This document shows, one piece after another, positions 1 through 64,000 of a stretch of 64,000 bases of DNA; position 1 is the stretch's first letter, and each line of letters starts with the position of its first letter. Made by a program: the position numbers and the translations under genes. The notes beneath the pieces were generated by a model, which ran no database searches, was not told the origin of the DNA, and was given only the letters and a program-made list of their open reading frames with translations. Source of the DNA: Pseudomonadales bacterium (GTDB taxonomy: Bacteria; Pseudomonadota; Gammaproteobacteria; Pseudomonadales; JAHRWD01); the NCBI GenBank assembly GCA_029210125.1, contig JARGPR010000009.1, positions 62,001 through 126,000 on the forward strand. The letters run 5' to 3'.

Positions 1-1
1 G

Positions 2-1753
2 GCGACCGAAACCCAGACGATGGTTACCGTTGAAACCAGTATCGAGATGAAAAGTCTTGGCAGAGAATCCTGGGTAATTTGTCGGTTTTACCCGGTTGAA
101 GATGGCGTAATGATGGTTTCTGCGGACATTACACACGTAAAACTTAAGGAGTTCGAGCTTGAAGATGTTGAAAATTTCAGCGCAGAACTTTCAGAAAGAG
201 CACCCATTGGGGCGGTGATTGTTCAGGATCAAGTAGTGGTATACGCCAATGCCCAGGTTAGTGAGCTGGTGGGTATTTCGCATGGCGAGATGGAAGGGTT
301 GTCAGTATTTGATCTGTTGCCAGAGTCATCACAGGAAATGGTTCGAGAGGTGCAGGCGGATAAACTGTCCGGAAAGACAACCGAAAATCACTATGAATCA
401 GAAATATACGGGAAAGGAGGAATAATAATACCAGTTATGATCCATAGCAGCTTGATCGAGTACCATGGCAAGCCAGGCATATTGGTATGGCTTTATGACG
501 TGACCGAGCTACACCGTGTTCAGCAAAAACTGAAGGAGAGCGAGGAACTGTACAGGGCAGTGCTGCAAGCTTCGGATGCAACTATTCTTGCGGTCAACAG
601 CAACCATATTACCACCATGGTGAATCAGGCCTTTTGTGAACGTAACGGTGTGGTCGAGAGTGAGGCGATCGGTCAGCCGATTGAAAAAGTACTAGCTCAT
701 GTAGCGGATCAAACCATATTTGAGCTGGTTGATCTGACCCTCGAAACAGGGCAATCCCAGTCCTATATGATGCACCTAGAGCTTGTGGGTATCGCTGAAG
801 AAGCCTGGGTTAGTATTAAGTATTTCCCGATTGAAGATGGCGTGATGGTGCTGTCAATGGATGTGACGCCGCTTAAGAAAGCGGAAAAAGAGTTGATCAT
901 GCACCGTGATCACCTTCAGGAGCTGGTTGAACAACAGGTTCGGGAGCTGCGGGATGCGGTTGATCAAGCCGAAGCGGCCAACCGCGCCAAATCTGAATTT
1001 CTTGCCAATATGTCCCATGAGTTGCGTACACCTATGCATGCGATTTTGAGTTTTTCAAAATTTGGGCTTGAAAAACTGACTACTGCTTCGACTGAAAAGC
1101 TGGGTATCTATTTCGAAAGAATCCAACAGAGCGGTGATCGGTTGCTGGCGCTGGTTAATGATCTACTGGATCTCGCTAAACTTGAAGCAGGGAAAATGGG
1201 GCTCGAGGTTTCAACGCACGATTTGACTGAACTGGTCATCACACGCATGGCGGAGCAAGAGGCTACCGCCAGCCGAAAAGGTGTGAGTGTCAGCCTGGAC
1301 AATGCGAATACTCCGTTTGAGGGTGATTTTGACGCCATTCGCATTGGCCAGGTGGTGACTAATCTATTGTCCAACGCGGTGAAGTTCACTCCTCCAGGCC
1401 ACGCTATAGAGCTTTCAATCAGCACCGGGGTTATGGCTGTAGAGGGTGAAAATGGCTCTTTTAGTGATTTGCCTTCTCTCCATTTCCGTATTGAGGATGA
1501 AGGTATTGGGATTCCAGATAATGAACTGGAGCAGGTGTTCGACAAATTTATCCAGAGCAGTAAAACCAATACCGGAGCCGGGGGTACGGGCCTGGGCCTG
1601 GCGATTTGTAAACAAATTATCGATGCCCATAACGGAACCATTTGGGCTGAAAACGCGGAGAGTGGCGGTGCGATATTTAATTTTACGATTCCTCGAACCT
1701 ATATTGCTCCCATAATCGGCATGGATCAGCCTGAAGATATGAGTGCAGCTTGA
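2..1753 (+). CDS. Multi-PAS sensor histidine kinase (5' end outside the window)
   Basis: Sensor kinase that would autophosphorylate on a histidine in response to a signal read by PAS domains. The frame is open from base 2, and the residues before the first ATG (position 20) align with the paralogue at 1792-4806, so the true start lies left of the window. Visible parts, numbered from that ATG: the tail of a PAS domain (1-40), PAS (about 50-165), PAS (175-285), a HisKA H-box SHELRTP with phospho-His at residue 333, an N-box (RIGQVVTNLLSNAVKF), and G1/G2 boxes (DEGIGIP, GTGLGLAI) of the ATPase domain, up to residue 577. There is no receiver domain, so the partner regulator must be encoded elsewhere. 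It is followed after 38 bp by its paralogue, probably in the same transcript. The visible part shows no membrane segment; that region may be upstream. Confidence 0.93.
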   Translation, partial: ATETQTMVTVETSIEMKSLGRESWVICRFYPVEDGVMMVSADITHVKLKEFELEDVENFSAELSERAPIGAVIVQDQVVVYANAQVSELVGISHGEMEGLSVFDLLPESSQEMVREVQADKLSGKTTENHYESEIYGKGGIIIPVMIHSSLIEYHGKPGILVWLYDVTELHRVQQKLKESEELYRAVLQASDATILAVNSNHITTMVNQAFCERNGVVESEAIGQPIEKVLAHVADQTIFELVDLTLETGQSQSYMMHLELVGIAEEAWVSIKYFPIEDGVMVLSMDVTPLKKAEKELIMHRDHLQELVEQQVRELRDAVDQAEAANRAKSEFLANMSHELRTPMHAILSFSKFGLEKLTTASTEKLGIYFERIQQSGDRLLALVNDLLDLAKLEAGKMGLEVSTHDLTELVITRMAEQEATASRKGVSVSLDNANTPFEGDFDAIRIGQVVTNLLSNAVKFTPPGHAIELSISTGVMAVEGENGSFSDLPSLHFRIEDEGIGIPDNELEQVFDKFIQSSKTNTGAGGTGLGLAICKQIIDAHNGTIWAENAESGGAIFNFTIPRTYIAPIIGMDQPEDMSAA

Positions 1754-1791
1754 TCGCATTTTTTTGGACTAGCACAACGAAGGATTAACCA

Positions 1792-4700
1792 ATGTTCTCG
1801 AGACTGTTATATAGCCGAGCGCTGGATGCCCAACGGATCAGTGATGCTGAGAAAGAGCAATTACTGCATCAGGCAGCCCGGGATATGATGGTTCGCTTGA
1901 TGGATATTTTTACCGCGCCTGCCGTCGTAGTGTTCCTGCTGTTAACGATGTTTGATCAGCTGAAATTTACCCAGACGATCGGGTTGGTGTCGCTTATTGT
2001 ATTGACGACATTAGGCCGGTACTGGTGCAGTCGCAGGATTATTGAAATTGACGAAGATGGGCTTGTTGGCGAAGCGCCGCTCCGTGGCATCATTGATCTA
2101 TTTCTACTCTCAAACTGGATCAATGGATTTGCAATAGGTCTTTTTTGCATCCTCGCTTTTGAGCAGTTAGAGGGTATGGTCGCGACGGTAACGGTCACTG
2201 TTGTTCTCTGTGGTTTGACCACTGGTTATGTGACGGGGAAATACTTTTTTTTCAGCGTGTTAGCCTCCCAGATTGTTGCATTATGGGCTCCGGTCCTTGT
2301 TTATGGATGGATAGTAGGGGGTGCGGTTGTTCCACCGGTCGTGCTGATGATTCTTCTCGCATATATCATCGTTACATTGCGCCTTGGGCGGGATTTGGAA
2401 AAGAAATATTGGGTGGCTCAGTTGAATCATTGCTCTTTGCAGCAGAGTCGAGAATCCCTTGAGGAGAGCCGTAATCGATTTGACCGATTGATCAATTTGA
2501 CCCATACCGGCCTGATCACGGTAGACGAAAATAGATGTTTATTATCGGCGAATCAGCCCTATCTGGATATGATTGGTGTACCTGATCTGGAGCAGGTGAT
2601 AGGGCACCATGTATCCGAGTGGACCGCTGAGCAATCCATGGGCCGGTTGATAAACAGCCCAGCAGCTGCATTTTCAGAGGTAGGGGTTTATGAACCGTTC
2701 GAAAAAACCTATCGGCGTTTGAATGACGGTAAGTTGGTGCACGCGAGTATCGATTCTATTATTGAGCAGGGTGAACATGGATTGGTGCAAACCGGAATGG
2801 TTCATGATATTACCCAGCGAAAACATGATGAGGAGCTATTGCGGGATGCACAAAAACGTTATGAGTTTGTATTAAACTCGAATGAATCCTCGATTATTCT
2901 GACAGATCCCGACGGCCTGATAACTCTTGGAAATAAACGTTTTTGTGATCGTTTTGGCTTTGAAAATGAGTCGGACGTGATAGGTCAAGATCTAGAATCA
3001 CTGCTTGATACACCTCATGCTAAAAAGGTAATTGATTTATTCAGTCGGGCCATGAACACACAGACATCAGGAGAAATTGAAATTTATGAAGAGGCCCAGG
3101 GAGAGGAAGAAGAGTCCTGGCTTCATGTAAGGTGTTATCCGACAGAAGAGGGGTCAATGATCTTATTTCGAGATATTACCGAAAATAAAATGAAAGACCT
3201 TGAGCTGGACCGTGTAAAAACTCGAAACTCGGATCTGTTTGAAGATACCCCCATTGCCGCGCTGATCATTCAGAATCTAGAAATCGTGTATGCTAACCCG
3301 CAATTTGTTGATTTGGTGAATATCGATGCAGAAACTTTGGCTGGGAGATCCATTTACGACCTGTTGCCCTCAACCACCCATGATTTAATTCGAACTATCA
3401 ATGAAGCAAGGGAGGCGGGTGAAGAAGTGCCTGATCAGTATGAAGCCGAGATAAATCGCAGGGGTTCTTCAGACCCTACCCCTGTTATGGTTCATATTCG
3501 TATGGCATCCCATGCGGGGCAACCGGCGATACTGGTATGGCTTTATGATTTAACTGAAACAAAGGCTACTCAGAAAAAACTTAAGGAGAGTGAAGGGCAA
3601 TATAGAGCGGTACTGCAAGCTTCCGAAGCAACTATTATTGCGGTGGACAGCAACCATATTACCACTGTAGTGAACCAGGCCTTTTGTGAACGTAACGGTA
3701 TTCTCGAGAGCGAAGCGATAGGCCAGCCGATTGAGCAGGTAATGGCCCATCTACCGGATAGAAAAGTATTTGAACTGGTTGATTCGACAATAGCTACCGG
3801 ACAATCGCATTCCTATATGATGCATCTGGAGCTTAAAGGCATAGGTCAGGAAGCTTGGGTAGATGTTAAATGTTACCCGATCGACGGTGGCGTGATGGTG
3901 TTGTCGATGGATGTGACACCGCTTAAAGAAGCGGAAAAAGAGCTAAGGATGCACCGTGATCATCTTCAGGAGCTTGTGGATGGTCAGGTACAGGTATTGC
4001 GCGACGCGGTTGAAGAAGCCGAGGCAGCCAACCGAGCGAAGTCTGAGTTTATGGCCAATATGTCCCATGAGCTGCGCACTCCTATGCACTCCATTCTGAG
4101 TTTTTCCAATTTTGGGATCGACAAACTGCAAACAGCACCGCTTGAAAAACTGGGCACCTATTTTGAACGGATTCACGATAGTGGAAACAGGTTGCTGATA
4201 TTGGTGAATGACCTGCTAGATTTAGCCAAGCTCGAGGCAGGAAAAATGGAGCTTGAAATCGCAGATTATGATTTAACTGAAGTGGTAGAAAGCCGAATGG
4301 CTGAGCAGGAAGCTACGGCTAAACAAAAGGGCGTTATCATAAAGCTGAAGCATAGTTCGGAAGAAATTCGAGGAGGTTTCGACTCGATTCGTATTGGCCA
4401 GGTGGTGGCAAACCTGCTCTCCAATGCAGTCAAATTCACACCGGCAGGAAAACTCATTACCCTCTCAATCCACACTTCAAGCATGACGACGGAATACGCT
4501 GGCGAATCATCGGAGGTGCCTTCTATCCTCTTCCGCATAACGGATGAAGGTATTGGTATTCCTGAGGATGAGCTTGAGAGTGTTTTTGATAAGTTCATCC
4601 AAAGTAGTAAAACCAATACCGGAGCTGGTGGCACTGGTTTAGGCCTGGCTATTTGCAAACAAATTATTGATGCTCATGGCGGTAAAATATGGGCAGAGGC

Positions 4701-4806
4701 TTCCGAAGATGGTGGTGCAATGTTCAGCTTTAAAATTCCTAAGACGTACGTGCCCATAGAACCAAAAACGCCGAGTCGGCGCGTGACAGATCAGTTGCCC
4801 TCCTGA
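1792..4806 (+). CDS. Membrane-bound multi-PAS sensor histidine kinase
   Basis: Inner-membrane sensor kinase of 1004 residues. Residues about 40-197 hold several hydrophobic segments (probably five or six helices) with no recognised extracellular domain. Four PAS-like regions follow (about 225-345, 355-465, 480-590, 600-715), then HisKA with MSHELRTP (phospho-His 759), the N-box, and G1/G2 ATP-binding boxes ending near 985. From the third PAS domain to the C-terminus it is closely similar to the preceding kinase, including identical stretches around the H-box and the G2 box, so the two arose by tandem duplication. An AAGGA ribosome site lies 8 bases before the ATG. No response regulator is adjacent; the next gene is fumarase after a 233 bp gap. 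The ligand is unknown. Confidence 0.93.
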   Translation: MFSRLLYSRALDAQRISDAEKEQLLHQAARDMMVRLMDIFTAPAVVVFLLLTMFDQLKFTQTIGLVSLIVLTTLGRYWCSRRIIEIDEDGLVGEAPLRGIIDLFLLSNWINGFAIGLFCILAFEQLEGMVATVTVTVVLCGLTTGYVTGKYFFFSVLASQIVALWAPVLVYGWIVGGAVVPPVVLMILLAYIIVTLRLGRDLEKKYWVAQLNHCSLQQSRESLEESRNRFDRLINLTHTGLITVDENRCLLSANQPYLDMIGVPDLEQVIGHHVSEWTAEQSMGRLINSPAAAFSEVGVYEPFEKTYRRLNDGKLVHASIDSIIEQGEHGLVQTGMVHDITQRKHDEELLRDAQKRYEFVLNSNESSIILTDPDGLITLGNKRFCDRFGFENESDVIGQDLESLLDTPHAKKVIDLFSRAMNTQTSGEIEIYEEAQGEEEESWLHVRCYPTEEGSMILFRDITENKMKDLELDRVKTRNSDLFEDTPIAALIIQNLEIVYANPQFVDLVNIDAETLAGRSIYDLLPSTTHDLIRTINEAREAGEEVPDQYEAEINRRGSSDPTPVMVHIRMASHAGQPAILVWLYDLTETKATQKKLKESEGQYRAVLQASEATIIAVDSNHITTVVNQAFCERNGILESEAIGQPIEQVMAHLPDRKVFELVDSTIATGQSHSYMMHLELKGIGQEAWVDVKCYPIDGGVMVLSMDVTPLKEAEKELRMHRDHLQELVDGQVQVLRDAVEEAEAANRAKSEFMANMSHELRTPMHSILSFSNFGIDKLQTAPLEKLGTYFERIHDSGNRLLILVNDLLDLAKLEAGKMELEIADYDLTEVVESRMAEQEATAKQKGVIIKLKHSSEEIRGGFDSIRIGQVVANLLSNAVKFTPAGKLITLSIHTSSMTTEYAGESSEVPSILFRITDEGIGIPEDELESVFDKFIQSSKTNTGAGGTGLGLAICKQIIDAHGGKIWAEASEDGGAMFSFKIPKTYVPIEPKTPSRRVTDQLPS

Positions 4807-5039
4807 TGCTTGAATTTAACCCCGGAAGGCTATTAAGTTCTGATAACCGCTCAATATAGAACACTGTTTCACGCCGCTATCTGGTTAATTCCGGGTATAA
4901 TTGCCCGCTAGTAAAAAATACACTGCTCGATCTCCGGGTAGTCTTTTTTTGATCGTATCTTGTGGCCGATTTTTATTGCTGGCAAGGTTAGATCAGTAGA
5001 TTTTTAATTTTTCAGGCATAGGCAAACCAAGAGAAACCG

Positions 5040-6566
5040 ATGACAATAATTCGAAAACAGGACCTTATCCAGAGCGTAGCCGATGCGCTGCAACATATCT
5101 CCTATTATCATCCGCTTGATTTTATTAACGCGGTGCATGAAGCCTACAAAAAAGAACAGTCTCCAGCTGCGAAAGATGCGATGGCGCAAATTCTGGTGAA
5201 TTCCCGGCTTTGCGCAGAAGGGCGGCGACCAATCTGTCAGGACACCGGCATTGTCACTGTATTTCTTAAAATTGGAATGGATTTGAAATGGGAATCCGAG
5301 GGTATGAGTGTTGAGGATATGGTGAACGAAGGTGTTCGCCAGGCCTACACCCACCCCGATAATGTTCTACGTGCATCCATTCTGGCCGATCCCGCAGGCA
5401 AACGAAGTAATACTAAAGACAATACCCCGGCTGTGATCCATATGCAGATGGTGCCAGGCGATAAACTGGATGTGACGGTTGCGGCAAAGGGCGGCGGCTC
5501 TGAAAACAAAGCCAAGCTTAAAATGCTCAACCCAAATGCCAGTATTGTGGATTGGGTGGTTGAAACCGTACCCACCATGGGGGCCGGTTGGTGTCCACCG
5601 GGGGTCCTAGGTATTGGTATTGGCGGGACCGCAGAGAAGGCGATGTTACTTTCCAAAGAATCGTTAATGGGTCCGCTGGATATGCACGAGCTGATCAAAA
5701 AAGGCCCAGATAACCGTGTTGAGGAGTTGCGGCTGGAGATTCATGATCGCGTCAACCAGCTGGGTATCGGTGCCCAGGGGCTTGGTGGCTTGACCACTGT
5801 GTTAGATGTGAAAATTCTCGATTATCCAACCCATGCTGCTTCACTTCCTGTTGCGATGATCCCTAACTGCGCCGCGACTCGACATGCGCATTTTGTGCTC
5901 GATGGCTCAGGGCCATCGGAGCTGGCGCCACCAAGATTAGCAGACTGGCCTGAAATCAGCTGGGATGGTTCAGCCGGTGCCAAACAGGTCGACCTGAACA
6001 ATATTACCCAGGCGCAGATCGAAAGCTGGAAGCCAGGTGATAGTTTGCTGTTGTCGGGTACTATTCTGACAGGTCGTGATGCGGCCCATAAACGGATGGC
6101 GGATATGTTCGCCCGTGGCGAATCATTGCCCGACGGTGTGGATTTTAACGGCAAATTTATCTATTACGTTGGTCCGGTTGATCCGGTTCGCGACGAAGTG
6201 GTCGGTCCCGCTGGCCCCACTACCGCAACTCGAATGGATTCTTTCACTGAAACCATGCTGACCAACAGCGGTATTGCAGGAATGATCGGCAAAGCTGAAC
6301 GCGGTCAGGTTGCGATTGACGCAATTAAAAAACATCGTTCAGTATATTTAGCCGCAGTTGGTGGAGCTGCCTACCTGGTTTCACGGGCCATAAAAGGCTC
6401 TCGCATCGTAGCGTTTGAAGATCTAGGGATGGAAGCAATTAGGGAGTTCGATGTGGTTGAAATGCCTGTAACGGTTGCGGTGGATAGTACCGGGGAATCC
6501 GTGCATAGGACGGGGCCAGCGTTTTGGAAAGAAAAAATTGCTGCGCAGGCACTGGAAGTTAAGTAA
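5040..6566 (+). CDS. fumA: Class I fumarate hydratase ([4Fe-4S], oxygen-sensitive type)
   Basis: Interconverts fumarate and L-malate in the TCA cycle in the cytoplasm. It is a single-chain class I enzyme of 508 residues with the N-terminal catalytic and C-terminal swivelling parts fused. The cluster cysteines are visible as Cys66 (RPICQDTG), Cys185 (GAGWCPPG) and Cys277 (PNCAATRHAHF); their spacing (119 and 92 residues) matches that of the E. coli FumA ligands. The C-terminal part has the expected GIAGMIGKAERG segment. An AAGAGAA ribosome site precedes the ATG. The gene stands alone and ends at a strong rho-independent terminator. The symbol is by family; fumA and fumB cannot be separated from sequence. 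Confidence 0.96.
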   Translation: MTIIRKQDLIQSVADALQHISYYHPLDFINAVHEAYKKEQSPAAKDAMAQILVNSRLCAEGRRPICQDTGIVTVFLKIGMDLKWESEGMSVEDMVNEGVRQAYTHPDNVLRASILADPAGKRSNTKDNTPAVIHMQMVPGDKLDVTVAAKGGGSENKAKLKMLNPNASIVDWVVETVPTMGAGWCPPGVLGIGIGGTAEKAMLLSKESLMGPLDMHELIKKGPDNRVEELRLEIHDRVNQLGIGAQGLGGLTTVLDVKILDYPTHAASLPVAMIPNCAATRHAHFVLDGSGPSELAPPRLADWPEISWDGSAGAKQVDLNNITQAQIESWKPGDSLLLSGTILTGRDAAHKRMADMFARGESLPDGVDFNGKFIYYVGPVDPVRDEVVGPAGPTTATRMDSFTETMLTNSGIAGMIGKAERGQVAIDAIKKHRSVYLAAVGGAAYLVSRAIKGSRIVAFEDLGMEAIREFDVVEMPVTVAVDSTGESVHRTGPAFWKEKIAAQALEVK

Positions 6567-6612
6567 TTGTTGTATCTATAACTGCTTTTACAAATATAGA
6601 GAAGGGGAAACT

Positions 6613-6653
6613 AAAAAGGTTAGCGTATATAACTTAGCTAACCTTTTTTTTTT
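6613..6653 (+). terminator. Rho-independent, probably bidirectional terminator after fumarase
   Basis: A 12-bp perfect stem AAAAAGGTTAGC / GCTAACCTTTTT with a 12-base loop is followed by further T residues (a run of ten T in all). On the minus strand the A-run becomes a T-run, so it can also end the convergent gene at 6634-7038, whose stop codon lies inside the stem. Confidence 0.93.
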
Positions 6654-7038
6654 GTGCTGCTGAAGTTGATGTCTTTGCGCTAGTCGCTGCTTTGGTCGCT
6701 TTAGTTTTCTTTTTGTATGATTCGATGAACTTATCTTTTTCATCCGGTAGGTCGTAGAAAACCTCGGCATCGACGATATGAATAGAGAGATCTATTTCGA
6801 TTTCATCATTGTCGGCCGCGATAGTGGTAACCAGGTCAATCAGGTTTTCAATAAGCTTTGGTGAAATACCTAATGAGACCGTCAGCAATACACTGTTCCA
6901 TGGGCTATCGGTTTTGGTTTTCGGCGCGAGTAACTCAATTTTTTTCTTTTTGTACTCCTTTTCAAGCCCCTTGGCTAAAGACAGGTAAGGCTTATTAGCG
7001 GGGCCTATCGCCTTGATTTCAATGGTGAGGTCGGACAT
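6634..7038 (-). CDS. Small protein of unknown function with Ala/Lys/Thr-rich tail
   Basis: 134 residues, not recognised. Residues 1-105 look like a compact alpha/beta domain (an amphipathic strand at the N-terminus, a lysine-rich helix, a hydrophobic VLLTVSLGI strand, a helix, then an acidic strand). The last 30 residues are low-complexity K/A/T/S and probably disordered. There is no signal peptide or membrane helix. An AGGA ribosome site 7 bases before the ATG supports translation. The stop codon sits inside the stem of the shared terminator with fumarase. It is followed upstream by a 264 bp gap to the transglycosylase gene, so it is probably its own transcript. Function unknown. Confidence 0.7.
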   Translation of the reverse strand: MSDLTIEIKAIGPANKPYLSLAKGLEKEYKKKKIELLAPKTKTDSPWNSVLLTVSLGISPKLIENLIDLVTTIAADNDEIEIDLSIHIVDAEVFYDLPDEKDKFIESYKKKTKATKAATSAKTSTSAAQKKKVS

Positions 7039-7302
7039 TGATCGATCCTTGTTGTTCGTCGCGTCTGGCTGTTTGCGGCCGTGGCCGTGGTTCGGTCTGA
7101 ACCGCTACTAAGGTGGTTATCAGACGGTCTTCTTGACCGCGCAATATCCTTACATAAGATGGGAGTGAATTCAATGACTGGCACCTTATGTGTGGTCAAA
7201 CGTGAGGGGGGTGCGGCTTCTTCAAGGGGATGGGTTAAGAGAGCGAATTTGGTTAAAAAAATAGGGGCGACCAAAGTCGTCATGTGCGATCAAGAATAGT
7301 GG

Positions 7303-7959
7303 TTAAAATCTTGTGCTGCGCCAACGAGTATCCCAGGCATTAAATACCTTTCCAGGGTAACGATATTTCCCAAGACTACCGTTATAGCGGGCTAGCGCCC
7401 GTGTAATATTGCCATTTTCCTTTTTTAAGTAATGGCTGAGGATGGCGCTACCATATTTCAGGTTGGTATCTATATCGGTAAGGTTATCGGATTCGCGGCC
7501 GATCTCTTTTCTCCAGAATGGCATTACCTGCATCAGGCCTTGAGCACCGGCGCTGGATACGGCGTAGGGGTTAAAACTGCTTTCAATCTCAATCACCGAC
7601 AGTACTAAACCCGGTTGAAGCTCAAAATTGCTGGCGTGTTGATAGACTTTCCTAAGTAGGCTTAAGCGCTTTTCCGGGTCGCGAATAAAGGGGCTAATTC
7701 TGCCAGACATATCGATCAGCCATACCTCGGCATCGAAGCGATCTTTGAAACCGGGATTATCGGCCAGGCTTTTAATCAAATATTGCCGCAGTTCCGGATC
7801 AACTTTTTCGGTTGCATAGCTATTTGTAGTAGACACAAGCATCAGCAACGCGATCAATAAAGAGCCGAGTACCGAACCAACCAGGTGGCGAAGTTCAGCG
7901 CGCAACGAACCCATGAAGGGTGTTTGATAGGTAACGGTACTGGTTTTAATCAAGTGCAT
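7303..7959 (-). CDS. Lytic murein transglycosylase, SLT domain (exported)
   Basis: Cleaves the glycan strand of peptidoglycan in the periplasm, leaving 1,6-anhydro ends. The N-terminus has a basic stretch and a hydrophobic segment (residues about 28-45), followed by an S-Y-A-T signal cleavage site near residue 49. The goose-type/SLT fold is shown by IEIESSFNP with catalytic Glu126, AGAQGLMQVMP, and the closing ALARYNGS motif near residue 190. At 218 residues it is a minimal single-domain enzyme. It lies 40 bp downstream of proS on the same strand and may be cotranscribed. A later ATG (7914) would give a shorter signal peptide; neither start has a clear ribosome site. Confidence 0.9.
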   Translation of the reverse strand: MHLIKTSTVTYQTPFMGSLRAELRHLVGSVLGSLLIALLMLVSTTNSYATEKVDPELRQYLIKSLADNPGFKDRFDAEVWLIDMSGRISPFIRDPEKRLSLLRKVYQHASNFELQPGLVLSVIEIESSFNPYAVSSAGAQGLMQVMPFWRKEIGRESDNLTDIDTNLKYGSAILSHYLKKENGNITRALARYNGSLGKYRYPGKVFNAWDTRWRSTRF

Positions 7960-7999
7960 TTTTTGGGAAACGTACTACCGGTCAGCGCTGTGATCAGCA

Positions 8000-9718
8000 C
8001 TATAAATTTTTTAGAAATTCGAACATTTTTTCTACCGGAACAACCTGGCTCGAACCGTCTTTGCGAGACCGGTATTCAAGGTTACCCTCTTTTAAGCTTC
8101 GATCACCAATCACTACAGTATGGGGGATACCAATCAACTCCATATCAGCAAATTTCACCCCAGGACGCTCGTTTCGATCATCCATTAATACTTCTACACC
8201 TGCATCGTCAAGCTGTTGGTATAGTTTTTCAGTGGCGCTTTGAACTGCCTCGGATTTATGCATGTTAAGAGGAATTAAAACCACCTTGAATGGCGCCAGC
8301 GATTGTGGCCAGGTAATGCCAGACTCATCATGATTTTGCTCGACCGCTGCGGCCACAACCCGTGATACACCAATACCGTAACAACCCATCTCCATTACCG
8401 TAGCGCGGCCGGTTTTATCCAGCACCGTTGCATTCATGGCCTGGCTGTATTTGTTGCCGAGCTGGAAAATATGACCGACTTCAATGCCGCGTTTGATCTC
8501 CAATGTACCCTTGCCATCGGGGCTTGGGTCACCAGCTTCGACCTGCCGCAGATCTACTGTCGCATCGATATTACAATCACGACTCCAGTTTACTCCGCTT
8601 AAATGCGTATCATTTTTATTCGCACCGCAAACAAAGTCCGCAACCACAGCCGCGCTGCGGTCAACATAGGTTTTGATATCAAGGTTGACCGGGCCGATAT
8701 AACCAGGCTGGCAGCCGATCTCCTGTTGGATCTGTTGATCAGTTGCGAGCTCAAGTGGCGAGGCTACTCCGGCAAGTTTGCCGGCTTTGATCTCATTTAG
8801 TTGATGATCGCCCCGTAAAACCAGCGCAATAAGGCCCGGTTTGCTGTCTGCATTTTCTGGTTCAGCCAGCACGACCATAGTCTTTAAAATTTGTTGCGGG
8901 GGTGTGTCGAGAAACTGACTGACTTGCTCAATGGATTTAGTGTCAGGTGTTGCTACTTCTTCCATCGACTGTGTGGCATCTGGGCGCGGCGTCAGCGGCG
9001 CAATCGCCTCTGCCATTTCAACGTTTGCTGCATAGTTACTTTCATTGCTGAATGCGATGGCATCTTCACCGGATTGGGCCAGTACATGAAACTCATGGGA
9101 AGATGCGCCGCCAATAGAGCCGGTGTCCGCGAGAACAGGTCGGTAATCGAGGCCCAGCCGATCGAAAATACGGCAGTAGGTTTGGTGCATTTTTTGATAA
9201 GTATCTTCAAGGCATTCCTGGTCGATATGGAATGAATAAGCATCTTTCATCAAAAACTCACGCCCGCGCATCAAACCAAACCGGGGTCGGATCTCATCCC
9301 TGAACTTGTTTTGAATCTGGTATAGATTGCTGGGTAGCTGTTTGTAACTGTGCAGCTCATTGCGCACCAAATCTGTGATCACCTCTTCGTGGGTTGGGCC
9401 AATACAAAATTCACGATGGTGACGATCCTTAACCCTCAGTAACTCTGGGCCATATTGTTCCCAGCGCCCGGATTCTTGCCACAATTCAGCGGGTTGCACC
9501 GCTGGCATCAATACCTCCATGGCACCCGCCCGATCCATCTCTTCGCGGATAATATTTTCAACCTTTCGCAGTATTCGCAGGCCCATCGGTAACCAGGTAT
9601 ATAACCCCGAAGCCAATTTACGGATCATGCCGGCTCGCAACATGAGCTGATGGCTGACGACTTCTGCATCCGATGGTGTTTCTTTTAAAGTGGCAATCAG
9701 ATACTGGCTGGTTCGCAT
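8000..9718 (-). CDS. proS: Prolyl-tRNA synthetase (bacterial type with editing insert)
   Basis: Charges tRNA-Pro with proline. The 572 residues match the bacterial ProS layout: class II catalytic core with motif 1, GPTHEEV and [25 protein letters not shown] (motif 2), then an inserted YbaK-like editing domain (about 225-390) that hydrolyses mischarged Ala-tRNA-Pro, then motif 3 ([10 protein letters not shown]) and the C-terminal anticodon-binding domain from about residue 470. The start ATG gives the expected [14 protein letters not shown]-terminus. The transglycosylase gene follows directly. Confidence 0.98.
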
Positions 9719-9926
9719 CGGGTATTCCTGTATGTACGTAAATAGAGTGGTCGGTAGTATGTGAGATTATAGCGGACGATAAAAAGCAGGGAAGGTTTAA
9801 GAGCTCTATACACTATTGATTAGAGTGACTCTTAAACTCCCTGCAAGTGTTGTAGCGGGGTGTTGGAGGTTTAGATCAGGGTTGTTAGCAGCAGCTATTT
9901 CCTTGCTTAGCCCGGTATAAATTGAG

Positions 9927-10268
9927 TTAAAGCGCCATATCCTTGAGTTTCTTTAGTGGTGTGATTTTGACAATGGTGCGTGCTGGTTTTGCTTTAAATA
10001 CGGTCGGTTCACCGGTAAAGGGGTTGGTACCTTTACGGGCTTTGGTAGCAGGCTTTTTTACGGTTTTGATTTTTAACAAGCCTGGAATACTGAAATGCCC
10101 AACCGCTCGTTTTTTGATGTGGCGTTCGATCACGATCCCCAGATCATCAAGCACCGCAGCGACATCTTTGCGGCTTAACTCGGTGTTCTCTGAAATTTCA
10201 GCAATTAGTTGAGTTTTCGTGTAAGCCTCTTTTACGGCGGTAACTTTTCTTTTTGGATTAACGGCCAT
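9927..10268 (-). CDS. HU-family histone-like DNA-binding protein
   Basis: Nucleoid-associated protein of 113 residues that binds and bends DNA. The HU/IHF fold is visible: a first helix after TKTQLIAEISENTELSRKDV, a dimerisation region (VLDDLGIVIERHIKK), the strand GHFSIPGLLKIKTVKKP, and the beta-ribbon arm with the G-x-N-P-F-T-G-E-P signature around residues 80-88. It has a lysine-rich N-terminal extension of about 18 residues compared with E. coli HU, as seen in longer HU variants of pseudomonads and xanthomonads. Flanked by about 200 bp on each side, so it is probably monocistronic. Confidence 0.93.
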   Translation of the reverse strand: MAVNPKRKVTAVKEAYTKTQLIAEISENTELSRKDVAAVLDDLGIVIERHIKKRAVGHFSIPGLLKIKTVKKPATKARKGTNPFTGEPTVFKAKPARTIVKITPLKKLKDMAL

Positions 10269-10493
10269 GTTGGTTTCCCTGAGTGGATTTGATGCGTTAA
10301 TTTTCTAGAATTATTCAAGTCGCAAGAAGTACGACTTTCGCGCACTTTTATAGTACAAACCGCCTGGCGCTGCAAGGCCTAGATAGGAGAGGGCGCTAAA
10401 AACCGCTGATTTTAAAGCATATAAGAGTTTTTGAGTGACCTTAGGCAATATTCAGAATGGGATAGCGCAGAACCCGCATACCCGCGAATCGCC

Positions 10494-11654
10494 CTATGGC
10501 TTGATGATGTGTAGTTTTGTTTCTTCCGGGTTGCGAATGATGTAGTTAAAAATATCTACCCAATATTGGCTGAACTGGTTGCCCGCTTCGCGATTAATTT
10601 CCAGTATTGCACGGACAAAGGGGCGACGTTGCAGTGTGGTGTGGGCGCGCTCATGGGTGCGTGCATCAAACGTATCCACGATGGCGATAATTTTGGCACC
10701 GTCACAAATTTCATTTTCGGTCAGTCCTTTCGGATACCCACCACCCGTCATCTGTTCATGATGTTGTAGTACCATCTCCGCAGCATCTTCCCAATTGATC
10801 ATGCGGTGGAGCATTTCGTAACTTGATCGAGCGTGACCATTTAGAATACGTTTCTCATTGTGGTTGAGGCGATCTGTCTTGTGTAGGATATCGAGCGGAA
10901 GGAATGCCATGCTTATATCATGCATATAGACCGCCGCTGTCAGCTGAGTCGGATCGACGGGCTGCTGGGCATGGTGATTCATCTCCAGTGCAAGTCGTAG
11001 TATGCGTTCACTGCGTCCCTGCCAATATTGGGAACGGGCTTCAATCGGTGCGATCAAACTTCTAAAAAAACCAAGGTCAGCGGAATCTTCAACGCCATAA
11101 TGTGTAAATAGCTGTTGGAGGCTCTCGGGGCTATTTTCTGGCATATAGGCTGGTGCGGCTGGTTGTTGCAGCTCGATGTACTCAATTTGTGTGCCTGGAT
11201 CAAGTATCAGCATGGAGGCTCGCATAGCATTTTCATGCTGCGTTTCGCTGCTATACAAGATCATTTGGAGCGATGAAATAATCTGCAGCAGTCGATCTTC
11301 ACTGATACTAGTGAAATTCCCGGCGGCAAATTTTTGGGTTTTGGATTGAATGCACTCTAGTGACAGTAATACGATATCGGTGAGCATTGGGTGGTATTGA
11401 ATCGTATCCATACGGATAGCCTGAACCAGATTCTCCAGTTCACGTACCAGCTTTGCGAGTAGATCGAAGGAATGGAATATCAGGCTTTGGCGGATATTTC
11501 CAAGTGAAGCCTGCAATGATTCCAGTGGCTCTGAATTCTCGGGGTTAGCCTCGAACTTTAGCATCTCAGCTTCGCATAATTGTCGAGTTACACTAATGTG
11601 CGTAAGTAGGTTTGCCTGAGGTAAGTGGGGAGGCTGATTTTCAGTGTGTGCCAT
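10494..11654 (-). CDS. HD-GYP domain protein, probable cyclic-di-GMP phosphodiesterase
   Basis: Predicted to hydrolyse cyclic di-GMP. Of 386 residues, the C-terminal half carries HD-GYP metal and substrate motifs: YMHDIS (His245-Asp246), a GHARSSYEML His, HHE (298-300) and GGGYPKGL (304-311), where the usual DG-x-GYP reads TGGGYP. The N-terminal 170 residues are mostly helical and carry no recognised receiver or PAS domain; residues 45-80 have a helix pattern with His61 that vaguely recalls an Hpt bundle, but without the HxLKG signature. It is divergent from the FmdB/aspS transcript. Confidence 0.87.
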   Translation of the reverse strand: MAHTENQPPHLPQANLLTHISVTRQLCEAEMLKFEANPENSEPLESLQASLGNIRQSLIFHSFDLLAKLVRELENLVQAIRMDTIQYHPMLTDIVLLSLECIQSKTQKFAAGNFTSISEDRLLQIISSLQMILYSSETQHENAMRASMLILDPGTQIEYIELQQPAAPAYMPENSPESLQQLFTHYGVEDSADLGFFRSLIAPIEARSQYWQGRSERILRLALEMNHHAQQPVDPTQLTAAVYMHDISMAFLPLDILHKTDRLNHNEKRILNGHARSSYEMLHRMINWEDAAEMVLQHHEQMTGGGYPKGLTENEICDGAKIIAIVDTFDARTHERAHTTLQRRPFVRAILEINREAGNQFSQYWVDIFNYIIRNPEETKLHIIKP

Positions 11655-11783
11655 GGGAATATACCAATTTTGGAAAAGCGCGAGGACTTTAAAAGGTTCT
11701 ATTTAAGGGTAGCAGGGATATCCAAATTGGCGATTTGTAGCGTAAATTTGTCTGAGCTGTGACGGAATCGATATAAATAGAGG

Positions 11784-11789
11784 TATAAT
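11784..11789 (+). promoter_or_regulatory. Candidate -10 box upstream of fmdB-aspS
   Basis: A perfect TATAAT lies 73 bases before the FmdB-type start codon. The best -35 match (GTGACG, 4 of 6) has a 19-base spacer, which is long, so the promoter call is tentative. The intervening leader holds three TACCGGTT-type repeats. Confidence 0.4.
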
Positions 11790-11804
11790 GCGCGTTTTTT
11801 TAGC

Positions 11805-11828
11805 TACCGGTTTACCGGTTTACCGGTA
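11805..11828 (+). repeat. Three tandem 8-bp TACCGGTT units in the fmdB-aspS leader
   Basis: TACCGGTT occurs three times in a row, the last copy ending in A. Each unit contains the palindrome ACCGGT. The array sits between the candidate -10 box and the ribosome site of the downstream gene. Confidence 0.8.
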
Positions 11829-11862
11829 TGTTGACTAGTATCCGACCCGGAGGTGTATGTTC

Positions 11863-12096
11863 GTGCCGATTTATGAATATCAGTGTAATGTCTGTGAGCA
11901 CCGGTTTGAGAAGTTGCAAAAACTTAGCGATGACCCGCTCAGAATTTGTCCCTCTTGTGAAAAAGAGACGTTAAAAAAACTGATCTCCGCTGGCGGGTTC
12001 CGTTTGAAGGGCGAGGGTTGGTACGAAACGGACTTTAAAACAGGTAGCAAGAAAAATATTGCCGGTGATTCTTCATCCTCTTCCGCGGCTGATTAG
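11863..12096 (+). CDS. FmdB-family zinc ribbon protein
   Basis: Small zinc ribbon protein of the FmdB regulatory family, commonly encoded just before aspS in gammaproteobacteria; its role is not firmly established. Starting at the GTG gives the family N-terminus MPIYEYQC. The GTG is preferred over the ATG six bases earlier because the GGAGG ribosome site (11849-11853) is 9 bases from the GTG but only 3 from the ATG. Two cysteine pairs (CNVC and CPSC) form the metal site, followed by the SAGGFRLKGEGWYETDF segment typical of the family and a serine-rich tail. 77 residues. aspS follows after 63 bp. Confidence 0.9.
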   Translation: MPIYEYQCNVCEHRFEKLQKLSDDPLRICPSCEKETLKKLISAGGFRLKGEGWYETDFKTGSKKNIAGDSSSSSAAD

Positions 12097-12159
12097 CCGA
12101 TATTTGAAGCCCGGACAAACCGACATCCCACTTAAATTTTACTGGATAGGATAGTTTTA

Positions 12160-13953
12160 ATGCGAAGCCATTACTGTGGCGATTTAAATGAATCGCACAT
12201 TGGTCAACAAATCGAGCTTTATGGATGGGCGCATCGTCGTCGTGACCATGGTGGTGTAATCTTTATTGATCTGCGTGATCGCAACGGCATTGCCCAGGTC
12301 GTATTTGATCCCGATACCGTAGAGGCCTTCGCACAGGCAGAACGAGTCCGCAGTGAGTTTGTACTTAAAATCAGCGGGCTGGTTCGGGCGCGTCCCGAGG
12401 GCACTACCAACGATGATATGCCAACCGGCCAAATTGAAATATTGGGTAAAACCCTTGAAGTGCTGAACGCTTCAGAAACACCTCCTTTCCCGCTGGATGG
12501 CTATACCGATGTCGGTGAAGATGTTCGTCTGAAATATCGTTACCTGGATTTGCGTCGACCAGAGATGCAGCACAACCTGATTCTACGCTCCAAGATCACT
12601 AGCAGTATTCGCAACTCATTGGATCAGCAGGGTTTTCTTGATATTGAAACACCGATTCTTACCCGGGCAACCCCAGAGGGTGCGAGGGATTATCTGGTGC
12701 CAAGCCGAACCCATGCCGGTTCCTTTTTTGCCTTACCCCAATCACCGCAACTCTTTAAACAATTATTGATGGTTTCTGGTATTGACCGTTACTATCAGGT
12801 TGCTAAATGCTTCCGTGACGAAGATTTACGGGCAGATCGGCAACCCGAATTTACTCAAATTGATATAGAGGCTTCCTTTATAGATGAAGAGGAAGTGATG
12901 TCGATTACCGAAAAAATGGTGCGCCAGCTATTCACCCAGGTGATGGATGTTGAACTTGGCGATTTTCCGAAAATACCCTATTCAGAAGCGATGTCCCGCT
13001 ACGGCAGCGACAAGCCAGATCTGCGTAACCCGATGGAACTGGTGGATGTTGACGATCTGATGCGTCAGGTTGAGTTCAAGGTATTTAACGGCCCGGCCAA
13101 TGATCCAGAAGGCCGAGTAGCCGCCCTGCGAGTTCCCGGCGGAGCAAAACTGAGCCGAAAAGATATCGATGTTTACACCAAGTACGTGAGCATCTACGGT
13201 GCTCGTGGTCTGGCGTATATTAAGGTCAACAAACTGGCCGACGGGCGGGAAGGATTGCAGTCTCCTATCCTGAAATTTATTCCCGATGGAATTGTCACCC
13301 AACTGATTGAGCGTACCGAAGTTCAAGATGGCGATCTAATTTTCTTTGGTGCCGATAGCGCCAAAATAGTTAACGAAGCGCTAGGACAGCTGCGGGTTAA
13401 ACTGGGCACTGATCTCGACCTGCTTACCAAACAATGGGCACCCTGCTGGGTTGTTGATTTCCCGATGTTTGAAAAGAACAACGACGGCAACTGGACTTCA
13501 CTTCATCACCCATTTACTGCGCCAACCTGCAGCCCTGAAGAGCTGGTTAAAAACCCCGGCGCTGCACTTTCCCAAGCTTATGATGTGGTATTAAACGGCA
13601 CCGAGCTAGGTGGCGGCTCCATCCGTATCCATCAGGCCGAGATGCAAAACGCAGTATTCGATGTGCTAGCGATTGATGATGAAGAAGCCCAGGACAAGTT
13701 TGGATTTTTACTAGATGCACTCAAGTACGGCTGTCCGCCCCACGGCGGTTTAGCGATTGGGCTGGATCGATTAGTGATGCTGATGACCGGTGCCAACTCA
13801 ATCCGTGAAGTGATTGCATTTCCAAAAACCCAGACAGCGGCCTGTGTGTTAACGTCAGCGCCGAGCCCTGTGGATGACAAACAGTTAAAAGAGCTTAACG
13901 TACGGATTCGTAAGCCCGTTGATGCGGACAAGACAAAGGAATCAGGCTCCTAA
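12160..13953 (+). CDS. aspS: Aspartyl-tRNA synthetase
   Basis: Attaches aspartate to tRNA-Asp (class IIb). The 597 residues show the bacterial AspRS layout: N-terminal OB-fold anticodon-binding domain (1-105, with [11 protein letters not shown]), class II core with motif 2 ([18 protein letters not shown]), the substrate-recognition [10 protein letters not shown] segment, the bacterial GAD insertion domain (about 285-420), and motif 3 ([15 protein letters not shown]) near residue 530. It starts the housekeeping run that continues with yebC and the ruv genes. The sequence does not show whether it is the discriminating or non-discriminating type. Confidence 0.98.
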
Positions 13954-14049
13954 ACCACCGTAAAAAATAATTAGATGTTGAGATGATTGCATCGGGCTGA
14001 ACTCGCTTTCGTGCAATGATTTCATCAAAACTAGCTTTGGAGGAACACC

Positions 14050-14796
14050 GTGGCAGGACACAGTAAATGGGCCAATATCAAACACCGAAAGGCGGCTCAG
14101 GATGCCAAACGAGGCAAGGTATTTACCAAATTTATTCGTGAGTTAACCGTTGCCGCACGTGCTGGCGGCGGCGATCCTGCGGATAACCCGCGTTTGCGCA
14201 CAGTGCTGGATAAAGCCCTCAGCGCTAACATGAGTCGCGATACTATTGATCGCGCGATTGCACGTGGAGCCGGTGGTCTTGAGGGCGATAATGTTGAAGA
14301 GCTGACTTACGAAGGTTATGCCCCGGGTGGCGTGGCGGTACTGGTTGAAGCGATGACCGATAACCGTAATCGAACTGCTGCTGAAGTGCGCCACGCCTTC
14401 ACCAAGCACAACGGTAATCTAGGCACCGACGGATCAGTGGCCTACCTGTTCACCAAAATAGGCCAGATCACCTTTGAGCCGGGGGTGAATGAAGAAGCCT
14501 TGATGGATGTGGCGCTGGAAGCCGGTGCGGATGATATCGATATCCACGACGATGGCAGTGTTGATGTGATCACCGGCCAGCACGATATGCTCAAAGTAAA
14601 AGATGCACTGGCCGAGGCCGGATTCGTTGCGGCCAATGCGGATGTCACCATGTTGCCGTCGAACTCCATTGATCTCGACCTTGCCGGTGCTGAAAAAGTA
14701 TTAAAAATGCTCGACCGTCTTGAAGACCTCGACGATGTGCAAAACGTCTACTCCAATGCTGAGTTTCCTGAAGAGCTATTTTCCGGAGACGAGTAA
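14050..14796 (+). CDS. yebC: YebC/PmpR-family DNA-binding/translation-associated protein
   Basis: Conserved 248-residue TACO1/YebC family protein; members have been described as transcription regulators and as factors easing ribosome stalling at proline runs. The family N-terminus [22 protein letters not shown] is complete, as are [11 protein letters not shown] and the acidic C-terminal half. The start is GTG at 14050 with a good GGAGG site 7 bases upstream. Its position between aspS and ruvC is the conserved gammaproteobacterial context. Confidence 0.96.
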
Positions 14797-14836
14797 TTCA
14801 GCCTGTCCCTGATATTCATTCACCGGAGCCTATTGG

Positions 14837-15352
14837 ATGACCGTGATACTCGGTATTGACCCCGGCTCCCGAATTACCGGTTATGGCGTAATCCGTAGCC
14901 AGGGTTCAAAAATAGAACATATCGCTAATGGCTGCCTGAAAGTTGGCGAAGGCGAGCTGGCGGATCGGCTCAGCAAAATCTACGCGGGCCTCAGTGAGGT
15001 CATCGAGATTCATCGTCCCGTCGAAATGGCGATTGAAAAAGTTTTTATGGCCAAAAATGCAGACTCCGCATTAAAGCTTGGTCAGGCTAGGGGGGTAGCG
15101 ATCGTCGCCTCTAGTAATCGTAATATGCCCGTAGCTGAATACAGCGCCCGCCAGGTCAAGCAGGCGGTAGTTGGTCGCGGTGCAGCGGATAAAAAACAGG
15201 TTCAGCATATGGTCACCGCCCTGCTGCGGCTTGATCATACCCCCGGCGAAGATGCCGCCGATGCATTAGCTATCGCAATATGTCACGCCAATACCCGTAC
15301 TAGTTTGATTTATCAGGCACGAAGTAGGGCTGGTGGCCGCGTTCGCAGTTAA
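14837..15352 (+). CDS. ruvC: Holliday junction endonuclease RuvC
   Basis: Resolves Holliday junctions by symmetric nicking, working with RuvAB in recombinational repair. 171 residues with the four acidic active-site residues visible: Asp8 (GIDPGS), Glu67 (AIEKVF), Asp139 and Asp142 (GEDAADALA). A GGAG site precedes the ATG. In most relatives ruvA follows directly; here a 777-bp gene of a different family lies between ruvC and ruvA. Confidence 0.98.
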
Positions 15353-15417
15353 TTATATGATGACACCTGTTATTGGAACCGTTCAAAGTCATTGGTAGTG
15401 CCTAAAAGGAGAGATGT

Positions 15418-16194
15418 ATGGGCTGGATGCTGCTTGCAATAGTTGTAGTGATTCTTGTTATAGCTGCGGTGGGTGTGAAGAGTAAAAAAAAGACTCAGGA
15501 TAAATCCGTTGGATCTCCACCACTTGATCGACTGAGTCAATCTGCCGAATCGGGATCAGCCGACCCCGATTCAAAGGAATACTCATACCAAAAAGTAAAT
15601 GTTTTATTTAGTGCAGCTGAGCGTTCTTTTCTTGGCGTGCTTATTCAGGCTGTCGGTGAAAACGCTCAGGTATTTGGTAAAGTACGTGTCGCCGATGTAA
15701 TTACACCAAGGAAGAACGGATCGAAAAGCGACTGGCAAAAAGCCTTTAATAAGGTTTCAGGCAAGCATTTCGATTATTTACTTTGTGATAAAAGCGATTT
15801 GTCTGTTTTATGTGCGATAGAGCTTAATGATCGGTCACACAATTCAAAAGTACGAAAGGAGAGAGATCAATTTCTGGAAAATGCCTGTAAATCTGCCGAT
15901 ATTCCACTTGTGCAAGTGCCTGCAAAAGCAGCTTATAGTATTGCTGAAATACAGAGCTGTATTTCAGCCTATCTGCCCATCGCTCCATCACACAGCATCG
16001 ATCAAGAGTCTTCTATAGCTGCTTTGAACTCTGGAATGACGCAGTCCGAAAACGAGATAAATAAAACTTGCCCTAAATGTTCATCTGAGATGCTTAAGAA
16101 AGTTGCAAAAAAAGGGAAAAATACTGGAAATGACTTTTGGGCCTGTAGTGCCTTTCCGAAGTGTCGTTATAGTCATGAAATCAATGAAGAGTAA
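15418..16194 (+). CDS. Membrane-anchored DUF2726 protein with topoisomerase-type zinc finger
   Basis: 258 residues. One N-terminal transmembrane helix (residues 4-20) and a short linker lead to a DUF2726-like domain (about 55-190) and a C-terminal C4 zinc finger of the topoisomerase I type (CPKC, then CSAFPKC, about 225-253). In the middle domain, FDYLLCDK, then CAIELNDRSHN and a conserved RKERDQF helix recall the D...ExK layout of restriction-endonuclease-like folds, but catalysis is unproven. A GGAG site lies 7 bases before the ATG. It ends 3 bases before ruvA, so translation is probably coupled. A role in DNA processing is an inference from this position and the zinc finger. Confidence 0.85.
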   Translation: MGWMLLAIVVVILVIAAVGVKSKKKTQDKSVGSPPLDRLSQSAESGSADPDSKEYSYQKVNVLFSAAERSFLGVLIQAVGENAQVFGKVRVADVITPRKNGSKSDWQKAFNKVSGKHFDYLLCDKSDLSVLCAIELNDRSHNSKVRKERDQFLENACKSADIPLVQVPAKAAYSIAEIQSCISAYLPIAPSHSIDQESSIAALNSGMTQSENEINKTCPKCSSEMLKKVAKKGKNTGNDFWACSAFPKCRYSHEINEE

Positions 16195-16197
16195 GTT

Positions 16198-16812
16198 ATG
16201 ATTGGCCAAATACATGGCATATTGTTGGAAAAACAAGCCCCTCACCTGTTGGTAGATGTGCAGGGTGTGGGTTATGAAATCCAGGCGCCAATGACTACCT
16301 TTTACGCAATTCCGGAAGTTGGTTCCGAGGTGACGTTACATACGCACTTTGTAGTGCGGGAAGATGCCCAGTTGTTATTTGGTTTTCACAGTCAACCTGA
16401 ACGGCAGATGTTTCGTAGCCTGATTAAGGTTAATGGCGTAGGCCCCAAGGTTGGTTTGGCGATACTGTCTGGCATTGATGCGGCTGCGTTCGCTGCTTGT
16501 ATTGCCCATGATGATGTAAAAACCCTGATCAAGATCCCGGGTATTGGTAAGAAAACCGCTGAACGATTACTGGTTGAGATGCGGGATCGAATTCAAGAAT
16601 GGGAAATATCAGATCCAACCGCCAGCTTACTGCAGCCTATTACATCAAGCACCCCTTCCGACCGTCAACAAAAGCAGGAAGCGGAAAGCGCACTGATCTC
16701 GTTGGGTTATTCGGTAAAAGAAGCGGATAAAGCGGTGAATGCGATCGCCAAAGAAGGCATGAATAGCGAGCAATTGATCCGCCTGGCGCTCAAAGGTATG
16801 GTAGCCGGATGA
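16198..16812 (+). CDS. ruvA: Holliday junction branch migration protein RuvA
   Basis: Tetrameric junction-binding subunit that loads the RuvB motor. 204 residues: N-terminal OB domain (1-64, [20 protein letters not shown]), tandem helix-hairpin-helix motifs in domain II ([15 protein letters not shown] and [16 protein letters not shown]), a linker, and a C-terminal RuvB-binding domain ([16 protein letters not shown]). It overlaps the start of ruvB by 4 bases. Confidence 0.98.
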
Positions 16813-17861
16813 ATGAATCTGACCGACTGATCTCTCCCCGGCTTGATCCTGAAAATAATCGGGAAGAGGTGCAGGATCGTGCCATTCGGCCACTGCGACT
16901 GGAGGAGTACGTCGGCCAGCCGGTGATCCGCGAACAGATGGAGATCTTTATTGAGGCCAGTCGTTCACGTGGCGAGGCGCTCGACCACACCCTGATTTTT
17001 GGTCCACCGGGATTGGGCAAAACCACTCTGGCTAATATTGTCGCCAATGAGATGGATGTGGATATCAAAGCGACATCCGGGCCTATTCTCGAACGTCCCG
17101 GTGACCTTGCTGCACTGCTGACTAATCTTGAGCCGCGGGATGTATTATTTATCGATGAGATTCATCGGCTTAGCCCTGTGGTAGAGGAGGTGCTTTATCC
17201 TGCGATGGAGGATTATCAGCTCGATATTATGATTGGTGAAGGCCCTTCGGCGCGCTCCATCAAGCTCGATCTGCCACCTTTTACTCTGGTGGGTGCCACT
17301 ACCCGCGCGGGTTTATTGACCTCGCCATTGCGGGATCGATTTGGCATCGTGCAGAGGCTGGAGTTCTACAACCTGAAAGATTTGAGCCATATTGTTACTC
17401 GCTCCGCCACGATCCTCGGTCTGAGTATTGACCCCTTGGGTGCAGCTGAAATAGCCAAACGATCACGGGGGACTCCGCGTATTGCCAATCGTTTACTGAG
17501 GCGGGTACGTGATTACGCCGAGGTTAAATCCGATGGCGCAATCAGTGCTGAAATTGCCGATGCGGCGCTTAATATGCTGAGTATCGATCCGGTTGGGTTC
17601 GATCAGTTGGATCGTCACCTGTTGACCACCATGATCAGTAATTTTAATGGCGGTCCAGTGGGTATCGATACCATGGCGGCCTCAATCAGTGAGGAGCGCG
17701 ATACTATTGAAGATGTCATCGAGCCTTATCTTCTTCAACAGGGCTACATTATGCGCACCCCCCGTGGCCGGATGGTGACCCAAAAAGCCTACCTGCACTT
17801 TGGTTTGGATATGCCTGCGCAGCATCCCACAACCAGCGCGCCAAATTTACCAACTGACTAG
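16809..17861 (+). CDS. ruvB: Holliday junction branch migration helicase RuvB
   Basis: Hexameric AAA+ motor that drives branch migration with RuvA. 350 residues with Walker [10 protein letters not shown] (65-73), Walker [10 protein letters not shown], sensor 1 GATTRAG, the arginine finger LRDRFG, and the C-terminal winged-helix domain ([16 protein letters not shown]). The ATGA overlap with ruvA indicates translational coupling. Confidence 0.98.
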
Positions 17862-17894
17862 TCCAAAATATTACTGTCAAAGTAGTAAAAATAG

Positions 17895-18317
17895 ATGACG
17901 GAATTTATCACTAAAGTACGGGTCTACATCGAGGATACGGATTTTGGTGGTGTGGTTTATCACGCCAATTATCTGCGCTGGATGGAAAGGGCCCGTACTG
18001 AATTACTTCGTGCTGCGGGATTTGAGCAGCAAACCCTGATGGATGATGACCTATTGTTTGTGATCCGTGGACTAGATATTCGGTACCGGGCCTCAGCCCA
18101 ACTGGATGACAAGATTAGAGTAAAAACCACCATCAGCGAAGTAACCTTCGCAACCATGGTATTTTCCCAGCAGATCAATCTGGAGCTTGAAGATGGCTCC
18201 GAGGGAGCTCTGTTGTGCAAAGCGAATGTGCAGGTAGCCTCGATATCTGTGTCATCACGTAAAGTGATGGCGATACCGAAATCGATCACAGGGGCAGTTT
18301 CGATCTATCGGTCGTAA
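17895..18317 (+). CDS. ybgC: Tol-Pal associated acyl-CoA thioesterase YbgC
   Basis: Hotdog-fold thioesterase that hydrolyses acyl-CoA or acyl-ACP; the gene is regularly first in the tol-pal cluster. 140 residues with the 4-hydroxybenzoyl-CoA thioesterase type signature DTDFGGVVYHANYLRWMERAR, where the Asp and the HANY segment form the active site. It lies 33 bp after ruvB and 80 bp before tolQ. Confidence 0.95.
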   Translation: MTEFITKVRVYIEDTDFGGVVYHANYLRWMERARTELLRAAGFEQQTLMDDDLLFVIRGLDIRYRASAQLDDKIRVKTTISEVTFATMVFSQQINLELEDGSEGALLCKANVQVASISVSSRKVMAIPKSITGAVSIYRS

Positions 18318-18397
18318 CTTGGGTCCCGAACCTTGGCCTGGGAAGCGGTTATCAACATGATTATGTGTAAGAAAAATGAATTCCAGATGGAGAATAC

Positions 18398-19102
18398 ATG
18401 TCTATTTTCAGCCTGATTAGCAGCGCCAGTCTTTTAGTTCAAATTGTGATGGCATTACTGCTGCTGGCGTCCGTCATTTCATGGGTGTTTATCATTCGAC
18501 GCGCCTCTATCTTATCCCACGCTAAAACTGAGCTGGTGTTGTTTGAGGAAAAATTTTGGTCGGGAGTCGATCTGAATAGCCTTTATCGAGAAGGGAACGC
18601 CCAGGCGGCGGACGGCATCGATATCGGAGGACTTGAGGGTATATTCAGAGCAGGATTTAAAGAATTCAGCCGCCTTAGTCAGCAAGTGAGTGCGGATGCC
18701 GAAGCCGTTATGACCGGAGCACAACGCGCGATGCGTGTCGCGACCACTAAAGAGGAGGAGATGCTGGAAACAAATCTCCCGTTTCTGGCCACGGTTGCTT
18801 CAGCCAGTCCTTATGTGGGTTTGTTTGGCACAGTGTGGGGCATTATGAATTCATTTCGTGGTTTGGCTAACGTACATCAGGCTACTCTTTCTGTAGTTGC
18901 GCCAGGTATTGCAGAGGCATTAATTGCAACAGCAATGGGGCTGTTTGCCGCGATTCCTGCGGTGATCGCCTATAACCATTTTGCGACCAAAGTGGAGTCG
19001 TTAGTGACTGGATATGAAACCTTTGCAGAGGAGTTTGCCAGCATCCTGCACCGACAGGCGCATTTGGATGCCAGTAAGAGCGAAACGGAACACCGAGGGT
19101 AA
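18398..19102 (+). CDS. tolQ: Tol-Pal proton channel subunit TolQ
   Basis: Inner-membrane MotA/ExbB-family subunit that with TolR uses the proton gradient to energise TolA. 234 residues with a first membrane helix at about 12-33, a cytoplasmic loop, and two further helices around SPYVGLFGTVWGIM (about 137-150) and the following ATAMGLFAAIPAVIAYN (about 170-190). TGGAG ribosome site before the ATG. tolR follows after 6 bp. Confidence 0.97.
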   Translation: MSIFSLISSASLLVQIVMALLLLASVISWVFIIRRASILSHAKTELVLFEEKFWSGVDLNSLYREGNAQAADGIDIGGLEGIFRAGFKEFSRLSQQVSADAEAVMTGAQRAMRVATTKEEEMLETNLPFLATVASASPYVGLFGTVWGIMNSFRGLANVHQATLSVVAPGIAEALIATAMGLFAAIPAVIAYNHFATKVESLVTGYETFAEEFASILHRQAHLDASKSETEHRG

Positions 19103-19108
19103 TTCGGC

Positions 19109-19531
19109 ATGGCCGGGGATAGAAAAAAACGCAAACCAATGGCGGAAATAAACGTCGTTCCCTATATCGATGTGATGCTGGTATTGATGGTGGTTTTCAT
19201 GATCACAGCACCGATGTTAACCGAGGGTATCCGTGTTGAGTTGCCGAAACTGACCGCCAAACCTGTAAAGGTTGATGAAGAACAGGCGCTGGTTGTTTCC
19301 GTAAAATCAGATGGAAGCTATTACATCAACCTTGGTGAGAATGTCGAAAAAGCCGCTGAATTAGCAAAAATTGCCACTCAGGTAAGTAAAGTTGTTCGGG
19401 CTAAACCTAATATTCAGGTGCTGGTTCGTGGTGACCAAAGTGTACCCTACGGTAAAGTGGTTGAGTTAATGGCAGTGTTGCAGAAATCTGGTGTGCCTAA
19501 TGTGGGATTGATCACTGAGCCAGAGCATTAA
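19109..19531 (+). CDS. tolR: Tol-Pal proton channel subunit TolR
   Basis: ExbD-family partner of TolQ, with one membrane helix (about 17-37) and a periplasmic domain. The proton-path aspartate is visible as Asp21 in NVVPYIDVMLVL. 140 residues, the usual length. Tight spacing with tolQ indicates one transcript. Confidence 0.97.
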   Translation: MAGDRKKRKPMAEINVVPYIDVMLVLMVVFMITAPMLTEGIRVELPKLTAKPVKVDEEQALVVSVKSDGSYYINLGENVEKAAELAKIATQVSKVVRAKPNIQVLVRGDQSVPYGKVVELMAVLQKSGVPNVGLITEPEH

Positions 19532-19597
19532 TAATGGCTTTGTTTAGCATTGGTCAGATAACAAGGGTTGGTGTGAGTCGGTGAGTGGACGTTTTTC

Positions 19598-20353
19598 GTG
19601 TTGCTAATGCGTGGTTGGTGGGTGCCGGTAATCGTTGCTGTTGTTCTGCATCTGGTGCTGATCTCTCTACTGTTGATGGGTTGGGATTCTGCGGTTGAGT
19701 TTAAACCCGCCGTAGTTCCGCAACACATCCAGGCTAAAGTGGTAGAGCTTAAGCCTAAAACTAAAAAAGTGAGCAAGGCTAAGAAACCTAAAAAACCACC
19801 AGTGAAGAAAACCACGGTAAAAAAAGAAAAGATAAAGAAAGTACCTGTTAAACCGAAACTAGAAAAGCAGATTAAAAAACCAGTCATTACAAAGACCGCT
19901 AAACCACCTGAAAAAATTAAAAAAGAGCCCATCAAGCCAAAGGTTGATGAAAAAAAACGGCAAGCTGAACAAGAACGACTGGCGGAACAAAACAGATTAC
20001 AGGCATTGGCGGACTCACTGGCGCAAGAAGAATTAAAACGCAAACTTGAGTTGGAGCAGGCACAGGTTCAGTCCTATTCCCAGCAAATCCGCTCCGATAT
20101 TGAAAGTAAGTGGTCGAGGCCGCCAAGCGCGCGAAACGGAATGGAGGTTACATTGATGATTCAGCTCGTACCTGGCGGTGAATTAATTGATGTCAAAATT
20201 ATTAAACCAAGCGGCAATGATGCTTTCGATACATCGGCGGTTAATGCCGTTCGTAAAGTACAGGTATTTAATGTTCCCAAGGAGTATGAATTGTTTGATC
20301 AGTATTTTCGTAAGCTGACCTTGCCCTTTAGAGCAGAAGGGTTGAGTCGGTGA
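19598..20353 (+). CDS. tolA: Tol-Pal energy transducer TolA
   Basis: Spans the periplasm and links TolQR to TolB/Pal at the outer membrane; also helps cell constriction. Membrane helix at residues 8-28, then a Lys/Pro-rich region (about 45-115), an E/Q/L-rich coiled coil (about 115-160), and a C-terminal TonB-like domain with [18 protein letters not shown] and [12 protein letters not shown]. At 251 residues it is much shorter than E. coli TolA because the helical domain II is short. GTG at 19598 is the earliest start in the open frame; ATG at 19607 is an alternative. Confidence 0.94.
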
Positions 20354-21681
20354 TGGGGGTTATGAAACGTATCAGATTGGTAGTTCTTGGTGCTGGGCTT
20401 TTGTTGGCGATGGCACCTCAATTGTTGTGGGCTGAACTCACGATTGAGATTACCCAGGGTCAGGATAATCCTGTATCTATTGCTATTGTGCCTTTTGAAT
20501 GGTCAGGTGATAAACCAATGCCGGAGGATCTGTCGGAAATTGTGTCCGATGATCTATATCGCAGTGGTCAGTTTTCACCCATGCCGCGGGGTAATATGCT
20601 GAGTTTTCCTCATTATGAAAATCAAGTGCATTTTCGAGACTGGAGCATGTTGGGAGCAGAATATTTGCTGATAGGTCATATCGATTTTGATGCCGGCGCG
20701 CAGCGTTACCATGCGGCATATACTCTATACAACGTGCCTTCGGGCCAGAAGGTGGTTGCCGGTAACTTTTCGGCTACAACGCCAAACCTTCGGGATATCG
20801 GACATGCGATCAGTGACAAAATCTATCATAAAATAACCGGTATAGAAGGGAATTTTTCAACCAGAATTGTGTACGTTACAGAACATAAAATAGAGGTTGA
20901 TGGCCTCTCTTTTAAAGAATACAGGCTTGAAGTGGCGGATGCGGATGGCCACAGGGTTCGCAATTTGCTGCGTTCGAAAGAGCCGATTCTCTCTCCCGAT
21001 TGGTCTGCGGATGGTGAGCATATCGCTTATGTATCCTTTGAATCGGACCGTCCCGCTATTTACACCCAACGATTAAGCACCGGAGAACGAACGCTCATCA
21101 GCTCCTTCAGAGGGTTGAATGGAGCACCGGATTGGTCAGCAGATGGTAAGAAAATAGCATTGGTTTTGTCGAAGGATGGTAATCCAGAAATCTATACCTT
21201 GGATGTGGCGACCAAAAAATTGCAGCGTGTGACGCGTCATTTTGCCATCGACACTGAACCACGCTGGTTACCCGATGGTAAATCGCTGATATTTACCTCT
21301 AATCGGGGAGGCAAGCCACAAATATATAAAGTGACCCTGATGACAGGAAAAATAGAGCGCCTCACTTTTGAGGGTGATTACAATGCACGGGGGCAGGTTA
21401 CGCCAAATGGACATTTTTTGGTGATGGTTCATCGGACTCAAGGGGTGTTTCATATAGCTGTACAGGATTTAAGGCGTGGAGTCGTTCGAACACTGACCCA
21501 AACCGAGCTAGATGAATCTCCGAGTATCTCACCCAATGGCACTATGGTGGTGTATGCGACTCAGTCTGGTAATCGAGGAATCTTGGCAGCTGTTTCCGTT
21601 GACGGTTCGGTCAAAATGCGGTTGCCCTCATCACGTGGCAATGTGCGTGAACCATCCTGGTCGCCCGTGATGTCGCGGTAA
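20353..21681 (+). CDS. tolB: Tol-Pal periplasmic beta-propeller TolB
   Basis: Periplasmic protein that binds Pal and is regulated by TolA. A signal peptide ([19 protein letters not shown]) is followed by the N-terminal domain ([20 protein letters not shown]) and a six-bladed WD40-like propeller with repeated [16 protein letters not shown]-type blades. The ATG at 20353 overlaps the tolA stop (TGATG); a GTG three bases earlier is also possible. About 442 residues, normal for the family. Confidence 0.97.
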
Positions 21682-21770
21682 TTGCGCACTGCAGCGCCTG
21701 GCACACTAACGATTTACAGCACTTAATTTCGTGATTTAAAAGTATTTAGGTGAAAATAGTTTTAAACCGG

Positions 21771-21821
21771 TTCGATTCCGTTCACAATGGAGGCGTTGTT
21801 CCCTTGGGTGGGGGAATCGAA
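21771..21821 (+). repeat. Inverted repeat in the tolB-pal gap
   Basis: TTCGATTCC (21771-21779) and GGAATCGAA (21813-21821) are perfect reverse complements separated by 33 bases. No T-run follows, so this is not a standard terminator; it could be an mRNA structure between tolB and pal or an operator. Confidence 0.55.
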
Positions 21822-21891
21822 TCACAAAGTTGCTTGTTAGCACTATAACTGTTCAAATTTTGAAGTGAATTATCAAGAGGTTAAAAATAGT

Positions 21892-22437
21892 ATGCAATCC
21901 AAAAAATTAGTTCGAATCAGTACCGTTTCTGCACTGGTTGTCTTATTAGCTGCCTGTAGTTCTGACGGGGGTGTCAAGGATGAAGTGGATACAATGGGTG
22001 ACTCAACGCCAGCGGCGACCACCACTGGCTATGATGCGAGCAGTAAGGTTGAAGGTTCTACCGTAGCGGCAAGCACTGAAGAGAGTAAGCAAGCAGCAAC
22101 TATGGTCTCTGATTTGACTACAGTTTACTACTTTGATTTTGATTCTTCAGCGATTAGGTCTGACTCAACTGTGAGCCTTGATCAGCTGGCTACATACTTG
22201 AAACAGGATCGAGCAGTTTCAGTAGTCCTGGGTGGACATGCGGATGAACGCGGTACCCGAGAGTACAATATGGCCCTCGGCGAGCGACGCGCAAAATCGG
22301 TAGAAAATTACCTTTTGCTGGAAGGAGTGTACCGGGCTCAAATTGAAACGGTTAGCTACGGTGAAGAGAAACCTGCAGTAGAAGGGCACGATGAGGCATC
22401 CTGGCAACAAAATCGCCGTGTCGAAGCTAAGCTGTAG
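21892..22437 (+). CDS. pal: Peptidoglycan-associated outer-membrane lipoprotein Pal
   Basis: Anchors the outer membrane to peptidoglycan and binds TolB. The start at 21892 is chosen over an upstream GTG (21865) because it gives a short signal peptide ending at the lipobox LLAACSS and has an AGAGG site upstream. After a Ser/Thr/Ala-rich linker comes the OmpA-like domain with YYFDFDSSAIR, the diaminopimelate-binding GGHADERGTREYN and ALGERRAKSV, ending QQNRRVEAKL. 181 residues. Confidence 0.96.
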   Translation: MQSKKLVRISTVSALVVLLAACSSDGGVKDEVDTMGDSTPAATTTGYDASSKVEGSTVAASTEESKQAATMVSDLTTVYYFDFDSSAIRSDSTVSLDQLATYLKQDRAVSVVLGGHADERGTREYNMALGERRAKSVENYLLLEGVYRAQIETVSYGEEKPAVEGHDEASWQQNRRVEAKL

Positions 22438-22458
22438 CGGCAATAGGGTAATCAACCG

Positions 22459-23232
22459 TTGATTAGAAGACTTGTATGCTGTGTTGCGATAACCTGCTGG
22501 ATTGTTCAGCCGGTAATTGCAGAGGATCCCGCTGAGGCTGCAGAGCAAGGCTCTATTGCATCGGAGCTTCTTATGCAGCTGCAAGCACTTCAGGAGGAGG
22601 TGCTTCAGCTGCGTGGCCTGACCGAAGAGCAGGCATACCAGCTGAAACAGATTAAGGATACCCAGCGAGACCATTATCTCGACCTTGATCGTCGTCTTGG
22701 TGGACTTCAGCAAAAGCTTCGTCAAGTCTCTGGTAATGCTCCTGTATTGGGGCAACCCGCGACAATACCGTCAACTGTTGCGCCGACCAAAAGCGCACCG
22801 AGTATTGAGACAGTAACCGCTGCAAAACAAAACCTTTCTGATGACAAAGCTCAGTCGGAATCAAACGACTATGACCATGCATATGGTTTGGTAAAAAACA
22901 AAAAATTCGAACAGGCCGGTAAGGCATTTGAAAAGCTATTGATCGACTACCCTGACGGGAAGTTTGCTCCGAATGCTCACTATTGGATGGGCGAACTGTT
23001 TATGGTCGACTCGGACTTGAACAATGCAGCAATCGCTTTCTCCAAGGTGGTTACGCTCTATCCTAAGCACTGGAAAAGCGCCGATGCGTTATACAAACTG
23101 GGCGAAATTCACTTTAGGTTAGGTGAGTCTGAAAAATCCAGGCAGTACCTCAATCGTGCGGTTACACAGTTTCCAAATTCAACCGCCGCACGATTTGCAA
23201 CCCGCTATTTGAAAGCTAATTTCCCTCAATAA
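22459..23232 (+). CDS. cpoB: Cell division coordinator CpoB (YbgF-type)
   Basis: Periplasmic TPR protein that couples peptidoglycan synthesis with Tol-driven constriction. TTG start with an AGGG site 10 bases upstream; signal peptide ending near VIA-EDP. Residues about 30-85 form a coiled coil (LQEEVLQLRGLTEEQAYQLK), a flexible linker follows, and TPR repeats occupy about 135-255 (DHAYGLVKNKKFEQAGKAFE, FAPNAHYWMGELF, ADALYKLGEIHFRLG). 257 residues. Last gene of the tol-pal cluster. Confidence 0.95.
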   Translation: MIRRLVCCVAITCWIVQPVIAEDPAEAAEQGSIASELLMQLQALQEEVLQLRGLTEEQAYQLKQIKDTQRDHYLDLDRRLGGLQQKLRQVSGNAPVLGQPATIPSTVAPTKSAPSIETVTAAKQNLSDDKAQSESNDYDHAYGLVKNKKFEQAGKAFEKLLIDYPDGKFAPNAHYWMGELFMVDSDLNNAAIAFSKVVTLYPKHWKSADALYKLGEIHFRLGESEKSRQYLNRAVTQFPNSTAARFATRYLKANFPQ

Positions 23233-23279
23233 AACTCCATACAATGCCGGCGCTTTCGTACCGGTATTAAGACCCGCCA

Positions 23280-23972
23280 GTGAACCCATTGAACGTTTCA
23301 AAAATACCTTCTATACAGATCGATTCAAACTTACAATTAAGAATTACCGAGGTCTTTTATTCGCTTCAGGGTGAAAGTATTTCGGCAGGATTACCTACCA
23401 CCTTTATTCGTTTAACCGGCTGTCCGTTGCGTTGTGGTTATTGTGATACCAGTTATGCATTTCGGGGTGGTGAAATGATCAGCCTCGATCAGCTGCTGGG
23501 CAAGGCGGAGAGTTACAATACCAAACACGTATGTATTACCGGTGGTGAGCCCCTCGCACAAAAAAACGTTCACGGGTTGATCAGCCTTTTGTGTGACGAG
23601 GGTTATTCCGTTTCGATAGAAACTAGTGGTGCGTTGGATGTCAGCATGATTGATAAGCGTGCTTCGATTGTGATGGATATTAAAACCCCAGGCTCCGGTG
23701 AGGTATCACGCAACCTGTATAAAAATATTGAACACCTGCAAGCTAAGGATCAGATAAAATTTGTGATATGCAATCGTGCAGACTATCTGTGGGCCAGTGA
23801 ACAGGTACGTGAAAGAAACCTATCTCAACAGGTTGACACTGTATTGTTTTCCGCATCGATTGACGAGCTTCCTTTTCGGGATTTGGCAGACTGGATTTTA
23901 CAAGACCAGCTACATGTCCGGTTTCAGATGCAGTTACATAAATTGATTTGGGACGACGCTCCAGGCCGTTAG
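23280..23972 (+). CDS. queE: 7-carboxy-7-deazaguanine synthase QueE
   Basis: Radical SAM enzyme that makes 7-carboxy-7-deazaguanine in the queuosine (preQ0) pathway. The [4Fe-4S] motif has the standard CxxxCxxC spacing (Cys48, Cys52, Cys55 in GCPLRCGYCDT), with CITGGEPL for SAM binding and TSGALDV downstream. GTG start at 23280. 230 residues. It is followed by queC after a 182 bp gap that contains two palindromes. Confidence 0.96.
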   Translation: MNPLNVSKIPSIQIDSNLQLRITEVFYSLQGESISAGLPTTFIRLTGCPLRCGYCDTSYAFRGGEMISLDQLLGKAESYNTKHVCITGGEPLAQKNVHGLISLLCDEGYSVSIETSGALDVSMIDKRASIVMDIKTPGSGEVSRNLYKNIEHLQAKDQIKFVICNRADYLWASEQVRERNLSQQVDTVLFSASIDELPFRDLADWILQDQLHVRFQMQLHKLIWDDAPGR

Positions 23973-24037
23973 AGCGATACAGCAAAGAGGCTTGTAGCGA
24001 CATTAGGCCAAACTTATCATGTCATAAGTGTACAAAA

Positions 24038-24052
24038 GGACTTTAAAAGTCC
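24038..24052 (+). repeat. Short palindrome upstream of queC
   Basis: GGACTTT-A-AAAGTCC is a perfect 7-bp palindrome with a single central base, 9 bases before a longer palindrome. Its use is unknown. Confidence 0.5.
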
Positions 24053-24060
24053 GCTGTGAA

Positions 24061-24094
24061 TTCTATTACGGTTTTTGCAAACACCGTAATAGAA
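24061..24094 (+). repeat. Perfect 12-bp inverted repeat upstream of queC
   Basis: TTCTATTACGGT and ACCGTAATAGAA are exact reverse complements around a 10-base loop. There is no T-run on either side, so it does not fit an intrinsic terminator; an mRNA hairpin or protein-binding site is as likely. Confidence 0.6.
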
Positions 24095-24154
24095 AAATTA
24101 GCATGAAAACAAATAAAACCGATAGCGATAGTAAATGTAAGAGAGAGTTATGAT

Positions 24155-24823
24155 ATGGGTAAAAAAGCGGTGGTATTACTTTCGGGTGGGTTGGATTCTG
24201 CGACTACCCTGGTGCTTGCCCAATCAGAAGGATTTAGCTGCTATGCGCTGAGTTTTGATTACGGGCAACGTAATCGTACTGAATTACACGCAGCGGAAAA
24301 TATAGCCGCGCACTTCCATGTAGAGCACAAAATATTACGAATTGGTCTTGATGGCATTGGTGGGTCAGCTTTAACGGATCAAACTATAGATATGCCGCAG
24401 CAACTTGAGGATGGTATTCCGGTTACTTATGTGCCGGCTCGTAATACCGTATTTCTTTCTCTGGCGCTTGGCTGGGCCGAGGTCCTCGAAGCGGATGACA
24501 TATTTATTGGTGTTAATGCGGTAGATTATTCTGGGTATCCTGATTGTCGACCGGAATTTATCGAAGCTTTTGAACGCATGGCAAATCTTGCGACCAAAGC
24601 GGCTTCTGACGGACGAGTCATTCGTATCCGTACGCCCCTGATAAATCTCAGTAAAGGTCAGATTATAGAGCAGGGTATGGCACATGGGTTGGATTACAGT
24701 ATGAGCGTATCCTGTTATGCGGCGGATACGGAGGGTAGGGCATGTGGGACGTGCGATAGTTGCCGCTTACGATCAAAAGGGTTTCTTGATGCGGGGTTTG
24801 ACGATCCAACCTATTACCAATAG
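24155..24823 (+). CDS. queC: 7-cyano-7-deazaguanine (preQ0) synthase QueC
   Basis: ATP-dependent conversion of 7-carboxy-7-deazaguanine to preQ0. 222 residues with the PP-loop [10 protein letters not shown] (9-18), [28 protein letters not shown], and a C-terminal zinc site of four cysteines (Cys187, Cys197, Cys200, Cys203). Together with queE this gives two steps of queuosine synthesis; queD and queF are not in the window. Confidence 0.97.
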
Positions 24824-24896
24824 AATTTTATTTAAATGATATTGAATATTCGCTAGGAAACAGCCAAATAAAAACTAAATTGCAATAAAAATACAG

Positions 24897-25523
24897 ATGC
24901 CAAAATACGATCTATTATTTGAAAATAACCAGAAATGGGCTAAACGCATTCTTGAACAGAAGCCTGGTTTTTTTGAGGAACTCTCCCAGCAGCAAGCACC
25001 GGAGTTTTTGTGGATTGGCTGCTCCGACAGCCGGGTTCCCGCCAACGAAATTGTCGGGTTGATGCCAGGTGAACTGTTTGTTCACAGGAACGTAGCGAAT
25101 TTAGTCGTTCATACCGATATGAATTGCCTGTCGGTGCTTCAGTTTGCGATAGATGTTTTGAAAGTAAAACATGTAATTGTATGTGGTCATTACGGGTGTG
25201 GTGGTATCAACGCAGCGCTTGATGGAAACTCCCATGGTTTGATTGACAACTGGCTGAATAATATCCGTGATTTGATACACAGGAAGGCCGATGAGCTGAA
25301 CGGTATTGACGACAGCGAGCAGAGACAGGATCGCCTGTGCGAGCTTAATGTAATCAATCAAGTAACTAATGTAGCCCGTACCACAATCGTGAAAGATGCG
25401 TGGAATCGAGGTCAGAAAGTATCCATACACAGTTGGGTATACGGTTTATCTGATGGACTTATCAGGGATCTTGGTTTAACTCTTTCTTCGATTGATGACC
25501 TGAATGAGCTAAATAACAAGTAA
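24897..25523 (+). CDS. can: Beta-class carbonic anhydrase
   Basis: Zinc enzyme interconverting CO2 and bicarbonate in the cytoplasm. 208 residues. The zinc and catalytic residues Cys42, Asp44 (GCSDSRVP), His98 and Cys101 (CGHYGCGG) fall at the same positions as in E. coli Can. HRNVANLV and the SWVYGLSDG C-terminal motif are intact. The ribosome site is weak and the 73 bp upstream are AT-rich. It ends 4 bp from the convergent HIT gene. Confidence 0.96.
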   Translation: MPKYDLLFENNQKWAKRILEQKPGFFEELSQQQAPEFLWIGCSDSRVPANEIVGLMPGELFVHRNVANLVVHTDMNCLSVLQFAIDVLKVKHVIVCGHYGCGGINAALDGNSHGLIDNWLNNIRDLIHRKADELNGIDDSEQRQDRLCELNVINQVTNVARTTIVKDAWNRGQKVSIHSWVYGLSDGLIRDLGLTLSSIDDLNELNNK

Positions 25524-25527
25524 TCAT

Positions 25528-25959
25528 TCACGTATACGTTTCTAATACCGTAAATGTAGCCAGGCTGTTTTTTAGTTTTCGAGTTATGTTTTTTACTTCT
25601 TGGTCGGAATAGGTTTTTTTCTGGTCTGCCCCCCACACCACATTAGGCCAACAAAAATCACTTTTAGTTCTACCAACAATATGTATGTGAAGTTGATTCA
25701 CAATATTTCCAATAGCCGCAACGTTCAATTTGTCAGTGATGTACTCTTGCGTAATAAATTCCGATAGCTGGTTTATCTCCGCAAGTATCTGTTGTTGGAT
25801 ATCATTGTCTAATTGATATAGTTCTGCAGCCTCTACCTCGGGGACCAGGATAAACCATGGGGCCAGAGCGTTATTCATGAGTAATAACTGACTGATCTGC
25901 ATTTTTCCTAATGTAAAACAATCGCTATCAAGTTTTGGGTCGAGCCTGAATTCTGTCAT
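25528..25959 (-). CDS. HIT-domain (histidine triad) protein
   Basis: Small nucleotide hydrolase/transferase family protein of 143 residues. The triad segment reads QLHIHIVGR (His91, His93): the first triad histidine is Gln, but the catalytic central position is kept, a form common in proteobacterial HIT proteins. APWFILVPEV and a Trp-rich C-terminal part (DFCWPNVVWG) also fit. Substrate unknown. The GST gene lies 14 bp upstream on the same strand, so the two are probably cotranscribed. Confidence 0.9.
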   Translation of the reverse strand: MTEFRLDPKLDSDCFTLGKMQISQLLLMNNALAPWFILVPEVEAAELYQLDNDIQQQILAEINQLSEFITQEYITDKLNVAAIGNIVNQLHIHIVGRTKSDFCWPNVVWGADQKKTYSDQEVKNITRKLKNSLATFTVLETYT

Positions 25960-25973
25960 TATTTATTCCTCTA

Positions 25974-26624
25974 CTAGGGAAAATACCGTGGTTCATGTTC
26001 GGGAAGCCATTGAGGGTATTTTAAAAAAACATCCTTAAAGGCCTGGGATTCGATAATACTGGCAAGCCATAATTTTAGGCGGGGGTAGGGCGCGTTGTCG
26101 AACCAGTTTCTGTCGACATGGGCAAACTGTCGAATAAACGGTGCGATAGCAATATCCGCAATCGATAGTGCCTTTCCCAAAAGATAACTATTTTTTAAAA
26201 GTAGCTGTTCCAGTTGTTTGATGAAAACTTCACCCTGCTCACGATAATGTTCCGCGGGAAATTCAGGATATCGATCTGCATATTTATAACGATCAAGACA
26301 GTATTTAAATTCACCATCGTTTTGTTCGATTAACTGCTCAACCTGTTGCTGTTGTCGTGAATTTGGTGTTGGCAACAATTTTTGAGGATCTCTGTGGCTA
26401 AGGGCCCAACGGACTATATCGATACTTTCCTCGATCACTTCTTTATCGCTAAGAACAAGTACCGGTACAGTACCTTTGGGAGAATAATCTAGTAGTGATG
26501 AGGGTTTGTCCCGCAGGATAACCTCTCGGATTTCAACCTTGATGCCCGCGTAGTAAATTCCTAAACGTGCACGCATGGCGTAGGGACACCGTCGAAATGA
26601 ATAAAGAATAGGTTCTGAAATCAC
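25974..26624 (-). CDS. Glutathione S-transferase family protein
   Basis: 216-residue GST-like protein with an N-terminal thioredoxin fold (YSFRRCPYAMRARL, Cys13 in the active-site position, then GTVPVLVLSDKEVIEESIDIV, where the Val-Pro and Glu-Ser residues would bind glutathione) and an all-helical C-terminal domain (about 90-205, LGKALSIADIAIAPFIRQFAH). Physiological substrate unknown. First gene of a small unit with the HIT gene. Confidence 0.92.
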   Translation of the reverse strand: MISEPILYSFRRCPYAMRARLGIYYAGIKVEIREVILRDKPSSLLDYSPKGTVPVLVLSDKEVIEESIDIVRWALSHRDPQKLLPTPNSRQQQQVEQLIEQNDGEFKYCLDRYKYADRYPEFPAEHYREQGEVFIKQLEQLLLKNSYLLGKALSIADIAIAPFIRQFAHVDRNWFDNAPYPRLKLWLASIIESQAFKDVFLKYPQWLPEHEPRYFP

Positions 26625-26682
26625 CGAGGCTTACCTCAAAATCAGCTGCAGGATTGGATTTGGATCTACTTTCATAGTGTTA

Positions 26683-27627
26683 TTATAACGATTCCACAAC
26701 AGTGGCATTAGCGCGCATAAATTTCAGCAGTCGATCACGAGCCGATGATTGATTGAAGGTCGCGATGTGAGGACCTTTAGACATGAAAAAATATTTTGGT
26801 TCAGCTGCTTTTTTGTACAGTAAATCTGCATTGTGAAAGGGGATTACTGCATCTTGCTCGCTGTGAAATATCAGTATGGGTACTGGTGATATTTGTTCAA
26901 TAAAGTCGATTGGATTATATGGATTGCTGATCCACCATGCGGCAGGATATTGTAACAACCAGGTTAGCCAATGCTTTGAAAATGCATGTCGGGTAACGTC
27001 GGCATAATTCGCAAAGGCAGCGTCAATTGCAATGCCACTAATTTTGGAGCGAATTTCCGGGTTGGCGGCAAAGGGGACAGCTAAGCTGGCACCCAGACTC
27101 TGAGCGATAATATAGACAGGTAGTTGGTTTGGATTATGGGACTGAACCCACTGAAATCCCGAATTTAGATCAGAAAACACTGACGGTATTTTGGCTAGCC
27201 CATCTGACTTCCCAAAACCCCGGTAATCTAACATAAAAACATCGTATCCGGCGGCGGGTAACCAATGAACGCTGCCAATATGTGTGCTTATATTTTCAGC
27301 GTTGCCATGTAAGAAATAAATGATACCCTGGGGTTTATGCTGAGCCTTTAAATACCAGCTTTGCAGTGTAACTCCATCCTCGGTCTGGTGTGATATTTGC
27401 TGATACTGAATACCGAGGTGTTCAGGGGTTCTAAGGTAGCCTTTCGCGGGAAAAAAAATAAATTGTGTAGCTGAGCAACCACCAAGTGAAATACAGAATA
27501 CTGCGGTGAATAGTAGTAGAGGGGTCCTTCGCTTTTTGGTGTTACTGTAAGCGCGCTGAGGGCCAACACCAACCGATAACTTAAATGAGAGGCTGGCAGC
27601 CAGAAAATCTTTAAAAATAGTGAGCAT
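26683..27627 (-). CDS. Alpha/beta hydrolase lipoprotein (BEM46/YfhR-like)
   Basis: 314-residue serine hydrolase probably tethered to the envelope. A hydrophobic segment (about 36-50) ends in the lipobox SLGGC with Cys51, preceded by an unusually long N-terminal stretch of about 35 residues. The hydrolase core shows FLHGNAENIS (oxyanion), MLDYRGFGKSDG, a nucleophile-elbow-like IAQSLGAS (Ser in A-Q-S-L-G), ILIFHSEQDAVIPF (Asp) and GPHIATF (His). Substrate unknown. Its start overlaps the end of the DUF4105 gene by 17 bases, so the two are translationally linked. Confidence 0.9.
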   Translation of the reverse strand: MLTIFKDFLAASLSFKLSVGVGPQRAYSNTKKRRTPLLLFTAVFCISLGGCSATQFIFFPAKGYLRTPEHLGIQYQQISHQTEDGVTLQSWYLKAQHKPQGIIYFLHGNAENISTHIGSVHWLPAAGYDVFMLDYRGFGKSDGLAKIPSVFSDLNSGFQWVQSHNPNQLPVYIIAQSLGASLAVPFAANPEIRSKISGIAIDAAFANYADVTRHAFSKHWLTWLLQYPAAWWISNPYNPIDFIEQISPVPILIFHSEQDAVIPFHNADLLYKKAAEPKYFFMSKGPHIATFNQSSARDRLLKFMRANATVVESL

Positions 27628-29506
27628 ATTCTATTTTTGATGTCAGGTTTCTGTTGTTATCCAACTTGGTTTGTTCAAGTGTTAAACGAGTTTGTGCATC
27701 AACGCTTAGGTTGAGGGCGAGTACCGCTTTAACATTATGGATACGGTAGTTGCCTCCACTAAAAAAATCCCGGTATTGGTAACTCAATAGCCCCTGTGCT
27801 TTTGAGCCTTGATACAAATACCCGAGCTGTAGCCCTACGCCCACAGCGTAACCTTTGTCGATATCGCTATCTGCATTTAATTCACCCTCCCCGAGACCGA
27901 ATATTAACCCCTCTCCAGCGGGGTAACTGACACCTGACCCACCATCCAAAAAGCCGATCGCTTGGTCGAGTAGCTCATTTTTATAACGCTTAATACCACC
28001 GGAAACTCGCCACGAAATCGGTGAAAAAAAGGTAGTTCGGGGTGATAGAGATGTGATGTTCACCAGTGTGAACTCTTGAACCTTGATGCCACCATCTTCG
28101 TCGATACGAAGTTGTAGGTCTGCCATTTCTATCTCTGAGCCCCTGGGGTAACCGACGGATGGGTCGAGCAGGTCGTGGTAGCTAGCTCTTAGTCCAAGGT
28201 CGAGATATTGGCTGCTTGTCTCGTCGGTTACGCCGACAGAAATACGGCTCGATTGATGGCCTTGGTCGTCACGTACTTCAGGCGTGTTGGGAGCCTCAAA
28301 GGGAGAGACAATGCCTAATTTGGCACGTTTGGATAATAAAGAAAGTGACTTTTTGGTGCGGTTTTTTAATGGAATTTTTTCTTTTTTATCTGTATATCGT
28401 ATAAATCCGTATGCGAGCTCTAATACTTTCGCCTGCTCTATTGCGGTTAATTCCTGATAGACCTTTGATTCAGCAGTTTCAGGGACATCTACCAGGTTTA
28501 TTGCGATTTTTGATAACGGCTCCGATGTTTGTTTAATCTGACTTTTTAGTATCTTAGCCATGGATGGTCGGTAAAGAGTGCTGCTGACAATATCTTGTTT
28601 TGCGAGTAGACGGATCGTATCAACGGGGGCTGCAAATAATGAAAACTGACTTTCGATATTGAATCTTGGTGTGGCAGCATCCACCATCGTCAAAATTCGA
28701 TAGGCACAATTTTCATCAAAGAAAAAATAGTCGAATCGAATATTCTTAATCTCCCAGCTATGACGAAGAAATTGCGAAACTTCTTCGTGCGTCAGATTTA
28801 GGTCATATTCCCAGATATCACGGTTTTCAATCGAGCTGTATTCATTTACTTTTTCGTAGTAACGCAAAACGCTTAACCCTCCGGGATATCCGCCAGTTAA
28901 TCCTTTCCAGCTAAAAACCAGCTCATTATCATCTGGATCCGCATTTGCGGCATAATTAATCGAGTAAGCAAGTAAGCTACTGCTCTGTTTTGCATTGCTT
29001 GGGTTTACTCTTATTAAAGTATGCCCGAACATCGACGAAGGGGAATTTAGATAGGATGCGGGATAAATCAATGTTAATGATTGCGCATCAAATCCAGCGA
29101 ACCAGCTTTCGAATTGCTTGCATTGATATTTGGGTAGTTCGAGTTGTTCTTTAAGCTTGGTTTTTATCCAGTGATACCGAGCTGGGAATTTACAGGCTGC
29201 GGACTGATCCATTATTTCTGCTTTGGTGAGAAAGGCTGTCACTGTTGCATGAAGTTCAGATTTTGCATCGGTCGCGCCGTTTTCGGCAAGGAAAAAATTA
29301 TCATCATCCACCTCGCTCCGTAGCGCATTGTTAATTCCATGCGGTTTAAAATGTAACAGGGCGTGCCACTCTCGGTGGTTTTCAAGAGGCGCCAAAATTG
29401 CGCTGAGTGATTCTGTTCGAGCGAGTCCGGGAAATAAAAATAAGATCAACAACATGTATTTCAGATACAAGTTGGCTTTCGATAGGCGTATGAAAAAGCT
29501 AGTCAA
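27611..29506 (-). CDS. DUF4105 (Lnb N-terminal domain-like) periplasmic protein
   Basis: 631 residues with a signal peptide (YMLLILFLFPGLARTES). Residues about 135-330 carry the DUF4105 domain: YLNSPSSMFGHTLIRV, a GLTGGYPG loop, IWEYDLNLT and FFFDENCAYRIL, with a conserved His and Cys that suit a papain-like acyltransferase/peptidase site. This Pfam family includes the Bacteroides lipoprotein N-acyltransferase Lnb, but that activity is only a possibility here. The C-terminal 230 residues look like an outer-membrane beta-barrel (alternating strands, ending EYAHYF). Overlaps the downstream hydrolase gene. Confidence 0.85.
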   Translation of the reverse strand: MTSFFIRLSKANLYLKYMLLILFLFPGLARTESLSAILAPLENHREWHALLHFKPHGINNALRSEVDDDNFFLAENGATDAKSELHATVTAFLTKAEIMDQSAACKFPARYHWIKTKLKEQLELPKYQCKQFESWFAGFDAQSLTLIYPASYLNSPSSMFGHTLIRVNPSNAKQSSSLLAYSINYAANADPDDNELVFSWKGLTGGYPGGLSVLRYYEKVNEYSSIENRDIWEYDLNLTHEEVSQFLRHSWEIKNIRFDYFFFDENCAYRILTMVDAATPRFNIESQFSLFAAPVDTIRLLAKQDIVSSTLYRPSMAKILKSQIKQTSEPLSKIAINLVDVPETAESKVYQELTAIEQAKVLELAYGFIRYTDKKEKIPLKNRTKKSLSLLSKRAKLGIVSPFEAPNTPEVRDDQGHQSSRISVGVTDETSSQYLDLGLRASYHDLLDPSVGYPRGSEIEMADLQLRIDEDGGIKVQEFTLVNITSLSPRTTFFSPISWRVSGGIKRYKNELLDQAIGFLDGGSGVSYPAGEGLIFGLGEGELNADSDIDKGYAVGVGLQLGYLYQGSKAQGLLSYQYRDFFSGGNYRIHNVKAVLALNLSVDAQTRLTLEQTKLDNNRNLTSKIEYAHYF

Positions 29507-29544
29507 GGTGAAACTGAAAGGTGGTTTTGTACAGGAGCAGGAAC

Positions 29545-29583
29545 AAAAAAGGCGTTATCGGAAAGTACCGGTAACGCCTTTTT
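29545..29583 (-). terminator. Bidirectional rho-independent terminator after the DUF3015 gene
   Basis: A 16-bp stem AAAAAGGCGTTATCGG / CCGGTAACGCCTTTTT with one wobble and a 6-base loop, flanked by T-runs on both strands. It ends the minus-strand DUF3015 transcript 24 bases after its stop codon and lies only 39 bases before the DUF4105 start, so that gene needs its own promoter or read-through. Confidence 0.93.
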
Positions 29584-29606
29584 GAACTATTTAAAAAACG
29601 ACGTTA

Positions 29607-30089
29607 TCAGACGTACTTTGAGAGAGTTTTGTCTGCGCTCATGATAGCAGACAATACTTCAGCTGCTTCACCGGAAGTAGTGTTTTCTGACTGGAATAAT
29701 TTATCGAAATTTGCCTGCAGGCTCTGGTTAAAGAGTGTACGATCGGCATTTTCAATATCCATTAGGTCAGCAAGTGCTGCCAGTGAATCACCTTCTCCTC
29801 TTGCTGTGTCCGCAGCCAGTTGATCAAGGTTCCCATCAATATACTGCTGAATATCTGTACTCAAAGGGCCGCCAGCATCTGCACAACCTAAAGTACCCGA
29901 AGTCATGCCAAAGGTTTGGTTGCCTGATGTACCATTGGTAGTGGCCGCCAAAACATGTTCATGCCACTCATCAGCATCCTTCATTATGATGTTTGAGCCT
30001 AGGCCACAACCGGAAGGGCCATGACCGCCAGCAGCAAAGGTAAATGTGGAAGCAGTAACCAAAGCGGTAGCAACGATAAGTTTTTTCAT
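29607..30089 (-). CDS. DUF3015 family exported protein
   Basis: 160-residue secreted or periplasmic protein with a clear signal peptide (LIVATALVTASTFTFA, cleavage before AGGHG). GCGLGSNI and the GTLGCADAGG segment are typical of DUF3015, as is the helical C-terminal half (ARGEGDSLAALADLMDI). Two cysteines (in SGCGLG and LGCAD) could form a disulfide. AGGA ribosome site 8 bases before the ATG. Function of the family is unknown. Confidence 0.92.
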   Translation of the reverse strand: MKKLIVATALVTASTFTFAAGGHGPSGCGLGSNIIMKDADEWHEHVLAATTNGTSGNQTFGMTSGTLGCADAGGPLSTDIQQYIDGNLDQLAADTARGEGDSLAALADLMDIENADRTLFNQSLQANFDKLFQSENTTSGEAAEVLSAIMSADKTLSKYV

Positions 30090-30116
30090 GAATTCATTCC
30101 TATAGTTAAAAAGTAT

Positions 30117-30425
30117 TCATTTGAGTGTCTTTTTACCCAGTTTGGTGATTACACCATAAGTTAGGTAGTAGTAAGCTACAGAAAATAAAAGAGTATGTCC
30201 ATGATTAGAATTGCTGGTCAAAGTATCTTTTAATAGAGTCACAAATATTGAAATTATTCCTAGCGTGAGCAACCCAATGCTCTCTATAGGTACAACGTTT
30301 CCTATTCCTGAGCCATAGGCCAGCGCAGCGAGCTTTGGGTTGATGTTATTTGTGAGCCAGCCCCTCACTGAAAAATACGTTGAGGAATATAAGCCCCTGC
30401 CGCAAAAAGTGGCTAAGAAAGCCAT
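30117..30425 (-). CDS. Possible small membrane protein (unrecognised)
   Basis: 102 residues with two hydrophobic stretches (about 50-66 and 78-93) and a basic C-terminus KLGKKTLK. It is not recognised and has no convincing ribosome site. It lies 27 bp upstream of the DUF3015 gene on the same strand, and no ORF occupies the other strand, so it may be real, but the composition is weak evidence. Confidence 0.4.
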   Translation of the reverse strand: MAFLATFCGRGLYSSTYFSVRGWLTNNINPKLAALAYGSGIGNVVPIESIGLLTLGIISIFVTLLKDTLTSNSNHGHTLLFSVAYYYLTYGVITKLGKKTLK

Positions 30426-30666
30426 ACCAACTAGGTTGCAGTCATGAAAATACCCGCTCTGTTTAGGTTAGGGGCAATTGGGAGGTCAACGTGTTAGATG
30501 CTGCCATTTTTAAATTCTGTTGGTTGGTTTTTGATCGCAGTCTATATCGGAATCATACTGAAACTATCATCAATAGTATGAAATAGCAGCGTTTCACTGA
30601 TACTATTCACCGTTGGCTTTTCAGCCTACGTGCTCGGCTCATCTGTAAAACCAAGAGAATAATAAT

Positions 30667-31551
30667 ATGAAAGACTGTCCAATCCTCGCTTCCACCATTG
30701 AATGGGAATATGAAGTAGAGCCGGGTTTAACGTTGCGTGGTAACGCTCACCCACCAAAGGATCAACCGTTGCTCCATTTTATGCACGGTGTCGCATTTTG
30801 TGGGAAGCTCTACTGGCCATTGCTAAAGCAACTTACTGAACATAATGGCCTGTTTATGCAGGATATGCAGGGTCATGGTGAGAGCGATGCCGGGGAGTTA
30901 TTCGACGGTTGGGAAAATGCAATCAAGCATGCCTTTAGTGTGATCGATAATTTCGATCTAAAAAGTCGAGGTTCCGCATTTATTGGTATGGGCCACAGTT
31001 ACGGTGCGTCACTCAGTATTATTATGGCAGTGCAGCGGCCTGAGCTGTTTGATGGTCTGATATTGCTTGATCCAATGTTGATGCCGCCTGAGTTGTTGGT
31101 AAAGATGCCGATAGATGAAAGCCCAATGGCTCAAAAAACACTCAGGAGGAAAGCCAGGTGGGATAATCTTGAACAAGTGCATCAATTCTTTAGATCAAAA
31201 CCGGCCTTTGAGTTATGGACTGATGAAGCTTTCAGCTCTTTTATTGATCACACGCTAGACCTGCATAGTGATGGAAGTTACCACCTGAAATGTACGCCGC
31301 AAACTGAAGCAGAAGTACTGGCTGGACCATTGGAAACTATTTGGGAAAATCTTGAAAAGCTAAAGGTGCCGACTGTAATTCTTCACGGTGATGATGACCG
31401 TTCACCAATACCTAAAAACAGTAAAAAGGCTGCTGAGATGAACCCAAACATTACTGCAATTCAGATGAAGGGCGGGCATAATTTTATGCAAGAAATACCG
31501 GATGAAACCTATGAACAAGTGTGTCTTGCGATGAAATCATTAGGGTATTAG
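30667..31551 (+). CDS. Alpha/beta hydrolase (cytoplasmic)
   Basis: 294-residue hydrolase without a signal peptide. Visible motifs: HFMHGVAFCGK (oxyanion loop), MQDMQGHGESDAG, the nucleophile elbow GHSYG (Ser111), ILHGDDDRSP (Asp) and KGGHNFMQE (His), a complete triad. Closest in style to hydrolases acting on small esters or lactones, but the substrate cannot be told. The ribosome site is poor. Ends about 80 bp before a bidirectional terminator shared with the convergent acyl-CoA synthetase. Confidence 0.9.
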   Translation: MKDCPILASTIEWEYEVEPGLTLRGNAHPPKDQPLLHFMHGVAFCGKLYWPLLKQLTEHNGLFMQDMQGHGESDAGELFDGWENAIKHAFSVIDNFDLKSRGSAFIGMGHSYGASLSIIMAVQRPELFDGLILLDPMLMPPELLVKMPIDESPMAQKTLRRKARWDNLEQVHQFFRSKPAFELWTDEAFSSFIDHTLDLHSDGSYHLKCTPQTEAEVLAGPLETIWENLEKLKVPTVILHGDDDRSPIPKNSKKAAEMNPNITAIQMKGGHNFMQEIPDETYEQVCLAMKSLGY

Positions 31552-31634
31552 AAGAGCAGCGACCCCGTGATTTTACCCGTGGGTTGGTAGTATGGATTGG
31601 TAATGGATAGGCTCAGGATAAAAGCCTGGGATAT

Positions 31635-31668
31635 AAAAAGGGGAAGCCAATAAGCTGCCCCTTTTTTT
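31635..31668 (+). terminator. Bidirectional rho-independent terminator
   Basis: Stem AAAAAGGGGAAGC / GCTGCCCCTTTTT with one mismatch and a 6-base loop, followed by T residues; A residues on the left serve the opposite strand. It separates the convergent hydrolase and acyl-CoA synthetase genes. Confidence 0.9.
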
Positions 31669-31746
31669 AAGGGCCGGATATGAAAATAGTGTGCTCTACA
31701 AAGCAGGCTTTAACACCTTCATTACCATCGTCATTTGAGTGATATT

Positions 31747-33327
31747 CTATTTGTTCCCGGTGTCATAAGTATCACGCACTAAGCGGCGCTTAATTTTACC
31801 CGCGTCGCTCCTGGGTAGTTCATCCATAAACTTAATTTGCCGAGGGCATTTGAACTTGGCGATGTGATCAACACAGTGCTGTATTAACTCCGCCGCTAGT
31901 TCATCGCTGGTTTCAATACCCTCCTTAGGCTCAATTACTGACAGCACTTCCTGGCCCCAGTTGGGATTGGAAATACCCACCGTGCAAGCATCGCCGACCG
32001 CCGGGTGAAGTAATAAACAGGCATCGACTTCAGCAGGATAAATGTTCACTCCACCACTAAGTATCAGATCATTACGGCGGTCCGACAGGTAAAGGTAATC
32101 ATCCGCGTCCAGATAACCCATATCACCCAGAGTAAAGTGAGTTTTTTTGGTATTTAGATAGGCCTTGTCGGTTTTTCCATCATCTTTAAAGTATTTGAAC
32201 CGACCTTCATCGGGTGCTTTCATATAGATACGGCCAATCTCTCCAACAGGTAATGGTTTGTCGTCATCCCCCAATATTAGCGTGCCACCGAGCACCGGTT
32301 GTCCGACCGAGCCGGGCCGTTTGAACCACTCTTCAGGGCCGATAAAGCAGGCACCGCCGCCTTCGGTTCCGCCATAGTATTCGTACATGATTTTGCCAAA
32401 CCACTCCATGAAGGATTTTTTGACATGTACCGGGCAAGGTGCGGCACCATGCAGAATATACTTCATTGAAGAGATGTCGTATTTATTACGTATCTCCTCC
32501 GGCAGGGTTAACATCCGGTGGAACATGGTGGGAACCATATGGCTGTGAGTGATTTTGTATTCTTCTATAATCCGTAGGGTTTCCTCCGCATCCCACTTGT
32601 CCATCAGGTAAACACCGACTCCTTGGTGCAGGGTTGCCATTAATGAATAGGCCATGGGCGCAGCGTGGTAGAGCGGCCCGGTGCAAAGTTCCAGATCCTG
32701 CTCACCATCGTAGGTTAGCAGCGAGGTAATAGTAACGCCCATCTGGAGTGGGCCAGGTTCACGCCAAACTCCCTTAGGGTGGCCGGTAGTACCGGATGTG
32801 TATAGCATCGGTCCCGCTGGAGTAGGATTACTCAGGTCCGATCCATCCTGCGCGTTGACAACGTCATCGTAGGAACTGAACCCATCCATCTCGCCACCCA
32901 CCGCTAGTGCGAGTTCTACGTTTGGTGAATTGGTGAGCACATCTTCCAGGTTTTCCTTCATACGTGCATCACCGATCAAAACCTTGGCTTCGCAATCGTT
33001 GACAATATGGGCCATTTCCTTAGGAGTAAGATGCCAGTTCACCGGCGTCAGTCTGACACCGCATCGCATTGAAGCCATCAAAGCTTCTGCATATTCCGGG
33101 CGGTTTGAGCAGATCAAGGCTGCACCATCGCCGGGTTTGAGGCCTGCTTCTTCGAAGACACGGGCGACTTGATTAATCCTTGTATTTAGCTCGCCAAATG
33201 TACGGTTACCCTTATCTGAGTATATGGCTGGTCGGTCTGGGAAATTATTGGCCCAAACGGCGATGACCATACCGCAGGTCATGGCTTGTTCAATGTCGAG
33301 ATTATTTGCAGAGACGAATGTAGACAT
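31747..33327 (-). CDS. AMP-binding acyl-CoA synthetase
   Basis: Adenylates a carboxylic acid and transfers it to CoA. 526 residues with the ANL-family motifs: P-loop MLYTSGTTGHPKGV (about 174-187), EYYGGTEGGG (substrate region), LGDMGYLDADDYLYLSDRRNDLILSGG hinge, and the C-terminal lysine motif LPRSDAGKIKRR. It resembles the bile-acid/steroid and medium-to-long-chain CoA ligase group, but chain preference cannot be told. Its upstream region (33328-33530) is shared with the cobalamin riboswitch transcript, which runs the other way. Confidence 0.93.
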   Translation of the reverse strand: MSTFVSANNLDIEQAMTCGMVIAVWANNFPDRPAIYSDKGNRTFGELNTRINQVARVFEEAGLKPGDGAALICSNRPEYAEALMASMRCGVRLTPVNWHLTPKEMAHIVNDCEAKVLIGDARMKENLEDVLTNSPNVELALAVGGEMDGFSSYDDVVNAQDGSDLSNPTPAGPMLYTSGTTGHPKGVWREPGPLQMGVTITSLLTYDGEQDLELCTGPLYHAAPMAYSLMATLHQGVGVYLMDKWDAEETLRIIEEYKITHSHMVPTMFHRMLTLPEEIRNKYDISSMKYILHGAAPCPVHVKKSFMEWFGKIMYEYYGGTEGGGACFIGPEEWFKRPGSVGQPVLGGTLILGDDDKPLPVGEIGRIYMKAPDEGRFKYFKDDGKTDKAYLNTKKTHFTLGDMGYLDADDYLYLSDRRNDLILSGGVNIYPAEVDACLLLHPAVGDACTVGISNPNWGQEVLSVIEPKEGIETSDELAAELIQHCVDHIAKFKCPRQIKFMDELPRSDAGKIKRRLVRDTYDTGNK

Positions 33328-33534
33328 GGTGTTTTAGTGCTCCTTGTTATTATTGTTGGGGTTCTTTGTCCATGAACTGCTTAGCACACCGACGTTTTAT
33401 TATTTTTTTTGTCGGCAAGGCAGTCAGTCTATCCGCAATAAAATTGAAAAACAAAACCGTGCAGAGCGGGTCGAGTGGATCCATTTTATTCTGGACTTGA
33501 CCTTGACCCCCATCTATCTATAAAGTCGCGCCAC

Positions 33535-33770
33535 GTTTAGCAGGTGCCTGGCAACAGGTGAAACGGGAAACTGGTGCGTTTGTGATTTTTTAATCCTGAA
33601 CTATTCCAGTGCTGCCCCCGCAACGGTGATCAACCCAGGGTGATAAAGATCCCCTATAACTTTCGCGAACAGCCACTGTGTTAATAAGCATGGGAAGGCG
33701 CGAAGGTTAGAATTCTGGTGATAAAAAACAGAATTCAGGTTGTAAGCCCGGATACCGGCCTCGTTAATCG
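33535..33770 (+). ncRNA. Cobalamin (AdoCbl/B12) riboswitch
   Basis: The leader of the TonB receptor gene carries the ordered elements of the cobalamin riboswitch: AGGTGCCTGGCAACAGGTGAA with GGGAA and CTGGTGCG (paired P2/P3 region, 33541-33578), TGCTGCCCCCGCAACGGTGAT (33609-33629), GCCACTG (33672-33678) and TGGGAAGGC (33690-33698), and the B12 box TAAGCCCGGATACCGGCC (33742-33759). The minus-strand ORF over this region is a shadow. Downstream genes (BtuB-like receptor and corrinoid adenosyltransferase) fit repression by cobalamin. Confidence 0.95.
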
Positions 33771-33908
33771 TTTCGAGTTTCCGCTTCATAAATGACAGTT
33801 CATTTTTGGTATCGGTCTCGTTAGCTATATCGATGGTATTGCGGAGGGCGATAACCGGGAAAGTGTGCTTTTCCGTGCACTGATCCCCTGCTTCAACTCT
33901 TTCCAGTA

Positions 33909-33941
33909 CCCCCAAAAAACAAATTGTATTCTCTAGGGGGG
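33909..33941 (+). promoter_or_regulatory. Possible Shine-Dalgarno-sequestering hairpin before the receptor gene
   Basis: CCCCC (33909-33913) can pair with the GGGGGG ribosome site (33936-33941) that precedes the ATG at 33946. This would be a translational expression platform for the riboswitch, though the stem is only 5 bp with a loop of about 22 bases. Confidence 0.45.
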
Positions 33942-33945
33942 AATC

Positions 33946-35958
33946 ATGAATTCTTTGCGACCAGCATTTGCGCCAATTTTGAGCGCGTTTATTCCAGCTT
34001 TATCTTTAGCCCTGTTTCTCGGTTCAGCAATAGCATCCAGTAACATGGCTGCTGAACAGGTAGAACCGAAATCATTACCTGAGTTATTCGTCTCAGCCAC
34101 GCGATCTACAAATATACCCTCAACACTGCCAGCGGCTCACATCCTGATTGATCGTGAGCAGATAGCCCTCAGTGGCGCCAGTAGTGTTGCAGAAATACTG
34201 GCGACTACCGCGGGAATTCAACTTACCGATCTATTTGGCAACGGTAGCAGCGTAACCGTTGGTATGAGAGGTTTTGGTGATAATGCTGCGCTTAACAGCT
34301 TAATTATGATCGATGGAAGGCGACTCAATAACTCCCTTGATATAGGCTCTGCTCGTTTAAGCGGAATAAATATCGATGATATCGAAGCGATTGAAATTAT
34401 TTCAGGAAGCGCTGGTGTATTGTTTGGTGAGAGTGCGGTGGGTGGCGTTATCAATATCATTACCCGCAGCGTAAGCCGTCATGCGCGCATTGAGCTGAAC
34501 GGCGGCAGCTACCATAATGAGCAATATCGAGTTTCGGTCGCGGATCAGGCTAACGACTGGGATTTCGCTATTAGCGCTGAAAAGCGGTTGGCGGATAATT
34601 ATCGAAACCACAATCATAGCGACACAGAAACTGTAGATCTGGAAATTGGCAGAACCTTAAATACAGGTCGGATCTGGTTAGAAGTGGCTGGCTCAAATGA
34701 GTTGCAGCAGCTTCCAGGGGCACTGTTTGCCAGCGAATATGCCGCGAATCGTAAAGCATCACGCAACTATACGGATTTTCTAGATGGTCAATACCGGACC
34801 TATCGAGGCGGTGCGAATATCGCTCTCGGCGACCAATGGCAACTTGAGATTGATATCACAAACCGTGTTGACGATATTGATGGTAGTCAGGTCGCTTTCG
34901 GTTCACCAAGTGCAACCCGACAGGAGCGTGAACAGAGCAGTGTTAACCCGCGCCTGATTGGTCGTTATAGCAAGCCCGAGGGCGATATCATTATTACCAG
35001 TGGATTTGATTATGATGATGCCGACTATTTTCTGAGTTCAATATTTGGAATCCAGGAAGCTGAGCAAAAGGCCCAGAGCCTCTATGCGCAACTGCTATTT
35101 CCAGTTCTGGATACCTTGAGCTTTCAGGCGGGTGCACGGTATTCCAGGCTCGAAAGCGAACTCAAGGATAGCTTTACCTTTCCCGCCGGCACATCGGACG
35201 ATGACGATTTCACCCGAAACAGCTTTGGGCTGGAGTGGTCTCCACAGGAAAATGTAAAACTATTTCTGCGTCGAGATGAAAATTTCCGTTTTGCAAAAAT
35301 TGAGGAGCATACCAACCAGTTTAACTTCGTGGGTCTTTACCAGCCTCTAAACCATCAGCAAGGTGTATCCCTGGAAACCGGTGTGCGTATTTCAGCAGAT
35401 CAAACCATCGTCAGTTTTAGCTACTACGAGTTAAAGCTAACGGATGAAATTATCTATGACGGCACTACCTTTTCCAATATCAACCTCGATACCACCAAAA
35501 GGGTAGGCGCAGATTTGGGCATTATCAGCCAGTTAAGTTCGGCCGTAGCGGTGAATTTTCAGCTAAGCCTGGTGGATGCAACATTTGATTCTGGTCCCTA
35601 CAGCGACAAAGAGATACCCTTTGTTGCTCGTCAAAATATCAGTGTTGGTGTGGACTATCAGTCCGCCGATCTGGGGAGTTTTCACGCGGAGTGGCTGGAA
35701 ACCGGTAAACGGTTTGCGGCATCGGATTTCGACAACAGTTTTGCTAGAATCAAATCTCAAAATCAGCTGAACGTGGCATGGCGGCTTGAGGTTAAACGTA
35801 TTTCAGTGGAAGCGCGTATTAACAACCTCACAAATCGTAACAATCTGTCCTTTGCGACGGTTGCATACAATCCAGCCCTGTTCGGCAACGACGTAGGTTT
35901 TTACGCTGCCCCCGAGCGTAATTTTTTGATAACCCTGAGCTATCAGCCTGATATATAG
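33946..35958 (+). CDS. btuB: TonB-dependent outer-membrane receptor, probable vitamin B12 transporter BtuB
   Basis: Imports cobalamin across the outer membrane with TonB energy. 670 residues: signal peptide (SLALFLGSAIA), TonB-box-like LPELFVSATRS at about 43-53, a plug domain (VAEILATTAGIQL, MIDGRRLNN, IEIISGSAGVLFGESAVGGVINIITR), and a 22-strand-type barrel to the C-terminal aromatic-ending NFLITLSYQPDI. Substrate is inferred from the B12 riboswitch in its leader and from the adenosyltransferase 41 bp downstream. A GGGGGG site precedes the ATG. Confidence 0.93.
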   Translation: MNSLRPAFAPILSAFIPALSLALFLGSAIASSNMAAEQVEPKSLPELFVSATRSTNIPSTLPAAHILIDREQIALSGASSVAEILATTAGIQLTDLFGNGSSVTVGMRGFGDNAALNSLIMIDGRRLNNSLDIGSARLSGINIDDIEAIEIISGSAGVLFGESAVGGVINIITRSVSRHARIELNGGSYHNEQYRVSVADQANDWDFAISAEKRLADNYRNHNHSDTETVDLEIGRTLNTGRIWLEVAGSNELQQLPGALFASEYAANRKASRNYTDFLDGQYRTYRGGANIALGDQWQLEIDITNRVDDIDGSQVAFGSPSATRQEREQSSVNPRLIGRYSKPEGDIIITSGFDYDDADYFLSSIFGIQEAEQKAQSLYAQLLFPVLDTLSFQAGARYSRLESELKDSFTFPAGTSDDDDFTRNSFGLEWSPQENVKLFLRRDENFRFAKIEEHTNQFNFVGLYQPLNHQQGVSLETGVRISADQTIVSFSYYELKLTDEIIYDGTTFSNINLDTTKRVGADLGIISQLSSAVAVNFQLSLVDATFDSGPYSDKEIPFVARQNISVGVDYQSADLGSFHAEWLETGKRFAASDFDNSFARIKSQNQLNVAWRLEVKRISVEARINNLTNRNNLSFATVAYNPALFGNDVGFYAAPERNFLITLSYQPDI

Positions 35959-35999
35959 CTCAATTCGTCGATCTGTTTACTAACTAAGGTAGAACTCAA

Positions 36000-36611
36000 A
36001 TGGGCCATCGTCTGACAAAAATTACCACCCGCGGTGGTGATAAAGGTATCACATCCCTGGCGACCGGAGAGCGGGTCTCCAAGGATCACGGCCGGATTCA
36101 CGCGCTGGGTGATGTTGATGAACTCAACAGCTGCATTGGCATGATCAAAGCAGAACTGATTGAGACTGACCTGATGTATAGGTTGCTTGAAGAGGTACAA
36201 CACCAGTTATTTGACGTGGGTGCAGAGCTGGCAACTGCGACCAGTCGTGGGAAAATACCGACCTTTACCGCCATGCTTGAGGAATCTATCGCAGCGATCA
36301 ACGAAGAACTGCCGCCGCTTAAAGAATTTATTTTGCCCGGTGGTTCCCGGCCCTCGGCATGCTGTCATCTTGCGCGATCAGTATGCCGACGCGCCGAGCG
36401 TACATTGGTAACGCTGATAGCCGATGAACAGCAGCCATCGGAAGAACAAGCGCACCCCGAACAGGAATCGAAACAGAGCTCAAAAATGGAGCTACAGATT
36501 TACCTGAACCGCCTGTCCGATCTACTTTTTGTTATCGCCAGAACGATCGCTAGAGGTGATTCTGAAAAAGAGATTGAATGGGGCGTTGGAGCAGAAAACG
36601 ATCTGTATTAA
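36000..36611 (+). CDS. Corrinoid (cob(I)alamin) adenosyltransferase, PduO type
   Basis: Makes adenosylcobalamin from cob(I)alamin and ATP. 203 residues with the ATP-binding TRGGDKG (10-16), GDVDELNSCIG, FILPGGS and CRRAERTLV motifs, and NRLSDLLFVIAR near the end. A short acidic, Gln-rich insert (about 143-162) between the last two helices is unlike the compact E. coli-type proteins. It is in the same transcript as the receptor and so under the cobalamin riboswitch. Confidence 0.95.
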   Translation: MGHRLTKITTRGGDKGITSLATGERVSKDHGRIHALGDVDELNSCIGMIKAELIETDLMYRLLEEVQHQLFDVGAELATATSRGKIPTFTAMLEESIAAINEELPPLKEFILPGGSRPSACCHLARSVCRRAERTLVTLIADEQQPSEEQAHPEQESKQSSKMELQIYLNRLSDLLFVIARTIARGDSEKEIEWGVGAENDLY

Positions 36612-36640
36612 CGGTTTGATTACGCATACGATTAGAGATC

Positions 36641-36677
36641 TGGTTGCCGCTCGGCTCAAGTTAGCCTGCGGTAACCA
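36641..36677 (+). repeat. Two-part hairpin after the adenosyltransferase gene
   Basis: GGTTGCCGC (36642-36650) pairs with GCGGTAACC (36668-36676) with one wobble, extended by a T-A pair, and an inner GGCT/AGCC stem closes a CAAGTT loop. There is no T-run directly after it (the next T-rich stretch is about 35 bases on), so it may be an mRNA 3' end structure rather than an intrinsic terminator. Confidence 0.5.
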
Positions 36678-36814
36678 CTGCAAGTGCTATCGTGGTTAAT
36701 GGAATGTCCTATTTTTTGCAACCCACCATTATTTCTGGTTTTCCGGCAAAACGGGTAGAATCCCACCCCTAATTTTTCTATTTACCCTATAAAAACTGTT
36801 ATCGGAGTACCCTG

Positions 36815-37996
36815 ATGTACCGAATTTGCACCCTCAATCAGATTTCACTTAAAGGGCTGGAGCAATTTCCGCGGGACCAGTATGAACTGGCCAGCGAAAT
36901 TGGTCGCCCAGATGCAATTTTGGTGCGTAGTCATAAGCTTGGTGTCGATGACATTACTCCTGATCTAAAAGCCATCGCCCGGGCTGGTGCTGGCACCAAT
37001 AACGTACCCGTTAGTGCTTGCACCGAAAAAGGCGTACCGGTTTTTAATACGCCGGGCGCCAATGCTAACGCGGTGAAAGAGTTGGTACTGACCGGGTTGT
37101 TGCTTTCGTCCCGTGGAATTGTGCCTGGTATCGGTTACGTTAATAGTCTGACGGATATCGACGACGCCACAGCAATGGGCAAGTTACTCGAACAGGAGAA
37201 AAAGCGATTTCGTGGTCGTGAGATTGCCGGTAAAACCCTTGGTGTTGTGGGGTTGGGTGCGATTGGCTCAATGGTGACTGAAGTAGCGCTGCAGATGGGC
37301 ATGAAGGTAGTTGGCTTTGATCCCTCACTGTCCGTCGAGGCTGCATGGCGGGTGCCAAACCAGGTTGAAAAAATGGAAAACCTACCCTCTTTGCTGGCTC
37401 GTTCGGATTTTGTTTCTCTGCACGTACCGGCAATCGAACCCACTAAAGATATGATCAACACCGATGCCGTTGCGGCAATGAAAGAGGGTGCTGTACTGCT
37501 CAATTTTGCCCGTGAAAGCATCGTGAATACAGCAGCTATAGTCGACGGCCTTGAAAGCGGCAAAGCGGGTCAATATGTCACTGACTTCCCTCATCCGGAT
37601 CTGCTGGGCCGTGACAATGTCATTCTGATGCCGCATATTGGTGCCAGCACTAACGAAGCAGAGGAAAATTGTGCGGTCATGGCGGCTCGCCAACTGATCG
37701 ATTTCCTTGAAAATGGCAACATCCGCAACTCCGTCAATTTTCCCGATTTGCATCTTGAGCGCAACGGCCCATGCCGTATCGCATTTTCAAACCGTAATGT
37801 TCCCAAAGTGTTGGGCAACGTATTGTCAGTGTTGGCGGATCGCGATATAAACGTAGTAGACATGTTGAATAAAAGCCGCGAAGATGTAGCTTACAATTTG
37901 ATCGATATCGAGTGCGCGCCGCCCCAGGGGCTGGCCGAAGCACTTTTTGAAATAGAAGGCGTAATTAATGTGAGGCTAATTTGTAACGGAAGTTAA
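36815..37996 (+). CDS. serA: D-3-phosphoglycerate dehydrogenase
   Basis: First step of serine synthesis, oxidising 3-phosphoglycerate with NAD. 393 residues, the short ACT-domain type. The NAD-binding GVVGLGAIGS (143-152), NFARESIVN with Arg233, and PHIGAST with His274 give the active site of the 2-hydroxyacid dehydrogenase family. The C-terminal ACT domain (about 321-393, ending EGVINVRLICN) would sense serine. GGAG site before the ATG. Cotranscribed with the TPR gene 21 bp downstream. Confidence 0.95.
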   Translation: MYRICTLNQISLKGLEQFPRDQYELASEIGRPDAILVRSHKLGVDDITPDLKAIARAGAGTNNVPVSACTEKGVPVFNTPGANANAVKELVLTGLLLSSRGIVPGIGYVNSLTDIDDATAMGKLLEQEKKRFRGREIAGKTLGVVGLGAIGSMVTEVALQMGMKVVGFDPSLSVEAAWRVPNQVEKMENLPSLLARSDFVSLHVPAIEPTKDMINTDAVAAMKEGAVLLNFARESIVNTAAIVDGLESGKAGQYVTDFPHPDLLGRDNVILMPHIGASTNEAEENCAVMAARQLIDFLENGNIRNSVNFPDLHLERNGPCRIAFSNRNVPKVLGNVLSVLADRDINVVDMLNKSREDVAYNLIDIECAPPQGLAEALFEIEGVINVRLICNGS

Positions 37997-38017
37997 AGAA
38001 ACCCCTCGGAGGGCACT

Positions 38018-38896
38018 ATGTCACATGCCAATTTTAATAATAAATATAATGGCCGTGTTTTATTAGAGACCATTTCGACCCAACTCAAGTCGCAGTCCAG
38101 GCTGCAACTTCATGAAGAAAGTCCGAGGCGAGGAAAATCGCGTCGGATACTAAAACTAGTATCGGCTAACTCGTTGGTTGCCTGGGGAAGGTTCTCGCTA
38201 CTTCTTGGGCTACTGCTTTGTGTGTTCAGCACATCAAGCCTGGCGCTTCGTAATGGTTATCCAGATCCCTATGAAGATAACCCATCCTTCGCGCCCGGTA
38301 CTGAAGCCCCGGAAAAAGAAACCCTTTATAACCCTGAATTCGCGCCGCTTTATTACAATCGCGGCAATGCCTGGTATGACAAGGCTGAGTATCTGAATGC
38401 GATAAACGACTACAACAACGCATTGTTTTTAAAACCCGATATGGAGCCCGGTTACTTTAACCGTGGTATGGCCTATTTTTTGCTGCGGCAATATAAAGCG
38501 GCAGCGGAAGATTTTGCCAATACGCTGAAACATAACCCCAATAATACCTACGCCAAAATTTGGGAAATAGTTTCGTTACTGAAACACGGTTCTAAATTAT
38601 CTGATTTAAAGACTGCTGAGGTCGGCTCTAATCAGGGTCGCGTATATAAAGACTGGCCCAGCAATCTTTTGGCATTTATGTCTGGCAAGCTGGATGAGAA
38701 AACACTGATTGACGCCGCATTCAACCCCAATCCACTGGTGCAGGTTCAACAGTATTGTGAGCTTTGGTTTTATGTTGGGCAGTTGCATCTGGCAACCGGC
38801 AACGTAGAGCAGGCCCGAACCGCTTTTAAGAAAAGTATTGAAACCGGGATAACTGATTTTACCGAATATTTGGCTGCCAGCAACGAGCTAGAATGA
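38018..38896 (+). CDS. NlpI-like TPR protein with N-terminal membrane segment
   Basis: 292 residues. An unusual basic N-terminus of about 55 residues precedes a hydrophobic segment (FSLLLGLLLCVFSTSSLA, about 59-76). TPR repeats follow (YYNRGNAWYDKAEYLNAINDY, YFNRGMAYFLLRQYKAAAEDF, then a third). The C-terminal half (WPSNLLAFMSGKLDEKTL, CELWFYVGQLHLATGN, FKKSIETGITDFTEYLAA) matches the layout of the E. coli murein-hydrolase adaptor NlpI, but there is no lipobox at the usual place. The GGAGG site is 5 bases from the ATG, so this start is well supported. Confidence 0.85.
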   Translation: MSHANFNNKYNGRVLLETISTQLKSQSRLQLHEESPRRGKSRRILKLVSANSLVAWGRFSLLLGLLLCVFSTSSLALRNGYPDPYEDNPSFAPGTEAPEKETLYNPEFAPLYYNRGNAWYDKAEYLNAINDYNNALFLKPDMEPGYFNRGMAYFLLRQYKAAAEDFANTLKHNPNNTYAKIWEIVSLLKHGSKLSDLKTAEVGSNQGRVYKDWPSNLLAFMSGKLDEKTLIDAAFNPNPLVQVQQYCELWFYVGQLHLATGNVEQARTAFKKSIETGITDFTEYLAASNELE

Positions 38897-38962
38897 TCGA
38901 ATGATTGTGGAGCTTCCGCTAAGTGCTATTGGAAGCTCTGCGAATCTCATGCGGAAGAATCT

Positions 38963-39784
38963 TTAGGCGGAAATAGTCATATGATATCCCGTGTATTTTC
39001 GAATATTTAATACACCGACATCAAAAATCATGTACTGACCTTTGACCCCCGCAAGCGTACCTTCGATCTCCGGAGTTTTATCCAGATTAAGCGCTTTTAT
39101 TTTTTCGGGATAGCTTTCTACAGGGTAGTCGAGGGTTACCGGCGCTTCCTCTTTTAATCGCGAAATACTCTGAACACCAAATTCCTGTTCGATGGCCACA
39201 ATCTGCTCACTGCAATCCGATATCAATTGCGTTGCCCGTGCGATCAAATCAATTGGCTCGGGTTGCCCCCTAAGCATTTTTCTCCAATCGGTTTTGTCCG
39301 CGATATGTTGTTTGAGAGCAACTTCAATCCGGCCCGAGAGTAATCGACTGGTTACACGAAAAATCGGCAGTGCCTGGCTGGCACCCTGATCAATCCAGCG
39401 GGTTGGCACCTGTGTGCCCCGGGTAATGCCTACTTTTATACCCGATGAATTGGCCAGATAAACGAAATGGTCCTGTAGACAGTTTTGTTTTCCCCACTGC
39501 TCATCACGACAGGTACCCTGCTCAAAATGACAGAGCTCGGGTTTGATAATACAACTATCGCACTGGGGTAATGAGCGCATGCAGGGGAAACAGTGTCCCT
39601 GGCTAAAACTCTTGTTGGTTTTGCGCCCGCAGGCCACACAGTTAATGTGTCCGTTGGCGGTCAGCTTGATAGTCTTGCCGATCAGAGGATTAATCGGAAT
39701 AGTTTGATCGCCGATAGGAAGCTGGTATTCAATTGGGCTTTGTAACACGCCGACCATTTTTCTGATATTTCCGGATATATTCAT
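38963..39784 (-). CDS. DUF2797 protein with cysteine-rich N-terminal half
   Basis: 273-residue conserved protein of unknown function. Residues 48-102 hold eight cysteines (CVACGRK, CFPC, CDSC, CHFEQGTC, and NCLQD), suggesting one or two metal sites. The next segment (VYLANSSGIKVGITRGTQVPTRW) recalls the strand-turn-strand and Arg-helix of the GIY-YIG nuclease fold, an inference only. It is convergent with the TPR gene with a 66-bp gap. Confidence 0.9.
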   Translation of the reverse strand: MNISGNIRKMVGVLQSPIEYQLPIGDQTIPINPLIGKTIKLTANGHINCVACGRKTNKSFSQGHCFPCMRSLPQCDSCIIKPELCHFEQGTCRDEQWGKQNCLQDHFVYLANSSGIKVGITRGTQVPTRWIDQGASQALPIFRVTSRLLSGRIEVALKQHIADKTDWRKMLRGQPEPIDLIARATQLISDCSEQIVAIEQEFGVQSISRLKEEAPVTLDYPVESYPEKIKALNLDKTPEIEGTLAGVKGQYMIFDVGVLNIRKYTGYHMTISA

Positions 39785-39901
39785 CGCGGCATTATAAGGG
39801 GTATTTCAAATGGTTGCTGCTGAAATAAAGTGGGAATGTTGCGGAGATATTGCGGTTAAGACGAAGTCAATCATTGGGGCTGGCGATCTTGGTTTGGGTC
39901 T

Positions 39902-41656
39902 TTAATGAACCAGTGCGCCGAGTATATTTTTCCATTCGCCATAGAGGAAAAAATGCCCCCAGTTTTCGTTGAAGCTGGCCTTGCAGTCGGGGATTAGTTC
40001 GGCAATCGCTTCTGCATGCTCTACCGGGAAAAAATCATCCTGTTTGCCGTGCCACAACATCACCGGCACTTTTAACTCTGATAGTTTAAACCCCCATGGC
40101 CGCGACAGTACAATCAGTTCTTTCGCAAAAATGGTGGTCGACAGTTGTGACGCATCCACGAGGTTTTGCCGCCGAAATTGGTTGATCTTAAAATTCTCCA
40201 GTAACCCCTTATCCGGTTCACTGCCATCGGCTTTAAACTCTGCGATTGCGCTATCCGGATTTCCAAGCAATTTTGAATAGCGTGACTCCAGAATTTTTTG
40301 CAGCGGCGCCGGCCAGTGTCGAGCCATAGTTGTCATGAATCGTTGCAAATAACCCACTTTTATATCGCTGGGTAATTCATCAATGGGCATCTGAGATGCA
40401 ATTAGCCCTAGTTTTATTATTCTATCATCGAGTAACGAAGCGCAGGCGGCAGCGTAGGGTCCACCAGACGACAAACCAGCTATGTAGAAATGTTTAATAT
40501 TGAGATGATCAGTTAGTTGGCGAACATCCTCAGCCCAATCGGACAAAGCTCGCTCTTCAGCACCACAGGAAAAACCAACACCGGGGCGTTCAGGCACAAT
40601 TAGGCGAACACCAAGTTCCTTCAATATATCTTTATCGGTTGGTTTCTCTTTTCTTGAACCAAGCAGATGGTGGCACAAGACTACTGGTTTGCCATGTTCA
40701 GGCCCGTAGTCGCCATAACCTAAAATGCGACCGTCCTTAAGGTGTAACCTTTTTTCTGAACTACTTGTGATGGACGATGATTCTTCCCATCGCTTGATAT
40801 TGTTCTTCATAATATTGAGCCACACCGCCGGCCCATTCAGGGCCAGGGAGATCAGTTGGCCCTGTCGGTGGGTGCCGGTTTTAGCATACGCCGATTTTAT
40901 CTGGGTGCGTACGGTGTTGAGGCTACAGGCTTTCCTCTTTGCGATATCCTCAAGAGAGGCCCCCTGAGCAAGGTAAGCCGTAACTTGTGCCTCGGACTGA
41001 GTGAGCCCATAAAGATCAACCAGCGCAGCGGTGAGTTCATTAATACCGCTTTCAAAGTTCAGGAATAAGATTTCTGCCGATGGTTCCGAATCAGCGGCTC
41101 CAACTCTATTGTATGAAGGTCCTGGCATCACCAGAATGGTTTGGGTTATACCAGAATCGATGTGGTAGTTGAGTGTGCGGCTATGCCGGGTGTCGATGGT
41201 TGCCGCTACAGCATTGAGAATATCCCTTTTAAGTAGGTCGTCTATAGCGAGTGCTTGTTCTGCCGGTTGTGGTAAGCGAGAATTTTTTTTCAGTATCGTT
41301 CTGGCTTTTTTATTGATACTCAATAACTCGAGCTGCCGGGAAATAATACAGACAGGCAGAGGTAAATCGTCGAACAATATTCCTGTAGGGGGTGATGATT
41401 TTCCGGCGGAGTGCTGTTTTGTAGTAAGCTCCAGCGCATGATCTAGATGGGGTAGCGCCTGCTCGATGAGTGCCGTATTTAGAGCCCTGCCTATTGGATT
41501 CCCTGCCTGATCCGAATTGTTTACAGTATTATCCCTTTCGGTAAATCCTATAGAGAGACTGGGTGCCAGCACGGTTTCATAAATCAGCGAGACCAGGGCT
41601 GAAATGTCAGTGTCAGATTTTTGTTTAACTGCTTTTTTTTCTATTGAACTCATCAA
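39902..41656 (-). CDS. LuxR-type HTH regulator fused to an alpha/beta hydrolase (copy 1)
   Basis: 584 residues in three parts: an N-terminal PAS-like sensor region (about 90-205), a LuxR helix-turn-helix (about 216-270, GLTQSEAQVTAYLAQG and SLNTVRTQI), and a C-terminal alpha/beta hydrolase (about 305-584) with oxyanion LCHHLLGSRKE, GLSSGG nucleophile Ser396, GKQDDFF (Asp540 or 541) and WGHFF (His568). A complete catalytic triad is present, so it may both bind DNA and hydrolyse a small ester or lactone. It is paralogous to 43075-44820 and divergent from the AlkC gene. Confidence 0.93.
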   Translation of the reverse strand: MMSSIEKKAVKQKSDTDISALVSLIYETVLAPSLSIGFTERDNTVNNSDQAGNPIGRALNTALIEQALPHLDHALELTTKQHSAGKSSPPTGILFDDLPLPVCIISRQLELLSINKKARTILKKNSRLPQPAEQALAIDDLLKRDILNAVAATIDTRHSRTLNYHIDSGITQTILVMPGPSYNRVGAADSEPSAEILFLNFESGINELTAALVDLYGLTQSEAQVTAYLAQGASLEDIAKRKACSLNTVRTQIKSAYAKTGTHRQGQLISLALNGPAVWLNIMKNNIKRWEESSSITSSSEKRLHLKDGRILGYGDYGPEHGKPVVLCHHLLGSRKEKPTDKDILKELGVRLIVPERPGVGFSCGAEERALSDWAEDVRQLTDHLNIKHFYIAGLSSGGPYAAACASLLDDRIIKLGLIASQMPIDELPSDIKVGYLQRFMTTMARHWPAPLQKILESRYSKLLGNPDSAIAEFKADGSEPDKGLLENFKINQFRRQNLVDASQLSTTIFAKELIVLSRPWGFKLSELKVPVMLWHGKQDDFFPVEHAEAIAELIPDCKASFNENWGHFFLYGEWKNILGALVH

Positions 41657-41932
41657 TAATCCAGCATAGCGGTAAATTCTTTATGTTACGGTCGGCTAAC
41701 TCGCCGATTATACACGATGTGATTAATGCCATAGTTGCACCAACGTATACTAAGTGGCGTACTAGTGTGTTGATGAACTGAAGTCTATTTCGCGCTGAGA
41801 TGCATTTATCCCGAATAATGTGGTGTCATGAGAAGGGCACTGATTTCCAATCAAAATCAGGCTATGCAAGTTAACGCCGATGGAAAATTTTTTTGACTCG
41901 GATTACTGTCCGTTTTGAACACAGGATTAGAA

Positions 41933-43018
41933 ATGACAGAGCTACTAAAAGAGCGATACTCGCGCCAATATATCGAACATCTCGCTACAGTGGTTAAGCA
42001 GCATTATTCTTTGTTGGATATGGATGCATTTACCGCAGCGATTTTAGATGACAATTGGCCTCGGCGTGAGCTTAAAGATCGAATGCATTACATCGCAGTT
42101 TGCTTGCATCGATATATTCCTATGAATTATCCGGAAAGTATCGATCTTCTAAAAAATGTAGCGCCTTCATTTAGTGGTTTTGAAGCTATGGTTTTTCCTG
42201 ATTTTGTGGAGACCTATGGAATGGAGCACTGGGATGAATCAATAGCCGCACTAGAATATTTTACCCGGTTTTCCAGCAGTGAATTTTCTGTACGGCCTTT
42301 TATTATCCAGGACTCGAAAAGAATGATGGTCCAGATGCTGGAGTGGTCTCTAAATGAGAGTGAGCACGTGCGCCGGCTTGCAAGCGAAGGATGCAGGCCA
42401 CGTCTTCCATGGGCAATGGCATTGCCAGAATTTAAAAAATTCCCGCAACCAATATTGCCAGTTCTGGAAAATCTTAAACAAGATTCCAGCCTTTATGTAA
42501 GACGCAGCGTCGCGAACAACTTAAATGACATTGCTAAAGATAATCCTCAAGTTACGCTTGATGTCGTTGAGTGCTGGATAGGTGAGCACGCGGATACTGA
42601 CTGGCTGGTTAAGCATGCCAGCCGAACATTACTGAAAAAAGGTAATCCGCAGGTACTGGCATTATTTGGATTTTCCAACCAGGAAACGATGGTTCCAAAT
42701 ATACATTTGTCCCAGAATAGTTGCGTGATTGGTGAATCCATTGAGTTCAATTTTGAGGTGGTGAGTAATGCAGATGACTTGGGCAAAACAAGAATTGAAT
42801 ATGCAATAGACTTTGTAAAAGCTAATGGCAAAACTTCAAAGAAAATATTTAAGGTATCCGAAGGTGTTGTGAATAGCACGACCAAGCATTGCACAAAAAA
42901 ACATAGTTTCAAGCAACTCAGTACACGAACCCACTATGCTGGGGAGCATTGCTTGACTGTGATCGTAAACGGAGTTGAAAAAAACTCACAGGTTTTTGAG
43001 CTGGTGGGTTCTGATTAG
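41933..43018 (+). CDS. AlkC-like DNA alkylation repair glycosylase
   Basis: Removes alkylated purines such as 3-methyladenine or 3-methylcytosine without base flipping. The start at 41933 is preferred to the TTG at 41915 because an AGGA site lies 6 bases upstream. An all-helical HEAT-like repeat domain (about 1-240) shows the AlkC/AlkD hallmarks VRRLASEGCRPRLPW and YVRRSVANNLNDIAK, and the last 120 residues form an Ig-like beta domain (SQNSCVIGESIEFNFEV), the layout known for AlkC. The gene lies between the two LuxR-hydrolase paralogues on the opposite strand. Confidence 0.91.
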   Translation: MTELLKERYSRQYIEHLATVVKQHYSLLDMDAFTAAILDDNWPRRELKDRMHYIAVCLHRYIPMNYPESIDLLKNVAPSFSGFEAMVFPDFVETYGMEHWDESIAALEYFTRFSSSEFSVRPFIIQDSKRMMVQMLEWSLNESEHVRRLASEGCRPRLPWAMALPEFKKFPQPILPVLENLKQDSSLYVRRSVANNLNDIAKDNPQVTLDVVECWIGEHADTDWLVKHASRTLLKKGNPQVLALFGFSNQETMVPNIHLSQNSCVIGESIEFNFEVVSNADDLGKTRIEYAIDFVKANGKTSKKIFKVSEGVVNSTTKHCTKKHSFKQLSTRTHYAGEHCLTVIVNGVEKNSQVFELVGSD

Positions 43019-43074
43019 GTTCGCTCAATTGCCAGAGCAAACTATTGACGGAAAACACAAATAAGACCGTATTC

Positions 43075-44820
43075 TCATTCAATTAGAGTTCGGTATATGG
43101 ATTCCCACTCCTGTAGAGGGAAAAAATGTCCCCAGTTATCGCTAAATACGGTTTTGCAATTTGGAATTAAGTCGGCCATTGCCTGAGCATGTTCATACGG
43201 AAACAACTCATCCTGTTTTCCGTGCCATAAAATTACGGGTATTTGCAGTTCAGACAGTTTACAACCCCAGGGTCTAAACCCCGCGGTCAGGTCTCGCGCA
43301 TAAATGTAAGGATTACGAGTAGCTGCATCTTGAATATTCTGCAGTCGAATACGGTTGATCCTCGGGTCCTGATGTAACCGTTTGTCCGCGGAGTTTGTCT
43401 TGCTTTTGTATTCGCTAAGCATCTCCTCTGGGTTAGCAAGCAATTTTGAGTAGTTATGCTCTAGTTGCTTTAGCACCATTGATGGGAGGTAGCGGGCTAC
43501 GCTGGTTAAGAATCGATGTATGGTCCCAACCTTTATTCCTTTGGGTAGTTCTTCAACAGGCATCTGTGCAGCAATAAGTCCAAGTTTAATAGTCCGGTCA
43601 GCCGTTATAGCGGCAAATGCTGTTGCAAAGGGTGCACCGGCGGAAAGCCCAGCTACGTGAAAGCGATCGATCTCTAGCTTATCTACCAGCTGCAGAACAT
43701 CATTTATCGTGGCTAGCAAATTAATTTCGTGTGTTGAACAGGACTGACCAACGCCCGGACGTTCAGGGATTATCAACCGAATACCAAGGCTGGGCAACAG
43801 AGTTTCATCCTCAGGTTTATCATTTCGAGACCCGAACAAATGGTGGAATAAAACAACCGGTAAGCCGTTTCGAGGGCCGTAATCGCCATAACTCATGGTG
43901 CGGCCGTCCGTCAGGGTGATGGCGTTTGAGGTTGTATCAGCTTCAGCCTGTCTATTGCTGGCTTGGGTATTCCTGTCGTTAAGAATATTCATCCACAGTG
44001 CCGGGCCGCTATACACCAACGATACCAGTTGCGCTTGCCGAGTCGTGTTGGGTTTTGTGAATAATTTTTTTATTTGGGTGCGTACTGTGTTTAAGGAGCA
44101 ATTTTTTTCCGCTGCGATCTGCTCCGGCGCGAGCCCCTGGGCAAGATAGGCAGCGACCTCAGCTTCAGATTGGGTAAGGCCATGGGTTTTGATTAGAGCC
44201 ATCGCCAATTCATCAACCCTGCTTTCGTGGTTCAGGAACAGCACGGCTGCTTGCATGGCGGTATTGTTCTTTTCCGGATGCCGGGGAACCACAAGAATGG
44301 TGCGTATCACACCATGCCGGGCTTTTAGGGTTACCGTAGAGGCCTTATTAGTCTCTAGTGTTCGCGCTACGGCAGTCAAAATATCCTTTTTAAGCGATTG
44401 CTCTAAAGTTAACGCATATGTGGCTTTGAAGGGTAGGTTAACTCCCTCGACCAACATCCCCTTTGCTGAATGATTGACCTCCAGTAACTCCAGGGTATTT
44501 GAATAGGTATTCGATAACAGGCATACAGGTAACGGAAGATCAAAAAATGAAACCGACGCTGAAAAGGGTTGAGTTTCCGTTAATTTCTGTTGCTTGCCGA
44601 TCATATTGATCGCTTGCTCAAGGTGCGGTGCAACCTCATCCAGCAGTTCAGTGCTGAGCATTCCCTTGCTGGAACTGTTCAGATGCTCTTGATCGGTTAT
44701 TTCAAAACCACCGAGGATGTGATCATCCCGGGGTGTCAGGCCCTGGTACAGATGGGGTGTCTGGATCTTTTCATAGATGAGGGCAACTATCGCTGCCGCA
44801 TCAATCTCTTTTTTTTTCAA
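43075..44820 (-). CDS. LuxR-type HTH regulator fused to an alpha/beta hydrolase (copy 2)
   Basis: 581-residue paralogue of the 39902-41656 protein with the same three-part layout: sensor region (about 85-200), LuxR HTH (about 213-265, GLTQSEAEVAAYLAQG) and hydrolase (about 300-581). The triad is intact: GLSAGA with Ser393, GKQDELF with Asp537, WGHFF with His565. N-terminal regions differ more than the HTH and hydrolase parts, which suggests different inputs. It is convergent with the AlkC gene (57 bp gap). Confidence 0.93.
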   Translation of the reverse strand: MKKKEIDAAAIVALIYEKIQTPHLYQGLTPRDDHILGGFEITDQEHLNSSSKGMLSTELLDEVAPHLEQAINMIGKQQKLTETQPFSASVSFFDLPLPVCLLSNTYSNTLELLEVNHSAKGMLVEGVNLPFKATYALTLEQSLKKDILTAVARTLETNKASTVTLKARHGVIRTILVVPRHPEKNNTAMQAAVLFLNHESRVDELAMALIKTHGLTQSEAEVAAYLAQGLAPEQIAAEKNCSLNTVRTQIKKLFTKPNTTRQAQLVSLVYSGPALWMNILNDRNTQASNRQAEADTTSNAITLTDGRTMSYGDYGPRNGLPVVLFHHLFGSRNDKPEDETLLPSLGIRLIIPERPGVGQSCSTHEINLLATINDVLQLVDKLEIDRFHVAGLSAGAPFATAFAAITADRTIKLGLIAAQMPVEELPKGIKVGTIHRFLTSVARYLPSMVLKQLEHNYSKLLANPEEMLSEYKSKTNSADKRLHQDPRINRIRLQNIQDAATRNPYIYARDLTAGFRPWGCKLSELQIPVILWHGKQDELFPYEHAQAMADLIPNCKTVFSDNWGHFFPLQEWESIYRTLIE

Positions 44821-45092
44821 TCTATTGGCCTTCGGGTGTTGTTACAAAACGTGAACGGGATCACTTTTTTTGCCGAATACACCATATGGATGATTCGCTT
44901 ACCAGAAAACGACTCTACCATATCAGTGGCAAAAACAGTGTTGCAAAAACGTTACGGATTAGCTGTGGTTTTTCGCAGTGAAAGCGTAGTTCGTTAAGTG
45001 CGGCGAAGGAAGATAGTTACGCGCAGATAATAGTATTACAGACGCTCTGCTCTAGCACGAGTATTTTTGATTTTATATTGGAGATTAGATAG

Positions 45093-47414
45093 ATGCGAAA
45101 ATTAAATAAGGGGTCGTTAGCCCTGATTTGTTCGATTCTTTTGTCTGCCTGTGGTGGTGGGGGCAGTGGCGGGGGAGGTACGAGTACGACATCAACCAGC
45201 TTAAAAGGGGTAGCGGCTGCGGGCGCTGCGATTGTGGGTACAGTTACAGTTAAGGGATCTTTGGATAACACCAAGTCTGCCCTTATTGAAGCCGATGGTT
45301 CCTACGATGTGGATGTAACCGGGTTAACCGCCCCATATCGATTGCGAGCTGTCGGAACCGTTGGCGGAAAAACCTACAAATTGCACTCCTATGCAGAGGC
45401 GTCCGACCTCGGTAACACCGTCAATATTACACCGTTTACCGATCTGATTATTGCCAACGCTGCTGGCCAGATTGCTGCAGCTTACTTCGATGAGGCCACA
45501 CCAACGGACCTGGACCCGGCAGAAATTGATGACCAGGAAGCTGCATTGCAAGTCAAGCTGCAGTCTGTATTTGATGCGGTAGGAGTGGGGGCGGCGATTA
45601 ACCTGCTAAATTCGACCTTCAGCGCCGACCATTCCGGCCTTGATGCGGCTCTGGATATTATTCGCATTGAGCAAACCAGCTCAAACATCGTCACCATTAC
45701 TAATTTGATAGAAAGTACGACTATTTCAGATGACATACTAGATGCTGACGATAATTCTGACGTACTGGAGGTCACCGATACTACCGCCATTAATGGAGCG
45801 GTAACAGATACTCAGGCAATCGTCGCCATCTTCGACGCACTTACTGCTGCATTTGCTAACGGTTTGCCAACACAGGCATCGATTGAGAACTATTTCGCCG
45901 CAGATTTTTCTGACGAAGACAGCTCCAAGGGTTTGTGGCTAACCGATATTACAACCGACCCAAATATTGTGGGTTTGAGTTTCGGTAATATCGTTGTGTC
46001 GGAGCTGGATACCACGATGGGTACAGCGACGGTGACTGTTTACTTCTCCATTGATGGGGTAGTCGATCCTGAACCTGCAACCTGGTTCGTCGCCAAAGAC
46101 GCTACTTTGGGCTGGCAGATTCGTGGCGATCAGAGGATTGTGGACACCTATTTTTCTTTCCACTGCAATGATTACGATGGTGATGCCGGCTATCCTGGAG
46201 AGTGTGGGATTAATACTCAATTCTGGGATGAAGACTTTACCAACAATGGTACGGGTGGTGCGCCCATTGCCTCCGGCACCGTTAGCATCATAGATGGCAG
46301 CGATGGCGTTACCATTAAAGATGTGATTTACCTGGGAACACCGTCGGGCACGGCTCCCGGTGATGTACAGGTCTATAACGAAGCAACGGGCGGGTATCAA
46401 GGTGATTACAAAGCCTTCGGTTCAGGGCTTGGTGAAATCGCTTCAAGCATTTTTGCAACTGGAGATATTATTCAATACGACCTGTATACCGAAGCGCTGG
46501 ATATTACCACAACCACTACTCCTCAAATTGCATCCGCTGCAACGGCGGTTGCAAGCTATAGGGATACGCTGCTGTTCGCCCCTTCAGAAGTATTAAAAAT
46601 ACCTTCAGCGACTACTGCGACCAAGAGTGCTATGGCAGCTTTCGAGCCAGGAGACAGTTTGACTATTGCATGGACCCTGCAAGACGGTACGCGTAACGAC
46701 GAAATTCTGATTCAGGTGAGTGATACCCTGGGTAATCGTATAGAAATATGGCAAGAGACCTGGGGCAGTAGCGACACCAGTATAACGGTGGCATCCGCAG
46801 CACTGAACGCAGCGGCTGCGACCAGTGCAGGTCTTGATGCGAACGCCACCAGTTATGAACTAAGGGTTCGCGTCTACGCACAAGATACCAGCACGGGGCA
46901 GAGTCATTCCAGAGACTATACAGCACAAATTCCTGGGCCCGCGGCTACCGGTGGCGGTGGTTCCGGAACTACCCTTGCCTGTAACTACGAATCCGGTTGG
47001 GATGATGCTAACGATCAACCCGCTACTTTTAATAGCTACACGGATTTCCTGGCTGTAGTGGCGGATTGTGGCGGCGCTCTTACGATTGTTGACGCAGATA
47101 TCATAGGCAGCTGGGTTGATAGCGATACGGATGCTGGCGTGGTTTACGCAGAAACTGTTGTCCTTAATGCCGATTATACGATGGCATGGAATGCTACCGA
47201 AGATGGAGTGATCATCGAATCGGGCTCGGGTACCTGGAGTCTCACAAATAATATTGTCATACTGGAAGATGGTGTGGGCCGTCAGGCCTTGGTTGTCACC
47301 GCAAGTGGTATGAAGGCCTATTCTGAGGATTCTAACTGGACGCCACCGTCAGACCTTGTGTTTGACGGTACTGCTGATGGTGAGATATGGACAGATTACT
47401 CGGTGAAACAATAG
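45093..47414 (+). CDS. Large surface/periplasmic lipoprotein
   Basis: 773 residues starting with a lipoprotein signal (SLALICSILLSACGG; lipid Cys at residue 20), followed by a Gly-rich tether. Residues about 37-110 look like a carboxypeptidase-regulatory or pre-peptidase Ig-like domain (GSYDVDVTGLTAPYRL). The middle (about 230-620) is strand-rich, Asp/Thr-rich and without a catalytic signature; the last 130 residues resemble a lipocalin-like domain (IIGSWVDSDTDAGVVYAETVVLNADYT). Substrate unknown. It ends at a perfect 17-bp terminator. Confidence 0.88.
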   Translation: MRKLNKGSLALICSILLSACGGGGSGGGGTSTTSTSLKGVAAAGAAIVGTVTVKGSLDNTKSALIEADGSYDVDVTGLTAPYRLRAVGTVGGKTYKLHSYAEASDLGNTVNITPFTDLIIANAAGQIAAAYFDEATPTDLDPAEIDDQEAALQVKLQSVFDAVGVGAAINLLNSTFSADHSGLDAALDIIRIEQTSSNIVTITNLIESTTISDDILDADDNSDVLEVTDTTAINGAVTDTQAIVAIFDALTAAFANGLPTQASIENYFAADFSDEDSSKGLWLTDITTDPNIVGLSFGNIVVSELDTTMGTATVTVYFSIDGVVDPEPATWFVAKDATLGWQIRGDQRIVDTYFSFHCNDYDGDAGYPGECGINTQFWDEDFTNNGTGGAPIASGTVSIIDGSDGVTIKDVIYLGTPSGTAPGDVQVYNEATGGYQGDYKAFGSGLGEIASSIFATGDIIQYDLYTEALDITTTTTPQIASAATAVASYRDTLLFAPSEVLKIPSATTATKSAMAAFEPGDSLTIAWTLQDGTRNDEILIQVSDTLGNRIEIWQETWGSSDTSITVASAALNAAAATSAGLDANATSYELRVRVYAQDTSTGQSHSRDYTAQIPGPAATGGGGSGTTLACNYESGWDDANDQPATFNSYTDFLAVVADCGGALTIVDADIIGSWVDSDTDAGVVYAETVVLNADYTMAWNATEDGVIIESGSGTWSLTNNIVILEDGVGRQALVVTASGMKAYSEDSNWTPPSDLVFDGTADGEIWTDYSVKQ

Positions 47415-47509
47415 GGGGATTTTACCAGGTAAGAGGGTAGATATGGCATTTACGGCCAGGACGAGAAACATTGTTTTCTAATTCACCTTTGCGCCCTGAT
47501 TCAAACCTG

Positions 47510-47548
47510 AAAATAAAACCCCCGCATAATTTGCGGGGGTTTTATTTT
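47510..47548 (+). terminator. Strong rho-independent terminator
   Basis: A perfect 17-bp stem, AAAATAAAACCCCCGCA / TGCGGGGGTTTTATTTT, with a 5-base loop. It ends the lipoprotein transcript 96 bases after the stop codon. Confidence 0.96.
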
Positions 47549-47944
47549 ATCTACCTGGTCACGTAACTGACCATCAATTTTTAAATTGGCTTCTATGACT
47601 GTATGCTAGGGTTATTCTCATGAATACATTTACGCTTATCGCGCTACGCACACGTTAGTATCCTTATTTCCAATAGCGCTTTTGCCTGTTCTTCACTGTC
47701 AGTAGGTATTGAAAGGTTGAGCTAGGAAGAAGTGACGGCATTTATCAATCCCGCCAGCCCCAATCTAGGGGAAACCTTAAAGACATCGACCACTATTGCC
47801 AGCCCTGTCCAAAGATCCGATGGTGCAGCTTTGGTTTGGGGTTTTTAATAGCCATTGACGGCCAACAGGGTTAACTGTTTTTATGGGTGACCTATACCGT
47901 TACCCGACTGATCCCGGGTTAGTTAAAACACTGGAGTAATTGCA
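47549..47944 (+). other. 396-bp stretch without a clear gene
   Basis: After the terminator I see no full ORF, tRNA or riboswitch. An ATG-led signal-peptide-like run at 47620 breaks after 12 codons and continues in another frame through an in-frame stop (see the pseudogene entry). The last part is the leader of the rhodanese gene. Confidence 0.6.
47620..47848 (+). pseudogene. Possible decayed small exported protein
   Basis: ATG at 47620 opens MNTFTLIALRTR-stop. Shifting by one base continues as AHVSILISNSAFACSSL, the look of a signal peptide and first mature residues, then a TAG stop and a further run INPASPNLGETLKTST to a TAA at 47846-47848. One frameshift and one stop suggest a decayed gene, but the fragment is too short to be sure. 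Confidence 0.3.
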
Positions 47945-48319
47945 ATGGCACTTACCGCAAAAGAGATGATGCTGGAAGCACTGGCTCAACTGGAGCAGGT
48001 GAACATGACCGAGGCCCACAGCCTGCTTGAAAACCGTCAGGTTACATTGCTGGATATACGTGAAAAAGTAGAATTTGAGGCTGGCCATATTGACGGTGCA
48101 GAACATATATCCCGCGGCCTTCTGGAATTTATGATTGAGGCCCACCCTAAATTTTCCGATCGCTCGATTCCGGTTTTGGTGTATTGCAAAACCGGTGGTC
48201 GCAGCGCGTTGGCGGGTGCAACCCTCAAGCGCATGGGGTTTGAGAGAGTACTCAATTTGGAAGGTGGGTTTGACGCCTGGACCCAGGGCCAAAATATTCC
48301 CGAGGGTATGACTGATTAG
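47945..48319 (+). CDS. Rhodanese-like sulfurtransferase domain protein
   Basis: 124-residue single rhodanese domain that may carry a persulfide on a cysteine. The active-site loop VYCKTGGRSA carries the Cys, after LLDIREKVEFEAGHIDGAEHI (N-terminal rhodanese motif) and before RVLNLEGGFDAW (C-terminal motif). No signal peptide, so cytoplasmic. Partner unknown. Confidence 0.94.
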   Translation: MALTAKEMMLEALAQLEQVNMTEAHSLLENRQVTLLDIREKVEFEAGHIDGAEHISRGLLEFMIEAHPKFSDRSIPVLVYCKTGGRSALAGATLKRMGFERVLNLEGGFDAWTQGQNIPEGMTD

Positions 48320-48351
48320 CGATTTTACTGGCGTGTATTGCAAGTAAGCGC

Positions 48352-48390
48352 CTTCAGGTTGGGGGCTGTACCTGTTTCCCTAACCTGAAG
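48352..48390 (+). repeat. 14-bp hairpin between convergent genes
   Basis: CTTCAGGTTGGGGG pairs with TCCCTAACCTGAAG with two wobble pairs, between the rhodanese (+) and DUF1501 (-) stop codons. The loop is 11 bases. No T-run flanks it on either side, so a bidirectional terminator role is possible but not standard. Confidence 0.6.
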
Positions 48391-48474
48391 ATGTATAGGA
48401 GTTAAAATACCAATGGTTTTGGCGTAAAAGTACGCAACCATATGATCTCACGCTCTCATTCATTCGCGTGACCG

Positions 48475-50058
48475 CTAAATAGTTCCGCTCACAATAGATT
48501 CAAAGGCTGTCATATTATCCAGATTACCAAGGCCGTGCCCAGGGAACAGGGTTGAAAAATCACCCTGTTCGCCATGCAGTGCCATGTAATTTAGCAAGAT
48601 GGTGTTTACCAGCAGATTGACATTGTTGGCAGCCGGAGATGAAGCGGTTTCTACCGAAGCATCAGCGCGCATATAACCAAGTTGTTGATGCATGGCCTGC
48701 AGCTCTGGTGTGCCACCTATCAGATTTGCACGACCACCGGGGTTGTAAACCAAAAAGAATGGCGCTGCGGTTGAGCTATTGTCAGAGGTCCAAACGCCTT
48801 TTCCACGCCCATCTACCGATTCATCAATCATACCGTTGCTGGAAAGCGAACCATCACTGAATACATACATCATCAGTGGTACGCCTGCCCGTGCTGCGTA
48901 CTCAAGACATGCCCCCATGCATCTGCCGGCCCGCAGGTCTCTGAGTTCGCCAGTAGAGCGGTTGCCCGTATGATAATCGTACCCACCCATGGTGATAGTG
49001 CCCGCACCCGCGTATCCATTGATGACGAGCTTCATCACCGAAGCCGCTTTACGGAATTCCCTATCAGCCGCGAACTCCGCTTCACTGAAAATCCCTGCGC
49101 TGCCTACAATATCAGGGTCTAGTGAAGGGTCCAGTTCCGATGGGTTGCCAAACCGATCGGCGATATCAGCACTTTTTACGTAACCACATTCCACCAGCTG
49201 TTTAACAATCAGATCATTGGTGAGTTGAGTGTTCACTTGGCCTAGTTTGCTATTGCTGATTCGGTAGATCGACTCCATTACCGCAACGGCATCTTCTTGA
49301 TTCAATAACCCAATCAGATCACCAACATCCACCAGGCCGGTTACATCACTTGGTCGGTCTATTTTTGCAGGCCGACCTTCAGGATCAACCAGCATCGGTG
49401 GTGCCATTGAGTTACCGCCGGATTCGGAGCTAGATGAGCCGATCAGGTTAAGTAGCGAGCCATCGGCACCGGCGGCTCTGATACCGTACATCGGGTTGTG
49501 GGGATTATTACCGGTATCGTTGTCCGAGCGGGCCGGGATCACTGCACCATTGATATTGGAGCGAGTTCCTATTGAGGTGCGCTCCAGCATACCCCTTAAA
49601 AAACCGCTATCGGAATGAAATGCCAGACCCAGCTCAGTATTGATAAAGTCATTGAGTCCGGTGGTTGGATTGGCTATTGGTGGAATCATATCCCCCGGCA
49701 GTCCCAGCTTGTTGTATCCGGCGGTGCTCAGGAAATCGAGTTGTCCACCCCGTTGGCCAACCAATACATTAGAGCCTGCCAGACTGGCTCCACCCGCCAG
49801 ATCAAAACAGATGAAGGGGATTTTACCCGCTCCCTGGGTAGCAATACCGCAGTTTGATTTTAAATCTTCCATGTCGCCAGACAGGGCTGCCATTGCATTA
49901 CGGGGGTTGGCAAACATGCTGAACATTGAGGTACCGATGGCAGTACCCATCCCCGCCATAAAACCCTGTGATATAAAATCACGGCGTGAAACTGGGCGTT
50001 TATGGGCGGCGTGTCGGAGCGGTTCATCAACCGGAAGAACTTTCGGTATCCTGGACAT
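48475..50058 (-). CDS. DUF1501 family Tat-exported protein
   Basis: 527 residues with a twin-arginine signal (SRRDFI, about 24-29, then a hydrophobic stretch), so probably exported folded. The DUF1501 fold, related to sulfatases and alkaline phosphatases, is supported by FICFDLAGGASLAGSN, GGYDYHTG and MYVFSDGSLSSNG near residue 403. Metal-ligand identity is unclear and no activity is known for the family. It is the last gene of the minus-strand three-gene unit with 50122-52722 and 52725-53963, though a 63-bp gap separates it from the LamG gene. Confidence 0.9.
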   Translation of the reverse strand: MSRIPKVLPVDEPLRHAAHKRPVSRRDFISQGFMAGMGTAIGTSMFSMFANPRNAMAALSGDMEDLKSNCGIATQGAGKIPFICFDLAGGASLAGSNVLVGQRGGQLDFLSTAGYNKLGLPGDMIPPIANPTTGLNDFINTELGLAFHSDSGFLRGMLERTSIGTRSNINGAVIPARSDNDTGNNPHNPMYGIRAAGADGSLLNLIGSSSSESGGNSMAPPMLVDPEGRPAKIDRPSDVTGLVDVGDLIGLLNQEDAVAVMESIYRISNSKLGQVNTQLTNDLIVKQLVECGYVKSADIADRFGNPSELDPSLDPDIVGSAGIFSEAEFAADREFRKAASVMKLVINGYAGAGTITMGGYDYHTGNRSTGELRDLRAGRCMGACLEYAARAGVPLMMYVFSDGSLSSNGMIDESVDGRGKGVWTSDNSSTAAPFFLVYNPGGRANLIGGTPELQAMHQQLGYMRADASVETASSPAANNVNLLVNTILLNYMALHGEQGDFSTLFPGHGLGNLDNMTAFESIVSGTI

Positions 50059-50121
50059 GGTTAATTCCTGCCTGTGGAGTGAGTGTAAAACAACTGAATC
50101 ATTGCGTTATTGAACCAACCG

Positions 50122-52722
50122 TTATTGAACCAGTATAGCTGCGCTACCTAAGGTTGAAGCGCACATCGCTTTGACAATGGTTTTAGTCCGGGTGCTGTCG
50201 CAACCGGTTGGACAGGCGCTGGTCAGACGATCGAATAAATTGTTGGCATTGGTGCCAGCGGGACCTATCAGTTCAGCTTTCAGAGTTGCTAGATCGATGG
50301 TTGATGTAAGCGCAGTGCCTGAGGCATCTGGCAGACCAACCATTTTATTAAAGATCTGAGTGACGACCTGATTCTTCTCAGAGGAGTCGCCGCTGCCGAA
50401 TGCGGTCGCGACATTTTGTTCGAAACCAAATCCGGCACCGAAAAAATTATCCCGCAATGTTGAATCTTCGACCAACTCATTACAGTAACGAATTGCCAGC
50501 TGTGTGACCGCCATCTGGTGTGTGGAGAGGAAGGTGTCGATATCTTCCTGTGGCGGTAATTGCTGCATGATGGTCTGATAGGTGGTTGCAACCGCTGATG
50601 TAGTTTGATCGACGCCGGTTACGGCGGCCATGGAGGCATTGATTTCAGCGAAGGTGCGCACGCCGATGTCCGATATTGGCGCCAAGTCAGTTGGGGGGGG
50701 CGGTAGTACCGTCGTCGCGTCGACCTCGGGGCCGAGGTGGCTGCCGAGCACCTCAAAAGTCAGAAAGAACTGATCGGAAGCCGGCCCGTTTTCCAGGCTG
50801 ATAATGGTTCCCATGGGAGACATTACCTGGCCTGAGTCACCGTAGTCGCTATCGTTGAGCGTGATGTCCAAATTACTGTAGCTTTGGCCCGCAATCGCTT
50901 CTTTGCCGTTGATACCGATCCGCATTCCTTTCACGCTGATATTGCCGATTGTGGCTGAGGTGTCGAGGCTGAGAAAAAATGGTTTGTTGAACAGGTAGCT
51001 GTAACTATCGAACTGGCTGACCTCAAAAATGATATAACTTTCAGGTACATTGACCAGGTGAGCAACACTAAATAATAGGTAGAAACGTTGTCCGACACCG
51101 ACATTAAAGTTCTGTGTGATTTGATCAACAGTAAGCGCACGATTGTGGATGGCGACTAATCGGATATTGCCCTGCCATACCCGGTCATTGGAGGGTTCGT
51201 TTCCAAGAGCCAGTGCAAAGCTATCATCCCAACCGGTTAGGGTACCACCGGCTTCGGAATCCGCTGTGGTTCTCAGGGTGCCATTTACGTATATCTGACG
51301 TCCGTTTATCGGATCATAATTCACGACAACATGTTGCAGGGTGGCCTGAAGTACTTCATCGGCATCGGCGGTTGAAACAGCCGGTTCGCCATTGGCTCCT
51401 GTAGTGCTGCTGCGGTTAAGCGCATCGTAGTTGTAGAGGGTTTGTCCGAGGGTAAAGTTACGAGCACTGGACCCACCAGAGTAACTAATAATTCCGGCGG
51501 GACCTTCCTGCGTGACGTTAGCAGGTGCAACCCAGGCTTCGATAGAGTATTCCCCGGTTGCGGTAATGAGATCATGTAACTTTTTACTGTTACCGGTAGT
51601 GCCCTGGGCTTTGCCGTTGGGTACTTCAATACCCCAACCACCGACCCAGCTATAGTCGCCGGTAAGCGTCAAGTCGAGAGCTGGCTCGACACCACTTGTA
51701 TCAAAGGCCGTATTTCCTGATCCCGTTTTGAATTGGTAAAGCGCGATTACGTTGGTCTCGTATCGGCCACCGCCACTGGCAACTATGCCATCCCCGACCA
51801 GAGTCAGGGCTTTACTAAGTACTAAATCTGGGTCGATTGCAGTGGTTGATATACCCGCGCTGAAAGCTTCAATCGCGCCGACCAGTTCATCAGCGTCGTC
51901 GTCGCAGACTCCGCTCCAACAGTTATGGAACTCGCTGCGTAATCGAATTACGAGCCGTGAATTCTCAGCATTATCAAGGGATATTTTGTTTTTAGCTGCA
52001 TCGTAGGCAACGTCCAGATCAGCACTTGCAAAGAAAGGTGCCTGGGGCGTAGCTGCGCTATCGGAGTGGCATGAAGCGCAATTGGCAGCCAGTATTGGAT
52101 GAATGGTCGCGCCAAAGTTGCTGGCGTCGGCTGGGAAAGTTTTAGTGGCTCCAGCGTCCTGTAGAGTGGGCGCCTGCAATACAATCGAATTGGTAGTAGA
52201 ACCACTGCCACCAGCCCAGGCGGTGATATAAGCGGTCATTATATCGCCGCATGCGCTGTTGCTGGATAACCAGCAATTGTGCCCGGAAGTTACCTTGGTT
52301 ACCAACCGCGAATCGCCTGGTGCGGTCAGATCAACCAGTGGATTGGTAACGGAATAGGCTGTGTTGATGTCATCGCTTTGAACGAAGGTAGGGGTTTGCC
52401 CGCCGGTGCTATGACAGCTGCCACAGCGGTTTTCTGAAATCAGGTTGTCCCAGACATTCAATTTGAATTGCTGGACATCAGCGGTGCTTGGTGCCGGGCC
52501 AGTATAGTTGGTGGCTACTGTTGTGGTGGTGTTTGGCAGTGATGCGTTGTCTTCTCCACCACCTGCGGTACAGCCACCAAGAAATGTGATTGCGGCGGCA
52601 ACGGCGATAAATTTCTTACTCCGTATTGTGGCTTCCAAAACGGTTCCAAAAGTTGTTTCCAAAAAAAGAGTAGACGCTTTTTTAACGGGTGTATTCGGTA
52701 CAGACATTGTTGAGTAGTTCAT
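50122..52722 (-). CDS. LamG-domain lipoprotein with two CxxCH (possible haem) motifs
   Basis: 866 residues. The AGGGGG ribosome site sits 6 bases before the ATG, fixing this start although the signal region is unusually late (hydrophobic at about 38-50, lipobox FLGGC with Cys51). Two repeated units follow, each with CxxCH (Cys100-His104 and Cys215-His219) and a downstream HNCW-x-C element. A LamG/concanavalin-like lectin domain occupies about 325-545 (YSIEAWVAP, RQIYVNGTL). The rest is unrecognised. Whether haem is bound is inferred only from CxxCH. It starts 3 bases after the upstream gene, so the pair is clearly coupled. Confidence 0.9.
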   Translation of the reverse strand: MNYSTMSVPNTPVKKASTLFLETTFGTVLEATIRSKKFIAVAAAITFLGGCTAGGGEDNASLPNTTTTVATNYTGPAPSTADVQQFKLNVWDNLISENRCGSCHSTGGQTPTFVQSDDINTAYSVTNPLVDLTAPGDSRLVTKVTSGHNCWLSSNSACGDIMTAYITAWAGGSGSTTNSIVLQAPTLQDAGATKTFPADASNFGATIHPILAANCASCHSDSAATPQAPFFASADLDVAYDAAKNKISLDNAENSRLVIRLRSEFHNCWSGVCDDDADELVGAIEAFSAGISTTAIDPDLVLSKALTLVGDGIVASGGGRYETNVIALYQFKTGSGNTAFDTSGVEPALDLTLTGDYSWVGGWGIEVPNGKAQGTTGNSKKLHDLITATGEYSIEAWVAPANVTQEGPAGIISYSGGSSARNFTLGQTLYNYDALNRSSTTGANGEPAVSTADADEVLQATLQHVVVNYDPINGRQIYVNGTLRTTADSEAGGTLTGWDDSFALALGNEPSNDRVWQGNIRLVAIHNRALTVDQITQNFNVGVGQRFYLLFSVAHLVNVPESYIIFEVSQFDSYSYLFNKPFFLSLDTSATIGNISVKGMRIGINGKEAIAGQSYSNLDITLNDSDYGDSGQVMSPMGTIISLENGPASDQFFLTFEVLGSHLGPEVDATTVLPPPPTDLAPISDIGVRTFAEINASMAAVTGVDQTTSAVATTYQTIMQQLPPQEDIDTFLSTHQMAVTQLAIRYCNELVEDSTLRDNFFGAGFGFEQNVATAFGSGDSSEKNQVVTQIFNKMVGLPDASGTALTSTIDLATLKAELIGPAGTNANNLFDRLTSACPTGCDSTRTKTIVKAMCASTLGSAAILVQ

Positions 52723-52724
52723 CG

Positions 52725-53963
52725 TTATCCCCCTATGCAGTAGGCAGCAGACTCAGCAAATACCTGTTTGAGGTTATAGCCGGATTTGAATGAGGTGGTC
52801 ATCGAGCTGATTTGAGCACGGTCGGTAGCATCTACAGCAGGCCGTAAACACACGGATTTGAATACTTTTTTGACCTGGCAACTGGCAAAGGCTTCGCTGT
52901 TTGCCAGCTCCTGGCCCATCGATTTTGCACCATTGCCCCCCGATGGTAGTCCAGTATCCCATCCCAGTAGCGAATTTGGGCCATTGCGCCAGTAGTTGTC
53001 CCAGCGGTCGTCGAGGGTGACGTATCCCGGTTTAAAGTTATCGTTGTTGTTGTGGTATTTTTTTTGCACCTGGGTTCCGGTAACCGAATCCACTGCCCCC
53101 ACATCATTGTAGACAAGTTGGCCATTGTTCCCTTCCGGGTCATTGGTTACGTCGTGGGCAAATTCATAGTAGGCGAAGGCCTGGGTTAAGGGGTCCATGC
53201 CGGCATGGCAGCCAAGGCAGTTGTTCATGAAGATGCGGCTATCACCCCCGGGGCTTCGTGACACATCCTGCCGAATTCGGTCGCTGGAACGTGTGACATC
53301 CTTGAGTGGCTCGAGATCGGTACAGAGCTGGTTCATCAGGGTAAACCGAAACATCGCTCGATTCGTGCCATCAATAAAAAATGCTTTGGCAGCGGCTCGG
53401 GTTGTGGTGACGCCGGCGGCTGCAGAGGCAGGGAAATTGCTTACCGAGGACTGGGTGGTTTCGACCAACCCGGTGGTCATATCGATATTTTGCGCTTCGA
53501 TCTGCTGGTAATGGGTATTGTTGGTGGTGGAGTAGGGCGTTAATCCCAGTGACGGGTCGGCTACATAAAGAATGTCATCGTAGAGAATTTTTCTAAAGTC
53601 ATAGTCATCCCTAACAATGCCAATGACAGTTGCGGTGTAATCGTTTAAATCGGCGAAAACAGTTTGTGCTTCGTTAGTCCAGGGTGTGACCAGATTTTTT
53701 AACGTGACGGAGTAAAAGGCCGGGTTGTTCATAGCTACCGTAGCGGCCCCTAAAACATCTCCGCTAGCTACTAATGTTTCCATATTATTGAGAACCGTTT
53801 CGCTGGGTGGAACACCGGCAAGTCGATCGTGCATCCGTTTGGCTTGTTCGCGACTGCCTCCAAAGCTCGGTTGAGATAACAGCACGCTGCACAATAGTAG
53901 CAATACGGTCGAAGTTGTTTTTTTGCCAATCTCTTTAGAGGGATTATATCTGCCGAGCTTCAT
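52725..53963 (-). CDS. DUF1588/DUF1585-like exported protein with a CxxCH motif
   Basis: 412 residues with a signal peptide (LLLLCSVLLSQPSFGGS). Residues about 185-262 resemble DUF1588 (RAAAKAFFIDGTNRAMFRF, and NNCLGCHAGMDPLTQAF with Cys249 and His253), and the end resembles DUF1585 (ELANSEAFASCQVKKVFKS). These domains are best known from large planctomycete cytochrome proteins; this is a short relative without the DUF1587/1592/1595 core. First gene of the minus-strand unit, divergent from 54255-56927. Confidence 0.87.
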   Translation of the reverse strand: MKLGRYNPSKEIGKKTTSTVLLLLCSVLLSQPSFGGSREQAKRMHDRLAGVPPSETVLNNMETLVASGDVLGAATVAMNNPAFYSVTLKNLVTPWTNEAQTVFADLNDYTATVIGIVRDDYDFRKILYDDILYVADPSLGLTPYSTTNNTHYQQIEAQNIDMTTGLVETTQSSVSNFPASAAAGVTTTRAAAKAFFIDGTNRAMFRFTLMNQLCTDLEPLKDVTRSSDRIRQDVSRSPGGDSRIFMNNCLGCHAGMDPLTQAFAYYEFAHDVTNDPEGNNGQLVYNDVGAVDSVTGTQVQKKYHNNNDNFKPGYVTLDDRWDNYWRNGPNSLLGWDTGLPSGGNGAKSMGQELANSEAFASCQVKKVFKSVCLRPAVDATDRAQISSMTTSFKSGYNLKQVFAESAAYCIGG

Positions 53964-54254
53964 AGCGTTGGCTCCTGAATTTTCTGATACCGGGTTGCCG
54001 ATATCGGTTTGCCCAATATGTGGCGTATAGGCAATAAGAATACAAACAAAATATTGAAAAGCATGTGGTTAGGGCGGAATAGGAGATCTGCCTCACACAT
54101 TGCGGGGTGGGTTGTTGGGGAATGTATACATAGTTCACAAAAAAACGGTAATTGGCTGGCGCTATGAAGCTGAGCAGTTACCCTTTTAAACTAGCAACAA
54201 CCTTTTAGCACTTTCATAGCAGCAAAACATAAGCTTAGCAGCAAGGCACGGGCC
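53964..54254. promoter_or_regulatory. Divergent intergenic region between two CxxCH genes
   Basis: The only non-coding stretch between the minus-strand unit and the HzsA-related gene. It must contain both promoters. No clear -10/-35 pair or hairpin stands out to me. Confidence 0.4.
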
Positions 54255-56927
54255 GTGATCTATTCCATAAAAAATAAAACCCTATCGTTATTAGTGCTGG
54301 TACCTTTTTTATGGATGATTTCTGGCTGTGAAGAGGGTTTTGGGGTTACAAACTCTGACCAGCAACCGGATGCGGTGGCGGTTGATTTTGCCATCGCCTA
54401 TGTGAAACGGCCGCTTCCCGTCGATGAAGATGAGGATCCCATATCACAGGATTTACGAGAAGTAGTGGAGTTTAATCCTGGCGCTGAACTGCGCATTCGT
54501 GATCGCGCAGCGGTTTCGGCGGCAGATCGAGTTATCACCGCAGGTATTTTTACCGCCGGTGAACTATACGACGTAAAGGATCTTCAGCCTTCATACGATG
54601 GTGAATCCATATTATTTTCAATGCGAGCACCGGATATTCCAGGCGCTGACGACGAAGATCAGCCGAAGTGGAATATCTGGGAATATAACGCGGAAACCGA
54701 TAGCGTTCGGCGCATTATCAGCTCGGATATATCCGCCGAGGCCGGACACGATATTTCACCGAACTACCTGCCCGACGGACGCATACTGTTTTCATCCAGC
54801 CGCCAGCGCCAATCAAAAGCCATCTTGCTAGATGAGAGTAAACCCCAGTTCACCGCATCCGATGAACGTCGTCGTGAAGACGCCATGATGCTGCACGTAA
54901 TGAATTCGGATGGTAGCAATATTCGCCAGATCACCTTCAACCCAAGCCATGATCTAGATCCTACGGTACTCAATGATGGCACCATTTTGTATAGCCGATG
55001 GGACCATGTTGCAAATCTGAATCAGATGAATCTGTATACCTTAAACCCCGATGGTACTGAACATAGCCTGCTGTATGGCCGAAACAGCCACAATACCGGC
55101 ACCAACAATTCAGCGGTGCAATTTGTTGGCGCTCGACAGTCCCAGAATGGCGATATTTTGGCGATGTTGCAGCCTACATCAAGCAGCCATTATGGTGGTG
55201 ATATTGTAAAAATCGACACCGAGAACTTTATTGATAATAGCCAATCGGTACGTGGATATGGCGGCGCAGCGACAACGGCACAGTTGACGCTATTTGATGA
55301 CACGGTTAGAACCGACAATGCGCCTTCTCCCGGTGGTCGATATAGCTCGTTTTTCCCACTCTACGATGGTACGGATCGAGTGCTTGCTAGTTGGAGCCAG
55401 TGTGTGCTGGAAAAGACAGATCCGGTGACCATGGTTGTTTCGGTCTTGATCTGTAATGACGAAAATCTTGCGGATCCCGATGCCGTTGAGGCATCTCCCA
55501 ATTACAGTATCTGGATGATTGATACTGCGGCGGATACACGATTGCCGGTGGTCATTGCAGAACCGAAAACGTTCTTTAGCGATATCGTCATTATGAAGGA
55601 GCGGACTTTTCCACCTATCATTGCCGATAAACAAGGCGGTGTGGAGCTGGATCAAGGTTTGGTAGATGACGAACTAGCTGTGGTGCATATTCGTAGCGTC
55701 TATGATATCGACGGGGTTGATACTACAAGTGGTGGCATTGCAGCGTTGGCAGATCCCCTTATTACCAACGCTGATGCAAGGGCCGCGCGGTTTTTACGTA
55801 TCGTCAAATCGGTTGCGATTCCTGACGATGATCTGGTTGACCTGAACGGTCGGGATTTTGGGCGCAGCACCGCACAGCTGATGCGTGAAATTATTGGTTA
55901 TGTACCAATTGAGCCGGATGGGTCGGTAAAAATGAAGGTGCCAGCGAACGTGCCATTGGCCTTTAGCGTATTGGACAAAAGCGGCAAACGTATCACCGCT
56001 CGACATAGAAACTGGATTCAGTTAATGCCCGGTGAAGAGCTGGAGTGTGTAGGCTGCCATCAGGCAAATAGTGCACTACCCCATGGTAGGGTGGATGCGG
56101 AACCACTTTCTGTAAATGCGGGCGCACCCACCAGTGGTGCGCAGTTCCCGAATACCGAGCCGGCGCTTCTGGCCGATATCGGTGAAAGCATGGCCACAAC
56201 CTATGCGCGTATTAACGGAGTACGTTCTCCGACGGTGGATCCGGCTTATGTTGATGACTGGACTGACCCAGCGGTGCGGGCTAAGGATGCATCATTTTCC
56301 TATTCGTATCAGGATCTTACGACGGATGTGCCAACTTCCGCAGCCTGTCAGACAAGCTGGAATAACCTTTGCCGGATTACCATCAACTATCCGGAACAGA
56401 TCCACCCAATCTGGCAAGTCGTGCGGCAAATTCTTGATGTCAACGGCATGCTAGTTGCGGATAACAGCTGCCAGAGTTGCCACAACTCGCAGGATGAGAT
56501 GGGTAACCCGCAGGTTCCTGCCGCTCAGCTTGATCTACGTGATGGCCCATCAACAGATGAACCGGAGCACCTGACCAGCTACCGTGAATTAATGTTTAAC
56601 GATAACCAGGTTGTGCTGGATATGGGGGTACTGGTGGATCAAATGACGCCAGTGTTAGATGCCAATGGCGACCCCGTATTTGAGGTCGATGCTAATGGCG
56701 ATCTGATTCTGGATATCAACGGTGACCCAATCCCAGTGATGCAAACCACCAATGTTGCTGCATCAATGTCTACAGCAGGCGCCAACTCCAGTGCTCGGTT
56801 TTACAGTCTGTTTGAAAGCGGTGGTAGCCATGCTGGGTATCTCAACGATGCCGAATTGCGTTTGATCTATGAATGGCTGGATATTGGTGGCCAGTATTAC
56901 AACAATCCATTTAGTGCACCTCAGTAG
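54255..56927 (+). CDS. HzsA-related lipoprotein with PD40 repeats and two CxxCH motifs
   Basis: 890 residues. GTG start with an AAGG site 8 bases upstream; lipobox ISGCEE (signal 10-25). Residues about 110-300 contain TolB-like PD40 repeats (SYDGESILFSMRAPD, NYLPDGRILFSSSRQ, LNDGTILYSRWDH) forming a likely propeller. Two CxxCH motifs follow (Cys598-His602 in ECVGCHQ and Cys739-His743 in CQSCHN). Three Asp/Asn/Gly calcium-loop-like units (DANGD, DANGD, DINGD) are near 800-825. The family shares the name of the hydrazine synthase alpha subunit but lacks its other partners here, so hydrazine synthesis is not implied. Divergent from the DUF1588-like gene across 291 bp. Confidence 0.88.
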   Translation: MIYSIKNKTLSLLVLVPFLWMISGCEEGFGVTNSDQQPDAVAVDFAIAYVKRPLPVDEDEDPISQDLREVVEFNPGAELRIRDRAAVSAADRVITAGIFTAGELYDVKDLQPSYDGESILFSMRAPDIPGADDEDQPKWNIWEYNAETDSVRRIISSDISAEAGHDISPNYLPDGRILFSSSRQRQSKAILLDESKPQFTASDERRREDAMMLHVMNSDGSNIRQITFNPSHDLDPTVLNDGTILYSRWDHVANLNQMNLYTLNPDGTEHSLLYGRNSHNTGTNNSAVQFVGARQSQNGDILAMLQPTSSSHYGGDIVKIDTENFIDNSQSVRGYGGAATTAQLTLFDDTVRTDNAPSPGGRYSSFFPLYDGTDRVLASWSQCVLEKTDPVTMVVSVLICNDENLADPDAVEASPNYSIWMIDTAADTRLPVVIAEPKTFFSDIVIMKERTFPPIIADKQGGVELDQGLVDDELAVVHIRSVYDIDGVDTTSGGIAALADPLITNADARAARFLRIVKSVAIPDDDLVDLNGRDFGRSTAQLMREIIGYVPIEPDGSVKMKVPANVPLAFSVLDKSGKRITARHRNWIQLMPGEELECVGCHQANSALPHGRVDAEPLSVNAGAPTSGAQFPNTEPALLADIGESMATTYARINGVRSPTVDPAYVDDWTDPAVRAKDASFSYSYQDLTTDVPTSAACQTSWNNLCRITINYPEQIHPIWQVVRQILDVNGMLVADNSCQSCHNSQDEMGNPQVPAAQLDLRDGPSTDEPEHLTSYRELMFNDNQVVLDMGVLVDQMTPVLDANGDPVFEVDANGDLILDINGDPIPVMQTTNVAASMSTAGANSSARFYSLFESGGSHAGYLNDAELRLIYEWLDIGGQYYNNPFSAPQ

Positions 56928-57094
56928 CCTCAATGAAATCGTTTCGATAGCGCTCAAGTTTGCGACTGATTTCACAACTTGATTGGTCCCGGAGATGGTT
57001 TGGGAAATAGTTCGGGAAATTGGGAACCAGTTCCAGATAATCCATCTACACTTATCCATACTTTGAGTCATAGATTAATGAGAGTTTAAACAGC

Positions 57095-57934
57095 GTGACC
57101 AGGATTCGGCTGATGGGAGCATTGCTCTCGATCAGAAAGCAGAAAACCAAAAATATTGGGGTAGGGTTAGCGTTACTCGTTGCGATTTTTACCGGTTCAA
57201 CTTGCGCAGAAACGGTTGCAGATGGCGGTTTCGAGTTGAATGACAATGCCGAAATCATCAGGTCTGCAAACTGGGTTGAGGTCAATGACCCCTATATTGA
57301 ATTTCATACCGGGCCAGGGGCAAGGTATCCGATTGTTTATGTCGTAGAGAGGGGAGATTCAGTAGAAATTCTAAAGGAAAAAACCGGTTGGTTTAAGGTC
57401 GTGACGGCGACCGGCGAAAGCGGCTGGGTTAGTCGTTCACAAATGGAGAAAACGCTGTTACCGACCGGAACGGAATTTACAGTAACGGATGTCAGTGCAG
57501 GTGACTTTGGCAAACGAACCTTTGAGGGCGGTGTTGGTATAGGTGATTTTGAGGGGGCCAGGTTGATGTCAATATATCTGGACTACCGCTTTTCAGAAAC
57601 CCTGTCCGCAGAGGTTTCGCTTTATCAAATAAACGGGAATTTTTCGAGTAGCCAGCTAGTCTCGGTGGGATTTATAAATCAGCCATTTAGCAACTGGAGC
57701 GTTTCACCCTTTATGTTTCTCGGAACGGGTGCGGTACAAACAGACCCAAAAACCGCATTGGTTCAGAGTGAACAAAGAACAGATCAAATTGTGACCGTCG
57801 GCTTGGGTGTGAAAGCATACCTTACCAAACGATTCATATTGCGAGCTGAATACAAAGAACACATTGTCTTAACCAACCGAAGTAAAAACGAGAAAATTGG
57901 CGAATGGAAAACTGGCTTCAGCGTATTTTTTTGA
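57095..57934 (+). CDS. SH3-domain outer-membrane beta-barrel protein
   Basis: 279 residues. An N-terminal signal (IGVGLALLVAIFTGSTCAE) is followed by a bacterial SH3 domain (about 50-112, IEFHTGPGARYPIVYVVERGD and WVSRSQME), then a beta-barrel-like region (MSIYLDYRFSETLSAEVSLYQ and a C-terminal GEWKTGFSVFF ending in Phe, as for outer-membrane proteins). It overlaps the next gene by one base (TGATG). SH3 domains usually bind peptidoglycan, so it may bridge wall and outer membrane; this is an inference. Confidence 0.83.
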   Translation: MTRIRLMGALLSIRKQKTKNIGVGLALLVAIFTGSTCAETVADGGFELNDNAEIIRSANWVEVNDPYIEFHTGPGARYPIVYVVERGDSVEILKEKTGWFKVVTATGESGWVSRSQMEKTLLPTGTEFTVTDVSAGDFGKRTFEGGVGIGDFEGARLMSIYLDYRFSETLSAEVSLYQINGNFSSSQLVSVGFINQPFSNWSVSPFMFLGTGAVQTDPKTALVQSEQRTDQIVTVGLGVKAYLTKRFILRAEYKEHIVLTNRSKNEKIGEWKTGFSVFF

Positions 57935-58593
57935 TGGCAGTACGAAATCAAATTTCAGCTATTTTGGCGGCGATGTTGATTTCGTTCTCTATGTTCAGTT
58001 ATGGGGAAAATCTGGAGTGGTCGGTTGCATCGGATCAAACAACAGCAGTTTTCGAACCCGAGGTAGAAAGGGCAGAAATCAACAAACCCGATATCGATAC
58101 TGAAGATTTCGAATTTGGCGTTTCATACGGATTGATGAGCGTAGAAGATTTTGGTGTAAGTAGTGTACTTGCTGCCAGGCTTGCCTATCACATCAGTGAA
58201 TATATATTTGCTGAAGCGGTTTACGGGCAGACTGATACGCAAGAAACTAGTTTTGAAGTGCTGAATGGTACGAGCTTATTAACCGAAGATCAGAGGCAAT
58301 ACCAGTACTATAATTTATCGGTAGGTTATAACCTGTTACCTGGAGAAGTGTTTTTTCTTGAGGATAAAACCTTTGTTTCCGAGTTGTATGTTGTGATGGG
58401 TGCAGGTAGTACCGAGTTTGCAGGGGATCAGTATTTTACAGTGAATGTAGGCATGGGCTATCGATTATTACTAACCGATGAAATAGCTCTTCATGTAGAT
58501 GTGCGTGACCATATGCTGGATATTGATTTTTTGGGGATCGATAAAACCAGCCACAACCTTGAAGTTACCGGTGGTTTAACTGTGTTTTTTTGA
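57934..58593 (+). CDS. Outer-membrane beta-barrel domain protein
   Basis: 219 residues from the ATG at 57934, chosen over the ATG at 57904 because it gives a clean signal peptide (LAAMLISFSMFSYG) and a TGATG overlap with the preceding stop. The remaining sequence has short alternating strands (FEFGVSYGLMSVEDFG, LAARLAYHISEYIFAEAVYG) and ends GGLTVFF, typical of 8-stranded barrels. It is similar in layout to the barrel of the preceding protein, so the two may be paralogous and act together. Confidence 0.85.
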   Translation: MAVRNQISAILAAMLISFSMFSYGENLEWSVASDQTTAVFEPEVERAEINKPDIDTEDFEFGVSYGLMSVEDFGVSSVLAARLAYHISEYIFAEAVYGQTDTQETSFEVLNGTSLLTEDQRQYQYYNLSVGYNLLPGEVFFLEDKTFVSELYVVMGAGSTEFAGDQYFTVNVGMGYRLLLTDEIALHVDVRDHMLDIDFLGIDKTSHNLEVTGGLTVFF

Positions 58594-58682
58594 GGTTGTT
58601 TTCTTGAGCTAATTGTTACAGCTCTGGTGTACGATTTTTGCCCGAATAACTTTTCAAATGTGATGATTGATAAGGTGTCAAA

Positions 58683-59198
58683 ATGAAATTTTTAAAATTT
58701 TCAATGAAGGTTAAAACTACTTTATTGCTAGTTTCTTGTTTGGTGTTAAGTCCTATGGGGTTTTCTGCACCTAAGGCCGCAGTCGCCGCTCCGGATTTTA
58801 CATTGAAGAGTAGTACCGGCGAAAATCAAAGATTGAGCGAGCTAAAGGGCGAAGTTGTCATGATTAATTTCTGGGCATCCTGGTGTGGCCCATGCCGACA
58901 AGAAATGCCTGAGTTAGCTGCGATTCAGAAAAAATATCAGGACCTTGGTTTTACGGTATTGGGTGTAAATGTAGAGGAAGACTCATCTAAGGCCAACGAA
59001 CTGCTGGCTGAGAATCCGGTTAATTTTCCGATTCTGTATGACACTGAAAACAAAGTGACCAAACTGTTCAGGGTTGATGCCATGCCAAGCACTATTTTAG
59101 TCGACCGAGATGGAAATATGCGGTATTTGCATAAAGGATATAAACCTGGATATGAAGATACCTATGCGCAGCAGGTCAGAACACTGGTGCGTGAATAG
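58683..59198 (+). CDS. TlpA-like periplasmic thioredoxin
   Basis: 171-residue thiol-disulfide protein. Signal peptide (LLLVSCLVLSPMGFSA), then a thioredoxin/AhpC-TSA fold with the redox site FWASWCGPCRQEMPEL (Cys68, Cys71) and a cis-Pro loop (DAMPSTILVDRDG). In the known TlpA/ResA group such proteins reduce disulfides in the periplasm, for instance on haem-binding cysteines of apocytochromes, which would fit the CxxCH proteins upstream. AAGG ribosome site before the ATG. Confidence 0.93.
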   Translation: MKFLKFSMKVKTTLLLVSCLVLSPMGFSAPKAAVAAPDFTLKSSTGENQRLSELKGEVVMINFWASWCGPCRQEMPELAAIQKKYQDLGFTVLGVNVEEDSSKANELLAENPVNFPILYDTENKVTKLFRVDAMPSTILVDRDGNMRYLHKGYKPGYEDTYAQQVRTLVRE

Positions 59199-59243
59199 CA
59201 CCTGACAGTAATTTGTAAAAGATAAACAATTAGACGATTACCC

Positions 59244-59486
59244 GTGAACAAATTCCGGCTTCCATTTAAAATCCATATTTTATTTCTGCTAGTTGGTTTT
59301 GCGCTTGCTGGGTGTTCAGCACCAAAGCCGTGGGTCAAGCCCTATGAGCGGAATAACCTCGCTGATCCCATCATGAGTTTTGATAGAGATGGTGTAGAAG
59401 GCAGTTACATGCACCATGTACATCAGGCTCGAGAGTCCGCCCGGGGTGCTGAAGGCGGAAGTGGCGGAGGTTGTGGTTGCAACTAG
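59244..59486 (+). CDS. DUF4266 small lipoprotein with Gly/Cys tail
   Basis: 80 residues. GTG start; lipobox LAGCSAP (lipid Cys at residue 24). A short PWVKPYERNNLADPIM motif and HHVHQARE follow, then a Gly-rich tail ending GGSGGGCGCN with two cysteines at the extreme C-terminus. His and Cys density suggests metal or redox chemistry, but this is inferred. Sits between a TlpA thioredoxin and DUF3570; this trio is a recurring association. The DUF3570 start is 18 bases downstream. Confidence 0.88.
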   Translation: MNKFRLPFKIHILFLLVGFALAGCSAPKPWVKPYERNNLADPIMSFDRDGVEGSYMHHVHQARESARGAEGGSGGGCGCN

Positions 59487-59503
59487 ATCATAAAATCCCA
59501 GGC

Positions 59504-60658
59504 GTGATAAAGGATAGAAATTCCATAAACCCCTTTGCCGCATGGCTAGCGGTGATCTGTTTGGTATTTGCCGTTGCCAGTATTGAAGCAGCAGTATTAC
59601 CTGAAGATCGAACTGACCTGCTGTACCACTCCTATAGCGGTGGTGGTGTGACCATTGACGGGCCCTCTCTGTTGGTTCGAAAAGGCTTATCTGATTCCGT
59701 ATCCGTTATCGCAAATTATTATGTCGACACCGTTAGCAGTGCATCGATTGATGTGGTTTCTACCGCTAGCGCTTATGATGAAGAACGAACCGAAACCAGT
59801 ATTGGTGTTGATTATCTTCACGATAAAACACTGATCAATTTTGGTTATACAGGCAGTGAAGAAAATGATTACTCGGCGAGTTCATTTCGGTTTTCGATCA
59901 GCCAGGATTTTTTCGGAGACTTGACCAACCTGTCGATTGGCTATTCTCAAGGTTCAGATGAAGTTGGAAAGACCGGAGATCTCAGTTTTAAAAAGGATGC
60001 ATCAAGCAGAAACTATCAATTTAATCTCTCCCAAATTCTGACAAAAAACCTGATCGTAAATACCACCTTTGAGACCATCACCAATCAGGGTTTTCTGAAC
60101 AACCCCTACCGAACTGTGCGCTATCTGGATGCAAGCGTTGGGCTTGGTTATAGCTACGAAGCTGAAAAATACCCCGAGACACGCACCAGCGACGCCATTG
60201 CGATTCGTATGATGTATTACTTGCAATATCGTGCTTCGCTAATGTTGGAGTACCGTTATTTTACCGATACCTGGAATATTGAAGCAGACAACGTAACCAT
60301 CCGCTATACCCATCCGGTTGGTGAACACTGGATTTTTGAAACCAATGTCCGAGTATATTCACAGACCGGGGCCGATTTTTATTCCGATCTTTACGCGTAT
60401 TCTGGCTCCCAGACATTCCTCGCGCGAGATAAAGAGTTAAGTGCCTTTAGCTCCCAAAGGATTGGATTTGGGGTGACCTATCAATACCCGCTGAAATCCT
60501 CTTTTGTGGAAAAAATCAGCCTGAATCTCAAAGTTGATCACCTGATGTTTGACTACGACGATTTTCGCAATGTCACCGCTGGGGGTTTGCCGGGTCAAGA
60601 ACCTCTGTACAGTTTCTCAGCTAACGTAGTTCGGTTCTTCTTTTCTGCGTGGTATTAG
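59504..60658 (+). CDS. DUF3570 outer-membrane beta-barrel protein
   Basis: 384 residues from GTG 59504, which gives a signal peptide (FAAWLAVICLVFAVASIEA) directly after the DUF4266 stop; the earlier GTG at 59471 overlaps that gene by 16 bases. The mature part is strand-rich with aromatic girdle residues (TDLLYHSYSGGGVTIDGPS, LIVNTTFETITN) and ends VRFFFSAWY, an outer-membrane C-terminal signature. Function unknown; usually found with DUF4266. Confidence 0.9.
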   Translation: MIKDRNSINPFAAWLAVICLVFAVASIEAAVLPEDRTDLLYHSYSGGGVTIDGPSLLVRKGLSDSVSVIANYYVDTVSSASIDVVSTASAYDEERTETSIGVDYLHDKTLINFGYTGSEENDYSASSFRFSISQDFFGDLTNLSIGYSQGSDEVGKTGDLSFKKDASSRNYQFNLSQILTKNLIVNTTFETITNQGFLNNPYRTVRYLDASVGLGYSYEAEKYPETRTSDAIAIRMMYYLQYRASLMLEYRYFTDTWNIEADNVTIRYTHPVGEHWIFETNVRVYSQTGADFYSDLYAYSGSQTFLARDKELSAFSSQRIGFGVTYQYPLKSSFVEKISLNLKVDHLMFDYDDFRNVTAGGLPGQEPLYSFSANVVRFFFSAWY

Positions 60659-60710
60659 TTCTTCGTTACCGCTAAGATTCGCTTTTTTATAGTAGAGTCG
60701 GTTAACCTCA

Positions 60711-61277
60711 ATGAGTGCTATTCAAATCATGCAACAACGGCGTTCTTCGCCCAAACTGACCATCCCCGCACCCGATACCGACCAGCTTAAAATAATTTTG
60801 CAATCCGCTCTCTGCGCTCCTGATCATGGGCGTCTTAAGCCCTGGAGATTTTTGGTTGTTGAAGGGGAAGCGCGTTACAAGTTGGGTGAGCTTTATCTAA
60901 ACGCTGCGCTTGCCGAAACGCCGGATCTATCCGTCGAGCGCCAAACACGAATCAAAAATATGCCATTGCGTGCGCCGCTTATTATCGTGGCTGCGGCGCA
61001 ACCCGTTGAAAATCATAAAGTACCAGTACTGGAGCAGCTGATCGCGACCGGAACAGCGGTTCAGAATATGTTGTTGGCGGCCGAAGAACTGGGTTTTGGT
61101 GCGATGTGGCGGACCGGTGATATGGCGTATAAGCCCGAGGTTAAAACAGGGCTAGGGCTCAATCAAAATGATGAGATCATCGCCTTTTTATATCTTGGCA
61201 CCCCTGTCGTCACAGCCAAACCCCGAACCCAGGAACAGATCAGCAACTACTGTAGTGTTTGGTCAGGTAACGACTAA
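60711..61277 (+). CDS. NAD(P)H nitroreductase, YdjA-like
   Basis: 188-residue flavoprotein of the nitroreductase family. FMN-contacting MQQRRSSPKL and ALCAPDHGRLKPWRF, with GAMWRTGDMAYKPEV near the C-terminus. Close in length and motifs to E. coli YdjA, a small dimeric FMN enzyme whose natural substrate is not clear. Confidence 0.93.
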   Translation: MSAIQIMQQRRSSPKLTIPAPDTDQLKIILQSALCAPDHGRLKPWRFLVVEGEARYKLGELYLNAALAETPDLSVERQTRIKNMPLRAPLIIVAAAQPVENHKVPVLEQLIATGTAVQNMLLAAEELGFGAMWRTGDMAYKPEVKTGLGLNQNDEIIAFLYLGTPVVTAKPRTQEQISNYCSVWSGND

Positions 61278-61292
61278 TTCCCTTCGGCGGTC

Positions 61293-61298
61293 TATAAT
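61293..61298 (+). promoter_or_regulatory. Candidate -10 box upstream of the DEAD helicase gene
   Basis: A TATAAT hexamer 137 bases before the start codon, inside a GC-rich inverted pair (CGGCGG / CTCGCCG). No good -35 hexamer 16-18 bases upstream is apparent, so this is tentative. Four AGCT-containing repeats follow at 61311-61343. Confidence 0.33.
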
Positions 61299-61434
61299 GC
61301 TCGCCGGTCGTAGCTATATAGCTGGATAGATAGCTCGATAGCTCTCATAAAAGGGCTTACAAAAGCAGCCTGCGAAACCCTACAAGGGTCAGGTTACGGC
61401 CCGCTCATCGATAATCCGTCCCCCGAGGTTCTAC

Positions 61435-62946
61435 TTGTTACTTTCCGATCTATCCCTTCAAACTAATATTCAACAGGCTTTGGAAGCTTTACAGTTTCTA
61501 GACGCGACCCCCGTTCAAGCCGAAGTGATACCGGTGGCACTCACCGGCAAGGATTTGCTAGTCAGCGCCGAAACCGGCAGCGGTAAAACGGCCGCGTTTT
61601 TATTGCCAATTTTGCAACGAATGTTGGTGTCAAAAACCCCAGCTAGCGGCACCCGTGCACTCATATTGGTACCAACCCGGGAATTGGCGCGGCAGATCAA
61701 TAAGCAGTGCCGCGACTTCGTACGCTATACCCCTCTGAAAGTGGGTGTGATTACCGGCGGCGATGAATTTAAATATCAGAAAGCCCTGTTTCGTAAAAAC
61801 CCCGAAATTCTGATCGCAACGCCCGGGCGCTTGCACGAGCATATGGATCGAGGACACGCAGACTTTAAAGAACTCGAAGTGTTGGTGCTAGATGAAGCCG
61901 ATCGAATGCTCGATATGGGTTTTAGTGAAGAGGTGCTCGATATTGTTTCTCGCTGTAACAAGCAGCGTCAAAGCATGTTGTTTTCCGCAACGCTAAGCCA
62001 AAAATTGATGGGCGGAGTGGCTAGCCAGGTATTGCAGGACCCTACAACTATCACCCTCAACAGCGTACGTGATCAGCACGAAAATATTGAACAACAAATT
62101 GTGTTGTCCGATAGCCTGGAGCACAAAGAGAAACAGGTCGCCTGGTTGCTTAAGCATGAAACCTATGTTCGAGCGCTAGTATTTACCAATACCCGCGACC
62201 GCGCCGACAAACTCGGCGCAATGTTACGAAACGGCGAACGCCGGGTCGGTATTCTGCATGGTGATATGGATCAAACCCAGCGAAACTACGTGCTACAACA
62301 GATGCGTAATAGCCGTATCGATATATTGATAGCGACGGATCTGGCAGCCCGGGGTCTTGACGTTAAAAATATTGAACTGGTGATTAACTTTGATATGGCC
62401 CGTAGTGGTGATGACTATATTCACCGTATTGGTCGTACTGGCCGCGCAGGTGAAAAAGGAGTAGCGATATCCCTGATCAGCGCGTACGAATGGGACCGCA
62501 TGATCAATATTGAGCGCTACCTGCGTCACCAATTTGAACGTCGAGAAACTCCGGCATTGAAGGGTAAATTTAAAGGCCCCGAAAAAACCAAAAAGTCCGG
62601 CAAAACCATAGGCACCAAAAAGAAAAAACAGGAAGAAAAAACAAAAGTAGAGCAGCCAAAGCAGCGGCAGCGCGATAAGAAAAATATTGGCAAACGCAGA
62701 GAACCAACAGACCCAACACTCAGGGATGCAGCCCGAGAGCTTGAAAGAGAAGCCAAGGCTAAAGCCAAATTAAAAGCAAAAAAGGCTGAAGAAGCTGAAG
62801 ATGCTAAATTAGACGATTGGGATGACGATGATTTCGTTGAAGAGCCGGAGCAAGAACCCGTGAAAAATAGTGTTTGGGGTACTAAATCCGATCGGCCAAA
62901 ACGTGATGGCCATGCAGCCTTCAGAAAAAAACCTAAAAAAGATTAG
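61435..62946 (+). CDS. DEAD-box RNA helicase with basic C-terminal tail
   Basis: 503 residues. TTG start with GAGG 7 bases upstream. Full set of DEAD motifs: Q-motif region (ATPVQAEVI), SAETGSGKT (44-52), PTRELA, TPGR, DEAD (153-156), SAT (184-186), ATDLAARGLD and HRIGRTGRAG. The core is followed from about residue 385 by a Lys/Arg/Glu-rich disordered tail (many KKK runs), which probably gives RNA affinity. Resembles SrmB/RhlE-type helicases of ribosome assembly; exact orthology is not certain. Confidence 0.95.
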   Translation: MLLSDLSLQTNIQQALEALQFLDATPVQAEVIPVALTGKDLLVSAETGSGKTAAFLLPILQRMLVSKTPASGTRALILVPTRELARQINKQCRDFVRYTPLKVGVITGGDEFKYQKALFRKNPEILIATPGRLHEHMDRGHADFKELEVLVLDEADRMLDMGFSEEVLDIVSRCNKQRQSMLFSATLSQKLMGGVASQVLQDPTTITLNSVRDQHENIEQQIVLSDSLEHKEKQVAWLLKHETYVRALVFTNTRDRADKLGAMLRNGERRVGILHGDMDQTQRNYVLQQMRNSRIDILIATDLAARGLDVKNIELVINFDMARSGDDYIHRIGRTGRAGEKGVAISLISAYEWDRMINIERYLRHQFERRETPALKGKFKGPEKTKKSGKTIGTKKKKQEEKTKVEQPKQRQRDKKNIGKRREPTDPTLRDAARELEREAKAKAKLKAKKAEEAEDAKLDDWDDDDFVEEPEQEPVKNSVWGTKSDRPKRDGHAAFRKKPKKD

Positions 62947-62968
62947 TGCATAAGTTTGGGAATGGGGC

Positions 62969-63703
62969 GTGGCGACTAAGCTGGGTTTTGAATATCAGAT
63001 CATCCGTTCCAAACGTAAAAGCGTCGCTATTCATCTTCGCAATGGTCAGGTTGAAGTTCGCGCGCCAAAAAAAATAGATCCGAAATGGCTTGAACAATTT
63101 GTAGAAAGTAAAGCGGACTGGATTAATACCCAGTTAGCGCAGCAGCTTAAAAACCGCTCAGAGCAATACCGTTTAGCCGATGGCGAAACAATTACTTTTT
63201 TGGGCCGAAAGCTTCAGCTGCAATTACGAATAGCATCCCGTAACAAAGTCTATATCGAAGCGGGCAGGCTTTGTATAGAGGGGCGGATTGAACAGTCAGA
63301 TAAAGCGTTAAAACTGTTTCACAGTTGGCTTAAGGAGCAGGCTCGCAGTTATATGATGCCCCGCACCGAAGCCTATGCGGCTCGTCTGGGCGTAGAAGAA
63401 TCACTGCAACAAATTCGTTTTCGAAAAACCCGCAGTAAATGGGGGCACTGCTCCAGCAAAGGTATTATTCAGTTTAATGAGCTGATTATGCTGGCACCGC
63501 CTGAGGTGGTGGAGTATTTAATGATCCACGAAGTATGTCACCTGGTTCACATGAATCACTCCCGGGAATATTGGAAACTAGTGGAGAGTCATTGTCGGCA
63601 TTATAAGAAAACTAAAACCTGGCTAACTGAAAATGGTCACCGGTTTTGGTTTGATACAGTGGAACAGGAAAAACCATATTTGAATTTAGTGCCTGTTGGG
63701 TAA
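62969..63703 (+). CDS. YgjP-like zinc metallopeptidase (M48/DUF45)
   Basis: 244-residue cytoplasmic protein with the zinc motif HEVCH (187-191) and third ligand in HMNHS (His197), preceded by the family signature SKWGHCSS. GTG start at 62969, 22 bp after the helicase gene, so possibly cotranscribed. No signal peptide. Substrate is not known for this family (E. coli YgjP). Confidence 0.93.
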   Translation: MATKLGFEYQIIRSKRKSVAIHLRNGQVEVRAPKKIDPKWLEQFVESKADWINTQLAQQLKNRSEQYRLADGETITFLGRKLQLQLRIASRNKVYIEAGRLCIEGRIEQSDKALKLFHSWLKEQARSYMMPRTEAYAARLGVEESLQQIRFRKTRSKWGHCSSKGIIQFNELIMLAPPEVVEYLMIHEVCHLVHMNHSREYWKLVESHCRHYKKTKTWLTENGHRFWFDTVEQEKPYLNLVPVG

Positions 63704-63800
63704 ACTGCTTCGAGTAATTTGTACATTACGCGGAATATGGGGGGAATAGCGAAATTTTTATGGTGATCATAATTAGTTAATGCAAGTTTTACTGGCGTTT

Positions 63801-64000
63801 TTAATTCTCGATGGCCTCCATGATTCTGCTAAGAATCTTGTCTTTTTCAGTGATTAAGTACTCGGGTGGTTGAGCGGTGATTTCTAGTTCGTGGAGGTGT
63901 TGTCTGAAGTCGAATTTTTTGGTTTCGGGATCTTTATCGTTGTTTTTGGCTATATCTAGTATGTCTGATATTTTGAATTTTTTTGATTTCAAAATAGAAG
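63801..64000 (-). CDS. 3' end of an unrecognised gene (5' end outside the window)
   Basis: The frame is open to the right edge beyond the TTG-led start at 63992, so the gene probably begins outside the window. The visible 60-odd residues are Lys/Asp/Glu-rich and hydrophilic (ISDILDIAKNNDKD, FDFRQHLHELEITAQ), with no recognised motif. Confidence 0.6.
   Translation of the reverse strand, partial: SILKSKKFKISDILDIAKNNDKDPETKKFDFRQHLHELEITAQPPEYLITEKDKILSRIMEAIEN

Follow-up and report, generated by a model that had tools for sequence, protein, structure and literature searches.

For which task would a cell keep nine adjoining genes whose products are all exported or placed in the outer membrane, and do these products act on their own or as part of something larger? 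This question is raised by the segment 48475-60658 of the 64,000-nucleotide stretch of a Pseudomonadales bacterium genome analysed here (the window), in which an original prediction had described nine such genes with five CxxCH motifs over three proteins (two, one and two) and had read them as one co-located, envelope-directed set. All the ORFs and counts were confirmed at that place (Table 1), the DUF4266 ORF (80 aa) being under the 90-aa ORF cut-off first applied, and the motifs lie at residues 100 and 215 of p2, 249 of p3, and 598 and 739 of p4. Regarding the predicted domains, LamG, HzsA-related (HZS_alpha), SH3 (SH3_3), DUF4266 and DUF3570 stood by score in the family search, as did PD40, whereas the scores for DUF1501 and DUF1588/1585 were not reached.

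Table 1. Features of the nine-gene set and their positions in the window
Feature	Position	Strand	Length	Description
p1	48475..50058	-	527 aa	Tat-type signal (RR 25-26), alkaline-phosphatase-superfamily-like predicted fold, distantly DUF1501-like; motif GGYDYH
p2	50122..52722	-	866 aa	Lipoprotein-type signal (C51), two CxxCH, LamG/concanavalin-type domain (PF13385 6.5e-21)
p3	52725..53963	-	412 aa	Exported, one CxxCH, distantly DUF1588/DUF1585-like
p3-p4 divergent intergenic region	53964..54254	no strand	291 bp	
p4	54255..56927	+	890 aa	HzsA-related, lipoprotein-type (C25): PD40/TolB-like propeller, HZS_alpha middle domain, two CxxCH
p5	57095..57934	+	279 aa	SH3 domain (PF08239 2.5e-11) and outer-membrane barrel (PF13505 4.5e-6, just under cut-off)
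p6	57904..58593	+	229 aa	Outer-membrane beta-barrel, TIGR04565 OMP_myx_plus, 152 bits (cut-off 60)
p7	58683..59198	+	171 aa	TlpA/ResA-like thioredoxin, CGPC at 68-71, PF08534 4.5e-31
p7b (DUF4266)	59244..59486	+	80 aa	Lipoprotein-type, C-terminal end GGGCGCN, PF14086 1.5e-22
p8 (DUF3570)	59471..60658	+	395 aa	Barrel, PF12094 1.3e-38, two relaxed ApbE-type sites (SSAS, STAS)

The nine-gene set is a real conserved unit. A complete set, with p1-p2-p3 facing p4-p5-p6-p7-DUF4266-DUF3570, lies on a single stretch in 23 of the 30 fetched p3-positive genomes of the same order (the p3-positive genome G062 being outside the fetched sample); among 80 named loci, 64 have the nine genes arranged alike. The exceptions to the complete set are mostly cut by contig or stretch ends. 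Scattering of the genes in relatives, which had been named as refuting, was looked for, and the set is not scattered; p3-p2-p1 occur without adjoining p4-p8 in L174 and L178. As a synteny control, four other window genes (45093, 47945, 60711 and 61435) were followed, three of them appearing only in a stretch from the same genus and the fourth being absent from all 38 stretches. Relatives of p1 are encoded on at least 557 stretches, and 78 of the 80 kept from these have gammaproteobacterial titles (the other two coming from Candidatus Polarisedimenticolaceae, L156, and from a record titled Proteobacteria bacterium, L157); contrary to the earlier view, the set is not out of place beside tol-pal. 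The set-carrying loci include Marinobacter, Microbulbifer, Alteromonas, Paraglaciecola, Shewanella and Ferrimonas, and the tol-pal region of the window is a normal one (TolQ at 18398-19102 and TolB at 20350-21681, both above cut-off). Two fixed patterns of the FNR-/CRP-type consensus matched none of 28 p3-p4 intergenic regions, the window's included. No paper on this nine-gene set was found in the open-licence literature, which proves no absence.

Are the CxxCH motifs more than chance occurrences? With proteins under 85% of the query length excluded beforehand, two CxxCH are present in 28/28 full-length p2 relatives and one in 29/29 p3 relatives, and of the 31 p4 relatives 28 have two and the other 3 have three; since they are kept across relatives, the motifs are not due to chance, and p2, p3 and p4 are candidate c-type haem proteins, p2 and p4 both scoring under the cut-off of the Pfam cytochrome c models. 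The lipoprotein-type cysteines are kept as well (p2 C51 in 29/29 rows; p4 C25 in 31/32 rows, the remaining row being a gap). Alignments were also made from 14/29 p2 rows and 21/32 p4 rows, and the four p4-only stretches L075-L078 were excluded from the near-invariant counts. Comparison of p3 with DUF1588/1585 points to only a distant resemblance: 12.2 bits against PF07627 (DUF1588; cut-off 27, E 0.24) and, by hhalign with three DUF1588/1585 proteins, a probability of 24 (E 8e-4). Its profile gave weak cytochrome c6 and aminotransferase matches and nothing more among solved structures, and its model (pLDDT 79.1) four Foldseek matches, each with E 9.

A similar case is that of p1, which has no Pfam or NCBIfam match (DUF1501, PF07394, giving none up to E 10) and no credible PDB relative by sequence when its profile is compared with solved structures, and which reaches a probability of 21.8 (E 0.001) against DUF1501 by hhalign. 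Its predicted model, of moderate confidence only (pLDDT 71.5), resembles phosphatases and sulfatases (Foldseek, VIA), with nothing at E 0.001 in Foldseek (best E 0.019) and, at that same moderate model confidence, Z 12.5 over 244 aligned residues (rmsd 4.5) against 3q3q by VIA. Predicted fold and weak profile similarity together suggest that p1 is DUF1501-like, but only distantly. The presence of canonical DUF1501 genes does not follow that of the set (6/18 p3-positive and 32/77 p3-negative genomes matched, by hand count), and the single PF07394 match of the window's own genome is on contig C31. The arginine R25 of p1 is kept in 28/28 rows, and a p1 alignment was also made from 26/28 full-length rows.

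The DUF3570, DUF4266 and thioredoxin-like genes, which stand together in the window, form with ApbE a published redox set (Meheust et al. 2021, PMC8238504, in the sections consulted). As in those clusters, there is p7, a DUF4266 protein with a C-terminal CxC and a DUF3570 barrel, with ApbE near or elsewhere: no ApbE was matched within the window, the one of its genome lies on contig C8 before the motor operon described below, and ApbE is at most 500 bp from the set in 38/118 stretches (13/38 plus 25/80). Unlike the clusters in the consulted part of that paper, the set is tied to HzsA-like and motor genes, and p8 has SSAS and STAS instead of [S/T]GA[S/T], the Gly missing from both. The last Ser of each site (S92 and S100) is kept in 28/28 rows; of these rows, 6 have the exact motif at site 1, 9 at site 2, 13 at either and 15 at neither, while other DUF3570 proteins of the order have the exact first site in 23 of the 26 rows with letters there (by alignment and hand count; L081 and L082, with no letters at the site, are outside the 26). 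In p1-p7b the exact motif is not conserved, at most two rows sharing any column. In the DUF4266 protein, C77 and C79 are near-invariant and C24 is kept in 30/30 rows; the alignment of the barrel p6 used 15/31 rows. The idea that the thioredoxin prepares haem cysteines is weaker than this published company, and p7 is missing from its usual place in L046, L158 and L161, where the rest of the stretch's genes are kept.

With what, then, would these proteins work? The original prediction stopped at the edge of the set, with which an ApbE gene and an Agl/Glt-type motor operon, akin to the gliding machine of myxobacteria, also travel. In the window's genome this operon is on another contig (C8) than the set, in the order ApbE-c2-c1-c3-c4-c6-ExbB-ExbD-ExbD-GltG-like, and in G046 (L058, L201) the set, ApbE, another pair of barrel genes and c2-c1-c3-c4-c6-ExbB-ExbD-ExbD-GltG come in succession. 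The motor proteins are an ExbB-type (AglR-like) protein (PF01618 1.4e-28 in L144) and two ExbD/TolR-type ones (AglQ, AglS; PF02472 2.6e-18 and 7.8e-17 in L144), those of the own genome (L196) matching the TolQ model at 8.6e-17, under the equivalog cut-off (14600-15274), and ExbD/TolR models at 2.0e-4 and 2.1e-8, under their cut-offs. The own-genome GltG-like protein has an AgmX/PglI C-terminal domain (NF033768, 69.5 bits; cut-off 40) and scores 38.3 of 650 against the full-length GltG equivalog, and that of L144 lacks an FHA domain (Pfam shows TonB_N alone), in contrast to M. xanthus GltG, which has one. The c1 and c3 proteins match TPR-type models only, and c4 scores 43 bits against the GltE model (cut-off 225), other TPR models scoring higher. 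Taking c1 and c3 as GltC and GltD is inferred from size, order and position, c1/c3/c4 having 695/989/235 aa and GltC/D/E 673/1191/471 (Table 1 of PMC3169522). Among solved structures, c1 found mostly designed or consensus TPR proteins, c3 none at 1e-8 and the GltG-like protein none credible. The core genes are in one region in L196, L198-L206, L208 and L209, and L207 is without ExbD2 and the GltG-like gene. TPR and motor families are common ones.

The link between the set and the motor is well supported. In the order, p3 is found in 32/145 genomes, all 32 of them with c3 and with c1 (hypergeometric 2e-18 and 9e-19, kinship ignored), and in a class sample p1 is found in 35/274 genomes, 33 of them with c3 (9e-23, kinship ignored), both genes being at most 20 kb apart on one contig in 18 of these 33. 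In 38/118 stretches, p1 stands on the same stretch as c1 and c2. At the level of genomes, p4 is accompanied by c3 in 38/41, and in the three that lack c3 the p4 match is weak and partial. Genes p4/p5/p6 are linked to the core even without p1-p3 (L198, L199 with L075, L200), and the five most widespread clusters among 780 flanking ORFs, most of them unannotated, are ApbE and core genes. Conversely, c3 occurs without p3 in 21/145 order genomes and without p1 in 30/274 genomes of the class; the core is thus not dependent on the set. Two genomes have p1 without c3: G177 (one contig, 100% complete), with no c3 at E 1e-20 among the three candidates per genome that went from a first look to scoring, and G145, in which p1 comes from a fragment.

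Conserved order, co-occurrence, physical linkage and the conserved haem and CxC motifs argue that the set very probably forms one system with the Glt-type core, and the reading that we favour, as a probable one, is that these genes code for a redox-active head, placed at the outer membrane, of a trans-envelope machine of Agl/Glt type that the proton-motive force drives. Its inner part (C8) would comprise the ExbB/AglR-like and two ExbD/AglQS-like motor proteins, the GltG-like TonB-type arm, the ApbE flavin transferase and large TPR proteins in the GltC, GltD and GltE positions; its outer part, the barrels p5, p6 and p8, the lipoproteins p4, p2 and DUF4266, and the exported p3 and p1. Motor and arm would act mechanically on the barrel/lipoprotein complex via the TPR proteins, p7 would keep the DUF4266 CxC reduced, and ApbE-flavinylated DUF3570 would pass electrons to or from the haems of p4, p2 and p3, electron transfer by the head being somewhat favoured. 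The head might also bind an exported surface polymer via LamG and the propeller and chemically modify or crosslink it, as Agl-Nfs handles the spore coat; a polymer-acting redox system is possible, and polymer handling by this machine is a tentative suggestion that we lean against. Bolder, and rather unlikely, would be a motor mechanically coupled to the surface haem/flavin/dithiol head in such a way that cargo is moved and oxidised or reduced at once, the gammaproteobacterial Agl/Glt core being the engine.

Planctomycete-type PSCyt domains are paired with DUF1501/DUF1552, and a carbohydrate-oxidising system in PSCyt/LamG style, in which LamG binds a glycan, p1 is esterase- or sulfatase-like and the haems take the electrons, is an alternative worth weighing, if on balance unlikely. 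The phosphatase/sulfatase-like model of p1, the joining of LamG and CxxCH in p2 and the weak DUF1588/1585 likeness of p3 speak for it, and so do the Verrucomicrobia PSCyt genes, which carry LamG and adjoin sulfatases (PMC5615132, sections consulted), a family 2 glycoside hydrolase after p4 in L200 and a UgpC/MalK-like ATPase (under cut-off) representing a flanking cluster of 7 loci. The consulted sections of the same paper describe LamG joined to CxxCH-type domains, with PSCyt3 (DUF1588) among the PSCyt ones, and PSCyt/LamG genes that adjoin conserved genes without assigned function, as here; unlike there, the domains are split here over separate genes and do not reach the family scores. The words DUF1501 and DUF1552 are absent from its main text. 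The p1 and p3 family scores also count against this alternative, which leaves the motor unexplained; to a weak degree, so does the absence of carbohydrate genes from the five widest flanking clusters, most of the 780 flanking ORFs being unannotated.

Could the set instead work by itself, as an electron conduit of the outer membrane or a redox enzyme outside the cell, next to a motor/TPR operon that has a separate task? The single motor gene found in the window is the normal Tol-Pal TolQ, the core is on another contig and often occurs without the set, and the consulted part of PMC8238504 has DUF3570/DUF4266/thioredoxin/ApbE clusters without a proton motor; co-occurrence in 32/32 and 33/35 genomes, the 38/118 shared stretches and the p4/p5/p6-core linkage without p1-p3 make this quite unlikely. 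The family to which the motor and the GltG-like arm belong, together with the TIGR04565 barrels, might also suggest a gammaproteobacterial motility or adhesion machine with p4 and p2 as surface adhesins and structural haems, which is improbable: gliding is undocumented in most core carriers and the core is insufficient for it (PMC3169522, sections consulted), and ApbE, DUF4266 and the thioredoxin would be left unexplained. Hydrazine or other nitrogen redox chemistry is hardly credible, for p4, in spite of its HZS_alpha domain (PF18582, 3.4e-18), of propeller-type, middle and C-terminal stretches matching hydrazine synthase alpha (5c2v) collinearly and of the broader enzyme family proposed for hydrazine-synthase-like proteins (PMC10732223, sections consulted), is far below the equivalog score (NF052339, 43.4 bits; cut-off 800) and has other gene partners, no other protein of the set giving a Pfam or NCBIfam match to an Hzs family.

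The favoured reading, a redox head on an Agl/Glt-type machine, can be set beside known systems. Luciano et al. 2011 (PMC3169522, sections consulted) found the Agl/Glt core complex (Group B genes) in gammaproteobacteria, its function then being unexplained, and raised the question of what further building blocks it had gained. Shared with that core are the motor of one ExbB and two ExbD, the GltG-like TonB arm, the exported TPR proteins and the order D-E-(F)-G, whereas the nine-gene haem/flavin/barrel set and ApbE are unmentioned in those sections. The Agl-Nfs spore-coat machine also has a motor, a Glt-like transducer and outer-membrane proteins and acts on a surface polymer, but the consulted part of its description (PMC3858216) reports no haem/flavin-type proteins; the main text of a paper from 2025 on force transducers driven by motors contains neither 'GltG' nor 'cytochrome' (PMC12204202). 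The favoured reading would tie three things to one envelope machine: flavinylation outside the cytosol, cytochromes of HzsA-like type and domains of planctomycete type. For roughly half of the sampled core carriers, or more, a conserved partner set can now be named, which makes the function of the gammaproteobacterial core testable by gene removal; the set was found in 32/53 of the sampled c3 carriers of the order and in 33/63 of those of the class.

A redox outer-membrane module, encoded by nine genes of the window, and an Agl/Glt-type motor form a real and widespread association, which is undescribed as far as the open-access literature was searched. It comprises one conserved gene set and one conserved partner operon, together with export and redox motifs. 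The nine genes match the envelope and CxxCH gene set described in the original prediction; p3 and p4 are divergent, with 291 bp between the minus- and plus-strand units. The Tol-Pal genes of the window are ordinary and set apart from the set. The window also encodes a regulator-hydrolase fusion and, close to the set, a lipoprotein-like protein for which neither a Pfam family at cut-off nor a match in the 38 same-order stretches was found.

Features of the nine-gene set, its partner operon and related loci
Feature	Location	Strand	Length (aa)	Characteristics
Nine-gene set	window 48475-60658			p1 to p8 and the DUF4266 gene
p1	window	minus	527	Tat-type RR signal
p2	window	minus	866	lipoprotein-type signal, two CxxCH, LamG
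p3	window	minus	412	one CxxCH
p4	window	plus	890	lipoprotein-type signal, TolB-like propeller, HZS_alpha middle domain, two CxxCH
p5	window	plus		SH3 and barrel
p6	window	plus		barrel; TIGR04565 score above cut-off
p7	window	plus		TlpA-like
DUF4266 gene	window	plus		product C-terminus GGGCGCN
p8	window	plus		DUF3570
Regulator-hydrolase fusion	window 43075-44820	minus	581	LuxR-type helix-turn-helix joined to alpha/beta hydrolase domain
Lipoprotein-like protein	window 45093-47414	plus	773	
ApbE	own genome, contig C8 51576-52688			followed by c2, c1, c3, c4, c6, ExbB, ExbD, ExbD, GltG-like, ending at 62282
p2 relative	L069 (G068) 7763-9304		513	in one frame
Glycoside hydrolase family 2 gene	L200 (G029) 17123-19267			after p4, beside Glt-type core
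c1 and c3 TPR matches	L206 (G089:C23) 6382-10986		1534-1547	single open frame

Among 145 genomes of the order, p3 has 32 carriers, p1 31, p4 41 and DUF3570 54. Besides the window's own genome, 31 are p3-positive; 38 stretches were fetched, from 30 of these and from four genomes with p4 only, and 23 of the 30 keep the nine genes together on a single stretch, in one order. Contig ends interrupt the set in G010, G030, G044, G118, G125 and G132 (p7 is also missing from its usual place in G132, and p4 was not found anywhere in the G030 genome), and in G055 its two halves are separated on the same contig. The same nine genes in the same order were found in 64 of 80 named loci from a p1-profile scan; 12 of the remaining 16 reach a contig or stretch end, two (L158 and L161) are without p7, and in L174 and L178 p3-p2-p1 are present and p4-p8 do not adjoin them. 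The predicted co-location is borne out in both samples. Other window genes, used as control queries, had no match outside the same genus. Relatives of p2, like those of p3, have a constant number of CxxCH motifs, and those of p4 have two or more; Cys77 and Cys79 of DUF4266 and Cys68 and Cys71 of p7 are near-invariant, and the signal cysteine is kept in p2 (29/29 rows), p4 (31/32, one gap) and DUF4266 (30/30). The p2 relative of L069, much shorter than the 820-920 aa or so of other full-length relatives, may be broken. One locus with the nine-gene set (L186) is titled as a Klebsiella pneumoniae MAG, a title that may be wrong because no other among the 80 names an enterobacterium, and another (L156, titled Candidatus Polarisedimenticolaceae), with set and core genes, represents either transfer beyond gammaproteobacteria or a mislabelled bin.

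When 780 flanking ORFs were clustered, the five most widespread families were ApbE (44 loci), c1 (37), c2 (27), c3 (24) and c4 (19), with ExbB (12) and ExbD (7) ranking lower, among other clusters without a family name; a UgpC/MalK-like ATPase cluster, with scores below cut-offs, occurred in 7 loci. Family searches in one locus (L144) returned ExbB, two ExbD, ApbE, a TonB-like protein with an AgmX/PglI C-terminal domain above cut-off and a weak GltE-like TPR match. In the window's own genome the operon lies on contig C8, with more ORFs on the same strand upstream of ApbE; in G046 set and operon are consecutive (L058, L201). At least 38 of 118 stretches carry p1, c1 and c2 together, and in at least 38 of 118 a gene of the set has ApbE no more than 500 bp away, both being lower bounds because the stretches extend only about 10 kb each side. 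With carrier thresholds of E 1e-20 for c3 and E 1e-8 for c1, all 32 p3-positive genomes of the 145 carry c3 (53 carriers; co-occurrence statistic 2e-18, relatedness ignored) and c1 (52 carriers; 9e-19, relatedness ignored). The same is true for c3 in 38 of 41 p4 carriers, the exceptions (G078, G081, G082) being weak partial p4 matches, and, at class level, in 33 of 35 p1 carriers (274 genomes, 63 c3 carriers; 9e-23, relatedness ignored), 18 of those 33 having both genes within 20 kb. The two others are G145, with a fragment match, and G177, a one-contig genome. Conversely, c3 occurs without p3 in 21/145 genomes and without p1 in 30/274.

According to passages of PLoS Genet 2011 (PMC3169522), gammaproteobacteria have gltC, D, E and G together with aglR, Q and S as a clustered core, accompanied by one more gene, and the function of this core is given as unknown. 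The partner order c3-c4-c6-motor-GltG parallels gltD-E-F-G, and c1 is near GltC in size, whereas GltD and GltE of M. xanthus exceed the proteins in the c3 and c4 positions. The GltG domain and the motor are firmly identified; c1 and c3 would correspond to GltC and GltD, and a match to GltE is weakly indicated.

In the mechanism that we propose, the barrels and lipoproteins would form an outer-membrane complex energised by the motor and a TonB-like arm, and p7, DUF4266, DUF3570 and ApbE would make up a thiol/flavin relay giving electrons to, or draining, the haems of p4, p2 and p3. The head might bind a surface polymer and alter it chemically during movement or deposition by the machine, a step drawn by analogy with Agl-Nfs as presented in parts of PMC3858216. 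As for the relay, sections of eLife 2021 (PMC8238504) describe flavinylation of DUF3570 by ApbE and the grouping of DUF3570, thioredoxin-like and DUF4266 genes. The p8 sites read SSAS and STAS; among 28 DUF3570 rows of the set, site 1 is exact in 6, site 2 in 9 and either in 13, and the final serine of both is kept in all 28. In the order's other DUF3570 proteins, 23 of the 26 rows that have letters show an exact first site. Judged from sequence, flavinylation at such a relaxed site is plausible because of the ApbE linkage.

The family names originally proposed fared less well. The DUF1501 identity of p1 was not confirmed by family score, no family match being obtained; in profile comparison with DUF1501 proteins the match (prob 21.8) was confined to the N-terminal part, and a G[FYW]DxH motif is common to p1 and 9 of 11 DUF1501 loci among the matches listed. 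With the AlphaFold model of p1 (pLDDT 71.5), Foldseek placed phosphatases and sulfatases, with enzymes related to them, at the top, the best E being 0.019, and the VIA alignment, which covered 244 residues, had Z 12.5 and an rmsd of 4.5. For p3, DUF1588 was reached at E 0.24 only, and what stood of the DUF1588/1585 likeness in profile-profile comparison is a C-terminal stretch (prob 24 against three such proteins). Stretches of p4 are collinear with hydrazine synthase alpha, near significance only in the middle one; p4 scores 43 bits against the hydrazine synthase alpha model, whose cut-off is 800. Hydrazine-synthase-like proteins are suggested as a broader family in part of FEMS Microbiol Lett 2023 (PMC10732223), and a portion of mSphere 2017 (PMC5615132) reports PSCyt genes with LamG, often with sulfatases nearby, and states that nothing is known of their functions.

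The arrangement also varies. In L198, L199 (with p4 on L075) and L200, p1-p3 are absent, yet p4 and the barrels p5/p6 lie together with the core. The G005 variant (L075/L199), which is without p1-p3, runs from a solute-binding protein through ApbE, p4-like, p5, p6, p7, DUF4266 and DUF3570 to the entire Glt-type core, with a VWA/CoxE-like gene upstream; in L200 a glycoside hydrolase family 2 gene was found. The joint c1-c3 frame in G089 is a natural fusion, and c3 matches in frames of 1478-1565 aa were also seen in G045, G210, G224 and G348.
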